The notes beneath the pieces were generated by a model. That model was not told where the DNA came from and ran no database searches. It was given only the letters and a program-made list of their open reading frames with translations. The translations under genes were made by a program, and so were the position numbers. 64,000 bases of DNA from NCBI RefSeq assembly GCF_002813425.1, contig NZ_PHUL01000001.1, positions 1,871,001-1,935,000 on the forward strand, written 5' to 3'. Position 1 is the first letter of the stretch; every line of letters starts with the position of its first letter. This document shows positions 1-64,000 of the stretch, in pieces. Origin of the DNA: Cellulophaga sp. RHA19. Its GTDB lineage: Bacteria > Bacteroidota > Bacteroidia > Flavobacteriales > Flavobacteriaceae.

Positions 1-56
1 TCTTGAGCAAAAATTAGAATTGGGAATACCAGACACAGTATTAGTAGTTTTTTCAT
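1..56 (-). CDS. Secreted protein, N-terminus only
   Basis: Only the first 18 complete codons are in the window; the gene runs off the left edge. They read MKKLLILCLVFPILIFAQ, a lysine n-region, a hydrophobic core and an A-Q end, so this is an export signal peptide with a likely cleavage site near the boundary. The start lies 2 nt after the stop of the small DUF4177-like gene, so the two are probably co-transcribed and translationally coupled. The function cannot be read from the signal peptide alone. Confidence 0.6.
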   Translation of the reverse strand, partial: MKKLLILCLVFPILIFAQ

Positions 57-58
57 AA

Positions 59-229
59 TTACCTGTTTTTATCGCGTTCTAAAATTACTTTAAATAAACT
101 AGAGCCATTTATAGCAATAGAAGATTTTACTACCCAACCTTGTTTAGCTAATGTGTTTAATTCATTTTCAAAATCACTATCTGTATTGCGAAATTTGGTT
201 CTTTGTCTAATAATTTTGTATTCTTTCAT
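59..229 (-). CDS. Small DUF4177-like protein (56 aa)
   Basis: A 56-codon gene starting MKEYKIIRQRTKF and ending in a basic LERDKNR tail. The middle (ELNTLAKQGWVVKSS) matches the look of DUF4177-type small proteins: a helix with L-N-x-L-A-K-x-G-W followed by a beta strand, usually 50-70 residues. That family has no established biochemical role. The gene lies 43 nt downstream of the PBP1A gene and 2 nt upstream of a gene for a secreted protein, all on the same strand, so an operon is likely. The family call rests on a short pattern and is tentative; that it is coding is supported by the tight spacing on its downstream side. Confidence 0.55.
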   Translation of the reverse strand: MKEYKIIRQRTKFRNTDSDFENELNTLAKQGWVVKSSIAINGSSLFKVILERDKNR

Positions 230-272
230 TTTGTTAGTGTTTACTATAGTTTATAAATATATTAATAACACA

Positions 273-2519
273 CTAACTACGTTTAAACTCTTTCCTTTTT
301 TTCTTGTTAGGATTTTTAAATAAACGTTTAAAAAAACCATCTTTTTTGGTAGGATCACAGTCCAACGACTGTAAAACGGCATCTGTAGGTTTTTTAAATT
401 TTGCTTTAGTAATATAATTAAAATCACTGTCTTTATTCATTTTTTGCAGAAATAAGGCAAAAGCTGGTAGTGCAGCATTTGCACCTTGACCAAGAGCTGT
501 ACTTTTAAACCCTATTTCATGGTTGTCTAATCCAACCCAAGTAACACTTACCAATTTTGGAGTTACACCTACAAACCAAGCATCTTTATTGTTTTGTGTA
601 GTACCCGTTTTACCAGCAATATCATTAGTTAATTTGTAACTATTGCGTATTCTAGAAGCGGTACCAGAGTTAATTGTTGCTTTCATTAACTCTAACATAA
701 TCATATTAGTTTCATTAGAAAACGCAGCTTGCTTAGCAATTTTAGGTTCAAAGGTTTCTATAATAGAGTCTTTGCTAGTAGTAATTTGTTTAATTAAAAA
801 CGGAGTGCTGTGTTTGCCATTATTTGCAAAAGTGGTGTATGCTTTTGCAAGCTCGTTAATTTTAACTTCTGCTGTACCTAAAGCCAAAGAAGGTTGGTTA
901 GGTAGTTCTGTAGAAATACCCATTTTTTTAGCTTGTTCAATTGTATTTTTTATTCCTGCTTTTTCTAAAACTTTTACAGCAACAGTGTTTACAGAGTTAC
1001 TTAAAGCCTCTTCCATAGAGTAGTTTAGGAAAGTCTCATCTTTAGAGCCAGAGTTAGACGGGCTCCATTGCTTTAAATTTTTATATTCTACCTCTTGAGC
1101 AGAAAAGTAGGTGCAAGGGCCAATACCTTGTTCTAATGCTGTAGTGTATACAATTGGTTTAAAAGTAGAGCCAACTTGCCTTTTACTTTGTGATATATGA
1201 TCGTACTTAAAGTGTTTAAAGTTAACACCTCCAATCCATACTTTCACTTCTCCGGTAGCAGGGTCTACAGCCAAAGAGCCAATATTTAAAAATTTACTAT
1301 AATGTTTAATACTATCTATAGTACTTGCTTGTATTGTAATGTCTTTATCCCAAGTGGCTAAAGTCATTGTCTTTTTTTTATTTAAAGAGTCTAATATTTG
1401 TTTTTTTGGTAAGTCTAATGCTATTAATTTTTTATAGGGTAATGATTGCTTTACGGCCTTATTAATACTATTTTTATTGGTTAGCCAAGGAGCATTTTTG
1501 CCATAACTTTTTTCAAAGTCAGACTGTAATTTTTTCATATGCTCTTGCATTGCTTCTTCAGCCAATACCTGCATTTTATAATTTAAAGTAGTGTATATTT
1601 TTAACCCAGATGTATAAATATTTAAATCGCTACCAGCATTATTCTTTTCTTTTGCCCATTTTAACAATTGTTTTCTAACTTCCTCTCTAAAGTAAGGGGC
1701 AATACCATCATTATAATTAAAGTCTCTATAGTTTAACTTTAAAGGTGTATTAATAAGACTATCTTTTTGTTTTTCCTTTAAAAAACTATTATTGTACATA
1801 GCTTGCATAACTAAATTTCTACGGTTAGTACTTTTTTTAGGAAAAATTCTTGGGTTGTAACCATATGTTGCTTTTAGCATACCAATTAAAGTTGCTGCCT
1901 CTGCAATACTTAGTTCTTTAGTATGTTTATTAAAAAATTTTAATGATGCACTTTCAATGCCGTGTGTATTATCTCCAAAAGAAACCTGATTTAAATAATG
2001 GTACAGTATTTCTTCTTTACTGTAAATACTCTCTAATCTACGAGCAACAAACATTTCTTTAAGTTTAGTAACAACTAAATTAAGCTTGCCACGTTTGGTT
2101 CTTGGATATAAGTTTTTTGCTAATTGCTGACTTATAGTACTGCCACCACCAGAAGATTTATCTTGCAATAGAATACTTTTAAAAGCTACCCTAAACATAC
2201 TTTTATAGTCTATACCGCTATGACTGTAAAAACGCTCGTCTTCAATAGAAACTAATGCTTCTGTTAAGTGTTTTGGAAAATCAGTAAAAGGAATTGGTTG
2301 CCTGTCTTGTAAATAATATTTGCCAATTAAAACACTGTCTGCAGAATAAACTTCTGATGCTTGTTGGTATTTTAAAGATGTTAACTCTTTTTTACTTGGT
2401 ATTTTGCCCCAAACACCAATATAAACACTTGTTATAAATAGTAGAATAACTACTGTAAGAGCAAGTAATGCTATAATAGTATACCTTAAATATGGACTCT
2501 TTATTTTCTTTAATATCAA
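273..2519 (-). CDS. Bifunctional penicillin-binding protein 1A (class A PBP)
   Basis: Peptidoglycan synthase that polymerises lipid II and cross-links the stem peptides in the periplasm. A short cytoplasmic tail is followed by one membrane helix (about residues 12-35). The GT51 glycosyltransferase domain follows, with EDERFYSHSG (catalytic Glu about residue 93) and the GGGSTISQQLAKN motif (about 124-136). The transpeptidase domain has all three penicillin-binding motifs: S451-T-F-K454, S509-V-N511 and K637-T-G. The C-terminus is lysine rich. At 748 residues it has the normal size for Bacteroidota class A PBPs. It is transcribed away from the nuclease gene and leads into two small genes. Assignment as PBP1A-like is firm; which of several class A paralogues it is cannot be told. 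Confidence 0.95.
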   Translation of the reverse strand: MILKKIKSPYLRYTIIALLALTVVILLFITSVYIGVWGKIPSKKELTSLKYQQASEVYSADSVLIGKYYLQDRQPIPFTDFPKHLTEALVSIEDERFYSHSGIDYKSMFRVAFKSILLQDKSSGGGSTISQQLAKNLYPRTKRGKLNLVVTKLKEMFVARRLESIYSKEEILYHYLNQVSFGDNTHGIESASLKFFNKHTKELSIAEAATLIGMLKATYGYNPRIFPKKSTNRRNLVMQAMYNNSFLKEKQKDSLINTPLKLNYRDFNYNDGIAPYFREEVRKQLLKWAKEKNNAGSDLNIYTSGLKIYTTLNYKMQVLAEEAMQEHMKKLQSDFEKSYGKNAPWLTNKNSINKAVKQSLPYKKLIALDLPKKQILDSLNKKKTMTLATWDKDITIQASTIDSIKHYSKFLNIGSLAVDPATGEVKVWIGGVNFKHFKYDHISQSKRQVGSTFKPIVYTTALEQGIGPCTYFSAQEVEYKNLKQWSPSNSGSKDETFLNYSMEEALSNSVNTVAVKVLEKAGIKNTIEQAKKMGISTELPNQPSLALGTAEVKINELAKAYTTFANNGKHSTPFLIKQITTSKDSIIETFEPKIAKQAAFSNETNMIMLELMKATINSGTASRIRNSYKLTNDIAGKTGTTQNNKDAWFVGVTPKLVSVTWVGLDNHEIGFKSTALGQGANAALPAFALFLQKMNKDSDFNYITKAKFKKPTDAVLQSLDCDPTKKDGFFKRLFKNPNKKKRKEFKRS

Positions 2520-2599
2520 AATAGGATGTTTTTGTGTATAAGGATAAGTTAAAAAATTAAATGGAACTAAAAAATAACATTACTTTAAGTTACATTTTT

Positions 2600-2607
2600 T
2601 ACTTTTG
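2600..2607 (+). promoter_or_regulatory. Bacteroidota -7 box for the S1/P1 nuclease gene
   Basis: TACTTTTG matches the TAnnTTTG -7 consensus of Bacteroidota primary-sigma promoters and ends 16 nt before the chosen ATG at 2624. This position is one reason to reject the upstream in-frame ATG at 2561, which would lie outside the transcript. No clear TTG -33 element is seen. Confidence 0.5.
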
Positions 2608-2623
2608 CCAAAAATTTAGAAGA

Positions 2624-3397
2624 ATGAAAAAGATATGTATTTTGCTTTTTTTAGCAGTTCAGGTTTCCTTTGCTAATAATGTATTTTGGGGCAAAACAGG
2701 ACATAGAACAGTGGGTGAGGTAGCACAAAAAGAATTGAGTAGAAAAGCTAAAAAAGCAATAAAAGAATTGCTAGAAGGTCAGGATTTGGCCTTTGTATCT
2801 AACTATGCAGATGAAATAAAATCTGATCGTGAGTTTAGAGCATATTTTCCTTGGCATTATGTAAATTTTCCTGCAGATAAAAAATACTCAGACATTACTC
2901 CGCCAGAGGAAGGAGACTTAATGGTTGGTATAGAAAAATGTGTATCGGTTTTAAAGGATGAAAAAAGTTCTAAAAAAGATAAATCTTTTCATTTAAGAAT
3001 GTTGGTACATTTAATAGGAGATATGCACCAACCATTGCACGCAGGTCATGCAGAAGATAAAGGAGGTAATGATATACAAGTACGTTGGTTTAATGAAGGA
3101 TCTAATTTACACCGTGTTTGGGATTCTGATATGATAGACTCTTACGGTATGAGTTATACTGAACTGGCTAATGCTTTACCTAAGTTAGATAAAAAGCAAA
3201 AAGCAAAAGTACAAGAAGGTACTATTTATGATTGGATAGAGGAAACTCAAGATTTAGCTGAAGAAGTATATAAAACAGCTGAAGTTGGAGAAAAATTAGG
3301 ATACAGGTATAGTTACCTTCATATGGCTACATTACGCAGTCAGTTAAATAAAGGCGGACTACGTTTGGCTAAGGTGTTAAACGAAATTTATAAATAA
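2624..3397 (+). CDS. Secreted S1/P1-type zinc nuclease
   Basis: Predicted extracellular or periplasmic nuclease of the S1/P1 (phospholipase C-like zinc) fold, which cleaves single-stranded nucleic acids to 5'-nucleotides. The signal peptide is MKKICILLFLAVQVSFA, and a Trp follows soon after the cleavage region (VFWGKTGHR); in this family the N-terminal Trp and conserved His/Asp residues bind three zinc ions. Further ligand motifs are WHYVNFP, HLIGDMHQPLHAGH and GGNDIQV. The ATG at 2624 is chosen over one at 2561 because it gives a clean signal peptide and lies just downstream of a -7 box. The length of 257 residues is typical. It is a single gene facing away from PBP1A, and may serve in scavenging phosphate or nucleotides. 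Confidence 0.9.
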   Translation: MKKICILLFLAVQVSFANNVFWGKTGHRTVGEVAQKELSRKAKKAIKELLEGQDLAFVSNYADEIKSDREFRAYFPWHYVNFPADKKYSDITPPEEGDLMVGIEKCVSVLKDEKSSKKDKSFHLRMLVHLIGDMHQPLHAGHAEDKGGNDIQVRWFNEGSNLHRVWDSDMIDSYGMSYTELANALPKLDKKQKAKVQEGTIYDWIEETQDLAEEVYKTAEVGEKLGYRYSYLHMATLRSQLNKGGLRLAKVLNEIYK

Positions 3398-3440
3398 TTT
3401 TAACGATTATTTAGTAGATATAACTATCTTTTTTTGACTT

Positions 3441-3458
3441 TTGGCATAACTGTTGCAT
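3441..3458 (+). promoter_or_regulatory. Candidate sigma-54 (-24/-12) promoter
   Basis: TTGGCATAACTGTTGCAT contains TGGCAT, five spacer bases, then TTGC. This fits the RpoN consensus TGGCAC-N5-TTGC with one mismatch and with the exact GG-to-GC spacing (3443-3444 to 3455-3456). Sigma-54 sites are rare by chance because both dinucleotides and the spacing are fixed. The nuclease gene stops 44 nt upstream and the next gene is on the opposite strand, so the only thing the site can drive is the short stretch up to the terminator at 3551-3591. No enhancer-binding-protein gene is seen in the window. Confidence 0.5.
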
Positions 3459-3466
3459 TTTACTTA

Positions 3467-3591
3467 TTGTAGTTGTGTATGAGGACATTAGTAAGATCAT
3501 CCAAACTTAGTAAAGGCAGTATATAACTCAGATTAAACAAGGATAACCATAAAAAAAATCGGTTTTAATATATTTAAAACCGATTTTTTTT
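3467..3591 (+). ncRNA. Putative small RNA or 15-aa peptide transcript
   Basis: Predicted transcript starting about 11 nt after the GC of the candidate sigma-54 promoter and ending at a strong hairpin plus T-run. It would be about 125 nt. It holds one short frame, 3479-3526, ATG to TAA, encoding MRTLVRSSKLSKGSI, a basic 15-residue peptide; the frame lacks a clear ribosome binding site, as is common in this phylum. It could be a regulatory RNA, a small peptide gene, or a chance pairing of promoter-like sequence with the nuclease terminator. The 3' end is well supported, but the start is inferred from promoter spacing only. Confidence 0.35.
3551..3591. terminator. Bidirectional intrinsic terminator
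   Basis: A perfect A/T-flanked hairpin: AATCGGTTTTAA and its complement around a short TATA-type loop, with A-runs on one side and a T-run of eight on the other. It can end the plus-strand transcript from the left and the AraC gene from the right. Confidence 0.85.
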
Positions 3592-3626
3592 GTGCCTTAT
3601 ATATAAGGTATAAACATATAATTATT

Positions 3627-4499
3627 TTAAGCTACAACCGTTTTAAGCTCATTTCTATATTCAGACGGATTTTGTCCTGTGAATTTTTTAAATGATTTAT
3701 TAAAGTGAGAAAAATTATTAAACCCGCATTCAAAACAAACCTCTGTAATACTCATCTTTTGTTCGGCTAGTAATTTAGATGCGTGTACCAACCTATATTC
3801 ATTAGTAAATTGAATAAACGTTTTATTGGTAATTTTTTTAAAGTACCTGCAGAATGATGGTACCGTCATATTAACTAAATCTGCAATGCTATCTAAAGTA
3901 ATTTCTTCTCTAAAGTTTGTTTTTACATAATTAAATATAACATTTATTCGGTCGTTGTCTTTTACTTCTGTCTTCATAGAAAAGCCCTCGGCATTTAAAA
4001 GAGTGTATTCTTTAGACTTGCCAAGTTCGTTTAATATGTTTAAAATAGATATTAAACGCTGAAAATCTGTTTGGTACTCTAGTACCTCAATCTTATCTCC
4101 TATTTTTAATTTAGTATTACCATGAAAAGCAATACCACCTTTACAGGTATCTAATAAAGATTTAATGTTTCTAAGCTCTGGTAAGTTAAAAAAGTTATCT
4201 CCTAAAAAATTGGGTAGCATTTGTACAACAGTTTCGCTCTTGTTTTTTGTAAGTACATCTGTAAGTCCACAATGTGGTAAATTACCATCTATTAAAATTA
4301 AATCACCATCTGTGTAATAAGATATATGACTACCTATTTGTCTTTTGCCAGAACCACCATTTACATATACTAATTCTATTTCTGGGTGGTAATGCCACGT
4401 ATTGTTCTTATTATTAGTTGCTTCATCAAACTTTTGGTATGTAAAAGAATGCCCAAAATCTGGTGCAATAGATTCAAAAATAGGTTTCTGGTTAGTCAT
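3627..4499 (-). CDS. AraC-family transcriptional regulator with cupin sensor
   Basis: DNA-binding regulator. The N-terminal half is a cupin-like ligand-sensing domain (HYHPEIELVYVNGGSG about residues 37-52, and a DLILIDGNLPHCG strand near residue 70). The C-terminal 100 residues form the double helix-turn-helix AraC domain: ITLDSIADLVNMTVPSFCRYFKK, then MSITEVCFECGFNNFSHFNKSFKK and the family signature ending GQNPSEYR. At 290 residues it is a normal one-component regulator. It stands alone between two convergent or divergent neighbours, and its target cannot be read from the context. The start ATG at 4499 opens directly on the cupin domain. Confidence 0.9.
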   Translation of the reverse strand: MTNQKPIFESIAPDFGHSFTYQKFDEATNNKNNTWHYHPEIELVYVNGGSGKRQIGSHISYYTDGDLILIDGNLPHCGLTDVLTKNKSETVVQMLPNFLGDNFFNLPELRNIKSLLDTCKGGIAFHGNTKLKIGDKIEVLEYQTDFQRLISILNILNELGKSKEYTLLNAEGFSMKTEVKDNDRINVIFNYVKTNFREEITLDSIADLVNMTVPSFCRYFKKITNKTFIQFTNEYRLVHASKLLAEQKMSITEVCFECGFNNFSHFNKSFKKFTGQNPSEYRNELKTVVA

Positions 4500-4674
4500 A
4501 TGTAAAAGTTTAAATGCAAAAATAGAATATCTATTTGTTTAAAAACACCTTTTAATTAAGTTTTAAGTGTTCTTGTATGTTAAATTAACGTCAATATACG
4601 GTTTATTTTTTATTATGGTTAAAATAGCATAGATATTGGAGAAAATAGAGGTAAAATAAACGGAATACCGCACA

Positions 4675-4682
4675 TATATTTG
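4675..4682 (+). promoter_or_regulatory. Bacteroidota -7 box for the 196-aa secreted protein
   Basis: TATATTTG matches TAnnTTTG exactly and is followed by CAG, a very common context in this window. It lies 55 nt before the start at 4738, giving an untranslated leader of roughly 50 nt. Confidence 0.55.
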
Positions 4683-4737
4683 CAGTGTAATTAATTACCA
4701 ATCAAAACAAAAAGAATAATCCTAAAAAAGTAAACCT

Positions 4738-5328
4738 ATGAAAACAATTTTTAAAATTTCCGCGTTAGTTCTGTTTTTGTTTGTGTCAACAGCAAGTTTT
4801 GCAGCAGAAGAATCTTCACTAGAATTAGTGACAAGAAAAGACTCTAAAGATTTAGTATTCAAATTTGAAGCAAGAAATCTTCAAACAGTTATAAAATTTG
4901 TAGATCAGAATTCTGCAGTATTTTATTCTGAACAAATAAGCGATAAGCCGGTTTACTCTAAAAAGTTTAATGTAGAGAGTTTAGAAGATGGAAATTACTT
5001 TTTAAATGTAGAGAATATGTTAAAAAAGGTTTCATACGCTATACACATCAAAAACGGAGAAGTTGTAGTAGATGATAAAAAAGAAGTTACTAAGCCAATT
5101 TTTCAGAAAAGAGGAGATTTAGTAGTAATGAGCTTTTTAAATAAAAATAAAGGTAAAGTTTTAGTTTCTGTATTTGATTTAGAAGGAAACGAAGTTTATA
5201 CAGAAGTTTTTAATAACAAATTAAGAGTTGAAAAAGCTTTTAGATTTACTAATTTTTCTGAAGATGAATTTAGATTTGTTGTAGAAGTAAACAAAGATAG
5301 ATACAGTAAATTAGTTAGCTTAGACTAA
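4738..5328 (+). CDS. Secreted protein with duplicated beta-rich module, unknown function
   Basis: I do not recognise a named family. The signal peptide is clear (MKTIFKISALVLFLFVSTASFA, cleavage near residue 22). The mature part looks like two copies of one beta-sandwich-like module. The first (about 33-105) reads VIKFVDQNSAVFYSEQ, then FNVESLEDGNYFLNVEN. The second (about 130-196) reads VSVFDLEGNEVYTE, then FRFTNFSEDEFRFVVEV, ending in YSKLVSLD. The second copy resembles the style of type IX secretion tail domains, but no conserved C-terminal signal is evident. It is monocistronic, with its own -7 box and a strong terminator, so it may be well expressed. Confidence 0.75.
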   Translation: MKTIFKISALVLFLFVSTASFAAEESSLELVTRKDSKDLVFKFEARNLQTVIKFVDQNSAVFYSEQISDKPVYSKKFNVESLEDGNYFLNVENMLKKVSYAIHIKNGEVVVDDKKEVTKPIFQKRGDLVVMSFLNKNKGKVLVSVFDLEGNEVYTEVFNNKLRVEKAFRFTNFSEDEFRFVVEVNKDRYSKLVSLD

Positions 5329-5356
5329 TTATAATTAAGTATTGTTGTGATAGATT

Positions 5357-5382
5357 AGGAGGCCTTAGAGCCTCCTTTTTTT
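5357..5382 (+). terminator. Intrinsic terminator after the 196-aa secreted protein
   Basis: AGGAGGC and GCCTCCT form a seven-pair G/C-rich stem around a six-base loop, followed by a run of seven Ts. It lies between convergent genes, immediately before the DoxX stop. Confidence 0.85.
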
Positions 5383-5384
5383 GT

Positions 5385-5744
5385 TTATAGTTTTAAGTAG
5401 CAATATGCCCAATACATTAAAACAAACTGTAAAGGTATGCGCAATAATAATATATACCTTGGTATACCTGCAGCAGCTTTTTTGCTAGATAGCATATAAA
5501 AGTGTACCAACAAAAAAACACTAAGCATTGCAATTAAAGCATAAATAGCTATGTTTTTTGTAACATTATAAAACAGACCTACGCCAATTAAAAATTCTAT
5601 TATACCACTAATATATACTAGTTGTAAATGCTTTGGTAAATACCTAGGCATTATGCGCATATACATTTTAGGTTTTATAAAATGCATAAAACCCGCGAGT
5701 ATGTATAGGAGTCCCATTAAGTACAAATGCCAAGGATAAATCAT
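5385..5744 (-). CDS. DoxX-like four-helix membrane protein
   Basis: A small integral membrane protein of 119 residues with four hydrophobic segments (about 4-20, 43-60, 66-84 and 98-116). The pattern YLMGLLYILAGFMHFIKP followed by YISGIIEFLIGVGLF is typical of DoxX/DoxD-like membrane proteins, in which a G-x-x-H-F motif closes the first helix. Family members are of mostly unknown function, sometimes linked to redox or thiosulfate metabolism. The gene is 5 nt downstream of the MOSC-domain gene on the same strand, so the two form an operon. Confidence 0.8.
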   Translation of the reverse strand: MIYPWHLYLMGLLYILAGFMHFIKPKMYMRIMPRYLPKHLQLVYISGIIEFLIGVGLFYNVTKNIAIYALIAMLSVFLLVHFYMLSSKKAAAGIPRYILLLRIPLQFVLMYWAYCYLKL

Positions 5745-5749
5745 AAATT

Positions 5750-6382
5750 TTAAAGGTATTTAGATAAACGTATTCTTTTTTTCTCTGGCAAAGCCATATT
5801 GCTAACGGCTAGTTTAATGGTTTCTTTGTTTTTTTCTTTAGCATACAGTAGCTTATAAAAATCTTGTATGGTAAGTTTGTTTGTAGACTGTTCTATTAAC
5901 TTAAAAACATCACCAGTTTGCACACTACCTTCTTTTAGAATCCTAATGTAGGTGCCAGGTCTATTATGGTCTATAAATTGTTTTAAAATTTGTTGATTTC
6001 CAAAACGTATTCCTAATTTATAACACGGTTCTCTAGGTTGTGATACTTGTACAAGTGCAGTGCCAATTATATATATATCACCAATTCTAAGTGTAGTTTC
6101 ATCTAAACCTTCTACAGTAAGGTTTTCACCAAACATTCCCCAGTTCCAGTCTAAATTAGGGTATATGTTTTTCCAATAATCGTAAACATCTGCAGAAAAT
6201 AAATAACAAGCCTTGTCTATACCACCGTGGTGTTTGCGGTCTATTACAGTGTCGTTAATAACATCTGTACTCAGTAATTGCAAGGGCGTAGTAGTTGGGT
6301 ATTTATAAATTCCGGTTACTTCTTCTTTACCGTTCCATTGTATTTTGGTTGGTTTACCAAGGTTGGTTGCTACTACTTTCAT
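5750..6382 (-). CDS. MOSC domain protein (YiiM-like)
   Basis: MOSC domains bind the molybdenum cofactor sulfide and are found in Moco sulfurases and in YiiM-type proteins that reduce N-hydroxylated compounds. Motifs seen: VIDRKHHGGIDKACYLF, NWGMFGENLTVEGLDE, RIGDIYIIGTALVQVSQPREPCYKLG, where the Cys of the last motif is the conserved MOSC cysteine. The C-terminal KLLYAKEKN helical region is typical of YiiM. The ATG at 6382 (MKVVATNLGK) is preferred over one seven codons upstream because the domain opens there. It is the first gene of a two-gene operon with the DoxX-like protein. Confidence 0.88.
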   Translation of the reverse strand: MKVVATNLGKPTKIQWNGKEEVTGIYKYPTTTPLQLLSTDVINDTVIDRKHHGGIDKACYLFSADVYDYWKNIYPNLDWNWGMFGENLTVEGLDETTLRIGDIYIIGTALVQVSQPREPCYKLGIRFGNQQILKQFIDHNRPGTYIRILKEGSVQTGDVFKLIEQSTNKLTIQDFYKLLYAKEKNKETIKLAVSNMALPEKKRIRLSKYL

Positions 6383-6524
6383 CCTATAAAGATAAAAAAC
6401 CATTGCATATAAATACTATGGTTTTTGTTAAGTAGTTGTAGTTGATGTAAAATTGAAGCTTATAAAAATTATTACAAAAATAAATTTCGGGTATAAATAC
6501 TTTAAAACTTACTTATTTTTAAAC

Positions 6525-6553
6525 CATCACTTAATAATAGTGATGTTTTTTTT
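6525..6553 (+). terminator. Terminator-like hairpin upstream of the ECF sigma gene
   Basis: CATCACT and AGTGATG pair perfectly around a seven-base loop, followed by eight Ts, in plus orientation. No plus-strand gene lies upstream, since the neighbour is divergent. It therefore either ends a short upstream transcript or insulates the sigma operon. It lies 10 nt before the predicted ECF promoter, so it is probably not in the sigma mRNA. Confidence 0.55.
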
Positions 6554-6562
6554 GTTAAAAAT

Positions 6563-6589
6563 GAAACCCTTTAAAAAGACAATCGTTTT
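6563..6589 (+). promoter_or_regulatory. Candidate ECF sigma autoregulatory promoter
   Basis: GAAACC (6563-6568) and CGTTTT (6584-6589) are separated by 15 nt. This is the GAAC/CGT layout of group 4 (ECF) sigma promoters and lies 25 nt upstream of the sigma gene start, as expected for autoregulation. It is an inference from pattern and position only. Confidence 0.45.
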
Positions 6590-6614
6590 TAAGATAGAAT
6601 ACTTACAAACATTT

Positions 6615-7181
6615 ATGCAACAAACCACAAACCAATTAATTGCCGGCTGTAAAAAAAGAGATAGAAAATCTCAGCTACAGTTATATACAAATTATTGTGA
6701 TGCAATGTTTGCTATTGCTTGTAGGTATTTAAAGAACCAAGAAGATGCAAAAGATGCAATGCAAGAAAGTTTTATAAAAGCCTTTAAAAATATTAACAGT
6801 TACGAGTCAACATACACAATAGGAGCTTGGTTAAAACGAATTGTAATTAACCAATGTTTAGATGTGTTAAAAAAGCAAAAGTTAATTTTTGAAGATATAG
6901 ATGATGTAGTATATGAGTTTGAAGAAGAATCTGATTGGTATTTTAATGATGAAATAACAAAAAAAGACGTGCTTAAAGCAATAGAGTCTTTAACAGTTAA
7001 ATACAAGCTTGTAGTGCAGTTGTATTTAATAGAGGGTTATGATCATGAAGAAATATCACAAATTTTACAATTGCCAATAAAAACATCTAGAACACATTTG
7101 CGTAGAGGAAGATTGCAGTTGCAAGAATTGTTAAGTGAGACAAAAATAAAAACGAATAAAGAAATTATTCAGCAAAAATAA
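6615..7181 (+). CDS. ECF (group 4) RNA polymerase sigma factor
   Basis: Alternative sigma factor. Region 2 is seen in YTNYCDAMFAIACRYLKNQEDAKDAMQESFIKAF (read in pieces, about residues 24-58), with AWLKRIVINQCLDVLKKQK closing sigma-2. Region 4 has LTVKYKLVVQLYLIEGYDHEEISQIL, with the helix-turn-helix and the SRTHLRRGR recognition part. The ATG at 6615 (MQQTTNQLIAGC) is chosen because upstream frames lie before the predicted promoter and carry no domain. It heads a three-gene operon with an inner-membrane protein and a secreted protein, the usual sigma/anti-sigma arrangement. Confidence 0.9.
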   Translation: MQQTTNQLIAGCKKRDRKSQLQLYTNYCDAMFAIACRYLKNQEDAKDAMQESFIKAFKNINSYESTYTIGAWLKRIVINQCLDVLKKQKLIFEDIDDVVYEFEEESDWYFNDEITKKDVLKAIESLTVKYKLVVQLYLIEGYDHEEISQILQLPIKTSRTHLRRGRLQLQELLSETKIKTNKEIIQQK

Positions 7182-7186
7182 AGGAG

Positions 7187-7714
7187 ATGAAAAATTTAAG
7201 AAACAGTTTTACTGAAGATGATTTTCCTAAAAAAGAATTACCAGTAACACATAGAGCCGAGTTTTTAGAGAAGTTAGGTAATATGCCATCTGTAAAAAAG
7301 TATAATTATAGGTTTATGAAGATTGCGGCAGTATTTGTTTTACTTGTAGGATTGGCATTTGTGTTTGTGAAACAGAATGCTACAGATGATGAAGAAGAGA
7401 TAAATACAATACAAATTACGGAAGAACTTAAAAAAGTAGAAACAGAGTATTTAGCTAATATAGATACAGAATGGAAGAATTTTTTAGCTGTGGCCACAGA
7501 TGAAAAACTAATACGCAGGTATAAACAAAAGCTGACACAGTTAGACTTGGATTACAAACAAATTTCCAAAGAATTTAAAGCCGATAAAAATAACCTTTTT
7601 GTGGTAGAAGATTTAATTAGAAATCTGCAAACGCGTCTAAGTCTGCTTAAAGACATACAAGAACATATAAAAATATTAAACGCAAAAAAAGATCAAAATG
7701 AAACAGCCATATAA
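7187..7714 (+). CDS. Membrane-anchored protein, probable anti-sigma factor
   Basis: This 175-residue protein has a cytoplasmic N-terminus of about 43 residues, one membrane helix (about 45-63, IAAVFVLLVGLAFVFV) and a periplasmic, strongly charged, probably coiled-coil C-terminal region (about 75-170). It begins 5 nt after the sigma gene. That position and topology fit an anti-sigma factor that holds the ECF sigma at the membrane, but no canonical zinc anti-sigma (ZAS) Cys/His motif is visible, so the call rests on context. The gene overlaps the next start by 17 nt, pointing to translational coupling. Confidence 0.65.
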   Translation: MKNLRNSFTEDDFPKKELPVTHRAEFLEKLGNMPSVKKYNYRFMKIAAVFVLLVGLAFVFVKQNATDDEEEINTIQITEELKKVETEYLANIDTEWKNFLAVATDEKLIRRYKQKLTQLDLDYKQISKEFKADKNNLFVVEDLIRNLQTRLSLLKDIQEHIKILNAKKDQNETAI

Positions 7715-8750
7715 AATTTTACTATTATTAATTTTAATTACAACAGGAGTAGTTAGTGCACAAGAGGTAGTTGTGTATAAAAAGGATTTTAATGCAGACA
7801 AGATTATGGATGTTATTGTGAACCTAACTGGCTCTGGAATTAAAATACAACAATCTGACGATGATTTAATACATATTAAATACTCTATTTACTTTGTAAA
7901 TTATAGTAAAAGATTACAGAATAAAATTTTAGAAATGGGAAATTTCAAAATAAATGTAGAAGAAAAAAACTATCGCTTACTGATTAACAATAGAGGGAAA
8001 ATAGGTGGTTGGGGGGGCTTTGCTTTTTATGATTTAGAAAGTTTTGTGAAAAGAGATACGAATAACAAGGACTTAAATATTTCTCGGAAGACAAAAGAAG
8101 ATATTGTATCAGAAATTAAAATGAGGAATTCAAGAATAAGTCATTACTTTAATCAAGACGGGACTTTAAAAAAAAATATAAAGAGAGCTAAATTTTTTAA
8201 GGCATCATTGGTATTACATTTACCTAAAAAAGTAATCTTAAGATTAAGAACAGAATCTTCTGGTGTTTTTATAGATGGAATAAGTAACGTAGTAAAAATG
8301 AGAGTAAAAAGAGGAGATTTTAGGATGAGTTCTTTTGTAGATTCTGAAAGTAATTTAGAGATTGACGACGCTAATCTTTTTATAAATGAAGTTGTTGGAG
8401 GTAAGTATACATTTAATAATATAAGAAGGGGATTAATAGGTTCTATTGCTGAAGCAACTATTATATCTGAGTTTTCTAATTTAGAAATAGGGGAGTTGCA
8501 AAAAGGAAATACAATTAAAGATTTTAGTAGTGAGTTTAAATTTTACCATATATCTCCTAATAATAACAACTTTAATCTAGATTCAGATTACTCTAAATTA
8601 AACATATATGGTAAAAACGAGAATAATAATCTTATAAATGCTTTTAAAACTAAGGTTAAGGACGGTTTAAGTCCTGCAGCAAACTTTACGTTAGAGGACC
8701 AGAATATAAATTTAAAAGTGGCTAACGGTTTAATTTACTACGATAACTAA
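7698..8750 (+). CDS. Secreted DUF4097-like beta-helix protein
   Basis: The signal peptide is MKQPYKILLLLILITTGVVSAQ, followed by about 330 residues made largely of short repeated beta strands, for example VILRLRTESSGVFIDGI, VVKMRVKRGDFRMSSF and NLEIGELQKGNTIKDF. This resembles the DUF4097/putative auto-transporter adhesin head fold often encoded after ECF sigma and anti-sigma genes in Flavobacteriia. It may be part of an envelope-sensing device or the regulated output. It is the last gene of the operon and is followed by a strong terminator. No enzymatic motif is visible. Confidence 0.65.
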   Translation: MKQPYKILLLLILITTGVVSAQEVVVYKKDFNADKIMDVIVNLTGSGIKIQQSDDDLIHIKYSIYFVNYSKRLQNKILEMGNFKINVEEKNYRLLINNRGKIGGWGGFAFYDLESFVKRDTNNKDLNISRKTKEDIVSEIKMRNSRISHYFNQDGTLKKNIKRAKFFKASLVLHLPKKVILRLRTESSGVFIDGISNVVKMRVKRGDFRMSSFVDSESNLEIDDANLFINEVVGGKYTFNNIRRGLIGSIAEATIISEFSNLEIGELQKGNTIKDFSSEFKFYHISPNNNNFNLDSDYSKLNIYGKNENNNLINAFKTKVKDGLSPAANFTLEDQNINLKVANGLIYYDN

Positions 8751-8767
8751 AAATAGAGTAGTAGTAT

Positions 8768-8804
8768 AAAAAAATCCGCATTAAGTAATTAATGCGGATT
8801 TTTT
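8768..8804. terminator. Bidirectional terminator between the ECF operon and htpG
   Basis: AAAAATCCGCATTA pairs with TAATGCGGATTTTT around a short loop, with A and T tracts on the two sides. It can serve both convergent transcripts. Confidence 0.85.
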
Positions 8805-8827
8805 ATTTTTAAGCTTAGTGGTACATA

Positions 8828-10717
8828 TTACTTTACCATCTCATAACTTCTTTTAATAAAGTTAGTAAGCTCTTCACCTTTTAATAATCCTTTAGACAAA
8901 CGTGCTAAGTCTAAAGATTGGTTTATTAAACGTGTTTTTGTTTCTGGTGCGTCTGCAGTTAAAATTTCAGAAACCAATGCGTGGTTTGTGTTTACAATAA
9001 GGTTGTACATTTCTGGCATATTACCCATACCAAACATACCACCGCCACCACCGGTTTGTTGCATTTCTTTCATTCTACGCATAAACTCTGGCTCTGTAAT
9101 TGTAAAAGGAGCAGCGTTGCTATCCATAGCTTCTAACTGTACAGTAAAGCTTTTATTGGTAATAGTTTCTTCTAACTCTTTTTTAAGCGTTTCTTTTTCT
9201 TCTTCAGATAGTTTAGAGATTTGCTCTTCATCTTTCTTAATAAGATTGTCTATGTGGTCTGCATCTACTCTTGCAAAAGAAATATTCTCTTTAGAAGTTT
9301 CTAATTTTTGCATTAAGTGGCTAATAATAGGAGAATCTAGTAATAAAACCTCGTAACCTTTAGCTTTTGCAGCTTCAATATAACTGTGTTGTGCTTCTTT
9401 ATCAGATGCGTAAAGAACAACAAGTTTGTTGTCTTTATCAGTCTGTGTAGCTTTTAATTTTTCTTGTAATTCTTCAAACGTATAAAAAGAACCATCTACC
9501 GTTGGGTACAATGCAAATTTGTCAGCCTTGTCAAAGAATTTATCATCAGAAAGCATTCCGTATTCAATAACAATTTTAATGTCATTCCATTTAGCTTCAA
9601 AATCTTCTCTATTATTTTTAAATAAAGACGATAGTTTATCTGCTACTTTTCTAGAAATGTAAGATGATATTTTTTTAACAGCACCATCAGCCTGTAAGTA
9701 AGATCTAGAAACATTTAACGGAATGTCTGGTGAGTCTATAACACCACGTAACATTGTTAAAAATTCTGGTACAATACCTTCTACATTATCGGTAACAAAA
9801 ACTTGGTTTTGGTACAGTTGTATACGGTCTTTTTGTACGTTTAAATCGTTTGTTAATTTAGGGAAATATAAAATACCTGTTAAGTTAAACGGGTAATCTA
9901 CATTAAGGTGTATATGAAACAAAGGCTCCTCAAACTGCATTGGGTAAAGCTCTCTGTAAAACCCTTTATAATCCTCTTCTTGTAAATCTGCCGGGGCTTT
10001 TGTCCAAGCTGGGTTTGGGTTGTTTATAATATTGTCTACCTCTTGTGTTGGTGCAGCATCTTCTTCCTTAGCATCTTCTGGCTTAGGTAAAGTTTCTGTA
10101 CGCATACCAAACTTAATTGGTACAGGCATAAACTTATTGTACTTAGTTAAAAGTTCACTAATCTTATTGTCTTCTAAAAACTCAGTAGAGTCATCTGCAA
10201 CGTGTAAAATAATTTCTGTACCACGTTCTGTTTTATCTGCAGCTTCTAAAGTAAAGTTAGGAGAACCATCACAAGTCCAATGTGCAGCTGGCTCGTCTTT
10301 AAAACTTTTAGTTATAATTTCTACTTTATCTGCAACCATAAAGGCAGAGTAAAAACCAAGACCAAAATGACCAATAATACCAGAATCTTTAGCAGAGTCT
10401 TTGTATTTGTCTAAAAACTCTTCAGCACCAGAAAAAGCAACTTGGTTAATATACTTTTCAACCTCGTCTGCTGTCATACCAAGACCTTGGTCTATAATAT
10501 GTATTTTTTTTCCTTCTTTATCAACCTTAATTTCTATAACAGGGTTGCCATATTCTACTGTAGCTTCACCTATAGAAGTTAAGTGTTTAAGTTTTAAAGT
10601 TGCATCTGTAGCATTAGATATTAACTCACGTAAAAATATCTCGTGGTCGCTATATAAGAACTTTTTAATAAGCGGAAAAATATTCTCAACGGATACATTA
10701 ATTTTACCTGTCGCCAT
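8828..10717 (-). CDS. htpG: Hsp90-family chaperone HtpG
   Basis: Cytosolic ATP-dependent chaperone. The N-terminal GHKL ATPase domain has ELISNATDA (ATP-coordinating Asn), IDQGLGMT and GHFGLGFYSAFMVA lid/glycine motifs. A linker rich in acidic residues (about 206-235, with EDAKEEDAAPTQE) is followed by the middle domain with the catalytic-loop Arg in LNVSRSYLQ. The C-terminal dimerisation domain has a glycine/methionine-rich stretch (GGGGGMFGMGNMPEM, about 561-575), which is longer than in the E. coli protein. The total of 629 residues is normal. It is monocistronic, with its terminator shared with the ECF operon. Confidence 0.97.
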   Translation of the reverse strand: MATGKINVSVENIFPLIKKFLYSDHEIFLRELISNATDATLKLKHLTSIGEATVEYGNPVIEIKVDKEGKKIHIIDQGLGMTADEVEKYINQVAFSGAEEFLDKYKDSAKDSGIIGHFGLGFYSAFMVADKVEIITKSFKDEPAAHWTCDGSPNFTLEAADKTERGTEIILHVADDSTEFLEDNKISELLTKYNKFMPVPIKFGMRTETLPKPEDAKEEDAAPTQEVDNIINNPNPAWTKAPADLQEEDYKGFYRELYPMQFEEPLFHIHLNVDYPFNLTGILYFPKLTNDLNVQKDRIQLYQNQVFVTDNVEGIVPEFLTMLRGVIDSPDIPLNVSRSYLQADGAVKKISSYISRKVADKLSSLFKNNREDFEAKWNDIKIVIEYGMLSDDKFFDKADKFALYPTVDGSFYTFEELQEKLKATQTDKDNKLVVLYASDKEAQHSYIEAAKAKGYEVLLLDSPIISHLMQKLETSKENISFARVDADHIDNLIKKDEEQISKLSEEEKETLKKELEETITNKSFTVQLEAMDSNAAPFTITEPEFMRRMKEMQQTGGGGGMFGMGNMPEMYNLIVNTNHALVSEILTADAPETKTRLINQSLDLARLSKGLLKGEELTNFIKRSYEMVK

Positions 10718-10952
10718 AATTAAATTGTATTTTTTATCCCTTTAAGGAAAACTGATTATTAATTTTTTATTCTGATATTGGTATGGCAAATAAAATACCA
10801 ATTAGGTTAATTATGACAAACTGACACACTAGCTGTTAGATTTCAGTTTTTTTGGTTATCTTCAATTATTGCAAGTATAAATTATCATTATTTATATATT
10901 GCAGCCTTAAATATGGGTTTTACCCCTAAAAACTAGTTTTAAAGTAAAAGTT

Positions 10953-11963
10953 ATGTACAATTCAAAAATAATTGGCCTAGGTCATTATGTGCCAGAAAAT
11001 GTAGTTACCAATGATGATTTATCTAAGGTAATGGATACTAATGATGCTTGGATACAAGAGCGTACTGGTATAAAAGAAAGAAGACATGTAGTTAAAGGAG
11101 ACGGAGATACAACTACAACAATGGGCGTAAAGGCTGCTAAAGTAGCTATAGAACGTGCAGGTATAGATAAAGATGATATAGATTTTATAGTTTTTGCGAC
11201 ACTAAGTCCAGATTACTATTTTCCAGGACCTGGAGTTTTAGTACAAAGAGACTTGGGTATTAAAACTGTTGGGGCTTTAGATGTTAGGAACCAATGTTCT
11301 GGTTTTGTTTACGGTATTTCTGTTGCAGATCAATATATTAAGAGCGGAATGTATAAAAATGTTCTTGTAATTGGCTCTGAGTTACATTCTCACGGTTTAG
11401 ATATGACAACACGTGGTAGAAGTGTTTCTGTAATTTTTGGTGATGGTGCAGGTGCGGCAGTACTAAGTAGGGCAGAGGATAACGATACAGGTATATTATC
11501 TACTCATTTACATTCTGAAGGGCAACATGCAGAGGAGTTATCTTTAATAGCACCAGGTATGGGTAAACGTTGGGTAACAGATATTATTGAAGATGCAGAT
11601 CCTAATGATGAGTCTTACTACCCATATATGAACGGGCAATTTGTATTTAAAAATGCTGTAGTTCGTTTTAGTGAGGTTATAATGGAAGGCTTACAAGCTA
11701 ATAATTTAGAAGTTTCTGATATTGATATGTTGGTGCCACACCAAGCAAATCTTAGAATATCTCAATTTATACAGAAAAAGTTTAAGTTGAATGATGACCA
11801 AGTGTTTAATAATATTATGAAATATGGTAACACAACGGCAGCATCTATTCCTATTGCATTAACTGAAGCTTGGGAACAAGGCAAGGTTAAAAAAGGAGAT
11901 TTGGTGGTGTTAGCAGCTTTTGGTAGTGGATTTACTTGGGGTAGTGTAATTATTAAATGGTAA
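10953..11963 (+). CDS. Beta-ketoacyl-ACP synthase III family protein (FabH-like)
   Basis: Thiolase-fold condensing enzyme. The catalytic triad is complete: Cys115 in NQCSGFVYG, His263 in VPHQANLRIS and Asn293 in YGNTTAASIP. The opening (IIGLGHYVPENVVTNDDL, DAWIQERTGIKERR) is typical of KAS III. At 336 residues, with an insert near 205-230 (IIEDADPNDESYYPYMNGQF), it is slightly longer than housekeeping FabH, and it is not next to plsX or rpmF, where the essential fabH of this phylum usually lies. It may be a second paralogue, perhaps for branched or unusual starters. A true fabH call would need the rest of the genome. Confidence 0.85.
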   Translation: MYNSKIIGLGHYVPENVVTNDDLSKVMDTNDAWIQERTGIKERRHVVKGDGDTTTTMGVKAAKVAIERAGIDKDDIDFIVFATLSPDYYFPGPGVLVQRDLGIKTVGALDVRNQCSGFVYGISVADQYIKSGMYKNVLVIGSELHSHGLDMTTRGRSVSVIFGDGAGAAVLSRAEDNDTGILSTHLHSEGQHAEELSLIAPGMGKRWVTDIIEDADPNDESYYPYMNGQFVFKNAVVRFSEVIMEGLQANNLEVSDIDMLVPHQANLRISQFIQKKFKLNDDQVFNNIMKYGNTTAASIPIALTEAWEQGKVKKGDLVVLAAFGSGFTWGSVIIKW

Positions 11964-11991
11964 TAATTACGTTAAGTATATAAAAACATAA

Positions 11992-12020
11992 AGCCCAGAG
12001 CAGAACTCTGGGCTTCTTTG
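11992..12020 (+). terminator. Intrinsic terminator after the FabH-like gene
   Basis: AGCCCAGAG and CTCTGGGCT form a nine-pair stem with a five-base loop, followed by TCTTTG. The T-tract is short and interrupted. Confidence 0.7.
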
Positions 12021-12180
12021 TCATCGATAGGCTATACTAAACACTAACCATTAACTATAAAAATACAGCGTTATCAATGACCTTATCTTAAATGTCTTTT
12101 AATAACTATTTAGTTATAAGACGTTTATTTTACAATAAAGTTACATTCGTTAACAATATTTAACATTAAATTTTCAAAAA

Positions 12181-12540
12181 ATGTCTAAAACCCTTGTTTT
12201 TGGTGCTTCGTTGAATCCGAATCGGTACAGTTTTCTTGCAGTGAAGAAATTAGTAGAAAAGAACATAACAACAGTAGCTTTTGGTAAAAATTTAGGGACT
12301 ATTTTACGTGTTCAAATTAAAGATAATTTAACGGATTTTCAAAATGTTTTTACAGTTACTTTATATTTAAATCCATCTAGACAGGTAGAATATTACAACG
12401 ATATCGTAAAATTACAACCAAAACGTGTCATATTTAACCCTGGAACAGAGAATCCTGAATTCTATAAAATACTGAAAATGAATAACATAGAGGTTATTGA
12501 AGGGTGTACTTTAGTAATGCTGGCTACAAATCAGTATTAA
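12181..12540 (+). CDS. CoA-binding domain protein
   Basis: A 119-residue single-domain protein of the CoA_binding_2 (YccU-like) Rossmann type. MSKTLVFGASLNPNRYSFLAVKKL is the first strand plus dinucleotide-like loop; KRVIFNPGTENPEF and IEVIEGCTLVML match the conserved second half. Family members bind CoA but have no defined cellular role. It is a single gene in convergent orientation to the symporter, with an A/T-only hairpin between the two stops. Confidence 0.88.
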   Translation: MSKTLVFGASLNPNRYSFLAVKKLVEKNITTVAFGKNLGTILRVQIKDNLTDFQNVFTVTLYLNPSRQVEYYNDIVKLQPKRVIFNPGTENPEFYKILKMNNIEVIEGCTLVMLATNQY

Positions 12541-12546
12541 TTTATT

Positions 12547-12574
12547 AATTTTTATTTTTTTGTAAATAAAAATT
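12547..12574. terminator. A/T-only hairpin between convergent genes
   Basis: A perfect eleven-pair inverted repeat (AATTTTTATTT and AAATAAAAATT, six-base loop). It contains no G-C pairs, so it is a weak terminator at best, but its place between two convergent stops fits. Confidence 0.35.
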
Positions 12575-12624
12575 ACAAATAATATAAAATAGTTACTCTT
12601 CTCTATGATGGTTTTTTTTAATAT

Positions 12625-14088
12625 CTATTTTTTACGTATTAACCATAGTCCAAAAAAGGTAAGTAGACCATTTAGTGGAAGCATTTCATAACCAACAACA
12701 TACCCTCCAAATTGCTCTGCAGGAATGTTAGAAATTACTAAAATTAGTAAAACAGGTACAATTGCAACTAGCCAAGACCATTTATCTTTGATTTTGTGCT
12801 TTGTAAAAATCCCAAATGCAAATAAGCCTAATAAAGGACCATAAGTATATGTTGCTACAGTAAGTAAGCTATCTATTACATTACGGTCTAATATGTTTTT
12901 AAATATTATAATTACTATAATAAGTAAAACACTCATACCTACGTGTGTAACTTTACGTAGCTTTTTTTGTTGCAATTCTGGTTTTTTATCAATTCCTAAG
13001 AAATCTACGCAAAAAGATGTTGTTAAAGAGGTTAGTGCACTATCTGCACTACTATATGCAGCAGCTATTAAACCCAGCATAAATGTTATGGCTATTGTAA
13101 TTCCTAATCCGCTATTTAAGGCAATTTCAGGAAAAAGTAAATCTGTTTTAGGTTCGCCTACGCCTCCAAGAGCAGGAGTTGTAATATTAAATTTATTGGC
13201 ATATATAAATAAAAGGGCTCCTAGTAATAAAAAAATAAAGTTTACAACTACTAGTACCAGGCTAAAAGAAATCATATTTTTTTGTGCATCTTTTAGTGTT
13301 TTGCAACTTAAATTTTTTTGCATCATATCTTGGTCTAAACCCGTCATACAAATAGCAATAAACATACCGCCAAAGAACGATTTTACAAAGTGACTTTTAG
13401 CTAAAAAACTATCCGTAAAAAATATCTTATTGTACTGTTGTAGTTCGTTTGAGGATAATAAACTGCCAATGCTCATATCTAATTTATCAGTAATAAAATA
13501 AATAGATAAACCAACCGAGGTTAGCATAAACAATGTCTGCAAGGTGTCTGTCCAAACAATAGTCTTTATTCCTCCTTTAAAAGTATAGATCCATATAAGT
13601 AGTATAGACAGTATTACGGTAACCTCAAAAGGAATATTTAAATCATCAAAAACAAATTGTTGCAATACTAAAGCAACTAAAAATAACCTAAATGAAGCAC
13701 CTAATACTCTAGATACAAAGAAAAAGAAAGCACCAGTTTTGTAACTAACCATACCAAAACGTTCTTTTAAATACTCGTAAATAGAGGTTACATTAAGTTT
13801 GTAATAAATGGGCATTAATAGGTATGCTATAACAAAGTACCCAACTAAATAACCAAAAACTACTTGCATATAGCTAAACTGTGAGCCTTGTACCCAGCCA
13901 GGAACAGATATAAAAGTTACACCAGATAAAGATGCACCTACCATACCAAAAGCTACAACATACCAAGGGGATTGTTTGCCAGCTTTAAAAAAGTCTTCAT
14001 TAGAATCGTTTTTACCGGTTAAGTAAGATATAAGTAGTAAAACTAAAAAGTAACAACCTATTAGTAGTAATATGTGCGTAGATGTCAT
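12625..14088 (-). CDS. Sodium:solute symporter (SSS family)
   Basis: Inner-membrane sodium-coupled transporter with about 13 predicted helices over 487 residues. SSS-family features include the early [41 protein letters not shown] stretch (quoted only as its start, about residues 25-45), [16 protein letters not shown] in the middle and [17 protein letters not shown] in the eighth-helix region. The substrate cannot be predicted; the family carries sugars, amino acids, sialic acid and others. The ATG at 14088 ([11 protein letters not shown]) is preferred over 14151 because the upstream 21 residues overlap the divergent recR promoter zone and add a surplus hydrophobic stretch. It stands alone. 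Confidence 0.88.
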
Positions 14089-14172
14089 AAGTAGTAATTT
14101 GTGATTGCAAAGTACAAAAAGAAAAAATATCATCATAGCTATTAATGACACCTGAAAAACAAGAATAAATTG

Positions 14173-14180
14173 TAAATTTG
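14173..14180 (+). promoter_or_regulatory. -7 box for recR
   Basis: TAAATTTG matches TAnnTTTG exactly and lies 17 nt before the recR ATG. Confidence 0.55.
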
Positions 14181-14197
14181 TATAGAAAAATAACAGT

Positions 14198-14818
14198 ATG
14201 GAATTCTCTTCTAAATTGCTAGAAAATGCAGTATATGAAATATCTCAGTTGCCAGGAATAGGCAAACGTACTGCTTTGCGCTTAGCTTTACATTTATTAA
14301 AACAGCCTAAAGATCAAACTAGTGCCTTGTCTAGCAGTTTATTAAAATTAAGAGAAGAAATCAAGTTTTGTTCTAATTGCCACAATATATCTGATGTTGA
14401 GTTGTGTGAAATTTGTGCAAACCCAAAGCGAGACGAATCTATTGTATGTGTTGTAGAGGATATTAGAGATGTAATGGCTATAGAGAATACAGGGCAATAC
14501 AGAGGCTTGTATCACGTTTTAGGGGGTAGGATATCTCCAATGGAAGGTGTGGGGCCGCAAAATTTAACAATTGGTTCTTTGGTTAATAAATCTAAAGATG
14601 GTATTATAAAAGAGTTAATTTTTGCTTTAAGTTCTACTATGGAAGGTGATACTACAAACTTTTATATTTACAAACAAATAGAAGGTATGGGCTTAAAAAC
14701 TTCTACTATAGCACGTGGTATTGCGGTTGGTGATGAGCTAGAATACGCAGATGAAGTTACCTTGGGTAGAAGTATATTAAACAGGGTTCCTTTTGAGAAT
14801 TCTTTAAAATTGGGATAG
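14198..14818 (+). CDS. recR: Recombination protein RecR
   Basis: RecR acts with RecF and RecO to load RecA on gapped DNA. The helix-hairpin-helix [20 protein letters not shown] lies at about residues 15-34. The zinc finger [18 protein letters not shown] has four Cys, and the Toprim domain ([29 protein letters not shown], read in pieces) has the conserved acidic residues, with [13 protein letters not shown] at the end. The length of 206 is normal. It starts 46 nt from the divergent symporter ORF and is followed by the E2 gene with its own promoter. Confidence 0.97.
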
Positions 14819-14868
14819 TTTAAATTAAAATAAATGCACAAAATTTAATTAAATGACGTTTTAATTAG

Positions 14869-14876
14869 TATTTTTG
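14869..14876 (+). promoter_or_regulatory. -7 box for the E2 gene
   Basis: TATTTTTG followed by CA, an exact TAnnTTTG match, 37 nt before the start at 14914. Confidence 0.55.
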
Positions 14877-14913
14877 CAAAATTAAGTATATAAATTGCTT
14901 TTAAAATAGTAAT

Positions 14914-16242
14914 ATGTCAAAATTTGAATTAAAATTACCTCAAATGGGTGAAAGTGTTGCAGAAGCAACATTAACTACTTGGTTAAAAGAAGTAGGAGAT
15001 ACCATAGAGATGGATGAGGCTGTTTTTGAAATTGCCACAGATAAAGTAGATTCTGAAGTTCCTTCTGAAGTAGAGGGTGTCTTAGTTGAAAAACTTTTTA
15101 ACGTAGATGATATAGTGCAAGTTGGACAAACTGTAGCTATTATAGAAATTTCTGGAGAAGCAGAAGTTACTACTACAACAGAAACTAGTGCAGCTGCGGT
15201 TGAAGAAAAAGTTGAAGATACACCAGAGGTTGCGGCTATAGAGAGTTCTATTGCTGTAGCTAAAGAAACTGTTGCAACATCACAAGATTTTAGCGATTCA
15301 GATAAATTTTATTCTCCTTTAGTTAAAAACATAGCAAAAGAAGAGGGTATTGCTATTGCAGAGTTAGATGCAATTACTGGTACAGGTAAAGAAGGTAGAG
15401 TTACCAAAACTGACATATTAAATTATGTAGAAAACAGAACAGCGCCTAGTAGTAATGGTAGTGCTGCTCCAAAAAGTGCGCCAGCACCACAGGCTACTCC
15501 GGCAGCAAAAGCAGCACCAGTTGTTGCATCTGCAGGAGATGAGGTTGTTCCTTTATCTCGTATGGGTAAATTAATTGCACAGCATATGACGGCTAGTATT
15601 GCTACATCTGCACACGTGCAAAGTTTTATAGAGGTAGATGTTACTAACCTTGTAAACTGGAGAAACAAAAATAAAAATGCTTTTCAGCAAAGAGAAGGGG
15701 AGAAACTAACGTTTACTCCAATATTTATGGAAGCAGTAGCATTTGCTATTAAAAAGTTCCCATTAATAAATATTTCTTTTGATGGTGAATCTGTAATAAA
15801 AAAGAAAAACATAAATATAGGTATGGCAGCAGCTTTACCAGATGGTAATTTAATTGTACCTGTAATTAAAAATGCAGATCAATTAAACCTAGTTGGTATG
15901 GCAAAAGTTGTAAATGATTTGGCAAACAGATCTAGAAGCAATGCTTTAAAGCCAGACGATATTCAAGGTGGTACATATACGGTAACAAATGTTGGTACAT
16001 TTGGTAGTGTATTTGGAACACCAATTATTAACCAGCCACAAGTAGCTATTTTAGCTTTAGGAGCCATACGTAAAGTGCCATCTGTAATAGAAACTCCAGA
16101 AGGAGATTTTATAGGCATACGTTCTAAAATGTTCTTATCTCATAGTTATGATCACCGTGTTGTAAATGGTGCGTTAGGTGGTATGTTTATAAAAGCAGTA
16201 GCAGATTACCTAGAGGCTTGGGATGTAAATAGAGAAATCTAA
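14914..16242 (+). CDS. 2-oxoacid dehydrogenase E2 (dihydrolipoamide acyltransferase)
   Basis: Core acyltransferase of a 2-oxoacid dehydrogenase complex. One lipoyl domain spans residues 1-80, with the lipoylated Lys44 in the ATDKVDSE motif. A Glu/Ala linker is followed by the E1/E3-binding domain (YSPLVKNIAKEEGI to GRVTKTDILNYV, about 131-172), then an Ala/Pro linker and the catalytic domain ending in SYDHRVVNGALGG with catalytic His414. The single lipoyl domain and the ATDKVDSEVPSE context point to the branched-chain or 2-oxoglutarate type rather than PDH, but which of these cannot be fixed without the E1 partner, which is not adjacent. It has its own promoter and a strong terminator. Confidence 0.9.
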   Translation: MSKFELKLPQMGESVAEATLTTWLKEVGDTIEMDEAVFEIATDKVDSEVPSEVEGVLVEKLFNVDDIVQVGQTVAIIEISGEAEVTTTTETSAAAVEEKVEDTPEVAAIESSIAVAKETVATSQDFSDSDKFYSPLVKNIAKEEGIAIAELDAITGTGKEGRVTKTDILNYVENRTAPSSNGSAAPKSAPAPQATPAAKAAPVVASAGDEVVPLSRMGKLIAQHMTASIATSAHVQSFIEVDVTNLVNWRNKNKNAFQQREGEKLTFTPIFMEAVAFAIKKFPLINISFDGESVIKKKNINIGMAAALPDGNLIVPVIKNADQLNLVGMAKVVNDLANRSRSNALKPDDIQGGTYTVTNVGTFGSVFGTPIINQPQVAILALGAIRKVPSVIETPEGDFIGIRSKMFLSHSYDHRVVNGALGGMFIKAVADYLEAWDVNREI

Positions 16243-16270
16243 ACCAGCCACAAGCAATATAATACTATAA

Positions 16271-16303
16271 AATGCCCTGTTTTTTACAGGGCATTTTTTT
16301 TAT
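16271..16303 (+). terminator. Intrinsic terminator after the E2 gene
   Basis: AATGCCCTGT and ACAGGGCATT form a ten-pair stem around a T-loop, followed by eight or more Ts. Confidence 0.9.
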
Positions 16304-16338
16304 ACCTATTTTATTTTTTGTAAAAGTAGCTATTCATT

Positions 16339-16346
16339 TATCTTTG
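16339..16346 (+). promoter_or_regulatory. -7 box for the exonuclease-cinA operon
   Basis: TATCTTTG, an exact TAnnTTTG match, 17 nt before the ATG at 16364. It supports that ATG over the in-frame GTG at 16346, which overlaps the box. Confidence 0.55.
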
Positions 16347-16363
16347 TGTTAAAACACAGTAAA

Positions 16364-17140
16364 ATGGATTTAAAGTTAACACGCCCAATTTGTTTTTTCG
16401 ATTTAGAAACAACAGGAATAAACGTGGCTAAAGATAGAGTGGTAGAGATTTCCATTTTAAAAATATATCCTAACGGAAATAAGGAAAGTAAAACGTGGTT
16501 GGTTAATCCAGAAATGGTAATTCCAGATGAGGTAATAGCAGTACACGGTATTTCTAATGAAAAAGTGGCAAACGAGCCTACTTTTGCAGCATTGTCTAAA
16601 GAAATTTATGCAATGATAAAAGATTGTGATTTAGGAGGGTATAATTCAGACAGGTTTGATATACCTCTGTTAGCGGAGGAAATGTTGCGTGCAGGTGTAG
16701 ATTTTGATATGAAAAATACAGTTTCTGTAGATGTGCAAACTATTTTCTTTAAAATGGAGAAAAGAACTCTAGAGGCGGCTTATAAATTTTATTGCGATAA
16801 AGAGCTTACTAATGCCCATAGTGCAGCGGCAGATACCAATGCTACTTTTGAGGTTTTAAAATCGCAATTAGACCGTTATCCAGAATTGGAAAACGATATC
16901 AAAAAATTATCAGAATTTACAACACGTAAAAAGTTTGCAGATTTTGCAGGCTTTATTATTATAGACCAAGATGGTGATGCTGCTTTTTCTTTTGGTAAAC
17001 ATAAAGGTAAAAAGGTAGATGAGGTTTTAGAAAAAGAACCAGGTTATTTTGGTTGGATATTAAATGCAGATTTTCCATTGTATACAAAAAAGGTACTTAC
17101 TCAAATTAAACTTAGTAAGTTAAATAATAAGTTAAGTTAA
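16364..17140 (+). CDS. 3'-5' exonuclease, DnaQ/PolC-epsilon type
   Basis: DEDDh-type exonuclease. The Exo I motif is CFFDLETTG near the N-terminus, Exo II is GGYNSDRFDIPLL, and Exo III is the HSAAADTNAT region with the catalytic His and Asp. After about residue 185, a C-terminal module with FSFGKHKGKKVDEVLEKEPGYFGWIL resembles DUF3820, which accompanies such exonucleases. The enzyme is probably a repair or proofreading-like nuclease; it is not fused to a polymerase. It is the first of five genes spaced 3, 14, 0 and -1 nt apart, so it belongs to the operon with the CarboxypepD_reg-like, FAH, HPt and CinA genes. Confidence 0.88.
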   Translation: MDLKLTRPICFFDLETTGINVAKDRVVEISILKIYPNGNKESKTWLVNPEMVIPDEVIAVHGISNEKVANEPTFAALSKEIYAMIKDCDLGGYNSDRFDIPLLAEEMLRAGVDFDMKNTVSVDVQTIFFKMEKRTLEAAYKFYCDKELTNAHSAAADTNATFEVLKSQLDRYPELENDIKKLSEFTTRKKFADFAGFIIIDQDGDAAFSFGKHKGKKVDEVLEKEPGYFGWILNADFPLYTKKVLTQIKLSKLNNKLS

Positions 17141-17143
17141 ATA

Positions 17144-18058
17144 ATGAGATTATTTTTTTTGCTCTTTTTTAGTGTTGTTAGCTTATCTGCACAAGAAATT
17201 TTAATAGATGGCACCATTTACAATGCTAAAACACAAGAGCCAATTCCTTATGTAAATGTTAGTTTTTTAAATACCTTAAAAGGTGCCTCTACAGATGAAA
17301 AAGGGTATTTTTTTGTTGATGTTCCTAACTCTTTTTTAGAAAAGCAAGTACACTTATCTTCATTAGGTTTTAAAGATACTATTGTAGCTGTTAAACAACT
17401 TGTAGCAGATAAAAAGTTTGGTATGGTAGAAGAATCTTTTGAATTAGATGAGGTTGTTGTTGCTAAATCAATTGGAGATTCTTTTGTTTTAAACCCTATT
17501 GGTAGTTATGACTTAAAAAGTGGGTTTGCGTCTTCTTCTACACCGTGGGTATTGGCAACTTACTACCCAAATATTGGAGCTTCAAAAAAATATATAAACA
17601 AGGTTACTGTATTTTTTCAGCAAGACGAGGGCTTTAAAAGAAGAGCATCTAAATTTAGAATTCGTGTTTATGCTGTAGACCCAGAAACTAAAAAGCCAAC
17701 TAACGATTTATTGCATAAAAGCATTATTTTAGAAACTTTTGCAGAAAACGATTTTGTTTCTATAGATTTATCAGCCTTTACTATAAAAATGCCAAGAGAA
17801 GGTGTTTATATTGGTTTAGAGTGGTTGTTTGTGCCATATAATTGGTATGCTATAAAGGGTAAAGATGCAATTAGTAATGAGTTAACTATAGAAGATAGGT
17901 TTGCTCCTACCTTTGGAGGTGTTTACAATAAAAACCAAAATTTTAAAGTTATGGTATATGGTATGGGTGAGTGGACAGATTTTAAAGTGAAATCTAAAGA
18001 TAATACTAAGCATTTAATACCAGCTGTAAGTCTAAAACTCTCTAAAGAGAAGCAATAA
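17144..18058 (+). CDS. Secreted carboxypeptidase-regulatory-like domain protein
   Basis: The signal peptide MRLFFLLFFSVVSLSAQ is followed by a CarboxypepD_reg-like beta-sandwich (about 20-95): IDGTIYNAKTQEPIPYVNVSF, then GASTDEKGYFFVDVP and LSSLGFKDT. This is the fold found at the N-terminus of SusC proteins. The remaining 200 residues (about 105-304) have no motif I recognise; they contain KFRIRVYAVDPETKKPTNDLL and may be a second beta domain. The protein is likely periplasmic or on the surface. It sits 3 nt after the exonuclease gene, an odd partner functionally but normal for this kind of loose operon. Confidence 0.75.
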   Translation: MRLFFLLFFSVVSLSAQEILIDGTIYNAKTQEPIPYVNVSFLNTLKGASTDEKGYFFVDVPNSFLEKQVHLSSLGFKDTIVAVKQLVADKKFGMVEESFELDEVVVAKSIGDSFVLNPIGSYDLKSGFASSSTPWVLATYYPNIGASKKYINKVTVFFQQDEGFKRRASKFRIRVYAVDPETKKPTNDLLHKSIILETFAENDFVSIDLSAFTIKMPREGVYIGLEWLFVPYNWYAIKGKDAISNELTIEDRFAPTFGGVYNKNQNFKVMVYGMGEWTDFKVKSKDNTKHLIPAVSLKLSKEKQ

Positions 18059-18072
18059 AAAAAGAAATTAAA

Positions 18073-18684
18073 ATGAAGATAATTTGCATTGGTCGTAATT
18101 ACACAGATCATATAAAAGAGTTGGCTAATGAAAAGCCTACAGATCCTGTCGTTTTTATTAAGCCAGACTCAGCTGTATTGCCTAAGGAGCAAGATTTTTA
18201 TATTCCAGAATTTTCTAATAATATTCATTATGAAGTAGAGGTTTTGGTTAAAATTAAAAAGGTAGGTAAGCATATAGAGTCTCAATTTGCACCCAACTAT
18301 TATGATGAAATTGGGCTAGGAATAGATTTTACGGCTCGTGATCTTCAATCTAAGTTAAAGGAAAAAGGATTACCTTGGGAAAAAGCAAAGGGTTTTGATG
18401 GTGCAGCGGTAATAGGTAAATGGCTTTCAAAAAGTAAGTTTTCTTCTGTAGATGATATAAATTTTTCTTTACTAAAAAATGATAAAATCGTACAAAAAGG
18501 AAATACAAATTTAATGTTGTGGAAAGTAGATGAGTTAATCTCATATGTTTCTCAGTATTTTATGTTAAAAAAAGGAGATATCATATTTACGGGTACACCA
18601 GCAGGTGTAGGAAGAGTAGATGCTAATGATTATCTTTGTGGCACGTTGGAAGGAGAAGAAATGTTTACATTAAATATTAAATAA
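18073..18684 (+). CDS. Fumarylacetoacetate hydrolase-family protein
   Basis: FAH-family metal-dependent C-C hydrolase or decarboxylase of 203 residues, the short form comprising only the FAH core. The metal-binding acids are seen in HYEVEVLVKI and GIDFTARDLQ; GFDGAAVIGKW and GDIIFTGTPAGVGRV are family signatures. Short FAH proteins act on oxaloacetate, acylpyruvates or 2-oxo-hept-enoates, and the exact substrate is open. It is directly joined to the HPt gene (stop and start adjacent). Confidence 0.88.
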   Translation: MKIICIGRNYTDHIKELANEKPTDPVVFIKPDSAVLPKEQDFYIPEFSNNIHYEVEVLVKIKKVGKHIESQFAPNYYDEIGLGIDFTARDLQSKLKEKGLPWEKAKGFDGAAVIGKWLSKSKFSSVDDINFSLLKNDKIVQKGNTNLMLWKVDELISYVSQYFMLKKGDIIFTGTPAGVGRVDANDYLCGTLEGEEMFTLNIK

Positions 18685-19023
18685 ATGATTTATAGTCTTG
18701 ATAAGTTGAATGAAATGGCGGAAGGTGATATGGATTTTATCAATTCTGTAGTATCTGTTTTTTTAGAAGAAGTGCCTGAAGATTTGGGTCTTCTTGAAAA
18801 AGCAATTGAAAGTAGAGACTATGAGCCAACCTACCAGTTGGCACATAAAATTAAACCTAATGTAGATTTGTTAGGTATGGAGCAGACTAGAGCTGCTGCT
18901 TTTGAAATAGAATCATTAGGGAAGCAACAAGGCGATTTTAATAAAATTGAAGAAGTTTTTAAAACGTTAAAGATTGATGTTTTACAAGTTGTAACAGAAT
19001 TAAAAAACGACTTTAGTTTGTAA
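18685..19023 (+). CDS. Stand-alone histidine phosphotransfer (HPt) protein
   Basis: A 112-residue four-helix HPt domain. The phosphorylated residue should be His54 in YQLAHKIKPNVDLLGM, the usual AHxxKxxxxxLG signature. There is no kinase or receiver domain in this protein and no hybrid kinase gene nearby, so it must receive phosphate from a kinase encoded elsewhere. Its stop overlaps the cinA ATG (TAATG), a tight translational coupling in an operon of otherwise metabolic and repair genes. Confidence 0.85.
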   Translation: MIYSLDKLNEMAEGDMDFINSVVSVFLEEVPEDLGLLEKAIESRDYEPTYQLAHKIKPNVDLLGMEQTRAAAFEIESLGKQQGDFNKIEEVFKTLKIDVLQVVTELKNDFSL

Positions 19024-20270
19024 TGCTTGCCGAAATAATAACCATAGGAGATGAGCTACTTATTGGTCAGGTTATAGATACTAATTCGGCCTTTATAGGT
19101 AAAGAATTAAATAAAATTGGTGTTACAGTTTATCAAATAACGTCAATACAAGATAATAAGGAGCAAATTCTTTCTGCTTTAAAAGATGCTTCAAAAAGAG
19201 TAGATATTGTCTTAATTACAGGAGGTTTAGGCCCTACTAAAGATGATATTACCAAACATACATTGTGCGAGTATTTTAATGATACTTTGGTTCAAAATAA
19301 CCAAGTATTGGCACACGTTGAAGAGTTGTTTAAGAAATTTTCTGACAAGCCAATTTTAGAAGTAAATAAGCAACAGGCAAAAGTACTGTCTAAAGCTACA
19401 GTATTGCACAATTTAAAAGGTACAGCACCTGGAATGTGGATAAAAGACAATGATACTGTTTTTGTGTCTATGCCTGGTGTTCCTTTTGAAATGCGATATC
19501 TTATTACAGAAGAAGTTGTGCCGCGCGTCATAAAAGAGTATAAAAGGCCGCATATAATACATAAAACATTTATAACCTACGGTGTGGGTGAAAGTGCTTT
19601 GGCAGAGCAAATAGAGGCTTGGGAAGACCAGTTACCTGTATTTATAAAACTCGCATATTTGCCAAGTTTGGGTTCTGTACGCTTGCGTTTGTCTGGTACT
19701 GGAAAAAATAAAGATATTTTAGAACAGGCAATAAAAGATGAGAGTCAAAAATTAATAGCTTTAATTGGCGATATAGTTTATGGCGAAGAAGGAGAGGATG
19801 TTTTAGAGGTTGCTACTGCAAAACTACTAACAGAAAAAGGAAAAACTTTAGCTACTGCAGAGAGTTTTACGGGAGGTAAAATATCAGAAATATTTACTTC
19901 TATACCAGGGGCATCAGCTTATTTTAAGGGAAGTGTGGTTTGTTATGCAACAGAAGTTAAAATTAATGTTTTAGGAGTTTCAGAGGCTTTAATTAAAGAG
20001 TATTCTGTGGTTAGTGAGCAAGTTGCAATAGCTATGGCTACAAATGTGCAAAAAGCGCTTAAAACCGATTTTGCAATTGCAACAACAGGTAATGCAGGAC
20101 CAACAAAGGGAGATTCTAATGCAGAGGTGGGTACTGTTTATATTGGTATAGCAACTCCAACAAAAATATTTGCTATTAAAGAGCAATTAGGAGGTCAAAG
20201 AGAAAGAGTGGTAAATAAGGCTATTAATAAGGCTTTAGAGCTATTATATAAAGAAATATTAGGTTGTTAA
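19023..20270 (+). CDS. cinA: CinA-family protein (NMN amidohydrolase / ADP-ribose pyrophosphatase type)
   Basis: Two domains. The N-terminal MoaB/MogA-like domain (about 1-170) has IGDELLIGQVIDTNS and TGGLGPTKDDIT; in characterised CinA this COG1058 part hydrolyses ADP-ribose. The C-terminal CinA domain (about 255-410) has TAESFTGGKISEIF, VVCYATEVKINVLGV and TTGNAGPTKGDSNAEVGTV, the part that deamidates NMN in NAD recycling. At 415 residues it has the normal full length. It is the last gene of its operon. Confidence 0.93.
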   Translation: MLAEIITIGDELLIGQVIDTNSAFIGKELNKIGVTVYQITSIQDNKEQILSALKDASKRVDIVLITGGLGPTKDDITKHTLCEYFNDTLVQNNQVLAHVEELFKKFSDKPILEVNKQQAKVLSKATVLHNLKGTAPGMWIKDNDTVFVSMPGVPFEMRYLITEEVVPRVIKEYKRPHIIHKTFITYGVGESALAEQIEAWEDQLPVFIKLAYLPSLGSVRLRLSGTGKNKDILEQAIKDESQKLIALIGDIVYGEEGEDVLEVATAKLLTEKGKTLATAESFTGGKISEIFTSIPGASAYFKGSVVCYATEVKINVLGVSEALIKEYSVVSEQVAIAMATNVQKALKTDFAIATTGNAGPTKGDSNAEVGTVYIGIATPTKIFAIKEQLGGQRERVVNKAINKALELLYKEILGC

Positions 20271-20325
20271 ATAGCAACATTTTAAGAGGTGGTAAAATAA
20301 TTTTAAAAATTTGATGAAAAGAATT

Positions 20326-20355
20326 TTGTCTACCCAAAAAAAAGCTATAAATTTG
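20326..20355 (+). promoter_or_regulatory. Complete -33/-7 promoter for the rpmB operon
   Basis: TTG at 20326-20328 and TAAATTTG at 20348-20355 with exactly 19 nt between them. This is the Bacteroidota consensus TTG-N19-TAnnTTTG, the best such promoter in the window, in front of ribosomal protein genes. Confidence 0.75.
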
Positions 20356-20388
20356 CAGCCTGTTTAAAATAACACAAAATCTAGCATA

Positions 20389-20625
20389 ATGTCAAAAGTT
20401 TGTGAAATCACTGGAAAGAAAGCAATGTTTGGAAATAACGTGTCTTTCTCTATTAATAAGACAAGAAGAAGGTTTGATGTAAATCTTTCCAAAAAACGTT
20501 TTTACATTCCAGAGGAAGATCGTTGGATAACTTTAAAAGTATCTACAAGAGCTCTTAAGAGTATCAACAAAAAAGGAATCTCTGAAGTATTAAAAGAGGC
20601 TAAAGCACAGGGGGTTATTAAATAA
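20389..20625 (+). CDS. rpmB: 50S ribosomal protein L28
   Basis: A 78-residue protein opening MSKVCEITGKKAMFGNNVSFS, with NKTRRRFDVNLSKKRFY and LKVSTRALKSINKKG, the standard L28 pattern. It heads the conserved Bacteroidota cluster L28-L33-DUF4295-FtsY and has a consensus promoter. Confidence 0.98.
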   Translation: MSKVCEITGKKAMFGNNVSFSINKTRRRFDVNLSKKRFYIPEEDRWITLKVSTRALKSINKKGISEVLKEAKAQGVIK

Positions 20626-20646
20626 TCTCTTTAAAAAATAATAAAG

Positions 20647-20829
20647 ATGGCAAAGAAAGGTAACAGAATACAAGTTATTTTAGAGTGTACAGAGCACAAA
20701 GAGTCTGGGCAACCAGGTACTTCTAGGTACATTACCACTAAAAACAAAAAGAACACTCCGGATAGAATTGAGTTAAAGAAATTTAACCCAATTTTAAAGA
20801 AGATGACTGTTCATAAAGAAATAAAATAA
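20647..20829 (+). CDS. rpmG: 50S ribosomal protein L33
   Basis: A 60-residue basic protein, [18 protein letters not shown], with [21 protein letters not shown]. It has only one Cys (ECTE) and no C-x2-C zinc pair, so it is the zinc-free form of L33. It lies 21 nt after rpmB. Confidence 0.98.
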
Positions 20830-20871
20830 TTTAAATTTCCTTTAGTAAGGAAGTTGTTAAACTATAAAGTT

Positions 20872-21024
20872 ATGGCAAAGAAAACAGTAGCAAGTTTACA
20901 GACCAGCTCAAAGAGATTAACTAAAGCCATTAAAATGGTAAAGTCTCCTAAATCAGGAGCTTACACTTTTGTGGAATCAGTTATGGCTCCAGAATTAGTA
21001 AGCGAGTGGTTAGCTAAAAAATAA
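20872..21024 (+). CDS. DUF4295 small protein
   Basis: A 50-residue basic protein (MAKKTVASLQTSSKRLTKA to LVSEWLAKK). DUF4295 is a Bacteroidota-specific family nearly always encoded between rpmG and ftsY. A ribosome-associated role has been assumed from this position but not shown. It begins 42 nt after rpmG and is followed by a terminator. Confidence 0.92.
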   Translation: MAKKTVASLQTSSKRLTKAIKMVKSPKSGAYTFVESVMAPELVSEWLAKK

Positions 21025-21050
21025 TATCAATATACAGTATTGATAATAAA

Positions 21051-21079
21051 GCTACTTTCATTAGAAAGTGGCTTTTTTT
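21051..21079 (+). terminator. Intrinsic terminator after the ribosomal protein operon
   Basis: GCTACTTTC pairs with GAAAGTGGC (one G-T pair) around a short loop, followed by seven Ts. The ftsY -7 box follows at once. Confidence 0.8.
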
Positions 21080-21086
21080 ATTTTTA

Positions 21087-21094
21087 TATCTTTG
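21087..21094 (+). promoter_or_regulatory. -7 box for ftsY
   Basis: TATCTTTG, an exact TAnnTTTG match, 20 nt before the ftsY ATG and just beyond the upstream terminator. Confidence 0.55.
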
Positions 21095-21114
21095 GTAAAA
21101 TTACAGGATAAAAA

Positions 21115-22077
21115 ATGAGTCTATTTAAAAATATATTTTCTTCAAAAAAGAAGGAAAGCCTTGATAAAGGTTTAGAGAAAAGTAAAAGTAGCTTTTTTTC
21201 TAAGTTAAGTAAAGCTGTAGCTGGTAAAACTAAGGTAGATGATGATGTATTAGATAATCTAGAAGAAATTCTAGTAACTTCTGATGTTGGAGTAGAGACT
21301 ACCTTGAAAATTATAGATCGTATAGAGGCACGTGTTTCTAAAGATAAATATTTAGGTACAGATGAGCTTAATGTAATTTTGCGAGAAGAAATTGCATCAC
21401 TTTTATCAGAAACTAATACTGGTAATGATACAGAGTTTACGGTTCCTAAAGGTGTAAAACCATATGTAATAATGGTTGTTGGTGTTAATGGTGTTGGTAA
21501 AACTACAACCATTGGTAAAATGGCTTATCAGTTTAAAAAACAAGGGTTAAAAGTTGTTTTAGGTGCGGCAGATACTTTTAGAGCCGCTGCTATAGATCAA
21601 CTACAGGTTTGGGCAGATCGTGTAGATATTCCTATTGTAAAGCAAAAAATGGGTAGTGACCCCGCTTCTGTTGCTTTTGATACGCTAAGCTCTGCTGTAA
21701 CACAAAATGCAGATGTTGTAATTATAGATACAGCTGGGCGTTTACATAATAAGGTAAATTTAATGAATGAACTTACCAAAGTAAAACGTGTAATGCACAA
21801 GGTGGTAGAAGATACTCCGCATGATGTAATGTTGGTTTTAGATGGTTCTACAGGGCAAAACGCTTTTGAGCAAGCTAAACAGTTTACTAAAGCAACAGAG
21901 GTTACATCATTGGCGGTTACTAAATTAGATGGCACAGCTAAAGGAGGAGTGGTAATTGGTATCTCAGATCAATTTCAAATCCCTGTGAAGTATATAGGAG
22001 TAGGAGAAGGTATAGAGGACTTACAAGTTTTTAATAAGTTCGAGTTTGTAGATTCTTTCTTCAATTTAAAAAAGTAA
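21115..22077 (+). CDS. ftsY: Signal recognition particle receptor FtsY
   Basis: GTPase that docks SRP-ribosome complexes at the inner membrane. It has a short basic N-terminus (MSLFKNIFSSKKKESLDKG) without the long acidic domain of E. coli FtsY, then the N domain and the NG GTPase core: GVNGVGKTTTIGKM (G1), DTFRAAAIDQL, DTAGR (G3), TKLDGTAKGG (G4/closing loop). At 320 residues it is the short form usual in this phylum. It has its own -7 box and terminator. Confidence 0.97.
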   Translation: MSLFKNIFSSKKKESLDKGLEKSKSSFFSKLSKAVAGKTKVDDDVLDNLEEILVTSDVGVETTLKIIDRIEARVSKDKYLGTDELNVILREEIASLLSETNTGNDTEFTVPKGVKPYVIMVVGVNGVGKTTTIGKMAYQFKKQGLKVVLGAADTFRAAAIDQLQVWADRVDIPIVKQKMGSDPASVAFDTLSSAVTQNADVVIIDTAGRLHNKVNLMNELTKVKRVMHKVVEDTPHDVMLVLDGSTGQNAFEQAKQFTKATEVTSLAVTKLDGTAKGGVVIGISDQFQIPVKYIGVGEGIEDLQVFNKFEFVDSFFNLKK

Positions 22078-22078
22078 T

Positions 22079-22107
22079 GTAAAAACCTCCATTTGGAGGT
22101 TTTTTTA
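22079..22107 (+). terminator. Intrinsic terminator after ftsY
   Basis: AAAAACCTCC and GGAGGTTTTT form a ten-pair stem with a four-base loop and a T-run. Confidence 0.85.
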
Positions 22108-22124
22108 TTTTAATACTGTTTGTA

Positions 22125-23795
22125 ATGAAAAAGTATGTTTTAGTTGTTTTAGTGTTGTTGGTTATTTCTTGTAAAAATAAAGTAGAAGATGCTAAAAAGG
22201 AGCTTGTTTTATGGCAGCCTTATAATGATTCTTTAGAAGTTGCAGAAAATGCAGAGCATACTAATCCTAGAATGCGTTACAAATTAATACAGTCTAAAGT
22301 AATAGACAAGAATGAAATATTTCTTCCTCTTTATCCTGAGGTTCAAAAATTATCTAACGAAGAATATAAAGCCTTAAAACCGCTTATTTTAGAACAAAAT
22401 ATCTACACGCTACGCAAGCATATAAATAATGGTGAGTTAACTTATGAGAAATTGGTTCTCTTTTATTTGTATCGTATATATAAGTATGAGTTGGATAATG
22501 CTACAACATTAAACACTATTGTAGCTTTAAATAAAGATGTAGTAATGCAAGCTCGCAAATTAGATGAGCTAAAGAAGAAAGGTGATGAGTCTAATGTTGT
22601 GCACCCTATTTATGGTATGCCTATTTTGTTAAAAGATAATATAAATACTAAAGGAATGTTTACTACAGCTGGTTCTATAGCTTTTAAAAATAATGTCACA
22701 GATGATGCCTTTGTGGTAAAAAGATTAAAAGAAAACGGAGCTTTAATTTTAGGCAAGGTTAATTTAAGTGAGTGGGCCTATTTTTTATGTACAGGTTGTC
22801 CGGTTGGGTATAGTGCTGTAGGTGGACAAACATTAAATCCTTACGGTAGAAAAATTTTTGAAACAGGTGGTTCTAGTGCTGGTAGTGGCACGGCAGTGGC
22901 GGCAAATTACGCTGTGGCTGCTGTAGGTACAGAAACATCGGGCTCTATATTGTCTCCTTCTAGTCAAAACTCGGTTGTTGGTTTAAAGCCTACAATAGGT
23001 TTTTTAAGTAGAACTGGTATTGTACCAATTTCTAGCACCTTAGATACTCCTGGCCCAATGGCTAAAAATGTGCCTGATGCTGCTATTTTATTAGATGCAA
23101 TGAAGGGTAAAGATGCTGCAGATAGTAAATCTGTTGAAAAAGAATTAGGAGTGCTTTCTGCACCTTTAACGGATAATAGCTTAAAAGGGAAGCGTTTTGG
23201 GGTGATTAAAAACTTGTTAGCTACAGATTCTATTTACAGAGCATCGGTAGATAAACTAAGAGAGCACGGAAGTATTATTGTAGAAATTACGCCTCCAGAA
23301 GTTTCAATGAGTGGTTTTTTAAGTATTTTGAATATTGATATGAAGCACGATTTGCCAACTTACATAAAAAATCAAACTAAAAATAAACTACCAATACAGG
23401 ATATAAAATCTGCAGTAGCGTTTAATGCTAAAGACTCTGTTATAAAAATACCTTATGGGCAATCCTTATTTAGAGGTATTTTAGCAGATACCACTACAGT
23501 TGAAGAATTGGCTGTTATTGTAAGTAATTTAGAGCAAAGCGGAAGGCGTTATTTTAATGAGGCTATGGATGCTCATAATTTAAATGCAATTTTATCTATT
23601 AATAATTACCACGCTGGTTATGCGGCAGTAGCTAAATACCCTGCAATTACAGTGCCAATGGGGTATAAAAAAACAGGAGAGCCAATTAGTTTAACTTTTA
23701 TAGCTAAACAATTTAATGAGGCAGAATTGTTACGATATGCTGCTGGTTTTGAGTCAGCTTTTAAGGCGAGGCAAATACCAGAAAATTACAATTAG
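22125..23795 (+). CDS. Amidase-signature lipoprotein
   Basis: Amidase of the Ser-cisSer-Lys class, which hydrolyses C-N amide bonds. The lipobox is VISC, with Cys16 to be lipidated, so it is a periplasmic or outer-membrane lipoprotein. Catalytic residues: Lys170 in GMPILLKDNIN, the cis-Ser in GGSSAGSG (about 250) and nucleophile Ser274 in GTETSGSILSPSS. The length of 556 residues includes an N-terminal extension of about 90 residues before the amidase fold. Its substrate may be a peptide or small amide; nothing nearby decides. The last 4 nt overlap the stop region of the opposing hydrolase gene. Confidence 0.9.
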   Translation: MKKYVLVVLVLLVISCKNKVEDAKKELVLWQPYNDSLEVAENAEHTNPRMRYKLIQSKVIDKNEIFLPLYPEVQKLSNEEYKALKPLILEQNIYTLRKHINNGELTYEKLVLFYLYRIYKYELDNATTLNTIVALNKDVVMQARKLDELKKKGDESNVVHPIYGMPILLKDNINTKGMFTTAGSIAFKNNVTDDAFVVKRLKENGALILGKVNLSEWAYFLCTGCPVGYSAVGGQTLNPYGRKIFETGGSSAGSGTAVAANYAVAAVGTETSGSILSPSSQNSVVGLKPTIGFLSRTGIVPISSTLDTPGPMAKNVPDAAILLDAMKGKDAADSKSVEKELGVLSAPLTDNSLKGKRFGVIKNLLATDSIYRASVDKLREHGSIIVEITPPEVSMSGFLSILNIDMKHDLPTYIKNQTKNKLPIQDIKSAVAFNAKDSVIKIPYGQSLFRGILADTTTVEELAVIVSNLEQSGRRYFNEAMDAHNLNAILSINNYHAGYAAVAKYPAITVPMGYKKTGEPISLTFIAKQFNEAELLRYAAGFESAFKARQIPENYN

Positions 23796-24880
23796 TTAAT
23801 TAAATTATTTATTTTCTCCCACAGTATATTATCAAAACTAGATGGACCAAGTAATTCGTCATTAGCGGCATCACCCATACGTACAATAACTAAGTTTTTG
23901 CTTGGTATAACATATAATTTTTGATCGTCTTTGCCTAAACCGGCAATTAAATCATTTGGTGCATTAGGAATTAGTTTGCCAGTATACTCTTGTTCGGATG
24001 TTGGTAGTCTGTAAGAATCTTTTCCGTTTAACCACCAAAAATAGCCATAGGCTTTATTTGAGTTTTGAGATGTATTAGTCATTTCGTTAAAATATGTTTC
24101 AGATTTTAAAACAGAAGTTCCATTCCAATTTCCTTTGTTTAGATTTAAAAGACCAAATCTGGCCATACTTCTGGCGTTGCTATAGTATAATTTAAAATAA
24201 CCAAAAGGTAGCCAAGAGCCTTGCATACCAGTCATATTTTTTAGTTTGTTATTAAAATAAGTATTAAAATTTTGCTGTGTGGCTCCTTCTATAATATTAT
24301 GTGTAATAGTGTATGCTCCATTATGATAGTACCAAAATGTGCCTGGTAAATTTTTAAAAGTAAAACACTCTGGGTCTGTGCAGTTGTTGTTAGTTACAGT
24401 ATAATCTAAACCAGTAGTCATTGTTAAATGATTTTTAACTGTAATGCTTTGTTCTTGAGTAGTTGTTAAAGAAGACCAGCCTGTACCTAAATAATTGCTA
24501 GATGGCAAATTAACATCTAAAAAACCTTCTTCAATAGCAATTCCGGCAGTAAAAGAAACTAATGTTTTTGCAGCAGAGTTCCATGCTAAATTAGAATTTG
24601 CATCGGTATTATTACCATACCATTCAACTACAATTTTTCCATTTTCAAGTATTAAAAAAGCTTTAGTCTTATTGGTTTCTATAAAATCTAAAAGAGGTTG
24701 TAGGGCGTCTTCATTCCAATTTAAATTAGAAATAGAATTTGTTTGCCATTCATCAGAATTTATAGGAGGAAAGTATAGTTTATTAGAATCTATATTTTCA
24801 ATAGCGGTGTCACTGTCTGTAGAACAGCCAAAAAGAAAACAAAATAATATTACTGTAACAAAGTATTTGCTGTTTTTCAT
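23792..24880 (-). CDS. Beta-lactamase-fold serine hydrolase lipoprotein
   Basis: Class C beta-lactamase-like serine hydrolase. Lipobox FGCS (Cys19), followed by an acidic stretch TDSDTAIEN that could be a surface-export signal. The SxxK motif is S102-A-A-K105 (WNSAAKTLVSF), and the second motif is the Y-x-N of WYYHNGAY. Family members are esterases or D-Ala peptidases as often as lactamases, so resistance should not be inferred. It is 362 residues long and converges on the amidase with a 4-nt overlap of coding ends. Confidence 0.88.
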   Translation of the reverse strand: MKNSKYFVTVILFCFLFGCSTDSDTAIENIDSNKLYFPPINSDEWQTNSISNLNWNEDALQPLLDFIETNKTKAFLILENGKIVVEWYGNNTDANSNLAWNSAAKTLVSFTAGIAIEEGFLDVNLPSSNYLGTGWSSLTTTQEQSITVKNHLTMTTGLDYTVTNNNCTDPECFTFKNLPGTFWYYHNGAYTITHNIIEGATQQNFNTYFNNKLKNMTGMQGSWLPFGYFKLYYSNARSMARFGLLNLNKGNWNGTSVLKSETYFNEMTNTSQNSNKAYGYFWWLNGKDSYRLPTSEQEYTGKLIPNAPNDLIAGLGKDDQKLYVIPSKNLVIVRMGDAANDELLGPSSFDNILWEKINNLIN

Positions 24881-24978
24881 TTACTGTATTTTTTGTTTTA
24901 GATAACATTAAAGGCTAATGGTTTAACGTAAAAATCATAAAATTAGTTCTATATAGGTGTCATTCCTTAAGCAAGTTG

Positions 24979-24986
24979 TATTTTTG
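24979..24986 (+). promoter_or_regulatory. -7 box for rimO
   Basis: TATTTTTG followed by CAG, an exact TAnnTTTG match, 19 nt before the rimO ATG. Confidence 0.55.
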
Positions 24987-25005
24987 CAGCCAATTTTAAT
25001 AGATT

Positions 25006-26307
25006 ATGCGCACAAAATCACTCAAAACAAATAAAATTAACGTAGTTACTTTAGGTTGCTCTAAAAACGTGTACGATTCTGAAGTACTAATGGGGCAGTT
25101 AAAAGCTAACGGTAAAGAGGTGGCTCATGAAGATGAAGGTAATATTGTTGTAATTAATACGTGTGGCTTTATTGATAATGCAAAAGAAGAGAGTGTTAAC
25201 ACTATTTTAGATTTTGTACAGAAAAAAGAAGCAGGTGAAGTAGATAAGGTTTTTGTAACAGGATGTTTAAGTGAGCGTTACAAGCCAGATCTAGTAAAAG
25301 AAATTCCTAATGTAGATGAGTATTTTGGAACTAGTCAGTTGCCTAGTTTATTAAAAGCTTTAGGTGCAGATTATAAGCATGAGCTAATAGGTGAGCGTAT
25401 AACTACAACACCAAAAAACTATGCTTATTTAAAAATTGCAGAAGGTTGTGATAGACCTTGTTCTTTTTGTGCAATACCGTTAATGCGTGGTAAGCATAAG
25501 AGTACGCCTATTGAAGATTTAGTTACTGAAGCAGAAAAATTGGCGGCTAAAGGTGTTAAGGAATTGATACTTATAGCACAAGATTTAACATACTACGGTT
25601 TAGATTTATATAAGAAAAGAAACTTGGCAGAGCTTTTAGAGGCTTTGGTAAAAGTAGAAGGTATAGAGTGGATACGCTTGCACTATGCGTTTCCTACTGG
25701 TTTTCCAATGGATGTGTTAGATTTAATGAATAAGGAGCCTAAAATTTGTAATTATTTAGATATTCCTTTACAGCATATTTCTGATGCTATTTTAAAAAGT
25801 ATGCGTCGTGGAACCACGCAGGCAAAAACAACAAAATTACTAAAAGATTTTAGGGCTACAGTTCCTAATATGACTATTAGAACTACTTTAATTGTTGGTT
25901 ATCCTGGAGAAACAGAAGAGGATTTTGAAACCTTAAAACAGTGGGTAATAGATATGCGTTTTGAGCGCTTAGGTTGTTTTACTTATAGTCATGAGGAAAA
26001 TACACATGCTTACAATTTGGAAGATAATGTGCCAGAAGAGGTAAAGCAAGATAGAGCTAACCAGATAATGGAAATACAGTCACAGATTTCTTGGGAGCTA
26101 AATCAGGAAAAGATAGGAGAAACTTTTAAGTGTATTATTGATAGAAAAGAGGGGAATTACTTTGTTGGTAGAACAGAATTTGATTCGCCAGACGTAGATA
26201 ACGAGGTTTTAATTGATGCTACAAAGCACTATTTGAAACAAGGTGAATATGCAAATATAAAAATTACGGAAGCGGCAGATTTTGATTTATACGGAGAGCC
26301 AGCTTAA
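25006..26307 (+). CDS. rimO: Ribosomal protein S12 methylthiotransferase RimO
   Basis: Radical-SAM enzyme that adds a methylthio group to an Asp of ribosomal protein S12. The MTTase domain has VTLGCSKNVYDSE, NTCGFIDNAKEES and VTGCLSERY (three Cys for the auxiliary Fe-S cluster). The radical-SAM motif is the C-x3-C-x2-C of EGCDRPCSFCAIP. The C-terminal TRAM-like domain starts near residue 365. GCSKN rather than GCQMN after the first strand separates RimO from MiaB. The length of 433 is normal. Confidence 0.96.
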   Translation: MRTKSLKTNKINVVTLGCSKNVYDSEVLMGQLKANGKEVAHEDEGNIVVINTCGFIDNAKEESVNTILDFVQKKEAGEVDKVFVTGCLSERYKPDLVKEIPNVDEYFGTSQLPSLLKALGADYKHELIGERITTTPKNYAYLKIAEGCDRPCSFCAIPLMRGKHKSTPIEDLVTEAEKLAAKGVKELILIAQDLTYYGLDLYKKRNLAELLEALVKVEGIEWIRLHYAFPTGFPMDVLDLMNKEPKICNYLDIPLQHISDAILKSMRRGTTQAKTTKLLKDFRATVPNMTIRTTLIVGYPGETEEDFETLKQWVIDMRFERLGCFTYSHEENTHAYNLEDNVPEEVKQDRANQIMEIQSQISWELNQEKIGETFKCIIDRKEGNYFVGRTEFDSPDVDNEVLIDATKHYLKQGEYANIKITEAADFDLYGEPA

Positions 26308-26330
26308 TTTTAGCTTTATAGTATAAAAAA

Positions 26331-26362
26331 AGCCCTAGAAAATTAATTTTCTAGGGCTTTTG
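26331..26362. terminator. Bidirectional terminator between rimO and aqpZ
   Basis: AGCCCTAGAAAATT and AATTTTCTAGGGCT form a perfect fourteen-pair palindrome, flanked by A-rich sequence on the left and T-rich sequence on the right. It serves both convergent genes. Confidence 0.88.
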
Positions 26363-26376
26363 CTTTTTTTTAAGTC

Positions 26377-27066
26377 TTATTTTTCTTCAGGAGAGATTAA
26401 TTTGTAAACCAAGCCTGCTAAAATAGCCCCTATTATAGGAGCTACCCAAAATAGCCATAATTGTGGTAAAGCACCATCTGTTTGTGCAAATAATGCCTGA
26501 CTGGTACTACGTGCAGGGTTTACAGATGTGTTAGTTACAGGAATGCTAATTAAGTGTATTAGTGTAAGTCCAAGCCCAATAGCTAAACCAGCCATACCTT
26601 TAGGAGCTTTAGAGTGCGTTGCGCCAAGTATAATTATTAGAAACATAAACGTCATTACAATTTCTGTAATTAATGCTGATGTCATATTGTATCCGCCAGG
26701 AGAAAACTCCCCAAAACCATTAGAGGCAAAGCCGCCAATATTAAAGCCTTCTTTACCGCTAACAATAGCGTATAAAATTGCTGCTCCTGCAATACCGCCC
26801 ATTACTTGAGCAATTATGTATGGGAAGAGATCTTTTTTATCAAACCTGCCTCCAACACATAACCCAATAGAAACCGCCGGATTTAAGTGGCAACCAGATA
26901 TATGGCCAATTGCATATGCCATAGTTACTACTGTTAATCCAAAAGCAAGTGCAACACCTGCAAATCCAATTCCTAATTCTGGGTATGCAGCTGCTAATAC
27001 CGCGCTACCACATCCGCCAAGGACAAGCCAAAGCGTACCAATAAATTCTGCTACTAATTTTTTCAT
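26377..27066 (-). CDS. aqpZ: Aquaporin Z
   Basis: Inner-membrane water channel of 229 residues with six helices and two NPA half-helices: HLNPAVSIG and [10 protein letters not shown]. The selectivity-filter His is seen in [13 protein letters not shown] and the Arg follows the second NPA, which is the narrow, water-specific arrangement rather than the glycerol type. The N-terminus ([25 protein letters not shown]) is typical AqpZ. It is a single gene. Confidence 0.95.
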
Positions 27067-27185
27067 TTTTGTTTGTTAATGGTTAATAAGTGTTTAATAC
27101 CATAACAAAGCGTAAGAAAGTAAGTTGTAAAATATGGGGGGATTCACAAGTTACAAAAAAACGGAGCTAGTTGTATGTTAAGTTT

Positions 27186-28424
27186 TTATTCTGGTTTTTT
27201 ACTTAACATTTTATAAGAAAACCAGCCAATTACAAGCATAACTATTCCCATAATAAGCCAAAGCCATATTTTATTTGTAAATAATGGTTCTTGAATTTTT
27301 TCTTCTTTTTTTGCAATTTCTGTTACTGAACCAATAGTTAAGCCTTTAATGTCTTCTGGCATTTTTATGTTTAGCTGTGCAATATCGTAATTTGGTGCGT
27401 AGGCACTTTTGTTACCATAGGTTAAATAATACGTAGCTGGTTCGGTAAACCTAGCTGTTAGTTGGTATTTGTAACCCTTGGCGTTTATATTATCTATTTT
27501 TAAAGGTTGATTATCAAAATTTAAAATAGTAACTCTTATTTTTTTTGAAAAAGTATTATCAAAAGTAAATGCGTTATTTTCAATAGATGATAATGTGCCA
27601 ATTCTTAGGGTATTGTAGTTGTAAACGTACCCTTTTTCTGTTTTAACACTGTCTATTAGTTCTTCAATTTTTATAGGTCTGTAGTAGTCTATTTTATTGT
27701 TAACCTTTACGGTGATTTGATGTGTAGGTGCTTTTCTATCAAACGCAATATTTACTATTGTTTTTTTATTTTTTTTATCTTCAACTACATTAAAAGATTT
27801 TACTGTTCTGTCTGTAATATTAGCTGCTGTCTGTTGTTGGTGTTCTAATGTAGCTTTTTCTAATATTGGTTCTTCATCACTCTTAATGCCTATTCTAAAA
27901 TAACTGAATTCCGCAGCAGGAAAAGTAATGTCTGTAAAGCTGTAATTGGTTTGACTATTTTTTATGGCAACAATTCTATAGTCATCATATATTTTAAACC
28001 ATTTTTTTTGGTGATGACTAGCTTCTACCAAAACTTTCCAATCAAAATTAGAATTCTCAAAATTTAGTTTTATGTGGTTAATAGCATCTTTAGAAGGTAC
28101 TTTAAGTGTAAAATAATATACGCCATCTTTAGTGCTAGCATTTAGTAATTTATAATCTACCGTTTTTGTTTTTAGCTTAGGAGATGTGTAGTTTAACAGG
28201 TAGGGCGCTTCAATAGTATCATTTTTGGCTGTTATACCATAAATACGAATATCACTTAAGCGTTCCTGTGTATTAGAGAAAACAACGTCTGGCAGTGTAA
28301 TTGTATGCCAGGTGCCTTTAATATTTTTAAGCTCAATTTTAGCATCATAATTTTGCATTTGACCGTAAAATGCAACTGTGATCAGTAAAAAAAATAGTGT
28401 GAATTTATTCTGCTTTTGTCTCAT
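27186..28424 (-). CDS. DUF3999-like secreted/membrane-anchored protein
   Basis: Signal peptide (about 1-23, ending in AFYGQ), a large extracytoplasmic beta-rich region, and one C-terminal membrane helix (about 385-406, IWLWLIMGIVMLVIGWFSYKML) with a short basic tail. The opening IELKNIKGTWHTITLPDVVFS and the discoidin-like central part fit DUF3999. The family is of unknown function and is typically paired with DUF2339, as here: the start overlaps the end of the DUF2339 gene by 20 nt. The ATG at 28424 is used; the TTG before it is an unlikely start. Confidence 0.8.
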   Translation of the reverse strand: MRQKQNKFTLFFLLITVAFYGQMQNYDAKIELKNIKGTWHTITLPDVVFSNTQERLSDIRIYGITAKNDTIEAPYLLNYTSPKLKTKTVDYKLLNASTKDGVYYFTLKVPSKDAINHIKLNFENSNFDWKVLVEASHHQKKWFKIYDDYRIVAIKNSQTNYSFTDITFPAAEFSYFRIGIKSDEEPILEKATLEHQQQTAANITDRTVKSFNVVEDKKNKKTIVNIAFDRKAPTHQITVKVNNKIDYYRPIKIEELIDSVKTEKGYVYNYNTLRIGTLSSIENNAFTFDNTFSKKIRVTILNFDNQPLKIDNINAKGYKYQLTARFTEPATYYLTYGNKSAYAPNYDIAQLNIKMPEDIKGLTIGSVTEIAKKEEKIQEPLFTNKIWLWLIMGIVMLVIGWFSYKMLSKKPE

Positions 28425-30792
28425 CAAAAATTTTGTTTTTGTACTTATTGTATAAAAATGAAACTCCTAAAATTAATAGCCCTAATATAACTAGGACAAG
28501 AGTTTTTGATATAGTGTTTAAAGATGCCAAATCTAAAAAGAATAGCTTAATTATGGTGATTCCAAATAAAATAATACCTCCAATACGTAAGTATTTAATT
28601 TTTTTCCAGATGCCTTTAGCTACCAAGAAGAAAGAATATAGCCCCCATAAAATGGTTAGCTCTAGTCCGTATGTTTGTTCTGCACCAGACAAGTCTATCC
28701 AATTAATAAGTTCACTGCTTAAAATCCAAAGTACAGTAATGTTAAGTAGTATAGAAAACGCAATTTTAAAGTTTATGCGCATAAAACTTTGCTTAGTGTA
28801 GCTGTAAGTACAGTATACTATTAGTGCTATAAACGCATAAAGTATATACCTTACTGCAAGGTGCATACTTCCAGAGTTGTAATATTCAGACGGATCTAAA
28901 TAGCTATCTCTTAAGTCACTTACAATAAGTAGACCAATTGTTAAAGAAATAAATAAAACAAGACTGTTAATACTAATGTTTGCAATACCTAATGCTCTGA
29001 TTTTTATCTTTTTAATATTTATAATACTTAGTATAGAAAAGAATAACAAGGTGTAGTATACAAGTGTTAGTATGCTAAAGCTATTAATGTCATAATTAAT
29101 AGGGTTGCTATAAATGTCTGTTTTGTCTATTATAATTTTAGACTTATCTAGAGCTAAATTAAAGTAGTGTATTATTTCTACAAAGAAACTACTAAATGTT
29201 ACTAATATTAATACTATTGGGGCAATGTAAGATAAAACGTTGTTTTTGGTATTGTGTTTTTTATTGGTTGTATAAATGAAATACAAAGAAGCAATACTAA
29301 GTAAAGATCCTAATAAATTTACGTTCAATAGTGGAGTAACATTACCTACGTAATCACTATAATAACTATGATCTAAGTAGTAAGTGCCCCAATCTTGAAA
29401 CAAGCTTAGTAGAGATAATATTATTAATGGATAAGAGATTTGCTTTAATATAGGCGCGCCTTTTGATGAGCCAATCCAGAAAAGTAAAGCGGCAATAGTA
29501 ATCCATAAAATAGTAACGTAATTACCGTCTAGTTGTACAGGTACAGCAATGGTGATAAAAACAAACACCATACCTAATATAAAATATAAAAGCTTACTAT
29601 CTGCTAATTTTTGTTTGTATAAAATAGTGCCAGCAATAAAATGCAACAACGCATTTGCAACCGTAAATAAGCCTAAATAGCTATCATAATCTTTTGTATA
29701 GCTTAAAATGTAAAAGCCAAAGCCAAAAAAGAAGAAAGAGTTTACTAGTAATATTATAATAGAACTAGCATTAAATGCTTGGTTCTTTTTTACCTTATTT
29801 ACAATAAAAGTTGTGTAGAATATGGCAAAGAAAATAAATAAGAAGGTAAAAGCCTCTGTAAAGTAGTAGTCTTCATATTTAGATACAAACCAAGAGCTAT
29901 AAATTAACCAAGTAAATATAAAAGCAGAGTAGAATAAGCCCTTCCAATCTTTTTTAAATGACAATGTTAAAATGCCTATGTTAATTATAGACATATATGT
30001 AAATAAAATTCCAACTTGTCCAGATCCACTACTAAGTAAAAAAGGAACAGCGTATGCGCCAACCAAGCCAATATGTGCAATTGCTTGTTTGTTGTAGTTA
30101 ATAGCGGCAATAACTGTAAATACGGTGAGTAATACCATTATTGCAAAAGCGGGTATTTGCGAAAATATATCGTAAAAACTATAGGCAGCAAACGTTATAA
30201 AGTAGAGTATGGCAATAGAGCCACTTACTAAAACAGCACTGTAACTAGTGTATTTTTCTTTTAATTTAATTCCAAGACCAAGTAAACCTAGACCGGTTAA
30301 GTATCCTAAAATTATTCTTGTTAACGGACTAATTAAATTGTTTTCTATAGAGTATTTAGCACCGATTGCAACGCCTATAACAACTATTAGAATACCTATT
30401 TTGTTTAAAAGGTTTTCTCCAATAAATTTTTCAATATTAGATTTGCCTTTAGGTTTAGAGATTCTTTTTTCTCTAGGTTTTATATTTTGTTTAGGTTGTG
30501 TAGTTGCATTTTGCGGGGCAGTAATAGGGTCTTTATAAACATCTTTTGTCACTTCTATAACAGGTTCTTTTACTGTAGGCTTTTCTACTGTAGGTTCTGT
30601 AATAGGGGTAACTTCTGGTGTTGTAATAGTTGCAGGCTTTACACTACTTTTTTGTTTAGGAATACCATCTTTTTTAAGTCGCTCTATTTCTTTGTGTAGA
30701 ACCATTAGTTCTTTAGCAAAGTGCTCTTGCTTGCTTAAAAGAATTTCAAACTGCTTGGTTAGGTTATTTAAATATTCTTGGTCGTTTGCCAT
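28405..30792 (-). CDS. DUF2339 multi-pass membrane protein
   Basis: A 795-residue protein with a cytoplasmic coiled-coil N-terminus (about 1-45, YLNNLTKQFEILLSKQEHFA), a Thr/Pro/Val-rich linker (about 55-100), a basic stretch, then some 20 or more hydrophobic segments from residue 125 onward. NLLNKIGILIVVIGVAIGAKYSIENNLISP is the conserved DUF2339 entry (cited only by its start near residue 128). The family has no proven function, though a polymer flippase or envelope role has been guessed from topology. It is co-transcribed with the DUF3999 gene downstream. Confidence 0.85.
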   Translation of the reverse strand: MANDQEYLNNLTKQFEILLSKQEHFAKELMVLHKEIERLKKDGIPKQKSSVKPATITTPEVTPITEPTVEKPTVKEPVIEVTKDVYKDPITAPQNATTQPKQNIKPREKRISKPKGKSNIEKFIGENLLNKIGILIVVIGVAIGAKYSIENNLISPLTRIILGYLTGLGLLGLGIKLKEKYTSYSAVLVSGSIAILYFITFAAYSFYDIFSQIPAFAIMVLLTVFTVIAAINYNKQAIAHIGLVGAYAVPFLLSSGSGQVGILFTYMSIINIGILTLSFKKDWKGLFYSAFIFTWLIYSSWFVSKYEDYYFTEAFTFLFIFFAIFYTTFIVNKVKKNQAFNASSIIILLVNSFFFFGFGFYILSYTKDYDSYLGLFTVANALLHFIAGTILYKQKLADSKLLYFILGMVFVFITIAVPVQLDGNYVTILWITIAALLFWIGSSKGAPILKQISYPLIILSLLSLFQDWGTYYLDHSYYSDYVGNVTPLLNVNLLGSLLSIASLYFIYTTNKKHNTKNNVLSYIAPIVLILVTFSSFFVEIIHYFNLALDKSKIIIDKTDIYSNPINYDINSFSILTLVYYTLLFFSILSIINIKKIKIRALGIANISINSLVLFISLTIGLLIVSDLRDSYLDPSEYYNSGSMHLAVRYILYAFIALIVYCTYSYTKQSFMRINFKIAFSILLNITVLWILSSELINWIDLSGAEQTYGLELTILWGLYSFFLVAKGIWKKIKYLRIGGIILFGITIIKLFFLDLASLNTISKTLVLVILGLLILGVSFLYNKYKNKIFDETKAE

Positions 30793-30959
30793 AAGCTGGT
30801 TCCTAAAAATTACGTGTTGTTATAGTAGCACGCAATGTAGCGATAACTATAGGTTGGTTTGTACCCCGTAAACAGTGAAATATAACAGTTTACAAAATTA
30901 ATTGGTTATATACTATAACAAGTTTAAGTGTTAAATAGTATAATAGGTTAATTTTAGTT

Positions 30960-32099
30960 CTACTTTTTTTGCAGGTTGTAATTGTAAAATTCTCTACCTA
31001 ATTCTGCTAAAAATGGAATTCCCACAGTTTCATACTCGTAGTTATTGTCATTAAAAACGCCATTTTTATTTACTAGAATAGTTGCTGTTAGCATAAAACT
31101 AATATCGTTTTCTGTGTCTTCAATAAAAGCACAATCTGTTAGTGTACCATATGCGTAACCAACCTTATTGTATATCTTTATATTGTTTGGTATAGGGTCT
31201 TTTGTGTTGCCAAACATAAAAAACTTTACATAACTGTCATAATAAGAATCACTAGTATAGCCAGCGTCTTTAGGAGTATTGCTCATTGCGTTTTTTAAAA
31301 ATGCTATATCATCCAAATACAAATTAAACTGTTGTTCTTTTGTAAATGATTCTGGGTAAATAACGCGTTGCAAAACTTGTTGCTGAGCTTCAATACTGTA
31401 AAAATTCTTCAAGCTAAAATTAAAAGCCTCTTTTTGTAATATATTTTCTTCATCAATATAACCAATGCCTTTTTTAATCTTATTGAGGTTTAAAGGTAAA
31501 ATAGGGCTGTTAATTATGGCTTTACTGTTTGTTGTAGTGCTATCATTTAAATAAATAACCAAAGGTTTTGTGGTAACATTATCAGCATCTTCTGTAGCTA
31601 ATCTATGAGCTATTCTAACATTTTTAATGCCCTTTTCTTTTAATTTTTTATTAATGTAATCCTGACCTAAAAACTCAAATAACCTGTTATAGGCGTCATT
31701 ATCGCTAACAGCAAATATTTTAATTATTTCTTTGGCAAATGTTGTTTTAATAGAGTCTCCTTCAATAAAAAATTCGGTATCCTTAGTAAGATTATCACTT
31801 TCAAATATTTTTTCTAAAGTTAAAATGGCAATCGGTAATTTAACAGAGCTAGCAGGGTAAAAATAGTTTTTAGGATTAGTATTAAAATCATAGTTTCTGG
31901 CTATATACAATCCGTTTTTTTTATTTATCTCGGTATATCTAAATTGTACTTCGTGTTTAGAAATACTGTCCAGAACCTTTTTTATATTATCACTTTTAGA
32001 TGCTAAAAAATAGTCAATAGGGTGGTTTATTTTTTGCTGTTTTTCTTTGCAAGAAAAAAGTAGCACTAGCGTACATATAATGAGTGTAAAATGTTTCAT
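30960..32099 (-). CDS. Class A beta-lactamase-like serine hydrolase lipoprotein
   Basis: Lipobox FSCK (Cys17). The active-site motifs are complete in form: S84-S-V-K87 in YPASSVKLPIAI, S132-D-N134 in FAVSDNDAYN, and a K-V-G (third motif, KTG-like) in IYNKVGYAYGT. The substitution of Thr by Val in the third motif and the long spacing suggest a family of beta-lactamase-related hydrolases rather than a true lactamase. It is 379 residues, longer than class A lactamases. Its ATG overlaps the stop of the upstream 80-residue gene by 4 nt. Confidence 0.85.
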   Translation of the reverse strand: MKHFTLIICTLVLLFSCKEKQQKINHPIDYFLASKSDNIKKVLDSISKHEVQFRYTEINKKNGLYIARNYDFNTNPKNYFYPASSVKLPIAILTLEKIFESDNLTKDTEFFIEGDSIKTTFAKEIIKIFAVSDNDAYNRLFEFLGQDYINKKLKEKGIKNVRIAHRLATEDADNVTTKPLVIYLNDSTTTNSKAIINSPILPLNLNKIKKGIGYIDEENILQKEAFNFSLKNFYSIEAQQQVLQRVIYPESFTKEQQFNLYLDDIAFLKNAMSNTPKDAGYTSDSYYDSYVKFFMFGNTKDPIPNNIKIYNKVGYAYGTLTDCAFIEDTENDISFMLTATILVNKNGVFNDNNYEYETVGIPFLAELGREFYNYNLQKK

Positions 32100-32338
32100 T
32101 CTGCAGTGTATAATTCTCCTCTATGTGGTTTTAAAGCATCTCTAACAGTAATCATTTCTGCCTCGTTAACAACTAAATAAGCAATACTATGCATATCTGT
32201 TAAAGCATTAAAGCCCGTAATGTTTAATTGTAAATTCTCTGCGGTAATAAATTCTTTTAAATGTATTTCATGGTGCTCTGCAGTTTTCTCTGCTGCGGGA
32301 CCTCTAAAATCCCAAATAAGTTTTATTTTTTTAGACAT
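32096..32338 (-). CDS. Conserved-looking small protein, unknown function (80 aa)
   Basis: I do not recognise a named family. It is an acidic 80-residue protein without a signal peptide or membrane segment, with a likely beta-alpha-beta layout: IKLIWDFRGPAAEKTAEHHEIHL, then MHSIAYLVVNEAEMITVRDAL. His-rich stretch EHHEIHL and a mid-protein DMHS could be metal ligands, but this is speculative. It is coupled by an ATGA overlap to a serine hydrolase lipoprotein, which supports it being a real gene. Confidence 0.7.
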   Translation of the reverse strand: MSKKIKLIWDFRGPAAEKTAEHHEIHLKEFITAENLQLNITGFNALTDMHSIAYLVVNEAEMITVRDALKPHRGELYTAE

Positions 32339-32536
32339 TTAGTAGTAGTTAATTTGGTGTAATAAGGGTAAAACTACTATTTCTTTATGAAAACAATGTA
32401 GTGTAAATCACATAAAAAAATACTTTTTTAAGGTCTAAAGGAGTTTTTTGATGTTAAAAATTAACTTTTTTTATTGTTTGATGCTAAAAAGTGTTAATCA
32501 TTTTACAATAAATCTTGTATCGCAACATCTAATTGT

Positions 32537-32544
32537 TATTTTTG
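32537..32544 (+). promoter_or_regulatory. -7 box for the ppiC-surA-moxR operon
   Basis: TATTTTTG followed by CG, an exact TAnnTTTG match. It ends 4 nt before an ATG at 32549 and 16 nt before the ATG at 32561, which favours the latter as start unless the mRNA is leaderless. Confidence 0.55.
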
Positions 32545-32560
32545 CGTGATGCACCAATTT

Positions 32561-33442
32561 ATGCAACATACAAATAAGTTAGTTTTCTTGTTAGGAATAC
32601 TTTATGGCACGTTAACACTTAGCTCTTGCCAAGGTGTTTTTGTTAGTGATAAAGATAAAGAAGCAGTAGCAAGAGTAGGAGAGAACTTTTTATACAAAGA
32701 AGACTTAGTAGATTTAGTACCTAAAGGCACAGCTAAAGAAGATAGTATAACCTTAGTTACCAATTATATTAATAATTGGGCATCTAAGCAATTGCTTATG
32801 TCTAAATCTAAAGTAAATCTGTCTGAAGAGCAGTTAACAGAGTTTGATAGGCTTGTGGCTAATTACAAAACAGATTTGTATACAGGAGCTTACAAAGAAG
32901 CTTTGGTACAGAAAAAGCAAGATACGGTAATTAGCAAGGAGGAGTTAAATACTTTTTACCAAAAAGAGAAAGAAAATTTTAAACTAAACGAAAAAATTCT
33001 ACGTGTACGTTATGTAGAGTTACCACCACAGTTTATAAATAAGTCTGCGGTAATAGATAAATTAAAAGGTTTTACTGAAAAAGACCGAATGTATTTAGAC
33101 TCTATTAGTGTACAGTTTAGAAAAGTTAACTTTAATGATTCTGTTTGGGTAGAGGCATCTAGGTTAACTAGCGAAATACCTCCTTTAACATCAGAAAATG
33201 AGAAGCAGTATTTAAAAAAATCACAATTTTTTGAAATGCAAGATTCATTAGGGGTATATTTGACAAAGGTTGTAGATATGTTAGATAAAAACGAACCTGC
33301 ACCTTTACAGTATATTACACCTACAATTAAACGTGTTTTGCTTAACCGTAGAAGAATAGAATACTTAAGGAAACTAGAAGTAGATATTATAGATGAAGCT
33401 ATTAAAAATAAGGAATTTGAGACATATGAAAAACAAGAATAA
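32561..33442 (+). CDS. Peptidyl-prolyl isomerase-like lipoprotein (SurA/PpiC type)
   Basis: Envelope protein related to SurA-type chaperones. The signal peptide MQHTNKLVFLLGILYGTLTLSSCQ has a lipobox LSSC. A SurA-like N-terminal helical region follows, with the start of a parvulin-like part (KILRVRYVELPPQF) that lacks a full PpiC motif set, so isomerase activity is doubtful. The start at 32561 is chosen over 32549 because the -7 box leaves almost no leader for the latter. It overlaps the surA gene by 17 nt; the pair plus moxR forms an operon. Confidence 0.75.
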   Translation: MQHTNKLVFLLGILYGTLTLSSCQGVFVSDKDKEAVARVGENFLYKEDLVDLVPKGTAKEDSITLVTNYINNWASKQLLMSKSKVNLSEEQLTEFDRLVANYKTDLYTGAYKEALVQKKQDTVISKEELNTFYQKEKENFKLNEKILRVRYVELPPQFINKSAVIDKLKGFTEKDRMYLDSISVQFRKVNFNDSVWVEASRLTSEIPPLTSENEKQYLKKSQFFEMQDSLGVYLTKVVDMLDKNEPAPLQYITPTIKRVLLNRRRIEYLRKLEVDIIDEAIKNKEFETYEKQE

Positions 33443-34856
33443 CAACATTACTTTTTTACTAGCAATGTTATTAACTGTAAGCTTTACAGCTAATGCAATG
33501 CAAGAACAAGAGCAGGTAGAAGATGTTGTGCAAATAGCGCAAGACACTATAAAATCTAACTTTAAAAGAATAAAATTAGATGGTGTTTCTGCAGTTGTAG
33601 GAGATCATGTAATATTAGATTCTGATATTGAAAAAACATTGATAGATTTACGTAGTCAAGGTGTGTCTGAAGATGATGTAACTAAATGTGGTTTGTTAGG
33701 TAAATTAATGGAAGACCGTTTGTACGCACACCAAGCAGTACAAGATAGTTTGTTAGTTTCTGATGATGAGGTAAATGCAACAAGTGAAAGACAAATACAA
33801 AGTTTAGTGGGGCAAATTGGTTCTATGGACAAATTGCTTAAGTATTACAAAAAAGATTCTCAGGAAGCATTAAGAGAAGATCTTTTTAAAATAAATAAGC
33901 TAAGAATGTTGTCTGAAAAAATGCAACAAAAAATTGTAGCAGAAATAGAAATTACTCCAGAAGAAGTTAGACAATTTTACAAGAAAATACCAAAGGATGA
34001 GAGACCAGTTTTTGGTGCACAGTTAGAGATAGCACAAATTGTAAAACAACCAGAAGCTAGTGATGAAGAAAAACAAAAAGTAATAGACAAGCTTAATAAA
34101 ATAAGAGAAGATGTTTTAGAAGGTGGTTCTAGTTTTAAAATTAAAGCAATTATTTCATCTGAGGATGAAGGATCTAGGTCTAATGGTGGTTTTTATCCAG
34201 GTATATCTAAAGAGTCTGGATTTGTAAAGGAATTTAAAGATGTAACTTTTAGTCTAAAAGAGGGCGAAGTTTCTGAACCTTTTGAAACACAGTTTGGATA
34301 TCACATTATATACTTAGAAAAAATTAAAGGTCAAGAAAGAGATGTAAGGCATATTCTTATGGCGCCTAAAGTATCTGATGAAAGACTAGAAGCAGCTAGG
34401 ATAGAATTAGAGAAAATAAGACAGAGAATTTTAGATGGAGAATTAACATTTGCAGAAGCTGCTTTAAATTTTTCTGATCAAAAGGAAACAAAATTTGAAG
34501 GCGGACAGTTAAGAAACCCACAAGATTTTAGTACTAAGTTTGAGCTTACTAAAATGCAACCAGAGTTGTACAACCAAGTTAGAGATATTAAAGATAATGA
34601 AATCTCTATGCCAATTTTAGAGGTAGAGCAAAAAGGTGGTGCAAAAAAGTATAAGATAATGAAGATTACCAATAGGTATGATGAGCACGTAGCGGATTTT
34701 GCACAAGATTATATTAAAATTCAGGAATTAGCATTAACGCAAAAAAGAGTAGATGCTATACAAAAATGGATGGTAGAACATATTAATGATACCTACGTTA
34801 GTATTAATAAAGACAATAAAGATTGCGAGTTTAAAAATAACTGGTTTAAAAAATAG
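33426..34856 (+). CDS. surA: SurA-like periplasmic peptidyl-prolyl isomerase
   Basis: Periplasmic chaperone for outer-membrane proteins. The signal peptide is MKNKNNNITFLLAMLLTVSFTANA. A SurA N-terminal domain (about 45-165, VSAVVGDHVILDSDIEKTL) is followed by two parvulin (PpiC) domains. The first (about 195-300) has GGFYPGISKESGFVKEF and FETQFGYHIIYLEKI; the second (about 303-410) has RDVRHILMAP and the degenerate NFSDQKETKFEGGQLRN. The length of 476 residues from this start is close to E. coli SurA. The ATG at 33426 is used because it gives the signal peptide. It sits 9 nt before moxR. Confidence 0.88.
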   Translation: MKNKNNNITFLLAMLLTVSFTANAMQEQEQVEDVVQIAQDTIKSNFKRIKLDGVSAVVGDHVILDSDIEKTLIDLRSQGVSEDDVTKCGLLGKLMEDRLYAHQAVQDSLLVSDDEVNATSERQIQSLVGQIGSMDKLLKYYKKDSQEALREDLFKINKLRMLSEKMQQKIVAEIEITPEEVRQFYKKIPKDERPVFGAQLEIAQIVKQPEASDEEKQKVIDKLNKIREDVLEGGSSFKIKAIISSEDEGSRSNGGFYPGISKESGFVKEFKDVTFSLKEGEVSEPFETQFGYHIIYLEKIKGQERDVRHILMAPKVSDERLEAARIELEKIRQRILDGELTFAEAALNFSDQKETKFEGGQLRNPQDFSTKFELTKMQPELYNQVRDIKDNEISMPILEVEQKGGAKKYKIMKITNRYDEHVADFAQDYIKIQELALTQKRVDAIQKWMVEHINDTYVSINKDNKDCEFKNNWFKK

Positions 34857-34865
34857 TAGAACTAT

Positions 34866-35819
34866 ATGTCTGATGTAACTGCTGTTAAAAATCTAGTTGA
34901 AAAACACCACGCATTAAAGCAAGAAATTGCCAAAGTAATTGTGGGCCAAGATGTGGTAATAGATCAAATTTTATTATCTATTTATACAGGTGGTCACTCT
35001 TTGTTAGTAGGTGTGCCCGGTTTGGCAAAAACCTTAATGGTTAATACAATAGCCCAAACTTTAGGTTTAGATTTTAAACGGATACAGTTTACACCAGATT
35101 TAATGCCTAGTGATATTTTAGGTAGTGAAATATTAGATGAAAAAAGAAACTTTAAATTTATTAAAGGACCAATTTTTTCTAATATTATATTGGCTGATGA
35201 AATAAATAGGACTCCGCCTAAAACACAGGCAGCACTTTTAGAGGCAATGCAAGAGAGGTCTGTTACAATAGCAGGTCAAAACTATAAGCTAGAGCTACCT
35301 TATTTTGTTTTAGCTACGCAAAACCCAATAGAGCAAGAAGGTACTTATCCTTTGCCAGAAGCACAGCTAGATAGGTTTATGTTTGCTATAGAATTACAAT
35401 ACCCATCTGTAGCAGAAGAAGTTGAGGTTGTAAAGCGTACAACATCAGATAATAAACCAACAATTAACGCTTTGTTTAGTGCAGAAGAAATTGTTGCTGT
35501 ACAACATCTAGTACGTAGAATTCCTGTGCCAGATAATGTTGTAGAATATGCTGTAAAATTGGTAAATAAAACTAGACCAAATCTAGACACAGCAGAAGAT
35601 TATGTAAAACAATATATAGATTGGGGAGCAGGACCAAGAGCATCACAAAATTTAATATTAGCAGCTAAAGCACACGCTGCTATAAACGGTAAGTTTTCTC
35701 CAGATATAGAAGATGTACAAGCTGTAGCAATTGGTATATTAAGACATAGAATAATTAAAAACTACAAAGCAGAGGCAGAAGGTATCTCTGAAGAGCAAAT
35801 TATTGCTAAATTGTTCTAA
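34866..35819 (+). CDS. MoxR-family AAA+ ATPase
   Basis: MoxR ATPases act as chaperones in maturing enzymes or envelope complexes. Walker A is GVPGLAKT (near residue 55), Walker B LADEINRTPPKTQ, sensor 1 ATQNPIEQEGTYPLPEAQLDRF, and sensor 2 is in the GPRASQNLI region. It is 317 residues. No VWA-domain (BatA/BatB) gene follows; instead it is the last gene of the PpiC/SurA operon, suggesting a link to envelope protein folding. That link is inference from position. Confidence 0.93.
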   Translation: MSDVTAVKNLVEKHHALKQEIAKVIVGQDVVIDQILLSIYTGGHSLLVGVPGLAKTLMVNTIAQTLGLDFKRIQFTPDLMPSDILGSEILDEKRNFKFIKGPIFSNIILADEINRTPPKTQAALLEAMQERSVTIAGQNYKLELPYFVLATQNPIEQEGTYPLPEAQLDRFMFAIELQYPSVAEEVEVVKRTTSDNKPTINALFSAEEIVAVQHLVRRIPVPDNVVEYAVKLVNKTRPNLDTAEDYVKQYIDWGAGPRASQNLILAAKAHAAINGKFSPDIEDVQAVAIGILRHRIIKNYKAEAEGISEEQIIAKLF

Positions 35820-35973
35820 TAAAGAAAAATCAATTTCAAACGTTTTCGTAAACAATTTGATAAAATTTTAAGTAAAAAATGATGCATTCATTTTTACAAG
35901 TACTTTTTTTTGATTTTTCAGCAAAATAATAGTAATCGTTGCCAAATTTCTTCGTTTACCCTTTAGATTTTAT

Positions 35974-35981
35974 TAATTTTG
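35974..35981 (+). promoter_or_regulatory. -7 box for the aconitase gene
   Basis: TAATTTTG followed by TGG, an exact TAnnTTTG match, 36 nt before the ATG at 36018. The in-frame start at 35979 lies inside the box and is rejected. Confidence 0.55.
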
Positions 35982-36017
35982 TGGAATTGCAATAAATTAA
36001 ACTCAAAACTAAAAGGA

Positions 36018-38285
36018 ATGGCATTTGACATTGATATGATAAAAGGGGTTTATGCCCGTATGGCTGAACGAGTAGATAAGGCTCGTGAAATAGTAGGAAA
36101 GCCACTTACACTTTCAGAAAAAATATTGTATTCTCACTTATGGGATGGTAATCCAAATACTAAATTTACAAGAGGTAAAGATTATGTAGATTTTGCACCA
36201 GACCGTATTGCTTGTCAAGATGCCACCGCACAAATGGCATTACTACAGTTTATGCAAGCTGGTAAGCCAAAAGTTGCAGTTCCTACAACAGTACACTGTG
36301 ATCACTTAATACAAGCAAAAAGTGGTGCTGCACCAGATTTAAAGGTTGCTAATTCTACAAGTGCTGAAGTATTTAACTTTTTAGAGTCTGTTTCTAACAA
36401 ATACGGTATTGGTTTCTGGAAACCAGGAGCAGGTATTATTCACCAAGTAGTTTTAGAAAATTATGCATTTCCAGGCGGAATGATGATTGGTACAGATTCT
36501 CATACAGTTAACGCTGGTGGTTTAGGTATGGTTGCTATTGGTGTTGGTGGTGCAGATGCTGTAGATGTTATGGCAGGTATGGCTTGGGAGCTTAAGTTTC
36601 CTAAATTAATAGGTGTTAAATTAACAGGTAATATTTCTGGTTGGACTTCAGCTAAAGATGTTATTTTAAAAGTTGCTGGTATCTTAACTGTAAAAGGTGG
36701 TACAGGTGCAATTGTAGAATATTTTGGAGAAGGTGCTAAAAACCTTTCTTGTACAGGTAAAGGTACAATTTGTAATATGGGTGCAGAAGTAGGTGCAACT
36801 ACTTCTACATTTGGTTATGATGAGTCTATGGAACGTTATTTACGTGCTACAGACCGTAGTGACGTTGCAGATGCTGCTAACCAAGTAAAAGAGCATTTAA
36901 CAGCAGATCCAGAAGTATATGCTAATCCAGAGCAATATTTTGATGAAATTATAGAAATAAACTTAGATGAATTAAGACCTCATTTAAACGGACCTTTTAC
37001 TCCAGATTTAGCTACGCCAGTAGGTCAGTTAGGAGAAAAAGCAAAAGAAAATGATTGGCCTTTAAAAGTAGATTGGGGATTAATTGGTTCTTGTACTAAC
37101 TCTTCATACGAAGATTTAACTAGAGCAGCTTCTATTGCTAAACAAGCTGTAGATAAAAAAATTAAGCCTAAATCAGATTTTGGTATCAACCCTGGTTCAG
37201 AACAAATTCGTTTTACTGCAGAAAGAGACGGTATTTTAGATATTTTTGAAAACCTAGGAGCAACAGTATTTACTAACGCTTGTGGACCTTGTATAGGTCA
37301 ATGGGATAGAAGTGATGCTAAAGGAGATGAGAAAAACACAATTGTACACTCATTTAACCGTAACTTCTCTAAAAGAGCAGATGGTAACCCTAATACACAC
37401 GCATTTGTTGGTTCACCAGAAATGGTTGCTGCAATAGCAATATCTGGTCGTTTAGATTTTGACCCAATGAACGATACATTAATTAACGAAGATGGTGAGG
37501 AAGTAAAATTAGATATGCCTTTAGGTATAGAATTACCTCCACAAGGTTTTGATGTAGAAGATGCTGGTTACTTAGCTCCAGATGCAGATGGTTCTGGTGT
37601 AGAAGTTAAAGTTTCTCCAGATTCTGAAAGATTACAATTGTTAGAGCCATTTACTCCAATAAAAGACGAAAGTTTAATGGGAGCTAAATTGCTTATCAAA
37701 GCTTTTGGTAAATGTACAACTGACCACATTTCTATGGCTGGTCCTTGGTTACGTTTCCGTGGTCACTTAGATAATATTTCTAATAACTGTTTAATTGGTG
37801 CTGTTAACGCTTTTGGTAAAAAGACCAATTTTGTTAAAAATCAATTAACAGGTGAGTTTGCAGGCGTACCAGACACGGCACGTGCATACAAAGCAGCAGG
37901 TGTTAGATCTGTAGTTGTGGGTGATCATAACTATGGAGAAGGATCTTCTCGTGAACACGCAGCTATGGAGCCAAGACATTTAGGTGTTGCAGCTGTAATA
38001 GTAAAATCTTTTGCGCGTATTCATGAAACAAACCTTAAAAAGCAAGGTATGTTAGGATTAACGTTTGCTAATGAAGCAGATTATGATCTTGTACAAGAAG
38101 ATGATACATTTAACTTTGTAGATATAGCAGATTTTGCACCAGAAAAGCAATTAACTTTAGAGTTAGTGCATGCAGATGGTAGTAAAGATGTTATTAAGCT
38201 AAACCATACGTATAACCAACCTCAAATAGATTGGTATAGAGAAGGTTCTGCTTTAAATGTAATTAAAAAAGAAAACGCGGCATAA
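36018..38285 (+). CDS. Aconitate hydratase
   Basis: TCA-cycle [4Fe-4S] enzyme that isomerises citrate to isocitrate. Cluster ligands are seen as Cys in [13 protein letters not shown] and both Cys in [17 protein letters not shown]. Other signatures are [22 protein letters not shown] and the swivel-domain [22 protein letters not shown]. From the ATG at 36018 (preceded by an AAAGGA ribosome site) the protein is 755 residues, the mitochondrial-type monomeric form common in Bacteroidota, not AcnB. It is a single gene with a strong terminator. Confidence 0.96.
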
Positions 38286-38309
38286 GCCAAGTTTGTTTTA
38301 ATAAAAGGA

Positions 38310-38337
38310 AACTCCCGAAGTAATTCGGGAGTTTTTA
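38310..38337 (+). terminator. Intrinsic terminator after the aconitase gene
   Basis: AACTCCCGAA and TTCGGGAGTT form a ten-pair stem with a four-base loop, followed by a T-rich run. Confidence 0.88.
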
Positions 38338-38387
38338 TTTTTATATGAATTTATCTTCATATTTTAGAGGTAACTATACAATATAAA

Positions 38388-38942
38388 ATGAAAAAGAAAA
38401 CAGTTTTTACTCTTTTAATAATGCTTCTTGTAGCAGCATTTTTTTGGACTCCCTTAGGGCATATGGGAAAAATTTTTTTAAATAAAATGGTAGCTACTGC
38501 ACCATCTGTAATAGCAAAAGAAAATCAGAAAACAGTAACAGATTATGACTGGGTTTTAAAAGATGAAAATCACAACTTGTTTAATTTTAAAAAGTCTAAA
38601 GGAAATGTGATTTTTATAAACAATTGGGCATCATGGAAAGTACATTGTGAAGCAGAACTACAATCTATTCAGAATTTTTATAATGCTTATAAAGGCAAAG
38701 TAGATTTTTATATTATTACTAATGAAGAAAAAGACGTTGTAGAAGAATTTATGGCGTTAAAGAAATTTACTTTTCCAGTTACCTATTTAATTATTGATGC
38801 TAAGCACGCTGTAAATACAGAAAAAGTACCATCTAGTTATGTAGTAGATAAACAAGGCAATATTGTTATTTATGAAGAAGGAATCTCTAACTGGGATAAT
38901 AATACGGTATACGAGACTATAGATAGACTTATAGCGGAATAG
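38388..38942 (+). CDS. Thioredoxin-like protein with degenerate active site
   Basis: TlpA/ResA-like membrane-anchored protein of 184 residues: an N-terminal membrane helix (about 5-22), then a thioredoxin fold with VIFINNWASWKVHCEAELQSIQNFY. The position of the first catalytic Cys holds Lys84, and only the second Cys (Cys87) is kept, so it cannot do normal dithiol exchange. A cis-Pro region (VPSSYVVDKQGNIVIYEEG) is kept. It is followed after 2 nt by a closely similar protein with an intact WCPPC, so this is probably a tandem duplicate with an altered role, such as substrate holding or a regulator. Confidence 0.85.
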   Translation: MKKKTVFTLLIMLLVAAFFWTPLGHMGKIFLNKMVATAPSVIAKENQKTVTDYDWVLKDENHNLFNFKKSKGNVIFINNWASWKVHCEAELQSIQNFYNAYKGKVDFYIITNEEKDVVEEFMALKKFTFPVTYLIIDAKHAVNTEKVPSSYVVDKQGNIVIYEEGISNWDNNTVYETIDRLIAE

Positions 38943-38944
38943 TA

Positions 38945-39505
38945 ATGGCGATTACAAGAAAGAGAATATTCAATATTGTTTTTTATGTACTTATAGTTGC
39001 AATAGTATTTACACCATTGGGTTTTAAAGTTAAGGTGTTTGCAAACAGAATTTTTTCTGGCAGCGCAGCTAAAATAGAAGCCAAAGAGCAAGTTACATTG
39101 CAAAATTACAATTGGAAATTTACAAACGCTAAAGGAGATGTTTATAATTTACAAGACTATAAAGGTAAAGTAGTTTTAATTAATTTTTGGGCTACATGGT
39201 GTCCGCCTTGTGTAGCAGAAATGCCAAGCTTACAAAAATTATACACAGATTATCAGGATAAGGTTGTTTTTGTGTTTCTAGCAAGTGATAAAGTGGCAAA
39301 GGTAAATGCTTATTTAAAAGAAAATAACTTCAGTTTTAATGTGTATTACTCTAATTATAAATTACCCAAAGAGCTAAACTATGATGTAATTCCCACTACA
39401 TACATTTTAAGCAAGTCAGGGGAAATTGTAGTACAAGAAACAGGAGCAAAAGATTGGAACAGTACAAAAACAAGAGAAATATTAAATGAGTTATTAAACA
39501 ATTAA
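38945..39505 (+). CDS. TlpA/ResA-type thiol-disulfide oxidoreductase
   Basis: Membrane-anchored periplasmic thioredoxin-like protein. One N-terminal helix (about 8-24) is followed by VVLINFWATWCPPCVAEMPSL with active-site Cys86 and Cys89, and the cis-Pro loop in YDVIPTTYILSKSGEIV. The 186-residue length matches the preceding gene, from which it is separated by 2 nt. Likely roles are cytochrome c maturation or disulfide reduction in the envelope. Terminated by the hairpin at 39523-39552. Confidence 0.9.
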   Translation: MAITRKRIFNIVFYVLIVAIVFTPLGFKVKVFANRIFSGSAAKIEAKEQVTLQNYNWKFTNAKGDVYNLQDYKGKVVLINFWATWCPPCVAEMPSLQKLYTDYQDKVVFVFLASDKVAKVNAYLKENNFSFNVYYSNYKLPKELNYDVIPTTYILSKSGEIVVQETGAKDWNSTKTREILNELLNN

Positions 39506-39522
39506 TTTAAAAACATAAAAAT

Positions 39523-39552
39523 AAAAAGCGCTCTACTAGAAGCGCTTTTTTT
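39523..39552. terminator. Terminator between the thioredoxin gene and tRNA-Leu
   Basis: AAAAAGCGCT and AGCGCTTTTT pair perfectly around an eight-base loop. It is symmetrical in A/T flanks, so it can end the thioredoxin operon and also the tRNA transcript coming from the right. Confidence 0.85.
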
Positions 39553-39553
39553 G

Positions 39554-39637
39554 TGACCACGACTGGAGTCGAACCAGCACGTTCATAAGAACACTACCCC
39601 CTCAAGGTAGCACGTCTACCAATTCCGCCACGTGGCC
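39554..39637 (-). tRNA. tRNA-Leu (anticodon GAG)
   Basis: An 84-nt class II tRNA on the minus strand. The acceptor arm GGCCACG pairs with CGTGGTC (one G-T), discriminator A. The D arm contains GGCGGAATTGGTAGACG; the anticodon stem CTACC/GGTAG encloses the loop TTGAGGG, with anticodon GAG. A variable arm (TGTTCTTATGAACG) and a T arm CTGGTTCGACTCCAG complete it. CCA is not encoded. A -7 box lies just upstream and a bidirectional hairpin just downstream. Confidence 0.95.
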
Positions 39638-39652
39638 AAATTTTGCAGGATA

Positions 39653-39660
39653 CAAATATA
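39653..39660 (-). promoter_or_regulatory. -7 box for tRNA-Leu
   Basis: TATATTTG on the minus strand, an exact TAnnTTTG match, 15 nt upstream of the tRNA 5' end. Confidence 0.6.
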
Positions 39661-39760
39661 ACTATGTGGTATGTATAAATAAACTTTTTCATTTTATATT
39701 TTCAAGGCTATTTTTCTTGTATTTACACTATGTTAAGTAGTATTTTTAATGAATAGGCCT

Positions 39761-39768
39761 TATTTTTG
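39761..39768 (+). promoter_or_regulatory. -7 box for the photolyase gene
   Basis: TATTTTTG, an exact TAnnTTTG match, 24 nt before the photolyase ATG. Confidence 0.5.
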
Positions 39769-39792
39769 AAATGAAGCTTTAATATAGTTTTT

Positions 39793-41082
39793 ATGAGTGA
39801 TAAAATATCGGTTTTTTGGTTTAGAAGAGATTTAAGAATAGAGGATAATACAGCATTACATTATGCTTTAAAATCTGGAAAACGAGTGCTGCCTATTTTT
39901 ATTTTCGATAAAAAAATTCTAAACGAATTGGATAATGACGATGCAAGAGTCACTTTTATTCACAAAACGCTTTCAGATGTTAATTCAAGTTTAAAAAAGC
40001 ATAATGGTGGGGTATTTTGTCTACATACAACGCCAGAAGATGCGTGGAAAAAATTAACAGAAGATTACACTATTGAGAATGTTTTTTTTAATAAGGATTA
40101 TGAGCCTTATGCTAAAGACAGGGATAGTAAAATTATATCCTTTCTAGAAGAAAAAAATATAAATGTATCTGTATATAAAGACAGTGTTATTTTTGAAGAA
40201 AACGATGTTCTAAAAAACGATGGAGATCCTTACACCGTATATACACCGTTTAAAAATAAGTGGAAATCTTTATTTAAGCCTAGCTTAATAGAAGAGAAAG
40301 TATGTGATTTTAAAGATAATTTATTAAAAATAGACCATAGTTTTCCTTCTTTAGAAGATTTAGGCTTTACAACTTCTTCTATAGAGGTACAACCTTATAA
40401 TTTAGGTCATTTAAGCATATATGCAGATAAAAGAGATTTTCCTTCTGATGATATAACAACGTACCTAGGCCCGCATTTACGTTTTGGAACCGTAAGTGTA
40501 CGTAAACTAATTAGAGGCTTAGATGGTTTAGAAAGTGTATTTTTGAGTGAATTGGTTTGGAGAGAATTTTTTACTCAAATTTTATATCATTTTCCAAAAG
40601 TTGTCACTCAAAATTTTAGGTCTAAGTATGATGGTATAAAATGGCGTAACAATAAAGACGATTTTGAAAAATGGTGTTCTGGTAATACTGGCTATCCTAT
40701 GGTAGATGCTGGTATGAGGCAACTTAACCAAACAGGTTATATGCACAATAGAGTACGTATGATAACGGCTGGCTTTTTATGTAAGCATTTGTTAATAGAC
40801 TGGCAATGGGGAGAAGCTTACTTTGCTAAAAAGCTTTTAGATTATGAGTTAGCATCTAATAACGGCAATTGGCAATGGGCTGCAGGTACCGGTTGTGATG
40901 CTGCTCCTTATTTTAGAATATTTAATCCTATAACACAACTTAAAAAGTTTGATAAAGATTTTAAATATGTTAGACAATGGATACCAGAGTTAGAAGGTTT
41001 TAATTACCCAGAACCAATGGTAGAGCATAAATCTGCTAGAGAAAGAGCTTTAAAAGTTTATAAAGAAGGTATTGAAAATTAA
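39793..41082 (+). CDS. Cryptochrome/photolyase family protein (CPD photolyase type)
   Basis: Flavoprotein for light-driven DNA repair. The N-terminal antenna domain opens VFWFRRDLRIEDNTAL. The FAD domain has LRFGTVSVRKL, the ELVWREFF helix, GYPMVDAGMRQL, MHNRVRM, LLIDWQWGEAYFAKKLLDYE and NNGNWQWAAGTGCDAAPYFRIFNP. The W-x2-E-x2 and N-x-W-x-W patterns are those of class I photolyases. At 429 residues it is on the short side of normal (about 430-480). Its end overlaps that of the carotenoid cyclase gene by 4 nt on the other strand, placing it at the edge of a light-response island. Confidence 0.93.
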   Translation: MSDKISVFWFRRDLRIEDNTALHYALKSGKRVLPIFIFDKKILNELDNDDARVTFIHKTLSDVNSSLKKHNGGVFCLHTTPEDAWKKLTEDYTIENVFFNKDYEPYAKDRDSKIISFLEEKNINVSVYKDSVIFEENDVLKNDGDPYTVYTPFKNKWKSLFKPSLIEEKVCDFKDNLLKIDHSFPSLEDLGFTTSSIEVQPYNLGHLSIYADKRDFPSDDITTYLGPHLRFGTVSVRKLIRGLDGLESVFLSELVWREFFTQILYHFPKVVTQNFRSKYDGIKWRNNKDDFEKWCSGNTGYPMVDAGMRQLNQTGYMHNRVRMITAGFLCKHLLIDWQWGEAYFAKKLLDYELASNNGNWQWAAGTGCDAAPYFRIFNPITQLKKFDKDFKYVRQWIPELEGFNYPEPMVEHKSARERALKVYKEGIEN

Positions 41083-41771
41083 GCGTTTAATTGTTTCTTT
41101 TTGTTAAAAAAGCGAAACAATTCAATATTCATAAAAATAAGTATTAGACCGTAAAATGAATCTTCTACAGGAATGGTACCCATTCTAAAACCAATAGTTT
41201 CTGCATTGTTATACCAAACTATGGGAGACTCTAAAAAACTACCTGTTAGTATACCGTTACTAGCCATAAAAAAAGGAATAATTAATAAGTATGTTAGGTA
41301 ATGGTAACTTAAGTTTATTTTTTTATAACTTAAATATGAAAGAAAAACAGCTCCTAAAACTGCTGTTGTAAATGTATAAAGTTTGTTGTAAAATAAAACA
41401 GCTATTAGTATTGATACAACAGTTAGTATAAAAGTAATATACTTTTCAGCTTTTTGTAGTGGATTATTTTTAACTAAGTGCAGAAGTGCAAAATAAGTAA
41501 ATACACATGCATATGGTATAGCTATAAAAAAAAGTATTTCTTCAATTGGTAATTCTCCTAAAAAAAGTCCAGTTAAATAACTTTTGTTAAATCCCCAAAC
41601 TCCAATTGCAGTAAACCAATAATCCCATATAATAAAAAATAAAGCAACAGGTATAGACGCTTTAAAAAAAGAACCCCATTTTTTATAAAACGCGTGTTTT
41701 GGGTAAAAACTAGCAATAAATGGTATGCTTATACAGGCAATATTTATAAGTAGGTAGTAATAGGGTTTCAT
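41079..41771 (-). CDS. crtY: Lycopene cyclase, CrtYc-CrtYd fused type
   Basis: Integral membrane cyclase that closes the beta-rings of lycopene to give beta-carotene. The protein of 230 residues has about seven hydrophobic segments and two halves that resemble each other, as in CrtYcd/CarR-type cyclases: the first contains FFIIWDYWFTAIGVWGFN and GELPIEEILFF, the second IVWYNNAETIGFRMGTIPVEDSFYG with the same P-x-E-[DE] signature. The ATG at 41771 shares one base with the stop of crtZ (TAATG), so it is translationally coupled to it. It is the last gene of the crt operon. Confidence 0.9.
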   Translation of the reverse strand: MKPYYYLLINIACISIPFIASFYPKHAFYKKWGSFFKASIPVALFFIIWDYWFTAIGVWGFNKSYLTGLFLGELPIEEILFFIAIPYACVFTYFALLHLVKNNPLQKAEKYITFILTVVSILIAVLFYNKLYTFTTAVLGAVFLSYLSYKKINLSYHYLTYLLIIPFFMASNGILTGSFLESPIVWYNNAETIGFRMGTIPVEDSFYGLILIFMNIELFRFFNKKKQLNA

Positions 41772-42229
41772 TAAGCTTTGTATTGTTTGTGATATTTTTT
41801 TGGAACATATAACATTCCAAAGCACTCTCCGTGTGCTTTACCTAAGTGTTTATGATGTACTTTATGCGCTTTGCGTAAACCTATTAAATACTTGTTTTTT
41901 GTTTTTTTAAACCATTTAAAACGTTGGTGTATAAGAACATCATGAATAAGAAAATATGCTATGCCGTAAAAAAGAATTCCAAGACCAATGAAGAACATAA
42001 AGTTTAGTTGTGGTCTAATACCAAAGAAAAATAAGGCAATACTAGGGATTGCGAATATTACAAAAAACAAATCATTTTTTTCAAAAGGGTGTGGGTATTT
42101 AGGTTGATGATGATCTGCGTGTAAAATCCATAAAAAGCCATGCATTACATATTTGTGGGTTAGCCAAGTTATAACTTCCATAACAGCAAATGTAACAACC
42201 GTAATTAGTATAAAAAGTACTATTTTCAT
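41771..42229 (-). CDS. crtZ: Beta-carotene hydroxylase CrtZ
   Basis: Non-heme di-iron membrane hydroxylase that adds 3-hydroxyl groups to beta-carotene, giving zeaxanthin. The His clusters of the fatty acid hydroxylase superfamily are present: HKYVMH, HADHHQPKYPH, HDVLIHQRF and HKVHHKHLGKAHGE. It is 152 residues with about four membrane segments, the short bacterial CrtZ form. It overlaps both neighbours by a single base. Confidence 0.95.
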   Translation of the reverse strand: MKIVLFILITVVTFAVMEVITWLTHKYVMHGFLWILHADHHQPKYPHPFEKNDLFFVIFAIPSIALFFFGIRPQLNFMFFIGLGILFYGIAYFLIHDVLIHQRFKWFKKTKNKYLIGLRKAHKVHHKHLGKAHGECFGMLYVPKKYHKQYKA

Positions 42230-42687
42230 TAATTGGGACTTATTGTATTTATATTTTTTAAAATTATTTTTTTATAGTTTACTGGTAATTTTGATGTTTC
42301 TAAATTATCCGTGATAAACTTTTTGTCTGCAGCAATTCTTGTGTTGTAGCCTAAGAAACTAGGAATGTTACTTTGTACTAAATACCTAACGTACCTTGCT
42401 TCTAGGTCATTTGGATATTTTTTAATGTAGCTCTCTAGTTCTTTTTTTCCTTCATTAAAGTAAGCTAGTTTTTTAAATGGCCAAATTGTAAATTCTGCTT
42501 TCTTCATTATGCATGATGCAACGTACGGTGTAGCTAATTCACAATTTAAATCTTCGCAAGTTTTAATAAATTTTTTTAAATCATCATTGGTTTTAATTGT
42601 ATGAAACTGACTTCTTACGCTATCTAAATTAGAACAATTTGTTGTTGTATTAAAAAGTAAAATCCAAAAGCAAAATAATAATTTCAT
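42229..42687 (-). CDS. Secreted protein inside the crt operon, unknown function
   Basis: I do not recognise a named family. It is a 152-residue protein with a signal peptide (MKLLFCFWILLFNTTTN, cleavage near 19). The mature part looks all-helical and TPR-like: CEDLNCELATPYVASCIMKKAEF, KKLAYFNEGKKELESYIKKYPNDLEARYVRYLVQSNIPSFLGY (cited by its ends). Conserved-looking Cys residues near 47 and 52 could form a disulfide. The ATG at 42687 is used in place of a TTG before it. It lies between crtB and crtZ with single-base overlap to crtZ, so a role in pigment synthesis or carotenoid handling is possible but unproven. Confidence 0.75.
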   Translation of the reverse strand: MKLLFCFWILLFNTTTNCSNLDSVRSQFHTIKTNDDLKKFIKTCEDLNCELATPYVASCIMKKAEFTIWPFKKLAYFNEGKKELESYIKKYPNDLEARYVRYLVQSNIPSFLGYNTRIAADKKFITDNLETSKLPVNYKKIILKNINTISPN

Positions 42688-42739
42688 CAACTAAGTTTTA
42701 AAGTACATCTAATAACCTATAAAGTTATAAGAATTTACT

Positions 42740-43576
42740 TTAAATAATATTAAATTTAAATCTAATATATGCCTTAGTTAATATTAAAAATTTTAGAGGG
42801 TTAGAGATGCGTATTCTACTATTCATAATACTACTAGTATCTGCTTTTTTAAGTTTTTTAAGTAGTTTAGAATAGTACTTGTAAGCTACAAAAACACCTA
42901 ATCTGCTTTCTAAGGGTAGTTGAACTATGCCTTTGTAAGCTTCGGCAAAGTCGTTTTCTATATCTAATAAAATATGTTCTTTAGCAGTATGTGTAAGTGT
43001 ATTTGTGTCTAACTCTGGAAAATAAGACCTTCCTAATTCGTTTATATCATCTTTAAAGTCTCTTAAAAAATTTACTTTCTGAAAAGCAGATCCTAAGTAC
43101 TGAGCAGATTCTTTTAAGTGATTAAACCTTGCGTTATCATTATTAACAAAAACGCGCAAGCACATTAAGCCTACTACATCTGCAGAACCGTAAATATACT
43201 CGTTGTACTCTTCTCTAGTGCTGTATTCTGTCTTGTTAAGGTCAAAACGCATACTGGTTAAAAATGCATCTACATATTCTTGTAACTCATATTTTAAAAC
43301 CACTTCTTGAAAAGAATTTATTATTGGGTTTAAACTTATTTTACGAGTAAGCGACTTTCTGTATTCTTCTTCAAACTCATTTAAAAGTGTTTCTTGCTCA
43401 TAGTCATGAAACGTGTCTACAATCTCATCTGCATACCTAACAAAACCATATATAGAATATATAGCGGGTCTAATAGAAGGTGCAAAAAGCTTAATACCTA
43501 TAGAGAATGATGTACTATAGGTTGTGGTTATTAATTTACTACAATTAACGCTAGAGGAATCAAACAGAGCTTTCAT
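42740..43576 (-). CDS. crtB: Phytoene synthase CrtB
   Basis: Condenses two GGPP to phytoene. Trans-isoprenyl diphosphate synthase head-to-head fold: the first Asp-rich motif is YADEIVDTFHD and the second is FQKVNFLRDFKDDINELGRSYFP, where the D-x3-D pattern is intact. YGSADVVGLMCLRVF is a further family signature. The length of 278 is normal. The start shares one base with the crtI stop. No crtE (GGPP synthase) is seen in the window, so GGPP must come from a gene elsewhere. Confidence 0.96.
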   Translation of the reverse strand: MKALFDSSSVNCSKLITTTYSTSFSIGIKLFAPSIRPAIYSIYGFVRYADEIVDTFHDYEQETLLNEFEEEYRKSLTRKISLNPIINSFQEVVLKYELQEYVDAFLTSMRFDLNKTEYSTREEYNEYIYGSADVVGLMCLRVFVNNDNARFNHLKESAQYLGSAFQKVNFLRDFKDDINELGRSYFPELDTNTLTHTAKEHILLDIENDFAEAYKGIVQLPLESRLGVFVAYKYYSKLLKKLKKADTSSIMNSRIRISNPLKFLILTKAYIRFKFNII

Positions 43577-45036
43577 TATTTACTGTGTTTTAAAATTAGT
43601 TCACTTACTACTTTGCCAGAAATTAATGATGGTGGCACACCTGGTCCTGGAACAGTTAATTGTCCGCAGAAATATAAATTATCTACTTTTTTACTCTTTA
43701 ATTTAGGTCTTAAAATATGGGTTTGCATTAACGTATTTGCTAAACCATATGCATTTCCTTTATAGGAGTTGTAATCATCTTTAAAGTTATCTACACAATA
43801 AGATTCTTTAAATAGAATATCTTCTTTAAGACTTTGGTCTGTAAGTTTTTCTACTCTTTCTATAATCTGATTAAAGTAATGTTCTCTTAACTCTTTTGTG
43901 TCTTCTATATCTGGTGCAATTGGCACTAAAAATATTGCAGCTTCTTTGCCATTAGGAGCACTAGTAGCATCTGTTTTACTAGGGAAACTAGCATAGAACA
44001 AAGGCTTATTTGGCCATTCTTTAGTGTCATAAATTGTTTTAGCGTGCTCTTCAAAATCAGTATCAAAAAATAATGTATGATGGTTTACCGCTTCAATTTT
44101 TTTATTAAAACCTACAAAAAACAATAGGGCAGAAGGAGCAAATATTTTCTTGTCCCAATAACTTTCTGTGTATTGTCTGTATTGTTTTGGTAATAATGTT
44201 TCTGTATGGTGGTAGTCTGCGCCACTTAAAAGAATGTCACATTCTAAATAACCACTTTTACTATCTACACCTTTAACTTTTCCGTTCTCTATATTAATTT
44301 TTAAAACAGGACTATCTGTAATAGTTTTTACGCCTAAACTTTGTGCTAATTTTTGCATACCCTCTACAACTTTGTACATACCACCTTGTGGGTGCCAAGT
44401 ACCTAATTTAAGGTCGGCATAATTCATAAAGTTATAAAATGAGGGCGTATTGCTTGGTTTTGCACCTAAAAACAATACTGGAAACTCTAAAACTTTACGA
44501 AGCTTATCATTTTTTACGTAACCAGAAACCTGATTTTTTATAGTAAGTATAAACTCGTATAGCTTAGTAATTGTTTTACTATTTATTATTTCAAATAAAT
44601 TTTCACCAGGGTTATATACAAGTTTCTTTATGGCAATATCATAATTAATACGCGCTTTGTTTATAAAACGCTCTAGTTGTTTACCACTGCCTGGTTCAAT
44701 TTTTTCAAAAGTGTCTCTAGTTTCATTAAAATCCTCAGAAATAGAAATAGAGTCATTTTTACCAAAATAAATTTGGTATGCAGGATTTAATTGATCTAAT
44801 TGGTAATATTCACTTGTTTTTTTACCAAAATCAGCAAAAAATTTATCAAAAACATCTGGCATCCAATAAAAAGTAGGACCAATATCAAAAACAAAACCAT
44901 TTGTTTTTAGTTGTCTAGCTCTACCACCAGTTGTTGTATTTTTTTCTAGCATTGTTACATCATAACCAGCTTTTGCTAAGTAGCAACTAGCAGATAATGA
45001 AGAAAATCCAGACCCTATAATAATAACTTTTTTCAT
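43576..45036 (-). CDS. crtI: Phytoene desaturase CrtI
   Basis: FAD-dependent desaturase that turns phytoene into lycopene. The dinucleotide-binding motif is VIIGSGFSSLSASCYLAKAGYDVTMLEK at the N-terminus (first part cited), with GGRARQL as the usual arginine-containing second motif. The C-terminus has NLYFCGQLTVPGPGVPPSLISGKVVSELI, the CrtI signature. It is 486 residues, normal for the 4-step enzyme. It is the first gene of the crt operon; a 19-bp palindrome lies in its leader and a terminator separates it from the upstream fasciclin gene. Confidence 0.96.
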   Translation of the reverse strand: MKKVIIIGSGFSSLSASCYLAKAGYDVTMLEKNTTTGGRARQLKTNGFVFDIGPTFYWMPDVFDKFFADFGKKTSEYYQLDQLNPAYQIYFGKNDSISISEDFNETRDTFEKIEPGSGKQLERFINKARINYDIAIKKLVYNPGENLFEIINSKTITKLYEFILTIKNQVSGYVKNDKLRKVLEFPVLFLGAKPSNTPSFYNFMNYADLKLGTWHPQGGMYKVVEGMQKLAQSLGVKTITDSPVLKINIENGKVKGVDSKSGYLECDILLSGADYHHTETLLPKQYRQYTESYWDKKIFAPSALLFFVGFNKKIEAVNHHTLFFDTDFEEHAKTIYDTKEWPNKPLFYASFPSKTDATSAPNGKEAAIFLVPIAPDIEDTKELREHYFNQIIERVEKLTDQSLKEDILFKESYCVDNFKDDYNSYKGNAYGLANTLMQTHILRPKLKSKKVDNLYFCGQLTVPGPGVPPSLISGKVVSELILKHSK

Positions 45037-45048
45037 AAAGAGTTAACA

Positions 45049-45067
45049 AGTATCTTCCTAAGATACT
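45049..45067. promoter_or_regulatory. Perfect 19-bp palindrome in the crtI leader
   Basis: AGTATCTT-CCT-AAGATACT, an eight-pair inverted repeat with a three-base centre, 13 to 31 nt upstream of the crtI ATG. It has no T-tract on either side, so it is not a terminator. It could be a protein operator or an mRNA hairpin near the start codon. Confidence 0.5.
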
Positions 45068-45092
45068 ATATGTTTTATAAATAATAATAAAA

Positions 45093-45118
45093 ACCGGTGA
45101 TTTTTTACATCACCGGTA
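45093..45118 (-). terminator. Terminator after the fasciclin gene
   Basis: ACCGGTGAT and ATCACCGGT form a nine-pair stem. On the minus strand it is followed by TTTTTATTATT, so it ends fasciclin mRNA before crtI, at least partly. Confidence 0.75.
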
Positions 45119-45162
45119 CAACAACCAAATTAACCTAACCAACAGGCTAATTTTATCTCAAA

Positions 45163-47124
45163 TTAATGTGTGTCTGGAAATAAAACTTTATTTATAATAT
45201 GTACAACACCATTACTAGCCTCTACGTCTGCAGTAATTACTTCACCATTATTATCACCGGCATCTGCAATAAATACACCTCCTGTTAAGTTAACAGTTAA
45301 GTCTTGTCCTAATGCAGTTGTAATTAATTGTCCGTCTGTTAAGTCTGTAGATAAAACAGCAGCACCAGAAACAACATGGTATTTAAGTATGTCTGCTAAT
45401 AATGCTTTTTCCTCATCAGTATCAAAATCAGCTAAAGTTGTATAATCTGGTCCTAAATCTTCAAATAAAGCTTCAAAAGCAGCATTACTAGGTGCAAAAA
45501 CCGTAAATGGCCCTTCCATACCTAATAACTCAACCAAACCAGCATCTGCTTGTTGTAATGCACCAACTAATAAAGATAAATCGTCTGTAGCAATAGCTAA
45601 CTCTACAATGTTAGGCTGTAAAGCATCTACAATTGCTTGTGGTAATAATACTTTATCTATAATATGTATAACTCCATTTTTAGCCTCTATATCTGCTGTT
45701 GCAACAGCAGCATCTGTATCTGTAGCATCTTGTATAAATACACCATCAGTTAAATTAATAGTAATATCTTCTCCTTGCGCTGTAGCTATCATTTGTCCGT
45801 TACTTAAATCTGTAGACAATGCAGCCGTACCAGCAACTACGTGATATTTTAAAATAGTAGCTAACATTTCTTTTTCATCTTCAGTATCAAAATCTGAAAG
45901 CTCATTGTAGTCATCTCCTAATTCTTCTAACAAAGCAGCAAAAGCAGCATTAGTAGGTGCAAATACAGTAAAAGGTCCATCTGTTCCTAATAATTCTACT
46001 AAACCAGCATCTGCTTGTTGTAAAGCACCAACTAATAAAGATAAATCGTTTGTAGCTACTGCTAAATCTACAATAGTTGGTTGTTGGTCTGCAATAAAAT
46101 CTACAGCAGCTTGTGGTAATAAAACCTTGTCTATTACATGAGCAACACCATTAGAAGCCATAATATCTACAGCAGAAATATTAGCATTAATATCTGATGC
46201 ATCAGAGATAACAAAAGTACCATCGTTATCAACCACTTCAATTGTGTTATCTGCTAAAGCAGTACCAACTTCACCAGCAGCTAAATCTGTAGATAAAACT
46301 TTTGCAGGAACAACGTGGTATAATAAAATGTCTTTTAATAATTGTATTTCATCCTCAGTATCAAAATCATCTAAAGAAGTGTAATCGTCACCTAACATAT
46401 CTAATAATGCTAAAAAAGCAGTATCTGTAGGAGCAAAAACAGTAAAAGGTCCGTCTGAGTTTAAAGTGTCTACTAAGCCAGCTTTAATTACAGCAGCTTC
46501 TAAAACAGTTAAAGCATCACTAGCAACAACCACATCTACAAGAGTACCTAGGTTAATTGCGTCTATTACTGTTTGTGGTAATAAAACCTTGTTTATAACG
46601 TGTACAATACCGTTTGTAGCATCTACATCTGCAGTAACTACTTGTGCATCTGCTTCTGAAGCATCACTAAAAAATACGCCGTTATTTAGAGTAACAGTAA
46701 CATCTTCTCCAGAAAGAGTAGTAATTACTTGTCCGTCTGTTAAGTCACCAGATGCAACAGCTGCGCCAGCAACTACATGGTATTTTAAAATGGTAGCAAG
46801 TAGTGCTTTTTCTTCTTCGGTATCAAAATCGTCCAAAGAAGAATACCCGTCTAAACTTGCAAAAAGAGCAGTAAAGGCATCATTTGTAGGAGCAAATACT
46901 GTAAAAGGTCCTGTACCACTTAAAGCACCAATAAGGTCAGAGTTTGGACTCTCATCAGATTTTGCAAGTGAAGCAACTAAAGAGCTAAGCACATCTGTTT
47001 TAGATGCCGTCTCTACAATGTTTAATTGAGATTCCATTTGCGGTGGAGTATCATCGTCATCATTACATGACGTAAAAGCAAATAAGAATAGAATTAATGC
47101 GGAAAAATAAATTTTAGTTTTCAT
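45163..47124 (-). CDS. Four-repeat fasciclin-domain lipoprotein
   Basis: Cell-surface adhesion-type protein. Lipobox TSCN (Cys20) followed by DDDD, an acidic stretch like the surface-export signals of Bacteroidota lipoproteins. Four fasciclin (FAS1) domains follow, about 140-155 residues each. Every copy has the GPFTVFAP[TS]N/D-A-F motif, the LKYHVV or LLYHVV motif, and a VHIINKVLLP-type close. The third and fourth copies are nearly identical over long stretches, showing recent duplication. The protein is 653 residues long and ends right after the fourth domain. Its promoter -7 box overlaps a TTAGACAAA motif next to the divergent CarH-like regulator. Confidence 0.93.
   Translation of the reverse strand: MKTKIYFSALILFLFAFTSCNDDDDTPPQMESQLNIVETASKTDVLSSLVASLAKSDESPNSDLIGALSGTGPFTVFAPTNDAFTALFASLDGYSSLDDFDTEEEKALLATILKYHVVAGAAVASGDLTDGQVITTLSGEDVTVTLNNGVFFSDASEADAQVVTADVDATNGIVHVINKVLLPQTVIDAINLGTLVDVVVASDALTVLEAAVIKAGLVDTLNSDGPFTVFAPTDTAFLALLDMLGDDYTSLDDFDTEDEIQLLKDILLYHVVPAKVLSTDLAAGEVGTALADNTIEVVDNDGTFVISDASDINANISAVDIMASNGVAHVIDKVLLPQAAVDFIADQQPTIVDLAVATNDLSLLVGALQQADAGLVELLGTDGPFTVFAPTNAAFAALLEELGDDYNELSDFDTEDEKEMLATILKYHVVAGTAALSTDLSNGQMIATAQGEDITINLTDGVFIQDATDTDAAVATADIEAKNGVIHIIDKVLLPQAIVDALQPNIVELAIATDDLSLLVGALQQADAGLVELLGMEGPFTVFAPSNAAFEALFEDLGPDYTTLADFDTDEEKALLADILKYHVVSGAAVLSTDLTDGQLITTALGQDLTVNLTGGVFIADAGDNNGEVITADVEASNGVVHIINKVLFPDTH
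45541..46060. repeat. Near-identical intragenic repeat (FAS1 copies 3 and 4)
   Basis: A stretch of about 50 bp starting at 45541 recurs at 46006 with only a few changes, a period of 465 bp (155 codons). It encodes the LSLLVGALQQADAGLVELLG segment in both copies. Low divergence at synonymous sites points to recent duplication or gene conversion. Confidence 0.8.
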
Positions 47125-47211
47125 TTTGTCTAACTTTTATAGTGTTAATCTTAGACAAATGTATTAAAATATTTGATAATGTCCAGTTTTTTTTAAAAAA
47201 AATTAGACAAA
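47125..47211. promoter_or_regulatory. Three TTAGACAAA motifs in the fasciclin/CarH divergent region
   Basis: TTTGTCTAA at 47125-47133 and TTAGACAAA at 47151-47159 form an inverted pair; a third TTAGACAAA is at 47203-47211. The middle copy overlaps the fasciclin -7 box and the first abuts its start codon. They are candidate binding sites for the adjacent MerR/CarH-like protein. Confidence 0.45.
47156..47163 (-). promoter_or_regulatory. -7 box for the fasciclin gene
   Basis: On the minus strand TACATTTG, an exact TAnnTTTG match, 31 nt upstream of the ATG at 47124. Four of its bases lie inside a TTAGACAAA motif, so a protein bound there would block RNA polymerase. Confidence 0.5.
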
Positions 47212-47236
47212 ATTAAGTTTGATTCTTTTTTTAAGT

Positions 47237-47244
47237 TATTTTTG
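47237..47244 (+). promoter_or_regulatory. -7 box for the CarH-like regulator gene
   Basis: TATTTTTG followed by CA, an exact TAnnTTTG match, 21 nt before the ATG at 47266. It excludes the in-frame TTG at 47242 as start. Confidence 0.55.
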
Positions 47245-47265
47245 CAACTAGAAAATTTAGTTGAA

Positions 47266-48138
47266 ATGGGTAGTTATTCAATGTCTCAGGTTGCTACACT
47301 AACCGGAATTAATGCACATACCTTACGTAAGTGGGAGAGCAGGTATAATTTTGTGCAGCCAGAGCGTACAGATACAAATATTAGATATTACACAGATGAG
47401 TTGTTACGTAAATTACTTAACGTTAGTATTTTACAGCGCAATGGTTTTAAGGTGTCTAAAATTGACAAAATGTCTAATGAGGAGCTACACGCTAATGTAA
47501 CCGAGGTGTTATTAAAACCCATTGAGGGCGATGTGCTAACTGCTCTTATGTTGTGTTTGTTAGAGATGAACGAAAGAGAATTTGTTAAAATACTAGACGG
47601 GCACATATTAAACAAAGGCTTATTACAAACAGTTTCTGATTTAATTTACCCTTTTTTAAACCAAATAGGTGTTTTGTGGGGAATAGATAAGGTAATGCCT
47701 GCACAAGAGCATTTTGTGTCTAATTTAATTAGACAAAAAGTAATTGCTGGTATAGATAATTTATCATTAGCAGAGGAAGATGCATCTAAAATAGTATTAT
47801 TTTTACCAGAGAATGAACACCATGAAATAGGATTATTGTTAGCGCAATATATAGCTAAAGATTTAGGATGGAATGTGTATTACTTAGGTCAACATGTGCC
47901 TATTGAAAATTTAGAATCTGTACAAGAAATAGTAAAACCAGATTTGTTACTTACTATGTTTATAACAACAATTCCAGATAAAGTAAAAGATAAAATTGCG
48001 GCTATATTAAAGCAGACAACAGCACATTTATTAGTTGCTGGAAACCCTATTAATTTAAAAGAAAAATATTTTGAAGGGAAAACAACTTACGTGTCAAATC
48101 CAACAGAACTTATTGCTATTTTACAAGAAAGAAAATAA
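47266..48138 (+). CDS. MerR-family regulator with B12-binding domain (CarH/LitR-like)
   Basis: One-component regulator of 290 residues. The N-terminal MerR winged helix is YSMSQVATLTGINAHTLRKWESRY, with the wing NIRYYTDELLRKLLNV. A four-helix bundle (about 80-160) carries W138-x9-E148-H149, the light-sensing W-x9-EH motif of CarH photoreceptors. The Rossmann B12-binding domain (about 173-290) has E184-H-H186-E-I-G189, matching ExHxxG, whose His coordinates cobalt. In the CarH family, adenosylcobalamin-bound protein represses carotenoid genes in the dark and light releases it. It is divergent from the fasciclin-crt region, with three repeated motifs between. The position after the W holds Gly rather than the His I recall from Thermus CarH. 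Confidence 0.88.
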   Translation: MGSYSMSQVATLTGINAHTLRKWESRYNFVQPERTDTNIRYYTDELLRKLLNVSILQRNGFKVSKIDKMSNEELHANVTEVLLKPIEGDVLTALMLCLLEMNEREFVKILDGHILNKGLLQTVSDLIYPFLNQIGVLWGIDKVMPAQEHFVSNLIRQKVIAGIDNLSLAEEDASKIVLFLPENEHHEIGLLLAQYIAKDLGWNVYYLGQHVPIENLESVQEIVKPDLLLTMFITTIPDKVKDKIAAILKQTTAHLLVAGNPINLKEKYFEGKTTYVSNPTELIAILQERK

Positions 48139-48159
48139 AGAGATCTAAAAATAAACTAC

Positions 48160-48190
48160 AATCCGAAAGCTTAGTGTTTTCGGATTTTTT
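48160..48190 (+). terminator. Intrinsic terminator after the CarH-like gene
   Basis: AATCCGAAA pairs with TTTCGGATT around a nine-base loop, followed by eight Ts. Confidence 0.75.
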
Positions 48191-48338
48191 TTTGTCTTTT
48201 TATTAAAAATTAACCATTTATGGCACTATTTTAAACACTACTATTACTAGACAAAGTATAGTATAGGTAATTTTATTGGTATAATTTTTTAATTTTAAAA
48301 AGTAACCCTTTTTAATCAAACTAAAAACAACCTATATA

Positions 48339-49661
48339 ATGAAAGACTTAAAAAGTACTAAAAAGCCAGTAACAGATTCTAAAATATCTAGAAGAGGTTT
48401 TATAACCAAAACCGCCTTGGCAACAGGAGCCGTAACTATACTACCAAGACATATTTTTGGTAGAGGATTTGTTGCACCTAGTGATAGAATTAATTTAGGA
48501 TTTATTGGTTTAGGAAAACAAAGTAGAGGGTTAGCAAAGAATTTTGTTGGAGCAACAAACTCTCAAATTGTTGCTGCTTGTGATGTATGGTCAACAAAAA
48601 ACGAGTGGTTTAAAGGGGCTGTAAATGCAATATATGCAGAAAAAAGAAAACAGAATAATTACAATGGAGTTACAACTTATACAAATTACAACGAGTTACT
48701 AGACCGTAAAGATGTAGATGCTGTTGTAATTGCAACTCCAGATCATTGGCATGCAATACAGGCAATAGATGCAATGAAAGCTGGTAAAGATGTGTATTGT
48801 GAAAAACCATTAACACATAATATTAATGAAGGTATAGATTTAGTTAAAACAGTAAAAAAGACAAATAAAATATTACAAACGGGTAGTATGCAACGCTCGG
48901 GTAAAAACTTTAGACGAGCTTGTGAGTTGGTAAGAAACGGATATTTAGGAGACATAAAACAAGTTCTTGTAAATGTTGGTGACCCTGCAGTACCTTATAA
49001 TTTACAGCCAGAGACATTACCAGCAGAGGTAAACTGGAACAAGTGGTGTGGCCCAGCACCTTTATTAGGCTATAACCATAGGTTGGCACCATCTCGTAAT
49101 GATGTAGATTTTTGGCCAGATTGGAGACTTTATGAAGAAGTTGGTGGAGGTATATTATGTGACTGGGGAGCTCATATGTTTGATATTGTCCAATGGGCTT
49201 TAGGTATGGATAGGTCTGGGCCTGTAAAGTATGTTCCGCCTACAGATAAAAAAGCAGTTAAAGGTTTAAAAATGTATTATGATAATGGTGTAGAAATGAT
49301 ACATGAAGATTTTGGTAGAGGATGGGGAGTTCGTTTTATTGGGTCTAAAGGAACTATGGATATTAGCCGTAGTTATTTTGAAACTACACCTAAAAATTTG
49401 GTAAGTGCAGAGCTTACAGCTTCAGATATTAAACTGTATAATACAGAAGGAAACCATTATCAAGATTGGATTTCATCTATTAAAAACAGAACACAGCCAA
49501 TATGTGATGCAGAAACAGCTCACCGTTCAGCAACGGTTTGTAACATTGCAAATATTGCCTATAACTTAGGTAGACCATTAGATTGGGATCCTGTTAAAGA
49601 AAAGTTCTTAGGTGATAACCAGGCAAACAAAATGCGAGGCAGAAAAGAACGTAAATTTTAA
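48339..49661 (+). CDS. Tat-exported Gfo/Idh/MocA-family oxidoreductase
   Basis: NAD(P)-dependent sugar-type dehydrogenase. The twin-arginine signal is SRRGFITKTALATGAVTILP, implying export in folded form with bound cofactor. The Rossmann domain starts INLGFIGLGKQSRGLAKNF; the family EKP motif is in DVYCEKPLTH, and WCGPAPLLGYN and LCDWGAHMFDIVQWALG are typical of the exported subgroup. It is 440 residues. Such proteins act on sugars or inositols, or as glycoside-processing enzymes by a redox mechanism. It lies just upstream of the AraC gene (convergent, 19 nt apart) at the edge of the fucosidase locus and is probably part of it. Confidence 0.9.
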   Translation: MKDLKSTKKPVTDSKISRRGFITKTALATGAVTILPRHIFGRGFVAPSDRINLGFIGLGKQSRGLAKNFVGATNSQIVAACDVWSTKNEWFKGAVNAIYAEKRKQNNYNGVTTYTNYNELLDRKDVDAVVIATPDHWHAIQAIDAMKAGKDVYCEKPLTHNINEGIDLVKTVKKTNKILQTGSMQRSGKNFRRACELVRNGYLGDIKQVLVNVGDPAVPYNLQPETLPAEVNWNKWCGPAPLLGYNHRLAPSRNDVDFWPDWRLYEEVGGGILCDWGAHMFDIVQWALGMDRSGPVKYVPPTDKKAVKGLKMYYDNGVEMIHEDFGRGWGVRFIGSKGTMDISRSYFETTPKNLVSAELTASDIKLYNTEGNHYQDWISSIKNRTQPICDAETAHRSATVCNIANIAYNLGRPLDWDPVKEKFLGDNQANKMRGRKERKF

Positions 49662-49680
49662 TAAAAAATAAGTTTTACCT

Positions 49681-50550
49681 TTAAATATTCACCTGCTCCT
49701 TTCTAAAAGAAGCAGGTGTTTTTTCGGTATGCTTTTTAAATGACCTAGAGAAATAAGATACATTTTCAAAACCAACTTTTTGTGCTATTTCCTCTAAAGA
49801 GTCTTTTGTTGTTAGTAATAGTAATTGTGCGCGTTCAATTCTTTTAGATTGTATGTATTTATTGGGTCTTAATCCGTAGGTATTTAAAAATAATTTAGAA
49901 AAGTAATCTGTACTGTAGTGGCAAGTATTAGCAAGTTCTTCTATAGTAATGGGTAGGTGTAGATTTTTATTAATGTAATTTAAAATCTGATTTAAATTAG
50001 AATTAGATAAATTAATTTCTTTGGGGAGTTTTTTATTAGTTATAAAATTAGATAATAAGGTTGTTAAAATTCCTTGTGTTTCTAAAAACTCTTGAGTACT
50101 TAAATTCTCATTTTGCTTAATAAAATCTTGTAGTGTAGGTCTATTATCGTATGTTTTTGGGTCACTATTTTTAATTTCTCTGTTAGCATTTAATATAGTT
50201 AACCTTTTAAAGTAATATAGACATTGCTCACTTGCTTTAATTTCGTATTCAAAATTTTTAAAATTATATATAGATAAGCCACTATTAATTTCTTCTAAAA
50301 AACTAATATAATATTGTTCATGATAATCATCACAGATATACCTAGCATACGTAAAACTAGGTATTAAATACATGTATCCTGGTTTTAAGTGGTATACATT
50401 ATCGTTATGGTATACTCTAGCAGTTCCTTTAGTAATGTAATACATTCTTGTAAAAGGGCTAATAACGTTGTCAAAATCCCATGAAGTACCTAGTTTGGCA
50501 TACCCTGTATTAAGTAAGGTTAACCTTAAAGATTGTAGAATTTCTATCAT
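49681..50550 (-). CDS. AraC-family regulator of the saccharide locus
   Basis: One-component regulator of 289 residues. The N-terminal cupin-like region (about 1-110) has FTRMYYITKGTARVYHNDNVYHLKPGYMYLIP, the sugar-sensing type (cited by its ends). The C-terminal AraC DNA-binding domain (about 190-288) has LPITIEELANTCHYSTDYFSKLF, then DSLEEIAQKVGFENVSYFSRSFKKH and TPASFRK. It is divergent from the DUF1549/DUF1553 gene and convergent with the oxidoreductase gene. Position suggests that it controls this locus, with the inducer likely to be a sugar or oligosaccharide. Confidence 0.9.
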   Translation of the reverse strand: MIEILQSLRLTLLNTGYAKLGTSWDFDNVISPFTRMYYITKGTARVYHNDNVYHLKPGYMYLIPSFTYARYICDDYHEQYYISFLEEINSGLSIYNFKNFEYEIKASEQCLYYFKRLTILNANREIKNSDPKTYDNRPTLQDFIKQNENLSTQEFLETQGILTTLLSNFITNKKLPKEINLSNSNLNQILNYINKNLHLPITIEELANTCHYSTDYFSKLFLNTYGLRPNKYIQSKRIERAQLLLLTTKDSLEEIAQKVGFENVSYFSRSFKKHTEKTPASFRKEQVNI

Positions 50551-50774
50551 AATTAGTTTTTGCTTTTTTTAAATAGCTGATTATGTATTTTTTATAAACT
50601 AGACTCTTATCTAGACAAACAGCTTACACCACTACTAAAATATAAAATATTAATAGATTATAATACTAGATAAAAACTCAACATAACGGAAAAGTATATT
50701 TTATAGACTGATTTGGTCATTTATATAGAGGTAAGTTATTTTATTTTTGATTCGTTATTAAATTATCAATTTTT
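50551..50774. promoter_or_regulatory. Divergent regulatory region of the saccharide locus
   Basis: A 224-bp, very A/T-rich region between the AraC gene and the five-gene block. It holds an inverted pair CTAGA-N6-TCTAG (50600-50615) that runs into CTAGACAAA (50611-50619). The same nine bases occur at 48247-48255 upstream of the oxidoreductase gene. A -7 box, TATTTTTG, is at 50742-50749, 25 nt before the ATG at 50775. Confidence 0.4.
50742..50749 (+). promoter_or_regulatory. -7 box for the DUF1549/DUF1553 operon
   Basis: TATTTTTG, an exact TAnnTTTG match, 25 nt before the ATG at 50775. Confidence 0.5.
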
Positions 50775-53700
50775 ATGTTAAAAATTAAGATACCGTTAAT
50801 TTTAGGATTTGTTTTTTTGTTAATCTGTTCTTGTGGAGGTCCAGACCTACCAGAACTGGTTGCGGTTGAATATGATAAACTACCAGAGAAAGTAGATTTT
50901 AATGAACATGTAAAACCAATTTTGTCTGATAAGTGCTACTTATGTCACGGTCCAGATAAAGGAAATATTAAAGGAGGTTTACAATTACATGATGCAAGTT
51001 TTGCATATGCAGAGTTGCCAGAGTCTCCAGGGAAATTTGCAATTACACCAGGTAATTTAAAAAAGAGTGAGTTTTTTCATCGTATAATGTCTGATGATCC
51101 AGATTTAATAATGCCAGCACCAAGCTCACATTTAACATTAACAGATTATGAAAAAGCAGTTTTAATTAGGTGGATAGAAGAAGGAGCAGAGTATAAAAAA
51201 CATTGGGCTTTTTTAACCCCAGAGAAACATAAAATTCCTAAAATAGAAAATAAAGACTTAGGTGGTAATGAAATAGATAATTTTGTGTTAGCAAAATTAA
51301 AAGAAGTAAACTTAACACCATCCAAAAAAGCAGATAAAGAAATATTATTACGTAGGGCTTCTTTTGATTTAATTGGCTTACCACCAACACAACAAGAAAT
51401 AACAGACTTTTTAAAAGACAATTCTTCTAATGCTTTTGAAAAACAAATAGATAGGCTATTGGCATCTCCTCATTTTGGCGAACAAATGACATTAGATTGG
51501 ATGGATGTTTCCCGATATGCAGACACGCACGGTTATAGTAATGATAAATACAGAGATACCTCGCCGTGGAGAGATTGGGTTATTAAATCTTTTAATGAAA
51601 ATATGCCATATGATGAGTTTTTAACTTGGCAATTGGCAGGAGATCTATTTAAAAATCCAACCAGAGAGCAAAAATTAGCTACTGCTTTTAATAGGTTGCA
51701 TCCACAAAATTTAGAAGGTGGTATTATAGATGAAGAATTTAGATCTGAGTACGTTGCAGATAGGACAGCAACAGTAACACAAGGTATGTTGGGATTATCT
51801 TATGCATGTGCTAAATGTCATGATCATAAATATGACCCTATTTCTCAAAAAAACTATTACGAAATGTATAGCTTTTTTAATAATGTAGATGAAACCGGAC
51901 TAATACCTTGGGATTTAGCAACTCCTGTTCCTGCAATGATGCTACCAACTAAAGAACAAGAAGGTGTAATAGCTTATTTAGAAAAAATTGTTAACGATGC
52001 AGAAGAAAAAGTAAAAACCACTAAAAAAGTTGAGGTTAGCAAAGCAGATAAATGGCTTGCTACCAATGCGTATAAAAAAGTGCCGTTAACTGCAAAACCT
52101 AAAGGATTAATTGCTTCTTTTAATTTTGATAATAAAAAAATAATAAATGCAGTTGGTGGTAACGGAAAAAATAACATAAGAATGCGTCAGCAATTTGTTG
52201 ATAATGAAAAACCAGTATTTGGAGAAGGAGCTAGTGGAGATGGCCTTGTAATGAATGGTGATACTTGGTTAGATTTAGATAAAATAGGTATTTTTCAAAG
52301 AAACCAACCTTTTAGCATAGGTATAAAAGTGTTTATTCCAAAAGAACTAAAAGATGGGGTAATTTTTCATAAAATGAATAGCCCTGAGTTGCATAGTTTT
52401 AGAGGGTATCATTTAAAAATAAAGGATAATAAGTTAGAAGCTTTACTAGCACATGTATATCCAGATAATGCAATTGTTGTAGAGTCATTAAACAATGTTC
52501 CTAAAGATAAATGGGTGCAGTTAACTATGACATATGATGGTTCTAGTAAAGCAAAAGGAGTAGCTATTTATGTAGACGGGGAAAAGCAACAAACTAAAGC
52601 TGTTTTTGATAATTTGTATAAAGACATCATTTTTCATGAAATAAGGTTGTATGGTCCTAAAAGTGAAAAATTAGAACCTGGTTTACGTATAGGTGCAGTC
52701 TGGAGAGGAAAGGGTATTAAAGATGCTATTATTGATGACTTTTTAGTTTTTAACAAAGAGTTAAGTGAAATAGAAGTAATGCAAATTGCAAATCCTGATG
52801 CTTTAGAGAACATTAAAGAAAAAAGTGTTGAAAATTTATCTGATAAGGAAAAACAAAAGTTTATAGAGTATTATTTATCAGCCAACTCATTAGCCTATAA
52901 TAATGTTCTTAAAAAGTTAGAAAAAGATAGGCTAGCTTTAGTAGATAGTATAGACCCTATTAAGCAAATTATGGTTATGAAAGAGAGTAAGCATAATAGG
53001 CAAACCTACATTCTAGATCGTGGAAATTATGATTCGCCAACAGATTCTGTTTTTCCAAATGTACCCGAGGATATTTTTGCTTGGAAAAAAGAGTGGCCAA
53101 AAAATAGACTTGGCTTAGCCAAATGGATAACGCATAAAAACAACCCGCTTACTTCTAGAGTTACTGTTAATAGATATTGGCAAAACCTTTTTGGGAATGG
53201 TCTTGTAGTTAGTTCAGAAGATTTTGGTAATCAAGGTAATTTACCAACTCATCCTAAATTATTAGACTGGTTAGCAATTCGTTTTACAGAATCTGGATGG
53301 GATGTTAAAGCGTTATTAAAAACAATAATGATGTCTAATACATACCAACAAAGCTCTGTAATAAGTAAAGAGCTTTTAGCTGTAGACGTAGATAATAAAT
53401 GGTTGTCTCGTGGTCCGTCAACAAGACTTTCAGGAGAAATGCTGCGCGATAATGCGTTGTATGCTTCTGGTTTATTAAATGAAAAAGTAGGTGGAGAAAG
53501 TGTAAAACCATACCAGCCAGAGGGTTTATGGGAGGTAAATGGAGATACATATACACAAGATGGAGAAGAAGGTTTGTATAGGCGAAGTATGTATACCATT
53601 TGGAAAAGAACAGTTCCTAACCCAACCATTGCAACTTTTGATGCTCCTACAAGAGATTTATGCTCATCTAGAAGGCAAAAAACAAATACTCCTTTGCAGG

Positions 53701-54029
53701 CATTAGTAATTTTAAATGACCCTACATACATAGAAGCTTCAAGGGTTTTAGGTAAGTTGATGTCTAAGGAAAAAGATATAACTTCTGGTATTAATATGGC
53801 ATTTATAAGATTAACCGGTAGAAACGCAACAAAAAAGGAATTAAGCTTACTACAAAAATTACAAGAAAATGAATATCAAAAATTTAGTAGCAACACTGCC
53901 AAAACTTTAGGTTGGTTAAATACAGGAGCCTTTAAGTTAAATGAGAATGATAATAAAGCATTAATTGCAGCAAATGCAGTAGTAGCAAGTACTATTATGA
54001 ATGCAGATGCTACCATAACAAAAAGATAA
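50775..54029 (+). CDS. Planctomycete-type cytochrome lipoprotein (PSCyt1-DUF1549-LamG-DUF1553)
   Basis: A large envelope protein of 1084 residues. Lipobox CSCG (Cys20). The first heme motif is C54-Y-L-C-H58 in a PSCyt1 domain (FNEHVKPILSDKCYLCHGPDKG cited by its middle). DUF1549 (about 160-370) contains the second heme motif, C345-AKC-H349, in ACAKCHDHKYDP. A LamG/concanavalin-like region (about 440-680) has VQLTMTYDGSSKAKGVAIYVDG. DUF1553 (about 770-1040) has NPLTSRVTVNRYWQNLFG and TPLQALVILNDPTY. The family is best known from Planctomycetes and Verrucomicrobia, where its role is unresolved. It is first in a block of five genes leading to a GH29 fucosidase. Confidence 0.92.
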   Translation: MLKIKIPLILGFVFLLICSCGGPDLPELVAVEYDKLPEKVDFNEHVKPILSDKCYLCHGPDKGNIKGGLQLHDASFAYAELPESPGKFAITPGNLKKSEFFHRIMSDDPDLIMPAPSSHLTLTDYEKAVLIRWIEEGAEYKKHWAFLTPEKHKIPKIENKDLGGNEIDNFVLAKLKEVNLTPSKKADKEILLRRASFDLIGLPPTQQEITDFLKDNSSNAFEKQIDRLLASPHFGEQMTLDWMDVSRYADTHGYSNDKYRDTSPWRDWVIKSFNENMPYDEFLTWQLAGDLFKNPTREQKLATAFNRLHPQNLEGGIIDEEFRSEYVADRTATVTQGMLGLSYACAKCHDHKYDPISQKNYYEMYSFFNNVDETGLIPWDLATPVPAMMLPTKEQEGVIAYLEKIVNDAEEKVKTTKKVEVSKADKWLATNAYKKVPLTAKPKGLIASFNFDNKKIINAVGGNGKNNIRMRQQFVDNEKPVFGEGASGDGLVMNGDTWLDLDKIGIFQRNQPFSIGIKVFIPKELKDGVIFHKMNSPELHSFRGYHLKIKDNKLEALLAHVYPDNAIVVESLNNVPKDKWVQLTMTYDGSSKAKGVAIYVDGEKQQTKAVFDNLYKDIIFHEIRLYGPKSEKLEPGLRIGAVWRGKGIKDAIIDDFLVFNKELSEIEVMQIANPDALENIKEKSVENLSDKEKQKFIEYYLSANSLAYNNVLKKLEKDRLALVDSIDPIKQIMVMKESKHNRQTYILDRGNYDSPTDSVFPNVPEDIFAWKKEWPKNRLGLAKWITHKNNPLTSRVTVNRYWQNLFGNGLVVSSEDFGNQGNLPTHPKLLDWLAIRFTESGWDVKALLKTIMMSNTYQQSSVISKELLAVDVDNKWLSRGPSTRLSGEMLRDNALYASGLLNEKVGGESVKPYQPEGLWEVNGDTYTQDGEEGLYRRSMYTIWKRTVPNPTIATFDAPTRDLCSSRRQKTNTPLQALVILNDPTYIEASRVLGKLMSKEKDITSGINMAFIRLTGRNATKKELSLLQKLQENEYQKFSSNTAKTLGWLNTGAFKLNENDNKALIAANAVVASTIMNADATITKR

Positions 54030-54054
54030 ATATTAACCTTAAAAGAATAAGAAT

Positions 54055-55569
54055 ATGTGTAATAATCATCACCATAAATTAAGGTCTAATAATAAAGATT
54101 TACAAGAAATTGAAAAGCAAGTAGACCGTAGAGACTTTTTAAAGAAAACATCTTTAGGAATAGGTGCTTTAGCATTGGGTAGCTTATTGGGTGCAGATAA
54201 AATGTTTGCTTCCTTAAATAAAAATAGCACTCCAGAAGAAATATTAAGTACCTATAACAAAAACAGATTAGGTTTGCCACACCATTTGCCAAAGGCAAAG
54301 AGAATCATTTATCTGTTTCAGAGTGGAGGTCCTTCACAAATGGATTTGTTTGATTATAAACCAAAACTGTCAGATATGTTTGGTAAAGAGTTGCCAGATT
54401 CTATTATGAGTGGTCAACGCTTAACAGGTATGAGTGGTAACCAAAGTACATTGCCCATTGCACCTTCTACATTTAATTTTAAACAATACGGAGAGTCTAG
54501 AGCGTGGGTTAGTGACGCTATGCCTTATTTGTCTGAAGTTGTAGACGACTTATGTTTTATTAAAGGGATGCAAACAGATCAAATAAACCATACGCCTGCT
54601 ATTACTTTTATGCAAACGGGTAACCAATTACCTGGCAGACCATCTATTGGTTCATGGCTAAGTTATGGTCTAGGATCAGATAATGAAAACCTACCTACAT
54701 TTATAACTTTGGTTTCTAAAAACGGAAAAGGACAGCCTTTAAAATCTAGTTTATGGGGTAATGGCTTTTTACCAACAGAGCACCAAGGTGTACAGTTTAG
54801 ATCTGGTAAAGATCCTGTGTTGTATTTAAGCGATCCAGAAAATTACGATGGTAAAGATCGTAGACATATGTTAGATTATTTAGGTGATTTAAATGACTTG
54901 CAAAAAGATGCTTACGGCGACCCAGAAATTCAAGCAAGAATGTCTCAGTATGAAATGGCTTTTAAAATGCAAACTTCAGTACCAGAAGTTTCAGATTTAT
55001 CAGACGAGTCAGACAGTACTTTTGAAATGTATGGTAAAGATAGTAGAGATCCAGGGACGTATGCAGCAAACTGTTTAATGGCAAGGAAACTGTTAGAAAA
55101 AGGAGTAAAGTTTGTGCAGTTGTATCACCAAGGATGGGATCAGCATAACTATTGTCCAGGAGGAGTTAAAAGTCAGTCTAAAAAAACAGACCAACCAACA
55201 GCAGCTCTAATAAAAGATTTAAAACAACGCGGAATGTTAGATGATACGTTGGTAGTATGGGGAGGCGAGTTTGGCCGTACAGTATATTCTCAAGGGCAAT
55301 TAACAAAAGAAAATTATGGTAGAGACCACCACCCAAAAGCATTTACAATGTGGATGGCAGGTGCTGGTGTAAAACCAGGTTTTTCATACGGAGAAACAGA
55401 TGATTTTAGTTACAACGTAGTAAAAGATCCTGTGCATGTACATGATTTTCACGCAACACTTTTACACTTATTTGGTGTAGACCATGAACGTTTAACATTT
55501 AAGCATCAGGGCAGACGCTATCGTTTAACAGACGTACACGGTAATGTTGTTAAAGACCTATTAACTTAA
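54055..55569 (+). CDS. DUF1501 protein with Tat signal
   Basis: DUF1501 is a sulfatase/alkaline phosphatase-like fold, usually paired with DUF1549/DUF1553 proteins. The N-terminus is His-rich (NHHHHK-like cluster), followed by a twin-arginine signal DRRDFLKKTSLGIGALALG. Family motifs seen are RIIYLFQSGGPSQMDLFDYKP, DWGGEFGRT-like VVWGGEFGRT, RDHHPKAFTMWMAGAGVKPG and VHDFHATLLHLFGVD, which place the Asp/His metal ligands of the fold. The length of 504 is normal. It is 25 nt after the cytochrome gene and 13 nt before the next, so it is co-transcribed with them. It is likely a periplasmic metal-dependent hydrolase or partner; the substrate is unknown. Confidence 0.92.
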   Translation: MCNNHHHKLRSNNKDLQEIEKQVDRRDFLKKTSLGIGALALGSLLGADKMFASLNKNSTPEEILSTYNKNRLGLPHHLPKAKRIIYLFQSGGPSQMDLFDYKPKLSDMFGKELPDSIMSGQRLTGMSGNQSTLPIAPSTFNFKQYGESRAWVSDAMPYLSEVVDDLCFIKGMQTDQINHTPAITFMQTGNQLPGRPSIGSWLSYGLGSDNENLPTFITLVSKNGKGQPLKSSLWGNGFLPTEHQGVQFRSGKDPVLYLSDPENYDGKDRRHMLDYLGDLNDLQKDAYGDPEIQARMSQYEMAFKMQTSVPEVSDLSDESDSTFEMYGKDSRDPGTYAANCLMARKLLEKGVKFVQLYHQGWDQHNYCPGGVKSQSKKTDQPTAALIKDLKQRGMLDDTLVVWGGEFGRTVYSQGQLTKENYGRDHHPKAFTMWMAGAGVKPGFSYGETDDFSYNVVKDPVHVHDFHATLLHLFGVDHERLTFKHQGRRYRLTDVHGNVVKDLLT

Positions 55570-55582
55570 ACCAAACAAAAAA

Positions 55583-56689
55583 ATGTCAACCAGAAGAAAT
55601 TTTATAAAAAACACAGCTATAGCAAGTGCCGTAGTTGCAGCTACACCTACTATGGGTTTTTCAATACTTAAAAAAAGTAAACCAGAGCAAACTATTTTAG
55701 GTCACGGAGATTATACCTATAAAGTGCATAATAATTGGGCACAGATAAGTGCAGTGCACAACCCATTGCTTAACTGCCATGAAATGGAAATGGATAGTAA
55801 AGGTAGACTTATAATGATTGGTGACCATACCAAAAATAATATTGTAATTTTTGATAAGTCTGGTAAGGTTTTAGATGCTTGGGGAACAGCTTATCCGGGT
55901 GGTCATGGGCTTACTATATCTAATGAAGGTGGTGAAGATTTTCTTTTTTTAGCAGATTCTGGTTGGTACTTAAACAAAACAGGAAAATGGATAAAGCACA
56001 ATGGTAGAATAACAAAAACGACTACAGATGGTAAAGTTCTTTTTGATATTGGTCATCCGCAAACTATAGGTGTATATGAGCCAGGTGAAAATTTTTGTCC
56101 TACAGAAATAGCCATAGGTCCTAACGGAGATATTTATGTGGCAGATGGGTACGGACAAGATTATATTTTACAATACAATTACAAAGGAGAGTTTATTAGG
56201 CGTTGGGGAGGTCATAACAACACCAATACAGATTATAATTTGCAAAATGCACATGGTGTAGCTATAGATTATAGAGATAAAAACAAACCAATGGTGGTTT
56301 GTACATCTAGGAACGAGCAGTGTTTTAAATGGTTTACCTTAAATGGTGTATATGTTAAAACATTAAAACTACCTAATATGCAGGTGTGCAGACCTGTTTT
56401 TGATGATACTAATTTATATGCTGGTGTTTGCTGGTCACAACCAAAAGTTGGTAAAACTAATTGGAAAGATCACACTGGTTTTGTTACTATTTTAGAGAAC
56501 GATAAAGTAGTTTCTAATCCTGGAGGTACAGAGCCAGAATACATAAAAGGAGAACTTCAAAAATCATATCAACTAAAAAACAAACCAATTTTACACGGTC
56601 ATGATGTGTGCGTAGACGAAGATAAAAACCTCTACATATGTCAATGGAATGCAAATAAAACGGCTCCAATAAAATTAGAGCGCGTTTAA
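55583..56689 (+). CDS. Tat-exported NHL-repeat/six-bladed propeller protein
   Basis: Signal STRRNFIKNTAIASAVVAA has the twin-arginine pattern. The rest is a beta-propeller made of NHL-like repeats: HEMEMDSKGRLIMIGDHTKNN, PTEIAIGPNGDIYVADGYGQDYI, HGVAIDYRDKNKPMVV and HDVCVDEDKNLYICQWN. It is 368 residues, about six blades. This kind of protein resembles peptidyl-alpha-hydroxyglycine lyase and other metal-binding propellers, but no specific active site is sure. It is tightly spaced within the five-gene block. Confidence 0.85.
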   Translation: MSTRRNFIKNTAIASAVVAATPTMGFSILKKSKPEQTILGHGDYTYKVHNNWAQISAVHNPLLNCHEMEMDSKGRLIMIGDHTKNNIVIFDKSGKVLDAWGTAYPGGHGLTISNEGGEDFLFLADSGWYLNKTGKWIKHNGRITKTTTDGKVLFDIGHPQTIGVYEPGENFCPTEIAIGPNGDIYVADGYGQDYILQYNYKGEFIRRWGGHNNTNTDYNLQNAHGVAIDYRDKNKPMVVCTSRNEQCFKWFTLNGVYVKTLKLPNMQVCRPVFDDTNLYAGVCWSQPKVGKTNWKDHTGFVTILENDKVVSNPGGTEPEYIKGELQKSYQLKNKPILHGHDVCVDEDKNLYICQWNANKTAPIKLERV

Positions 56690-56705
56690 AAATTAAAAAA
56701 TAAAA

Positions 56706-58094
56706 ATGGAAAATAGTGTCCCAGATTTTGTATTGTTTTTAGGTAGGTTTCATCCGCTTGTGGTGCATTTGCCTATTGGTTTTTTATTATTTGCCTTTAT
56801 ACTTGAGGTTTTTAGTAGAGTTAAAAAAAATCCTGTTTTAACAGCAGGTATACCGTTAGCATTACTTCTTGGAGGAATAAGTGCTTTGGTTGCTTGTATT
56901 TTAGGGTATATGTTATCATTAAGTGGAGATTATGATGAAAATGCTTTAGATGCTCACTTTTGGTTTGGAGTAGCAACAACAGCATTGGCTTTTTTAGCTT
57001 GGTTAATTAGGATTGAAAAAATAAAATTATCAAACTATAAAAAAATACAACCCAATATAGCAGCACTTACGTTGCTTGTTATTGTTATAAGTGTAACGGG
57101 TCATTATGGAGGTAACCTTACCCATGGAAGTGATTATTTGGTAAAATATGCACCATTTAATACCAATGAAAAAACAGAATTAGCAGCAGTTACTAAGGTA
57201 GAAGATGCTGAGGTTTATGGCCATTTAGTAGCACCAATTTTAGAGAATAAATGTATTAGTTGTCATAACGATAGTAAAAAAAAGGGAGGATTATCTTTGG
57301 TAGATAGTTTGTCTATGCACAGCGGTGGTAAAAATGGGGCTATTTTGGTTCCGGGTAATGCAGATGCGTCTGAGTTGGTAAAAAGGGTTTTATTGGATCC
57401 TCACAGTGAAGATTTTATGCCACCAGAAGGCAAAACTCCTTTAACTGAAGAAGAAATAGCAATTGTAACATACTGGATAAATAGTTCTAATGCAGGTTTT
57501 AAAACTAAAGTTGCAAATGTAAAAACCCCAGATAATATTACAGCAATAGCAAGTACAATGCTAGGTTTTAGTGCTGCTACTAATAATACAGAGGCTTTAC
57601 CAACGGTAGGTAAAGTTAGTAGTGAGTTAATATCTAGTATAGAAAAAGAAGGTTTTAAAATTAGAGAACTGGTTTTTGAGTCTAATTTGTTTGAAGTAGT
57701 ATTGGCCCCAAATACAGTAGTAGCCGGACAAGAAAATGAGTTGAAAGAAAAACTAGAAAAGCTACTGCCTATTAAAGAGAATATAATATGGCTATCTTTA
57801 GAAAATAATCAAGTAACAGACGAAAGTGTTAAGATTATAAGTAAAATTACTAATATCCAAAAACTGAAACTCAGTGGTAACCCAATATCAGATAATGCTA
57901 TTACTCATCTTTTAGAATTAAAAAATATGACCAGTGTAAACTTATTTGGTACTAAAATTACCTCTAAAAGCTTAGAGGTATTTTCTAAAATGGAAAATTT
58001 AAAATTTGCTTATGTTTGGCAAACTAGTATAGAGCAGAAAGATTTAGAAAAATATGACGCAGCAGAAATCCCTAAAATAGTTATAGGACTATAA
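56706..58094 (+). CDS. DUF2231-cytochrome-LRR membrane protein
   Basis: Three-part protein of 462 residues. The N-terminal DUF2231 membrane domain (about 1-140) has four helices and the conserved FHPLVVHLPIGF motif, whose His residues are candidate heme ligands. A PSCyt1-like domain (about 165-250) has the heme motif C183-ISC-H187 and GGLSLVD. The C-terminal part (about 360-455) holds leucine-rich-repeat-like segments (IIWLSLENNQVTDESVKIIS, LKLSGNPISDNAITHLLE). It can link heme in the membrane to a heme outside it, so it is a candidate electron carrier for the block. It lies 16 nt after the propeller gene. Confidence 0.88.
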   Translation: MENSVPDFVLFLGRFHPLVVHLPIGFLLFAFILEVFSRVKKNPVLTAGIPLALLLGGISALVACILGYMLSLSGDYDENALDAHFWFGVATTALAFLAWLIRIEKIKLSNYKKIQPNIAALTLLVIVISVTGHYGGNLTHGSDYLVKYAPFNTNEKTELAAVTKVEDAEVYGHLVAPILENKCISCHNDSKKKGGLSLVDSLSMHSGGKNGAILVPGNADASELVKRVLLDPHSEDFMPPEGKTPLTEEEIAIVTYWINSSNAGFKTKVANVKTPDNITAIASTMLGFSAATNNTEALPTVGKVSSELISSIEKEGFKIRELVFESNLFEVVLAPNTVVAGQENELKEKLEKLLPIKENIIWLSLENNQVTDESVKIISKITNIQKLKLSGNPISDNAITHLLELKNMTSVNLFGTKITSKSLEVFSKMENLKFAYVWQTSIEQKDLEKYDAAEIPKIVIGL

Positions 58095-58116
58095 CACCAA
58101 GGAATTGCAACCTACT

Positions 58117-59607
58117 ATGAAAAAAATAATATTACTAAGTGCTTATTTGGTTTTACTACTTATGGGGTGTACGTCTCAGAAAATAAAAACTGAGCTTCCA
58201 AAAACTAATTATAAATATACTGCAGATTGGGAATCACTACAAAAATATAAGGTTCCAGAGTGGTACAAAGATTTAAAATTTGGAATATATTTTCATTGGG
58301 GACCATACACTGTACCTGCATATATGAATGAATGGTACTCTAGGTGGATGTACGTAGATGGACATCCGATAAATAAATATCATAAAAAAACATATGGTAG
58401 CTTAGATGCTTTTGGTTATAAAGACTTTATACCAATGTTTAAAGCAGAAAAGTTTAATGCAGATGCTTGGGCAGATTTATTTGTAAATGCAGGCGCACAA
58501 TTTGCAGGGCCAATTGCAGAACACGCAGATGGTTTTGCAATGTGGGATAGTAAGTTAACCACTTGGGATGCCAAAGATAAAGGTCCAAAAATAGATGTTG
58601 TTGGGGCTATGGAAAAAGCCATAAAAACACGTGGTTTAAAATTTATAACAACTTATCACCGCCACTGGTTATATGCCTGGTACCCAACTTGGGATAAAAA
58701 TACAGATGCTTATACTACCAATTTTAGTGGTTTATACGGACCCAAAGTTCCTAAAGGAACTTTTGTAATGGCAAATAAACCAACAAATCCGTTACCAGAT
58801 AATGATTTTAATAAAGAGTGGTTAAATAGGTTAACAGAGTTAACAACTAAATACGATCCGGACATTGTATGGTTTGATAATAAAATGGACATTATTGATG
58901 AAGATTATAGAAAACAATTTTTAGCAAACTTTTATAACCAAGGATTAAAAAATAACAAGGAAGTTGTTGTAACCTATAAATTTAAAGATTTAGCAGTAGG
59001 CTCTGCAGTATTAGACTTAGAAAGGTCTAGAATGAGTAAAAAAAAAGATTTTACTTGGCTAACAGATGACTCTATAGATTGGAAATCTTGGAGTAATGTT
59101 CAAAATCCTAATTACAAAACAACTAACAGACTTGTAGATTTTTTAGTTGATGTGGTGAGTAAAAATGGTGCAGTTTTATTAAATATTACACCAACAGCAG
59201 AAGGAGAAATTCCTGCAGAGGTTAAAGAACGTTTGTTACAAATGGGAGCTTGGTTAAAAGTTAACGGAGAAGCTATATATGGTACAAGAACTTGGGATAT
59301 ATATGGCGAAGGGCCTGCAGAAGTTGTAGAGGGACACTTAAGTGAACATAAAAATAAAGACAATACAGAAAAAGACATTCGTTTTACAACAAAAGACGAT
59401 GTATTATACGCTACAGTTTTGGATTGGCCAAAGGATGAGGTTGTTATAAAATCTTTATCAAATAAAAAGCAAAAAATAAAACAGATACAACTTTTAGGTA
59501 GCACAGAAGATATTAGTTGGGAGCAAACGGCAATGGGTTTGGTAATACAACCATTAAAAAACAAAGTAGGTAACTATGCCTTTGTTTACAAAATAGAATT
59601 CTATTAA
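58117..59607 (+). CDS. GH29-type alpha-L-fucosidase lipoprotein
   Basis: Glycoside hydrolase of family GH29, which removes alpha-L-fucose. Lipobox MGCT (Cys18). GH29 signatures are KFGIYFHWGPYTVPAYMNEWY, EHADGFAMWDSKLTTWD (a variant of the usual H-H-D-G-F) and YDPDIVWFDNKM, whose Asp254 is the probable nucleophile. A C-terminal beta domain starts near residue 395. It is 496 residues. The ATG at 58117 is preferred over an in-frame TTG upstream. It is the last gene of the five-gene block and the only glycosidase seen, so fucose-containing glycan is the likely substrate of the locus. Confidence 0.92.
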   Translation: MKKIILLSAYLVLLLMGCTSQKIKTELPKTNYKYTADWESLQKYKVPEWYKDLKFGIYFHWGPYTVPAYMNEWYSRWMYVDGHPINKYHKKTYGSLDAFGYKDFIPMFKAEKFNADAWADLFVNAGAQFAGPIAEHADGFAMWDSKLTTWDAKDKGPKIDVVGAMEKAIKTRGLKFITTYHRHWLYAWYPTWDKNTDAYTTNFSGLYGPKVPKGTFVMANKPTNPLPDNDFNKEWLNRLTELTTKYDPDIVWFDNKMDIIDEDYRKQFLANFYNQGLKNNKEVVVTYKFKDLAVGSAVLDLERSRMSKKKDFTWLTDDSIDWKSWSNVQNPNYKTTNRLVDFLVDVVSKNGAVLLNITPTAEGEIPAEVKERLLQMGAWLKVNGEAIYGTRTWDIYGEGPAEVVEGHLSEHKNKDNTEKDIRFTTKDDVLYATVLDWPKDEVVIKSLSNKKQKIKQIQLLGSTEDISWEQTAMGLVIQPLKNKVGNYAFVYKIEFY

Positions 59608-59894
59608 AAAAACTCACTTTTTACAAAAACCGCTATTAATTCTACTTAAGTTTTATGGTGGTTTTTTGTTAGATTATCAATTTAAATAAAAATTAACTTA
59701 ATTTTTTTAAATTGACATTCTAAGTCTTGTTTTATTGTCAAAATAATATAACATCAACCATTTTGCTACCTTCAGGACGTTTTAGTTAACACTTTTTTAA
59801 GATTTTATACATATGTTTTACTTAAAAAAACATTTGTTACTACGCTTAAAGTAAATAAAATCAACATTTGTGTAACTAAACTTAAAAAACAATT
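59608..59894. promoter_or_regulatory. Intergenic region before susC
   Basis: A 287-bp, strongly A/T-rich gap. It holds a weak terminator-like pair (AAAACC and GGTTTT, 59625-59667) after the fucosidase gene and a TTGACA/TGTCAA inverted pair at 59712-59741. No exact TAnnTTTG box is seen, so the susC promoter position is open. No small gene was found in it. Confidence 0.35.
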
Positions 59895-62800
59895 ATGGAA
59901 ATGAAATTCAATTTACTTGTTAAGTCTAGACATAAAGCTTTTTTAACTATTCTTTTTTTTGTTATAGGCTTTGGTTTGGTTCAAGCGCAAACAAAAAGCG
60001 TAAAAGGTAGTGTTACCGGAGACGGTGAACCGCTTTTAGGAGTAAGTGTGGTTGTTAAAGGAACTACTAATGGTGTAGTTACAGATTTTGATGGCAATTA
60101 CGAAATAAAGGCAGAACCTAATAGTGTACTAATATTTAGTTACATAGGTTATTTAGCACAAGAACTTAAAGTAGGTTCAAAAACCACCATTAACGTTGCT
60201 ATGAAAGAAGACATAGAGGCGTTAAAAGAAGTGGTAGTTATTGGCTATGGTGTACAAAAGAAAAGAGAAGTAACAGGAGCTGTTGCACAAGTACAGGCAG
60301 AAGATATAGAAAAAATATCTACATCAGACGTTGGTAGTGCACTGCAAGGGCAAATTGCAGGTGTAAATGTAACCTCTAGTAGTGGACAACCAGGGTCAGA
60401 TGCTGTAATACTTATTCGTGGTATTAACTCTGTTTTTGGAAGTAATTCACCATTGTATGTTGTAGATGGTATACCACAAGATGGTAACCCGCAATTAAGT
60501 GTAGCAGAGATAGAGACAATAGATGTACTTAAAGATGCAGCTTCTGCCGCAATTTATGGTACAAGAGGTTCTGCTGGTGTAATTTTAATTACAACAAAAT
60601 CTGGTAAAGTTGGTAAAATGGATATTGGTATTACCAGCTATATGGGAGCACAAGATATAGTATCTAGTGTGCCTTTAATGAATTTTGAAGATTCTATGTA
60701 CAGTCAGTTTGTAAGGTTAAATAATATTAACGGCACTTTTCCCAATAACTCTTTTACAACACTAGAGCAAAACCGTTATGATTTTACCAATAACACTAAC
60801 TTAATGGATATTCTTCAGAATGATATGGCTTTAATTCAAAATCATAATCTTAATATCTCTGGAGGTAAAGAAGGGTTACGCTTTAATGTATCTGTAAATT
60901 ATTTTGATCAAGAAGGTTCTTTAATCAACTCAGGTCTAGAAAGATTAAATGTAAGAGCAAATACAACATACAAAAAGGGCAAATGGACATTTACAACTGG
61001 TATAGGTTTAAGAACTGATGAGCAAGAGTATACACCATGGCAAATACTATTAGATGGGTATAGGTACAAACCTTATCAGCAGCTTATAGACCCTAGTGCA
61101 CCAACGGTAGATGATAGTGCAGGTGCACCAAATAGTAATGACGCAACTAACTTAAGTTTTTTAATGTCAAAGCTTAAGCAGTCTGATGTTAGAAATGGAG
61201 ATAATTTTGATGCTCGTATGCAAATAGATCATCAACTACTTTCTAGTGTAAAACTTACAACAAGAGCTTCAATAAGCAGAACTAACAATACACGTGTTAG
61301 AATTAATCCTTTATTTACAGCATATTCTGTAGAGGGAGATTTAATTCCTCAACAAGTAAGATCTGGTGTGTATAACCAAAGTGATAGATCTACTAGTGCA
61401 ACTATAGATGGTATAGCAACTTTTAATAAAACATATGGAGACCACCATGTAACTTTAGTAGGAGCATTAAGTGCAGAAAAATACACTTACGATTCTTTCT
61501 TTGCTCAAAAGTTTGATCTTTTTAATAATGAAGTTACCAACTTAAATGGTGCAACTTTAGATGCTAATGTAGGAACGGGTAACGGTTATGGGCAAGATAG
61601 AACCAATACGTTAATTGGTATGCTTGGACGTTTACAGTATGATTATAAAGGTAAATATTTAATAAGCGCCAGTTTAAGGCGAGATGGTACTAGTCGTTTT
61701 TCTGAAGAAAATAGATGGATATATGCCCCTTCTGCATCTGCAGCTTGGATTGTATCAGACGAAGAAGGATGGGATAAAGTTTTTGGAAAAACTTTCAATT
61801 TCTTTAAAATGAGATTTAGTTATGGTACAACTGGTAACCAAAGTATTTTAGATTATAGTACAGCACCAACTATAGGGTTAGGACATGATTATGTTTTTGG
61901 TACGGGATCAAATCAGGTATTGGTTTTAGGAGCTATACAAGAAGCATTTAAAAACCCTAAAGCAAAATGGGAGAAGAAAATAGAGAAGAACTTTGGTATG
62001 GAGTTCGGTTTCTTTAATAATAAACTTACCCTAACTAGTGAGGTTTATGACGGGTCTAGAACAAATATGCTGTTTCCTGTTATTTTACCACCAACTGTTG
62101 GTGGAGGTAACAACTCTAGCGTAATATTAAATGTTGGCGATATGCGTAACTATGGTACAGAATGGAGTGCTAGTTACAAACACAAAGGAAAGTTTAGTTG
62201 GAACGTTTCAGCTAACTATTCTAAAAATGAAAATAGAATAACAAGAATGAGTGATTCTAATAAGTTTTCATTTTTAGGAGGTAGTCAAGTAGCTCCAGGT
62301 TTACCAGGAGAAGATTTAGTAACAGCTCTTAGAGAAGGGTATGAAGCTGGTGCATTCTTTTTAGTAGAAACAGATGGACTGGTAACAACACAAGCAGAAT
62401 TAGATGAGTACAGACAGTTAGATCCTACTGCAAATTTAGGAGATCTTAGGTATGTAGATCAGCCAACAGTAGATACCAATAACGACGGTATAGCCGATGC
62501 TGGAGATGGAGAAATTACATTAGATGATAGAGTCTATAAAGGTAGTGGAGCTCCAGAGTATGAGTTAGGTTTAAACCTAAATGCTAACTATAAAAATATA
62601 GATTTTTCTATGAATTGGTATGCAGCAATAGGAGGAGAAATTATTAATGGTAGTAAGGCATACGCATATAAGCAAGGTACGCACCAAGACTTAGTTCATC
62701 AATGGACACTTTCAAATCCAACTTCAACTGTTCCTGCAGACAGAGGCAGAGATCATTTTAATTATAGAGGATATACAGATTACTGGCTACAAGACGGAAG

Positions 62801-63035
62801 TTTTGGAAGATTAAGAAATGTAACTCTAGGGTATACTTTACCTAAAAAATTAAATGAAAAGCTTAATATTAATAAATTAAGATTTTACATAGCAGCAGAT
62901 AACCTATTAACTATTACAGGTTATGATGGTTTTGATCCAGAAATTGGAAATGACGGATTAAGTACTCGTGGTATTGATGCAGGTGTTTATCCAATAAGCA
63001 CACAGTACAGAGCTGGTATTGAATTTAAATTTTAA
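59895..63035 (+). CDS. SusC/RagA-family TonB-linked outer-membrane protein
   Basis: TonB-dependent outer-membrane channel for oligosaccharide import. Signal peptide ending GFGLVQAQ (about residue 32). A CarboxypepD_reg-like domain follows (KSVKGSVTGDGEPLLGVSVVVKG, about 34-110), then the TonB box region EVVVIGYG and a plug domain (GQIAGVNVTSSSGQPGSD, YVVDGIPQDGNP, IYGTRGSAGVILITTKSG). The beta barrel ends with YRAGIEFKF, where the terminal Phe is the outer-membrane signal. The length of 1046 is normal. Its start is used at 59895. It is followed after 17 nt by the SusD gene, with which it forms the uptake complex. Confidence 0.95.
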   Translation: MEMKFNLLVKSRHKAFLTILFFVIGFGLVQAQTKSVKGSVTGDGEPLLGVSVVVKGTTNGVVTDFDGNYEIKAEPNSVLIFSYIGYLAQELKVGSKTTINVAMKEDIEALKEVVVIGYGVQKKREVTGAVAQVQAEDIEKISTSDVGSALQGQIAGVNVTSSSGQPGSDAVILIRGINSVFGSNSPLYVVDGIPQDGNPQLSVAEIETIDVLKDAASAAIYGTRGSAGVILITTKSGKVGKMDIGITSYMGAQDIVSSVPLMNFEDSMYSQFVRLNNINGTFPNNSFTTLEQNRYDFTNNTNLMDILQNDMALIQNHNLNISGGKEGLRFNVSVNYFDQEGSLINSGLERLNVRANTTYKKGKWTFTTGIGLRTDEQEYTPWQILLDGYRYKPYQQLIDPSAPTVDDSAGAPNSNDATNLSFLMSKLKQSDVRNGDNFDARMQIDHQLLSSVKLTTRASISRTNNTRVRINPLFTAYSVEGDLIPQQVRSGVYNQSDRSTSATIDGIATFNKTYGDHHVTLVGALSAEKYTYDSFFAQKFDLFNNEVTNLNGATLDANVGTGNGYGQDRTNTLIGMLGRLQYDYKGKYLISASLRRDGTSRFSEENRWIYAPSASAAWIVSDEEGWDKVFGKTFNFFKMRFSYGTTGNQSILDYSTAPTIGLGHDYVFGTGSNQVLVLGAIQEAFKNPKAKWEKKIEKNFGMEFGFFNNKLTLTSEVYDGSRTNMLFPVILPPTVGGGNNSSVILNVGDMRNYGTEWSASYKHKGKFSWNVSANYSKNENRITRMSDSNKFSFLGGSQVAPGLPGEDLVTALREGYEAGAFFLVETDGLVTTQAELDEYRQLDPTANLGDLRYVDQPTVDTNNDGIADAGDGEITLDDRVYKGSGAPEYELGLNLNANYKNIDFSMNWYAAIGGEIINGSKAYAYKQGTHQDLVHQWTLSNPTSTVPADRGRDHFNYRGYTDYWLQDGSFGRLRNVTLGYTLPKKLNEKLNINKLRFYIAADNLLTITGYDGFDPEIGNDGLSTRGIDAGVYPISTQYRAGIEFKF

Positions 63036-63052
63036 TAAAAAAAGAACTAGAA

Positions 63053-64000
63053 ATGAAAAAATTAATAGTTAACAAAATAGCTGTTGCTTTACTGTGTGTT
63101 ATATGCAGTACAGCATGTTCAGATGATTATTTAGAAGAAACCAATCCTAATGAGCTATCTACAGGTAGTTTCTGGAAAAATAATGTAGATCTTAATGGAG
63201 GTTTAACTGCTGTATATAACGCTTTTAAAAATACAAGTATTTTTAATGTAGTATCAGACAATCATAGATCAGATATGAGTTGGCCAGGATTTGGTAGGCC
63301 AAACACGCAAAATTCATTTTATCTGCAAACTTTTAATGATGCAGAAAATGATATTAGAAATAAATGGTCTGCAACTTATACTGTTATTTTTAGATCAAAC
63401 CAAGTTATCTCAAACGGAGAAAGGTTAATAGCAACCTATAAGGACCAAGATAAAATAGATTTTGCAACACAAATTATTGCTCAAGCTAAATTTTTTAGAG
63501 GCATATCTTACAGTTACTTATACAATATGTATAATCAAGGTAGTGTACCAATTTTTGATTTTGTTCCAGAAGCAGAAAGTGATTTTTACCAACCATTAAG
63601 CTCTGCAAGTGAGGTTAAAGCTTTTTACTTAGCAGACTTAGAATTTGCGTATGAAAATTTACCTCCAGTCTGGGATGGTAACTCTAATATTGGTCGTGTA
63701 ACTGCAGCTGCAGCAGCGGCAGAACTAGGAAGAAGTTATTTGTATGAAGAAGATTATACAGCAGCAGAAGTTTATTTTAACGATATTATAACTAACGGAG
63801 AATACGGTAGAGCCCTTGTAGATAACATAGGAGATAATTTTTCTGAAGCTGGTGAGTTTAATTCAGAATCTATTTTAGAGGTTAGCTACTCTATTAACTT
63901 TAAATCAGAGTTAAACCCTTATGATAGTCAAAACGTATCTAATGTTTTAAGTAGAATATTTGCACCAGGAAATTTAGGAGGTTATAGAGCTTCTATGCCA
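63053..64000 (+). CDS. SusD/RagB-family lipoprotein, truncated at the window edge
   Basis: The first 316 codons are in the window and no stop is reached, so it continues to the right. Signal peptide with lipobox TACS, followed by CSDDYLEE, a surface-export signal of the type known from Flavobacterium lipoproteins. The family pattern is seen in ETNPNELSTGSFWKNNVDLNGGL, an N-terminal TPR-like helical part, and TAAAAAAELGRSYLYEEDYTAAE. It binds glycan at the cell surface above the SusC channel encoded 17 nt upstream. Its substrate is probably related to the adjacent fucosidase. Confidence 0.93.
   Translation, partial: MKKLIVNKIAVALLCVICSTACSDDYLEETNPNELSTGSFWKNNVDLNGGLTAVYNAFKNTSIFNVVSDNHRSDMSWPGFGRPNTQNSFYLQTFNDAENDIRNKWSATYTVIFRSNQVISNGERLIATYKDQDKIDFATQIIAQAKFFRGISYSYLYNMYNQGSVPIFDFVPEAESDFYQPLSSASEVKAFYLADLEFAYENLPPVWDGNSNIGRVTAAAAAAELGRSYLYEEDYTAAEVYFNDIITNGEYGRALVDNIGDNFSEAGEFNSESILEVSYSINFKSELNPYDSQNVSNVLSRIFAPGNLGGYRASMP

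Follow-up and report, generated by a model that had tools for sequence, protein, structure and literature searches.

A four-gene envelope module with c-type heme motifs in a putative agar/porphyran utilisation locus of Cellulophaga sp. RHA19

Introduction

Why should a polysaccharide utilisation locus carry genes for putative heme proteins? The question arises from a 64,000-nt stretch of Cellulophaga sp. RHA19 (NZ_PHUL01000001.1, positions 1,871,001 to 1,935,000; hereafter the window). An earlier note had read the genes at its end as an envelope redox system acting on a fucose-containing glycan. Three of the families involved, DUF1549, DUF1553 and DUF1501, are large, and we found no published reaction for any of the four core families in the literature searched.

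The PSCyt1-3/PSD1-5 genes of Planctomycetes and Verrucomicrobia are the nearest described counterpart. According to the available part of PMC5615132, they encode the same PSCyt and PSD domains as here, contain carbohydrate-binding domains including pfam13385 (LamG), lie in sulfatase neighbourhoods and adjoin a recurrent family of unknown genes; a role in carbohydrate metabolism has been proposed for them there. In contrast to these genes, the present ones belong to a Bacteroidota SusCD locus, make up a set of four that includes an NHL propeller and a DUF2231-heme protein, and have a definable substrate class.

Results

Layout of the locus

Performing Pfam searches, we found that all the genes named in the earlier note are in place with the domains it had given them (Table 1), except that the LRR matches of the DUF2231 protein fall under the Pfam cut-offs. 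The intergenic gaps from core gene 1 to GH29 are 25, 13, 16 and 10 nt, and the last of these becomes 22 nt if GH29 begins at an internal ATG. GH29 and SusC are 287 nt apart, SusC and SusD 17 nt. As the AraC gene, encoded on the other strand, separates Gfo from the block, the Gfo gene stands outside the co-directional run.

Table 1. Positions of the module genes and their neighbours in the window
Feature	Position	Strand	Basis and remarks
Gfo/Idh/MocA oxidoreductase	48339..49661	+	Pfam; twin-arginine leader readable
AraC-type regulator	49681..50550	-	Pfam; divergent from the module
Core gene 1: lipoprotein, PSCyt1 - DUF1549/PSCyt2 - LamG - DUF1553/PSD1	50775..54029	+	Pfam
Core gene 2: DUF1501, Tat leader	54055..55569	+	Pfam; NCBIfam Tat model
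Core gene 3: NHL beta-propeller, Tat-like leader	55583..56689	+	Pfam
Core gene 4: DUF2231 membrane domain - PSCyt1 - LRR-like tail	56706..58094	+	Pfam (DUF2231, PSCyt1)
GH29	58105..59607	+	Pfam; PDB search
SusC/RagA TonB-linked transporter	59895..63035	+	TIGR04056 above cut-off
SusD	63053..64000, runs past window end	+	Pfam; complete 600 aa at L003:53-1855

The locus extends at least 19 kb past the window edge, in a continuation that we call L003. Beyond SusD, this continuation carries GH16 genes, three sulfatases, a second GH29 and a DUF1080 gene. With SusC and SusD adjoining and glycan-active enzymes alongside, we classify the whole as a SusCD-type polysaccharide utilisation locus. Searching the genome, we obtained four PSCyt1 matches, every one inside the two module cassettes that it contains, together with a single match each for TatC and for cytochrome-c assembly.

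Four core genes form a separable module

Is the whole block a unit? We collected 70 loci by searching for short peptides identical to parts of the window NHL, a retrieval biased to close relatives, and set apart 47 close-relative loci, with an NHL of at least 60% identity to that of the window, from the remaining 23 less similar ones. A further 38 loci were counted separately from the 70; four of them have an NHL identical to one in the first set (L076=L010, L077=L013, L078=L027, L079=L038), and several loci come from close Maribacter or Cellulophaga relatives. The two NHL hits of the window genome, out of 40 in 149 Flavobacteriaceae genomes, were left out of the retrieval.

The order PSCyt-DUF1501-NHL-DUF2231 is preserved in 40/47 close-relative loci, and the exact four-gene order occurs in only 8 of the 23 less similar ones. 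Scoring up to 13 candidates per genome, so that absences are not absolute, we found the NHL gene in 30 of the 149 Flavobacteriaceae genomes. All 30 also carry PSCyt2, which is present in 33/149 overall, and PSCyt2 lies within 6 kb of the NHL gene in 34/40 cases. In a phylum sample, where up to six candidates per genome were scored with the same restriction on absences, PSCyt2 occurs in 31 of the 37 NHL genomes compared with 38/296 overall, and six of the 37 are without it.

The neighbours of these four genes are far less constant. Among the close-relative loci, this type of GH29 is present in 5/47 and a co-directional SusC in 3/47, so an obligate tie to this GH29 or to SusCD is not supported. 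A divergent AraC gene lies within two genes of PSCyt in 31/47, a Gfo relative up to three genes upstream of PSCyt in 11/47, and DUF1080 near the module in 3/47; Sulf1, SDR and MauG genes appear in 7/47, 2/47 and 3/47, respectively. The core genes thus make up a separable module, which we read as self-contained and exchangeable, and the Gfo oxidoreductase, which had been counted as a part of the system, is a recurrent yet optional partner. Gene order in relatives had been named beforehand as a point that could overturn the earlier reading. The outcome is split, in that the core quartet mostly holds together and the other genes of the block do not.

These counts also bear on a 3-keto-glycoside pathway, in which the Gfo/Idh/MocA enzyme would oxidise the sugar at C3, DUF1080 would cleave the 3-keto-glycoside and the heme proteins would just drain electrons, as in LacABC with DUF1080. 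LacABC uses a cytochrome c. Our Gfo protein is related to the BT_2158 glycoside 3-dehydrogenase, and the DUF1080 gene (L003:9742-10656) belongs to the same locus. Lactose use by the LacABC 3-dehydrogenase with the DUF1080 3-keto-glycoside hydrolase, described in the accessible portion of PMC9007349, resembles our case in the DUF1080 gene and in the periplasmic sugar oxidation that we propose; unlike there, Gfo and DUF1080 are optional partners here. The Gfo protein, however, scores 168 bits, and the NCBIfam BT_2158 equivalog cut-off is 750. As both genes are seldom found near the module, 3-keto chemistry is unlikely to be its core reaction.

The locus and its relatives point to agar and porphyran

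Searching the PDB, we find that the GH16 enzymes of the locus are closest to beta-agarase B (1o4z, 427 bits) and to porphyranase B (3juu, 495 bits), the families by which we recognise an agar/porphyran locus. On the strength of these similarities, the locus probably digests agar and porphyran of red seaweed. The GH29 protein matches 7snk at 398 bits, 7ljj at 395 and 7lnp at 393, followed by 4ni3 at 259. It would thus fall in the group that holds exo-alpha-L-galactosidase (7ljj and 7lnp), though the deposition for the very top match, 7snk, names an alpha-L-fucosidase.

That deposition, like the Pfam family itself, would suit the earlier proposal that GH29 frees L-fucose and that the module oxidises a fucose-containing glycan. 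The related locus L009 holds an SDR that scores over the NCBIfam cut-off for L-fucose dehydrogenase, L081 and L082 have genes sharing 82-83% identity with it, and these could be cited for the same proposal. L-fucose dehydrogenases accept L-galactose too. Against it stand the two exo-alpha-L-galactosidases, with every GH29 structure after these leading matches at 259 bits or less, the agarase-like and porphyranase-like GH16 enzymes, and the rarity of this GH29 beside the module. We therefore judge a fucose glycan to be an unlikely substrate, and the setting does not support this part of the earlier note.

Is the agar/porphyran setting peculiar to this locus? Nine of the 149 Flavobacteriaceae genomes hold a module of the window type, a class (NHL at least 60% identical) that was set before the marker searches; a 640-bit line naming the same nine genomes was drawn after them. 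The P450 acting on 6-O-methyl-galactose occurs in 8/9 of these genomes versus 3/140 others, and a GH117-like gene in 8/9 versus 2/140. Each is found in 0/21 genomes that have other module types only, and one of the nine has neither. The P450 query scores 660 bits with 6g5o, and the neighbouring ADH 577 bits with 8h2a. The NHL match is absent from three of the 11 P450-bearing genomes and from two of the 10 with the GH117-like gene, so the module is dispensable for either trait. At the locus level, an agar/porphyran marker lies within about 10 kb in 24/47 close-relative loci, the markers being drawn from this locus and two of the loci counted.

The other 23 of these 47 loci would agree with a module that is a passenger, travelling with marine glycan loci while serving some other, unconnected function of the envelope, for instance in the stress response or in respiration. 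The neighbour genes also differ greatly across module types. A sigma factor of Rhodopirellula, proposed as a regulator of one PSD1/PSC2 protein, was up under three stresses (PMC2754498, in the part available). The genome-level association (8/9 versus 3/140) argues against a passenger, and so does the LamG domain within a core protein. Moreover, in 10/108 loci the module is directly flanked or interrupted by a sulfatase that shares at least 60% identity with L003:4680-6341. We consider a passenger role improbable. The evidence supports the view that the heme/Tat genes are conserved as a unit and linked to glycan-utilisation loci.

Anatomy of the core proteins

The PSCyt1-DUF1549-LamG-DUF1553 protein has two CxxCH motifs, at residues 54 and 345, and the DUF2231 protein has a single one, at residue 183. 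Together with the cytochrome-c assembly match in the genome, these motifs mark both as candidate c-type cytochromes, from which we infer heme binding. Heme and metal sites were taken from motifs; the AF2 models contain no cofactors. As for Tat export, which the earlier note gave for three proteins, twin-arginine motifs are readable in Gfo, DUF1501 and NHL, and the NCBIfam Tat model matches DUF1501 alone.

In the DUF2231 protein, His 16, 21, 84, 133 and 140 are invariant (29-sequence alignment); across 62 DUF2231 proteins, the invariant His are found in all and CxxCH in 59. By hydropathy, the five His of the membrane domain are predicted to lie near the periplasmic face. The NHL protein has invariant His 66, 108, 224 and 340 (38-sequence alignment). 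Its profile matches NHL propellers including 3fvz, which TRIM-type NHL propellers outscore. In peptidyl-hydroxyglycine amidating lyase, a candidate relative of the NHL protein, three His serve as metal ligands at the propeller centre.

DUF1501 has the fold of the alkaline-phosphatase/sulfatase superfamily and differs from its sulfatases by the absence of the formylglycine motif. C-x-[PA]-x-R was found in 0/70 DUF1501 proteins versus 39/40 control sulfatases from the same loci, which rules out a formylglycine sulfatase. In a profile alignment, Glu 405, which is followed by a Phe, takes the position of a sulfatase metal Asp. When the DUF1501 sequence alone was searched against the PDB, no firm match emerged (best E 0.63 and 0.089), and the PSCyt sequence search gave hydrazine synthase alpha at E 0.012. 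The PSCyt2-PSD1 protein is encoded beside DUF1501 (Pfam), which is the gene pair of the PVC superphylum; we take DUF1501 to be the recurrent neighbour family of PSCyt2-PSD1 genes there. In two fold searches with core gene 1, the LamG domain takes all rows among the matches listed. Many of these rows are clostridial and reflect a lectin-type jelly roll common with the LamG domain. The fold of this part of the protein is thereby shown.

Discussion

Because related bacteria keep the four genes together and probable agar/porphyran genes adjoin them here, we see in the module a likely redox aid to sugar breakdown, placed in the envelope and not specific to fucose. The envelope redox system of the earlier note survives in this form, as a conserved unit at glycan loci whose three CxxCH motifs and five invariant His fit an electron path, and its fucose link is not supported by the setting. 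We give about even odds (roughly 0.5) to the reading that the four-gene heme module serves glycan-utilisation loci and that the copy described here serves the agar/porphyran locus by oxidising glycan fragments.

In such a scheme, the PSCyt1-LamG-DUF1549/DUF1553 lipoprotein with its two c-hemes would be the likely oxidation site of an imported galactan oligosaccharide or monosaccharide. DUF1501 and NHL, both presumably Tat-exported, would work with the lipoprotein on the same substrate, DUF1501 as a sugar-binding or metal-bearing partner and NHL as a possible metal lyase. The DUF2231 protein would take up the electrons at its single c-heme and hand them on through its His-rich membrane domain to the quinone pool. 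In the available part of a database paper, DUF2231 carries the computed label electron transport chain (PMC12828279).

Published agar/porphyran loci with 6-O-methyl-D-galactose demethylation (PMC10033563, available portion) share with our case related GH16 enzymes, sulfatases and P450, which here lie near the module or at other places in the genome, and an ADH in related loci. They differ in that the four heme/Tat genes are absent from the account, as far as this portion goes, and that "cytochrome c" appears nowhere in its main text. The main texts of the Zobellia transcriptome paper PMC5613140 ("cytochrome", "heme") and of PMC4807772 ("cytochrome") also lack these words, and PSCyt1 occurs as a search term only in the part of PMC11495043 available. 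Within the literature searched, some of it available in part, we found no account of this four-gene set.

If the redox chemistry is true, the breakdown of seaweed galactan gains a respiratory arm beside hydrolysis and P450 demethylation. One sequence type tied to one polysaccharide class in cultured genera offers a direct route to testing function. We tentatively extend the reading, at less than even odds, to an undescribed class of Bacteroidota envelope glycan-oxidation complex. Here, a two-heme LamG lipoprotein, a partner of pseudo-sulfatase fold and a metal-centred propeller might oxidise or oxidatively trim (e.g. O-demethylate) fragments, with electrons delivered to the membrane via a b/c-type DUF2231 cytochrome and with sequence types matched to glycans (agar/porphyran, N-glycan). 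The second module copy in the genome adjoins GH92/GH20-like genes.

A conserved four-gene module is separable from the rest of the locus

Gene calls and Pfam domains recovered in the window every gene that the earlier note had named. Four of them form a real and conserved module, with intergenic gaps of 25, 13, 16 and 10 nt along it, the last being that from the DUF2231 gene to the GH29 gene. The genome is a single contig of 3.93 Mb. Among named records, Cellulophaga fucicola (93%) and C. omnivescoria (91%) have the most similar NHL protein.

Features of the locus in the window
Feature	Position	Strand	Length	Domains and motifs
Gfo/Idh/MocA oxidoreductase	48339-49661	+		
AraC regulator	49681-50550	-		
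Four-gene module	50775-58094	+		
PSCyt lipoprotein, core gene 1			1084 aa	PSCyt1, DUF1549 (PSCyt2), LamG, DUF1553 (PSD1); two CxxCH; lipobox by eye
DUF1501 protein, core gene 2			504 aa	
NHL propeller, core gene 3			368 aa	
DUF2231-PSCyt1 protein, core gene 4			462 aa	one CxxCH; weak LRR tail
GH29	58105-59607			
SusC	59895-63035			
SusD	from 63053			

Scanning genome contigs with the NHL protein, we obtained 70 loci, all Bacteroidota as far as their record titles could be recognised. The expectation that relatives would share the gene order held for the four core genes, which kept the exact order in 40/47 close loci, defined by an NHL identity of ≥60% to the window protein. The DUF1501 gene was present in all 47 of these stretches, the PSCyt gene in 45 and the DUF2231 gene in 43. 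Among less similar loci (NHL <60%), the exact order was found in 8/23. The expectation failed for the window GH29, found beside the module in 5/47 close loci, and for a co-directional SusC gene, found within four genes downstream in 3/47. Thus, the GH29 coupling was seen in Cellulophaga and two Maribacter loci, and the co-directional SusC coupling in three Cellulophaga loci only. In 11/47 close loci a Gfo gene preceded PSCyt by no more than three genes, and a divergent AraC gene was present in 31/47. In 10 of 108 labelled loci, the module was directly flanked or split by a sulfatase sharing ≥60% identity with that at L003:4680-6341 (L003 is the stretch directly beyond the window end).

A rearranged module, with NHL first and then PSCyt, DUF1501 and DUF2231, was seen in L065, L066, L067, L069, L071 and L084-L086; three loci of this set carry succinate dehydrogenase-like genes, as read from the sequence. 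A MauG/MbnH-like di-heme gene lies directly 3′ of the DUF2231-heme gene in L010, L032, L038, L076, L079 and L080, where L076 and L079 repeat L010 and L038.

NHL and PSCyt2 co-occur across genomes

We checked 149 Flavobacteriaceae genomes and 296 genomes of the whole phylum, picked irrespective of context. In the Flavobacteriaceae (profile cut-offs E ≤1e-40 for NHL and ≤1e-20 for PSCyt2), NHL occurred in 30 genomes and PSCyt2 in 33, and all 30 NHL genomes fell within the PSCyt2 set (hypergeometric p 2e-28, uncorrected for descent). A PSCyt2 gene stood within 6 kb of 34 of the 40 NHL genes, while only 34 of the 88 PSCyt2 genes had an NHL gene that near. The phylum sample gave NHL in 37 genomes, PSCyt2 in 38 and both in 31, with 6 carrying NHL without PSCyt2 and 7 the reverse.

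The window-type NHL occurred in 9/149 Flavobacteriaceae genomes. Eight of these nine matched a P450 query, as against 3/140 others (Fisher p 3e-10), and eight matched a GH117-like query, as against 2/140 (Fisher p 8e-11); all the co-occurrence p values overstate the case because shared descent was not corrected for. Genomes with only other NHL types had neither (0/21 for each query).

The substrate is likely a red-algal galactan

The locus extends at least a further 19 kb past the window end. This stretch (L003) starts with the rest of SusD, a lipoprotein, a GH16, a sulfatase, a DUF5060 protein and a second GH29, and continues with DUF1080, GH43-CBM6, two additional sulfatases, a GH117-like gene, two GH28-like genes and another GH16. 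The nearest PDB entry to the first GH16 is 1o4z (beta-agarase B, 427 bits) and to the other 3juu (porphyranase B, 495 bits). The GH117-like gene, which we take to be GH117, has Pfam matches to GH43 and GH32N only. One GH28-like gene matches the NCBIfam rhamnogalacturonidase and polygalacturonase models, both under cut-offs; the label of the second is a reading of its sequence. The window GH29 matches 7snk (398 bits, deposited as an alpha-L-fucosidase) and the exo-alpha-L-galactosidases 7ljj (395 bits) and 7lnp (393 bits), after which the next GH29 structure drops to 259 bits. The RHA19 genome also carries a P450 that shares 66% identity with the query P450 of locus L014. Because of the agarase- and porphyranase-like GH16 genes, the sulfatases, the GH29 matches and the genomic P450, all with activities predicted from sequence, the substrate class is likely a red-algal galactan, which would correct the fucose glycan proposed in the earlier note.

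A motif that reads EHHDGF in the locus's second GH29 is EHADGF in the window GH29 and its orthologues (L006, L007, L008, L019 and L064; 6/6 proteins), with Ala in place of His. The change may mark an altered sugar specificity, in which this His presumably has a role.

The P450 itself lies within ~10 kb of the module in 12/47 close loci. One P450 tested matched PDB 6g5o (660 bits), and its adjoining ADH matched 8h2a (577 bits) and 8h2b (546 bits); these entries are presumably the enzymes of the Zobellia 6-O-methyl-galactose work. Zobellia P450 and ADH knockouts are reported to grow poorly on 6-O-methyl-galactose (PMC10033563).

A second copy lies near N-glycan-type genes

A second module copy, at ~3.69 Mb, comprises the four genes and an extra lipoprotein. 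Its neighbours are GH92-, GH20- and SusCD-like genes and a LytTR-type two-component pair, named from their sequences without a family scan. The whole genome has four PSCyt1 matches, every one within the two cassettes. GH92 or GH20 relatives were within the stretch in 3/19 loci of the second copy's type (149-genome sample). By eye, the DUF2231 protein and extra lipoprotein of this cassette (L004:14967-19897 to L005:2773) end like the C-terminus of the neighbouring GH20-like protein. The gene at the corresponding place in L097 matches it at 27% by BLAST.

The module may oxidise a galactan fragment

Five His are kept in 62/62 DUF2231 proteins and CxxCH in 59/62. Hydropathy places membrane segments at residues ~8-40, 42-76, 83-104 and 112-136, and a periplasmic C-terminal heme domain would put His 16, 21, 84, 133 and 140 close to the periplasmic side of the membrane. 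The His set could form a b-heme or metal site beside the c-heme, which would allow exchange with the quinone pool.

The DUF1501 model has an alkaline-phosphatase-superfamily fold (mean pLDDT 64; 134/504 residues <50). The formylglycine motif was found in 0/70 DUF1501 proteins, against 39/40 control sulfatases of the same loci, so any DUF1501 site would differ from the sulfatase one. In NHL, His 66, 108, 224 and 340 are invariant in 38/38 aligned sequences. Its PDB profile matches include propellers of the TRIM type as well as 3fvz, a peptidyl-glycine amidating monooxygenase whose propeller part is a lyase; a metal lyase is therefore a lead for NHL. Several stretches of the PSCyt model have low confidence, among them 53-59, 248-258, 310-317 and 940-974. 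They cover heme motif 1 along with a number of invariant Asp, Arg and Cys residues, which would be consistent with a cofactor site left empty by AF2. In the LamG part, the fold is a jelly roll resembling AbnA domain 4. We favour a reading in which the module would oxidise a galactan fragment and the electrons would exit via DUF2231.

The earlier note's idea of an envelope redox system on glycan has a precedent, since PMC5615132 describes carbohydrate-binding domains and sulfatase neighbours for PSCyt genes of freshwater Verrucomicrobia and suggests a role in carbohydrate metabolism. To this precedent we add that Bacteroidota carry the module as a set of four genes, that the set is linked to agar/porphyran genes both within loci and across genomes, and that another module type lies close to N-glycan-type genes. 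A literature search covering few subscription journals found no account of the four-gene set. The module's role is open to ordinary genetics.

Elsewhere in the window, positions 39793-48138 hold photolyase-like and carotenoid-type genes, read from the sequence, and a CarH-like MerR/B12-binding regulator (47242-48138; 93.5 bits, where the model's cut-off is 400), a possible light-response cluster.
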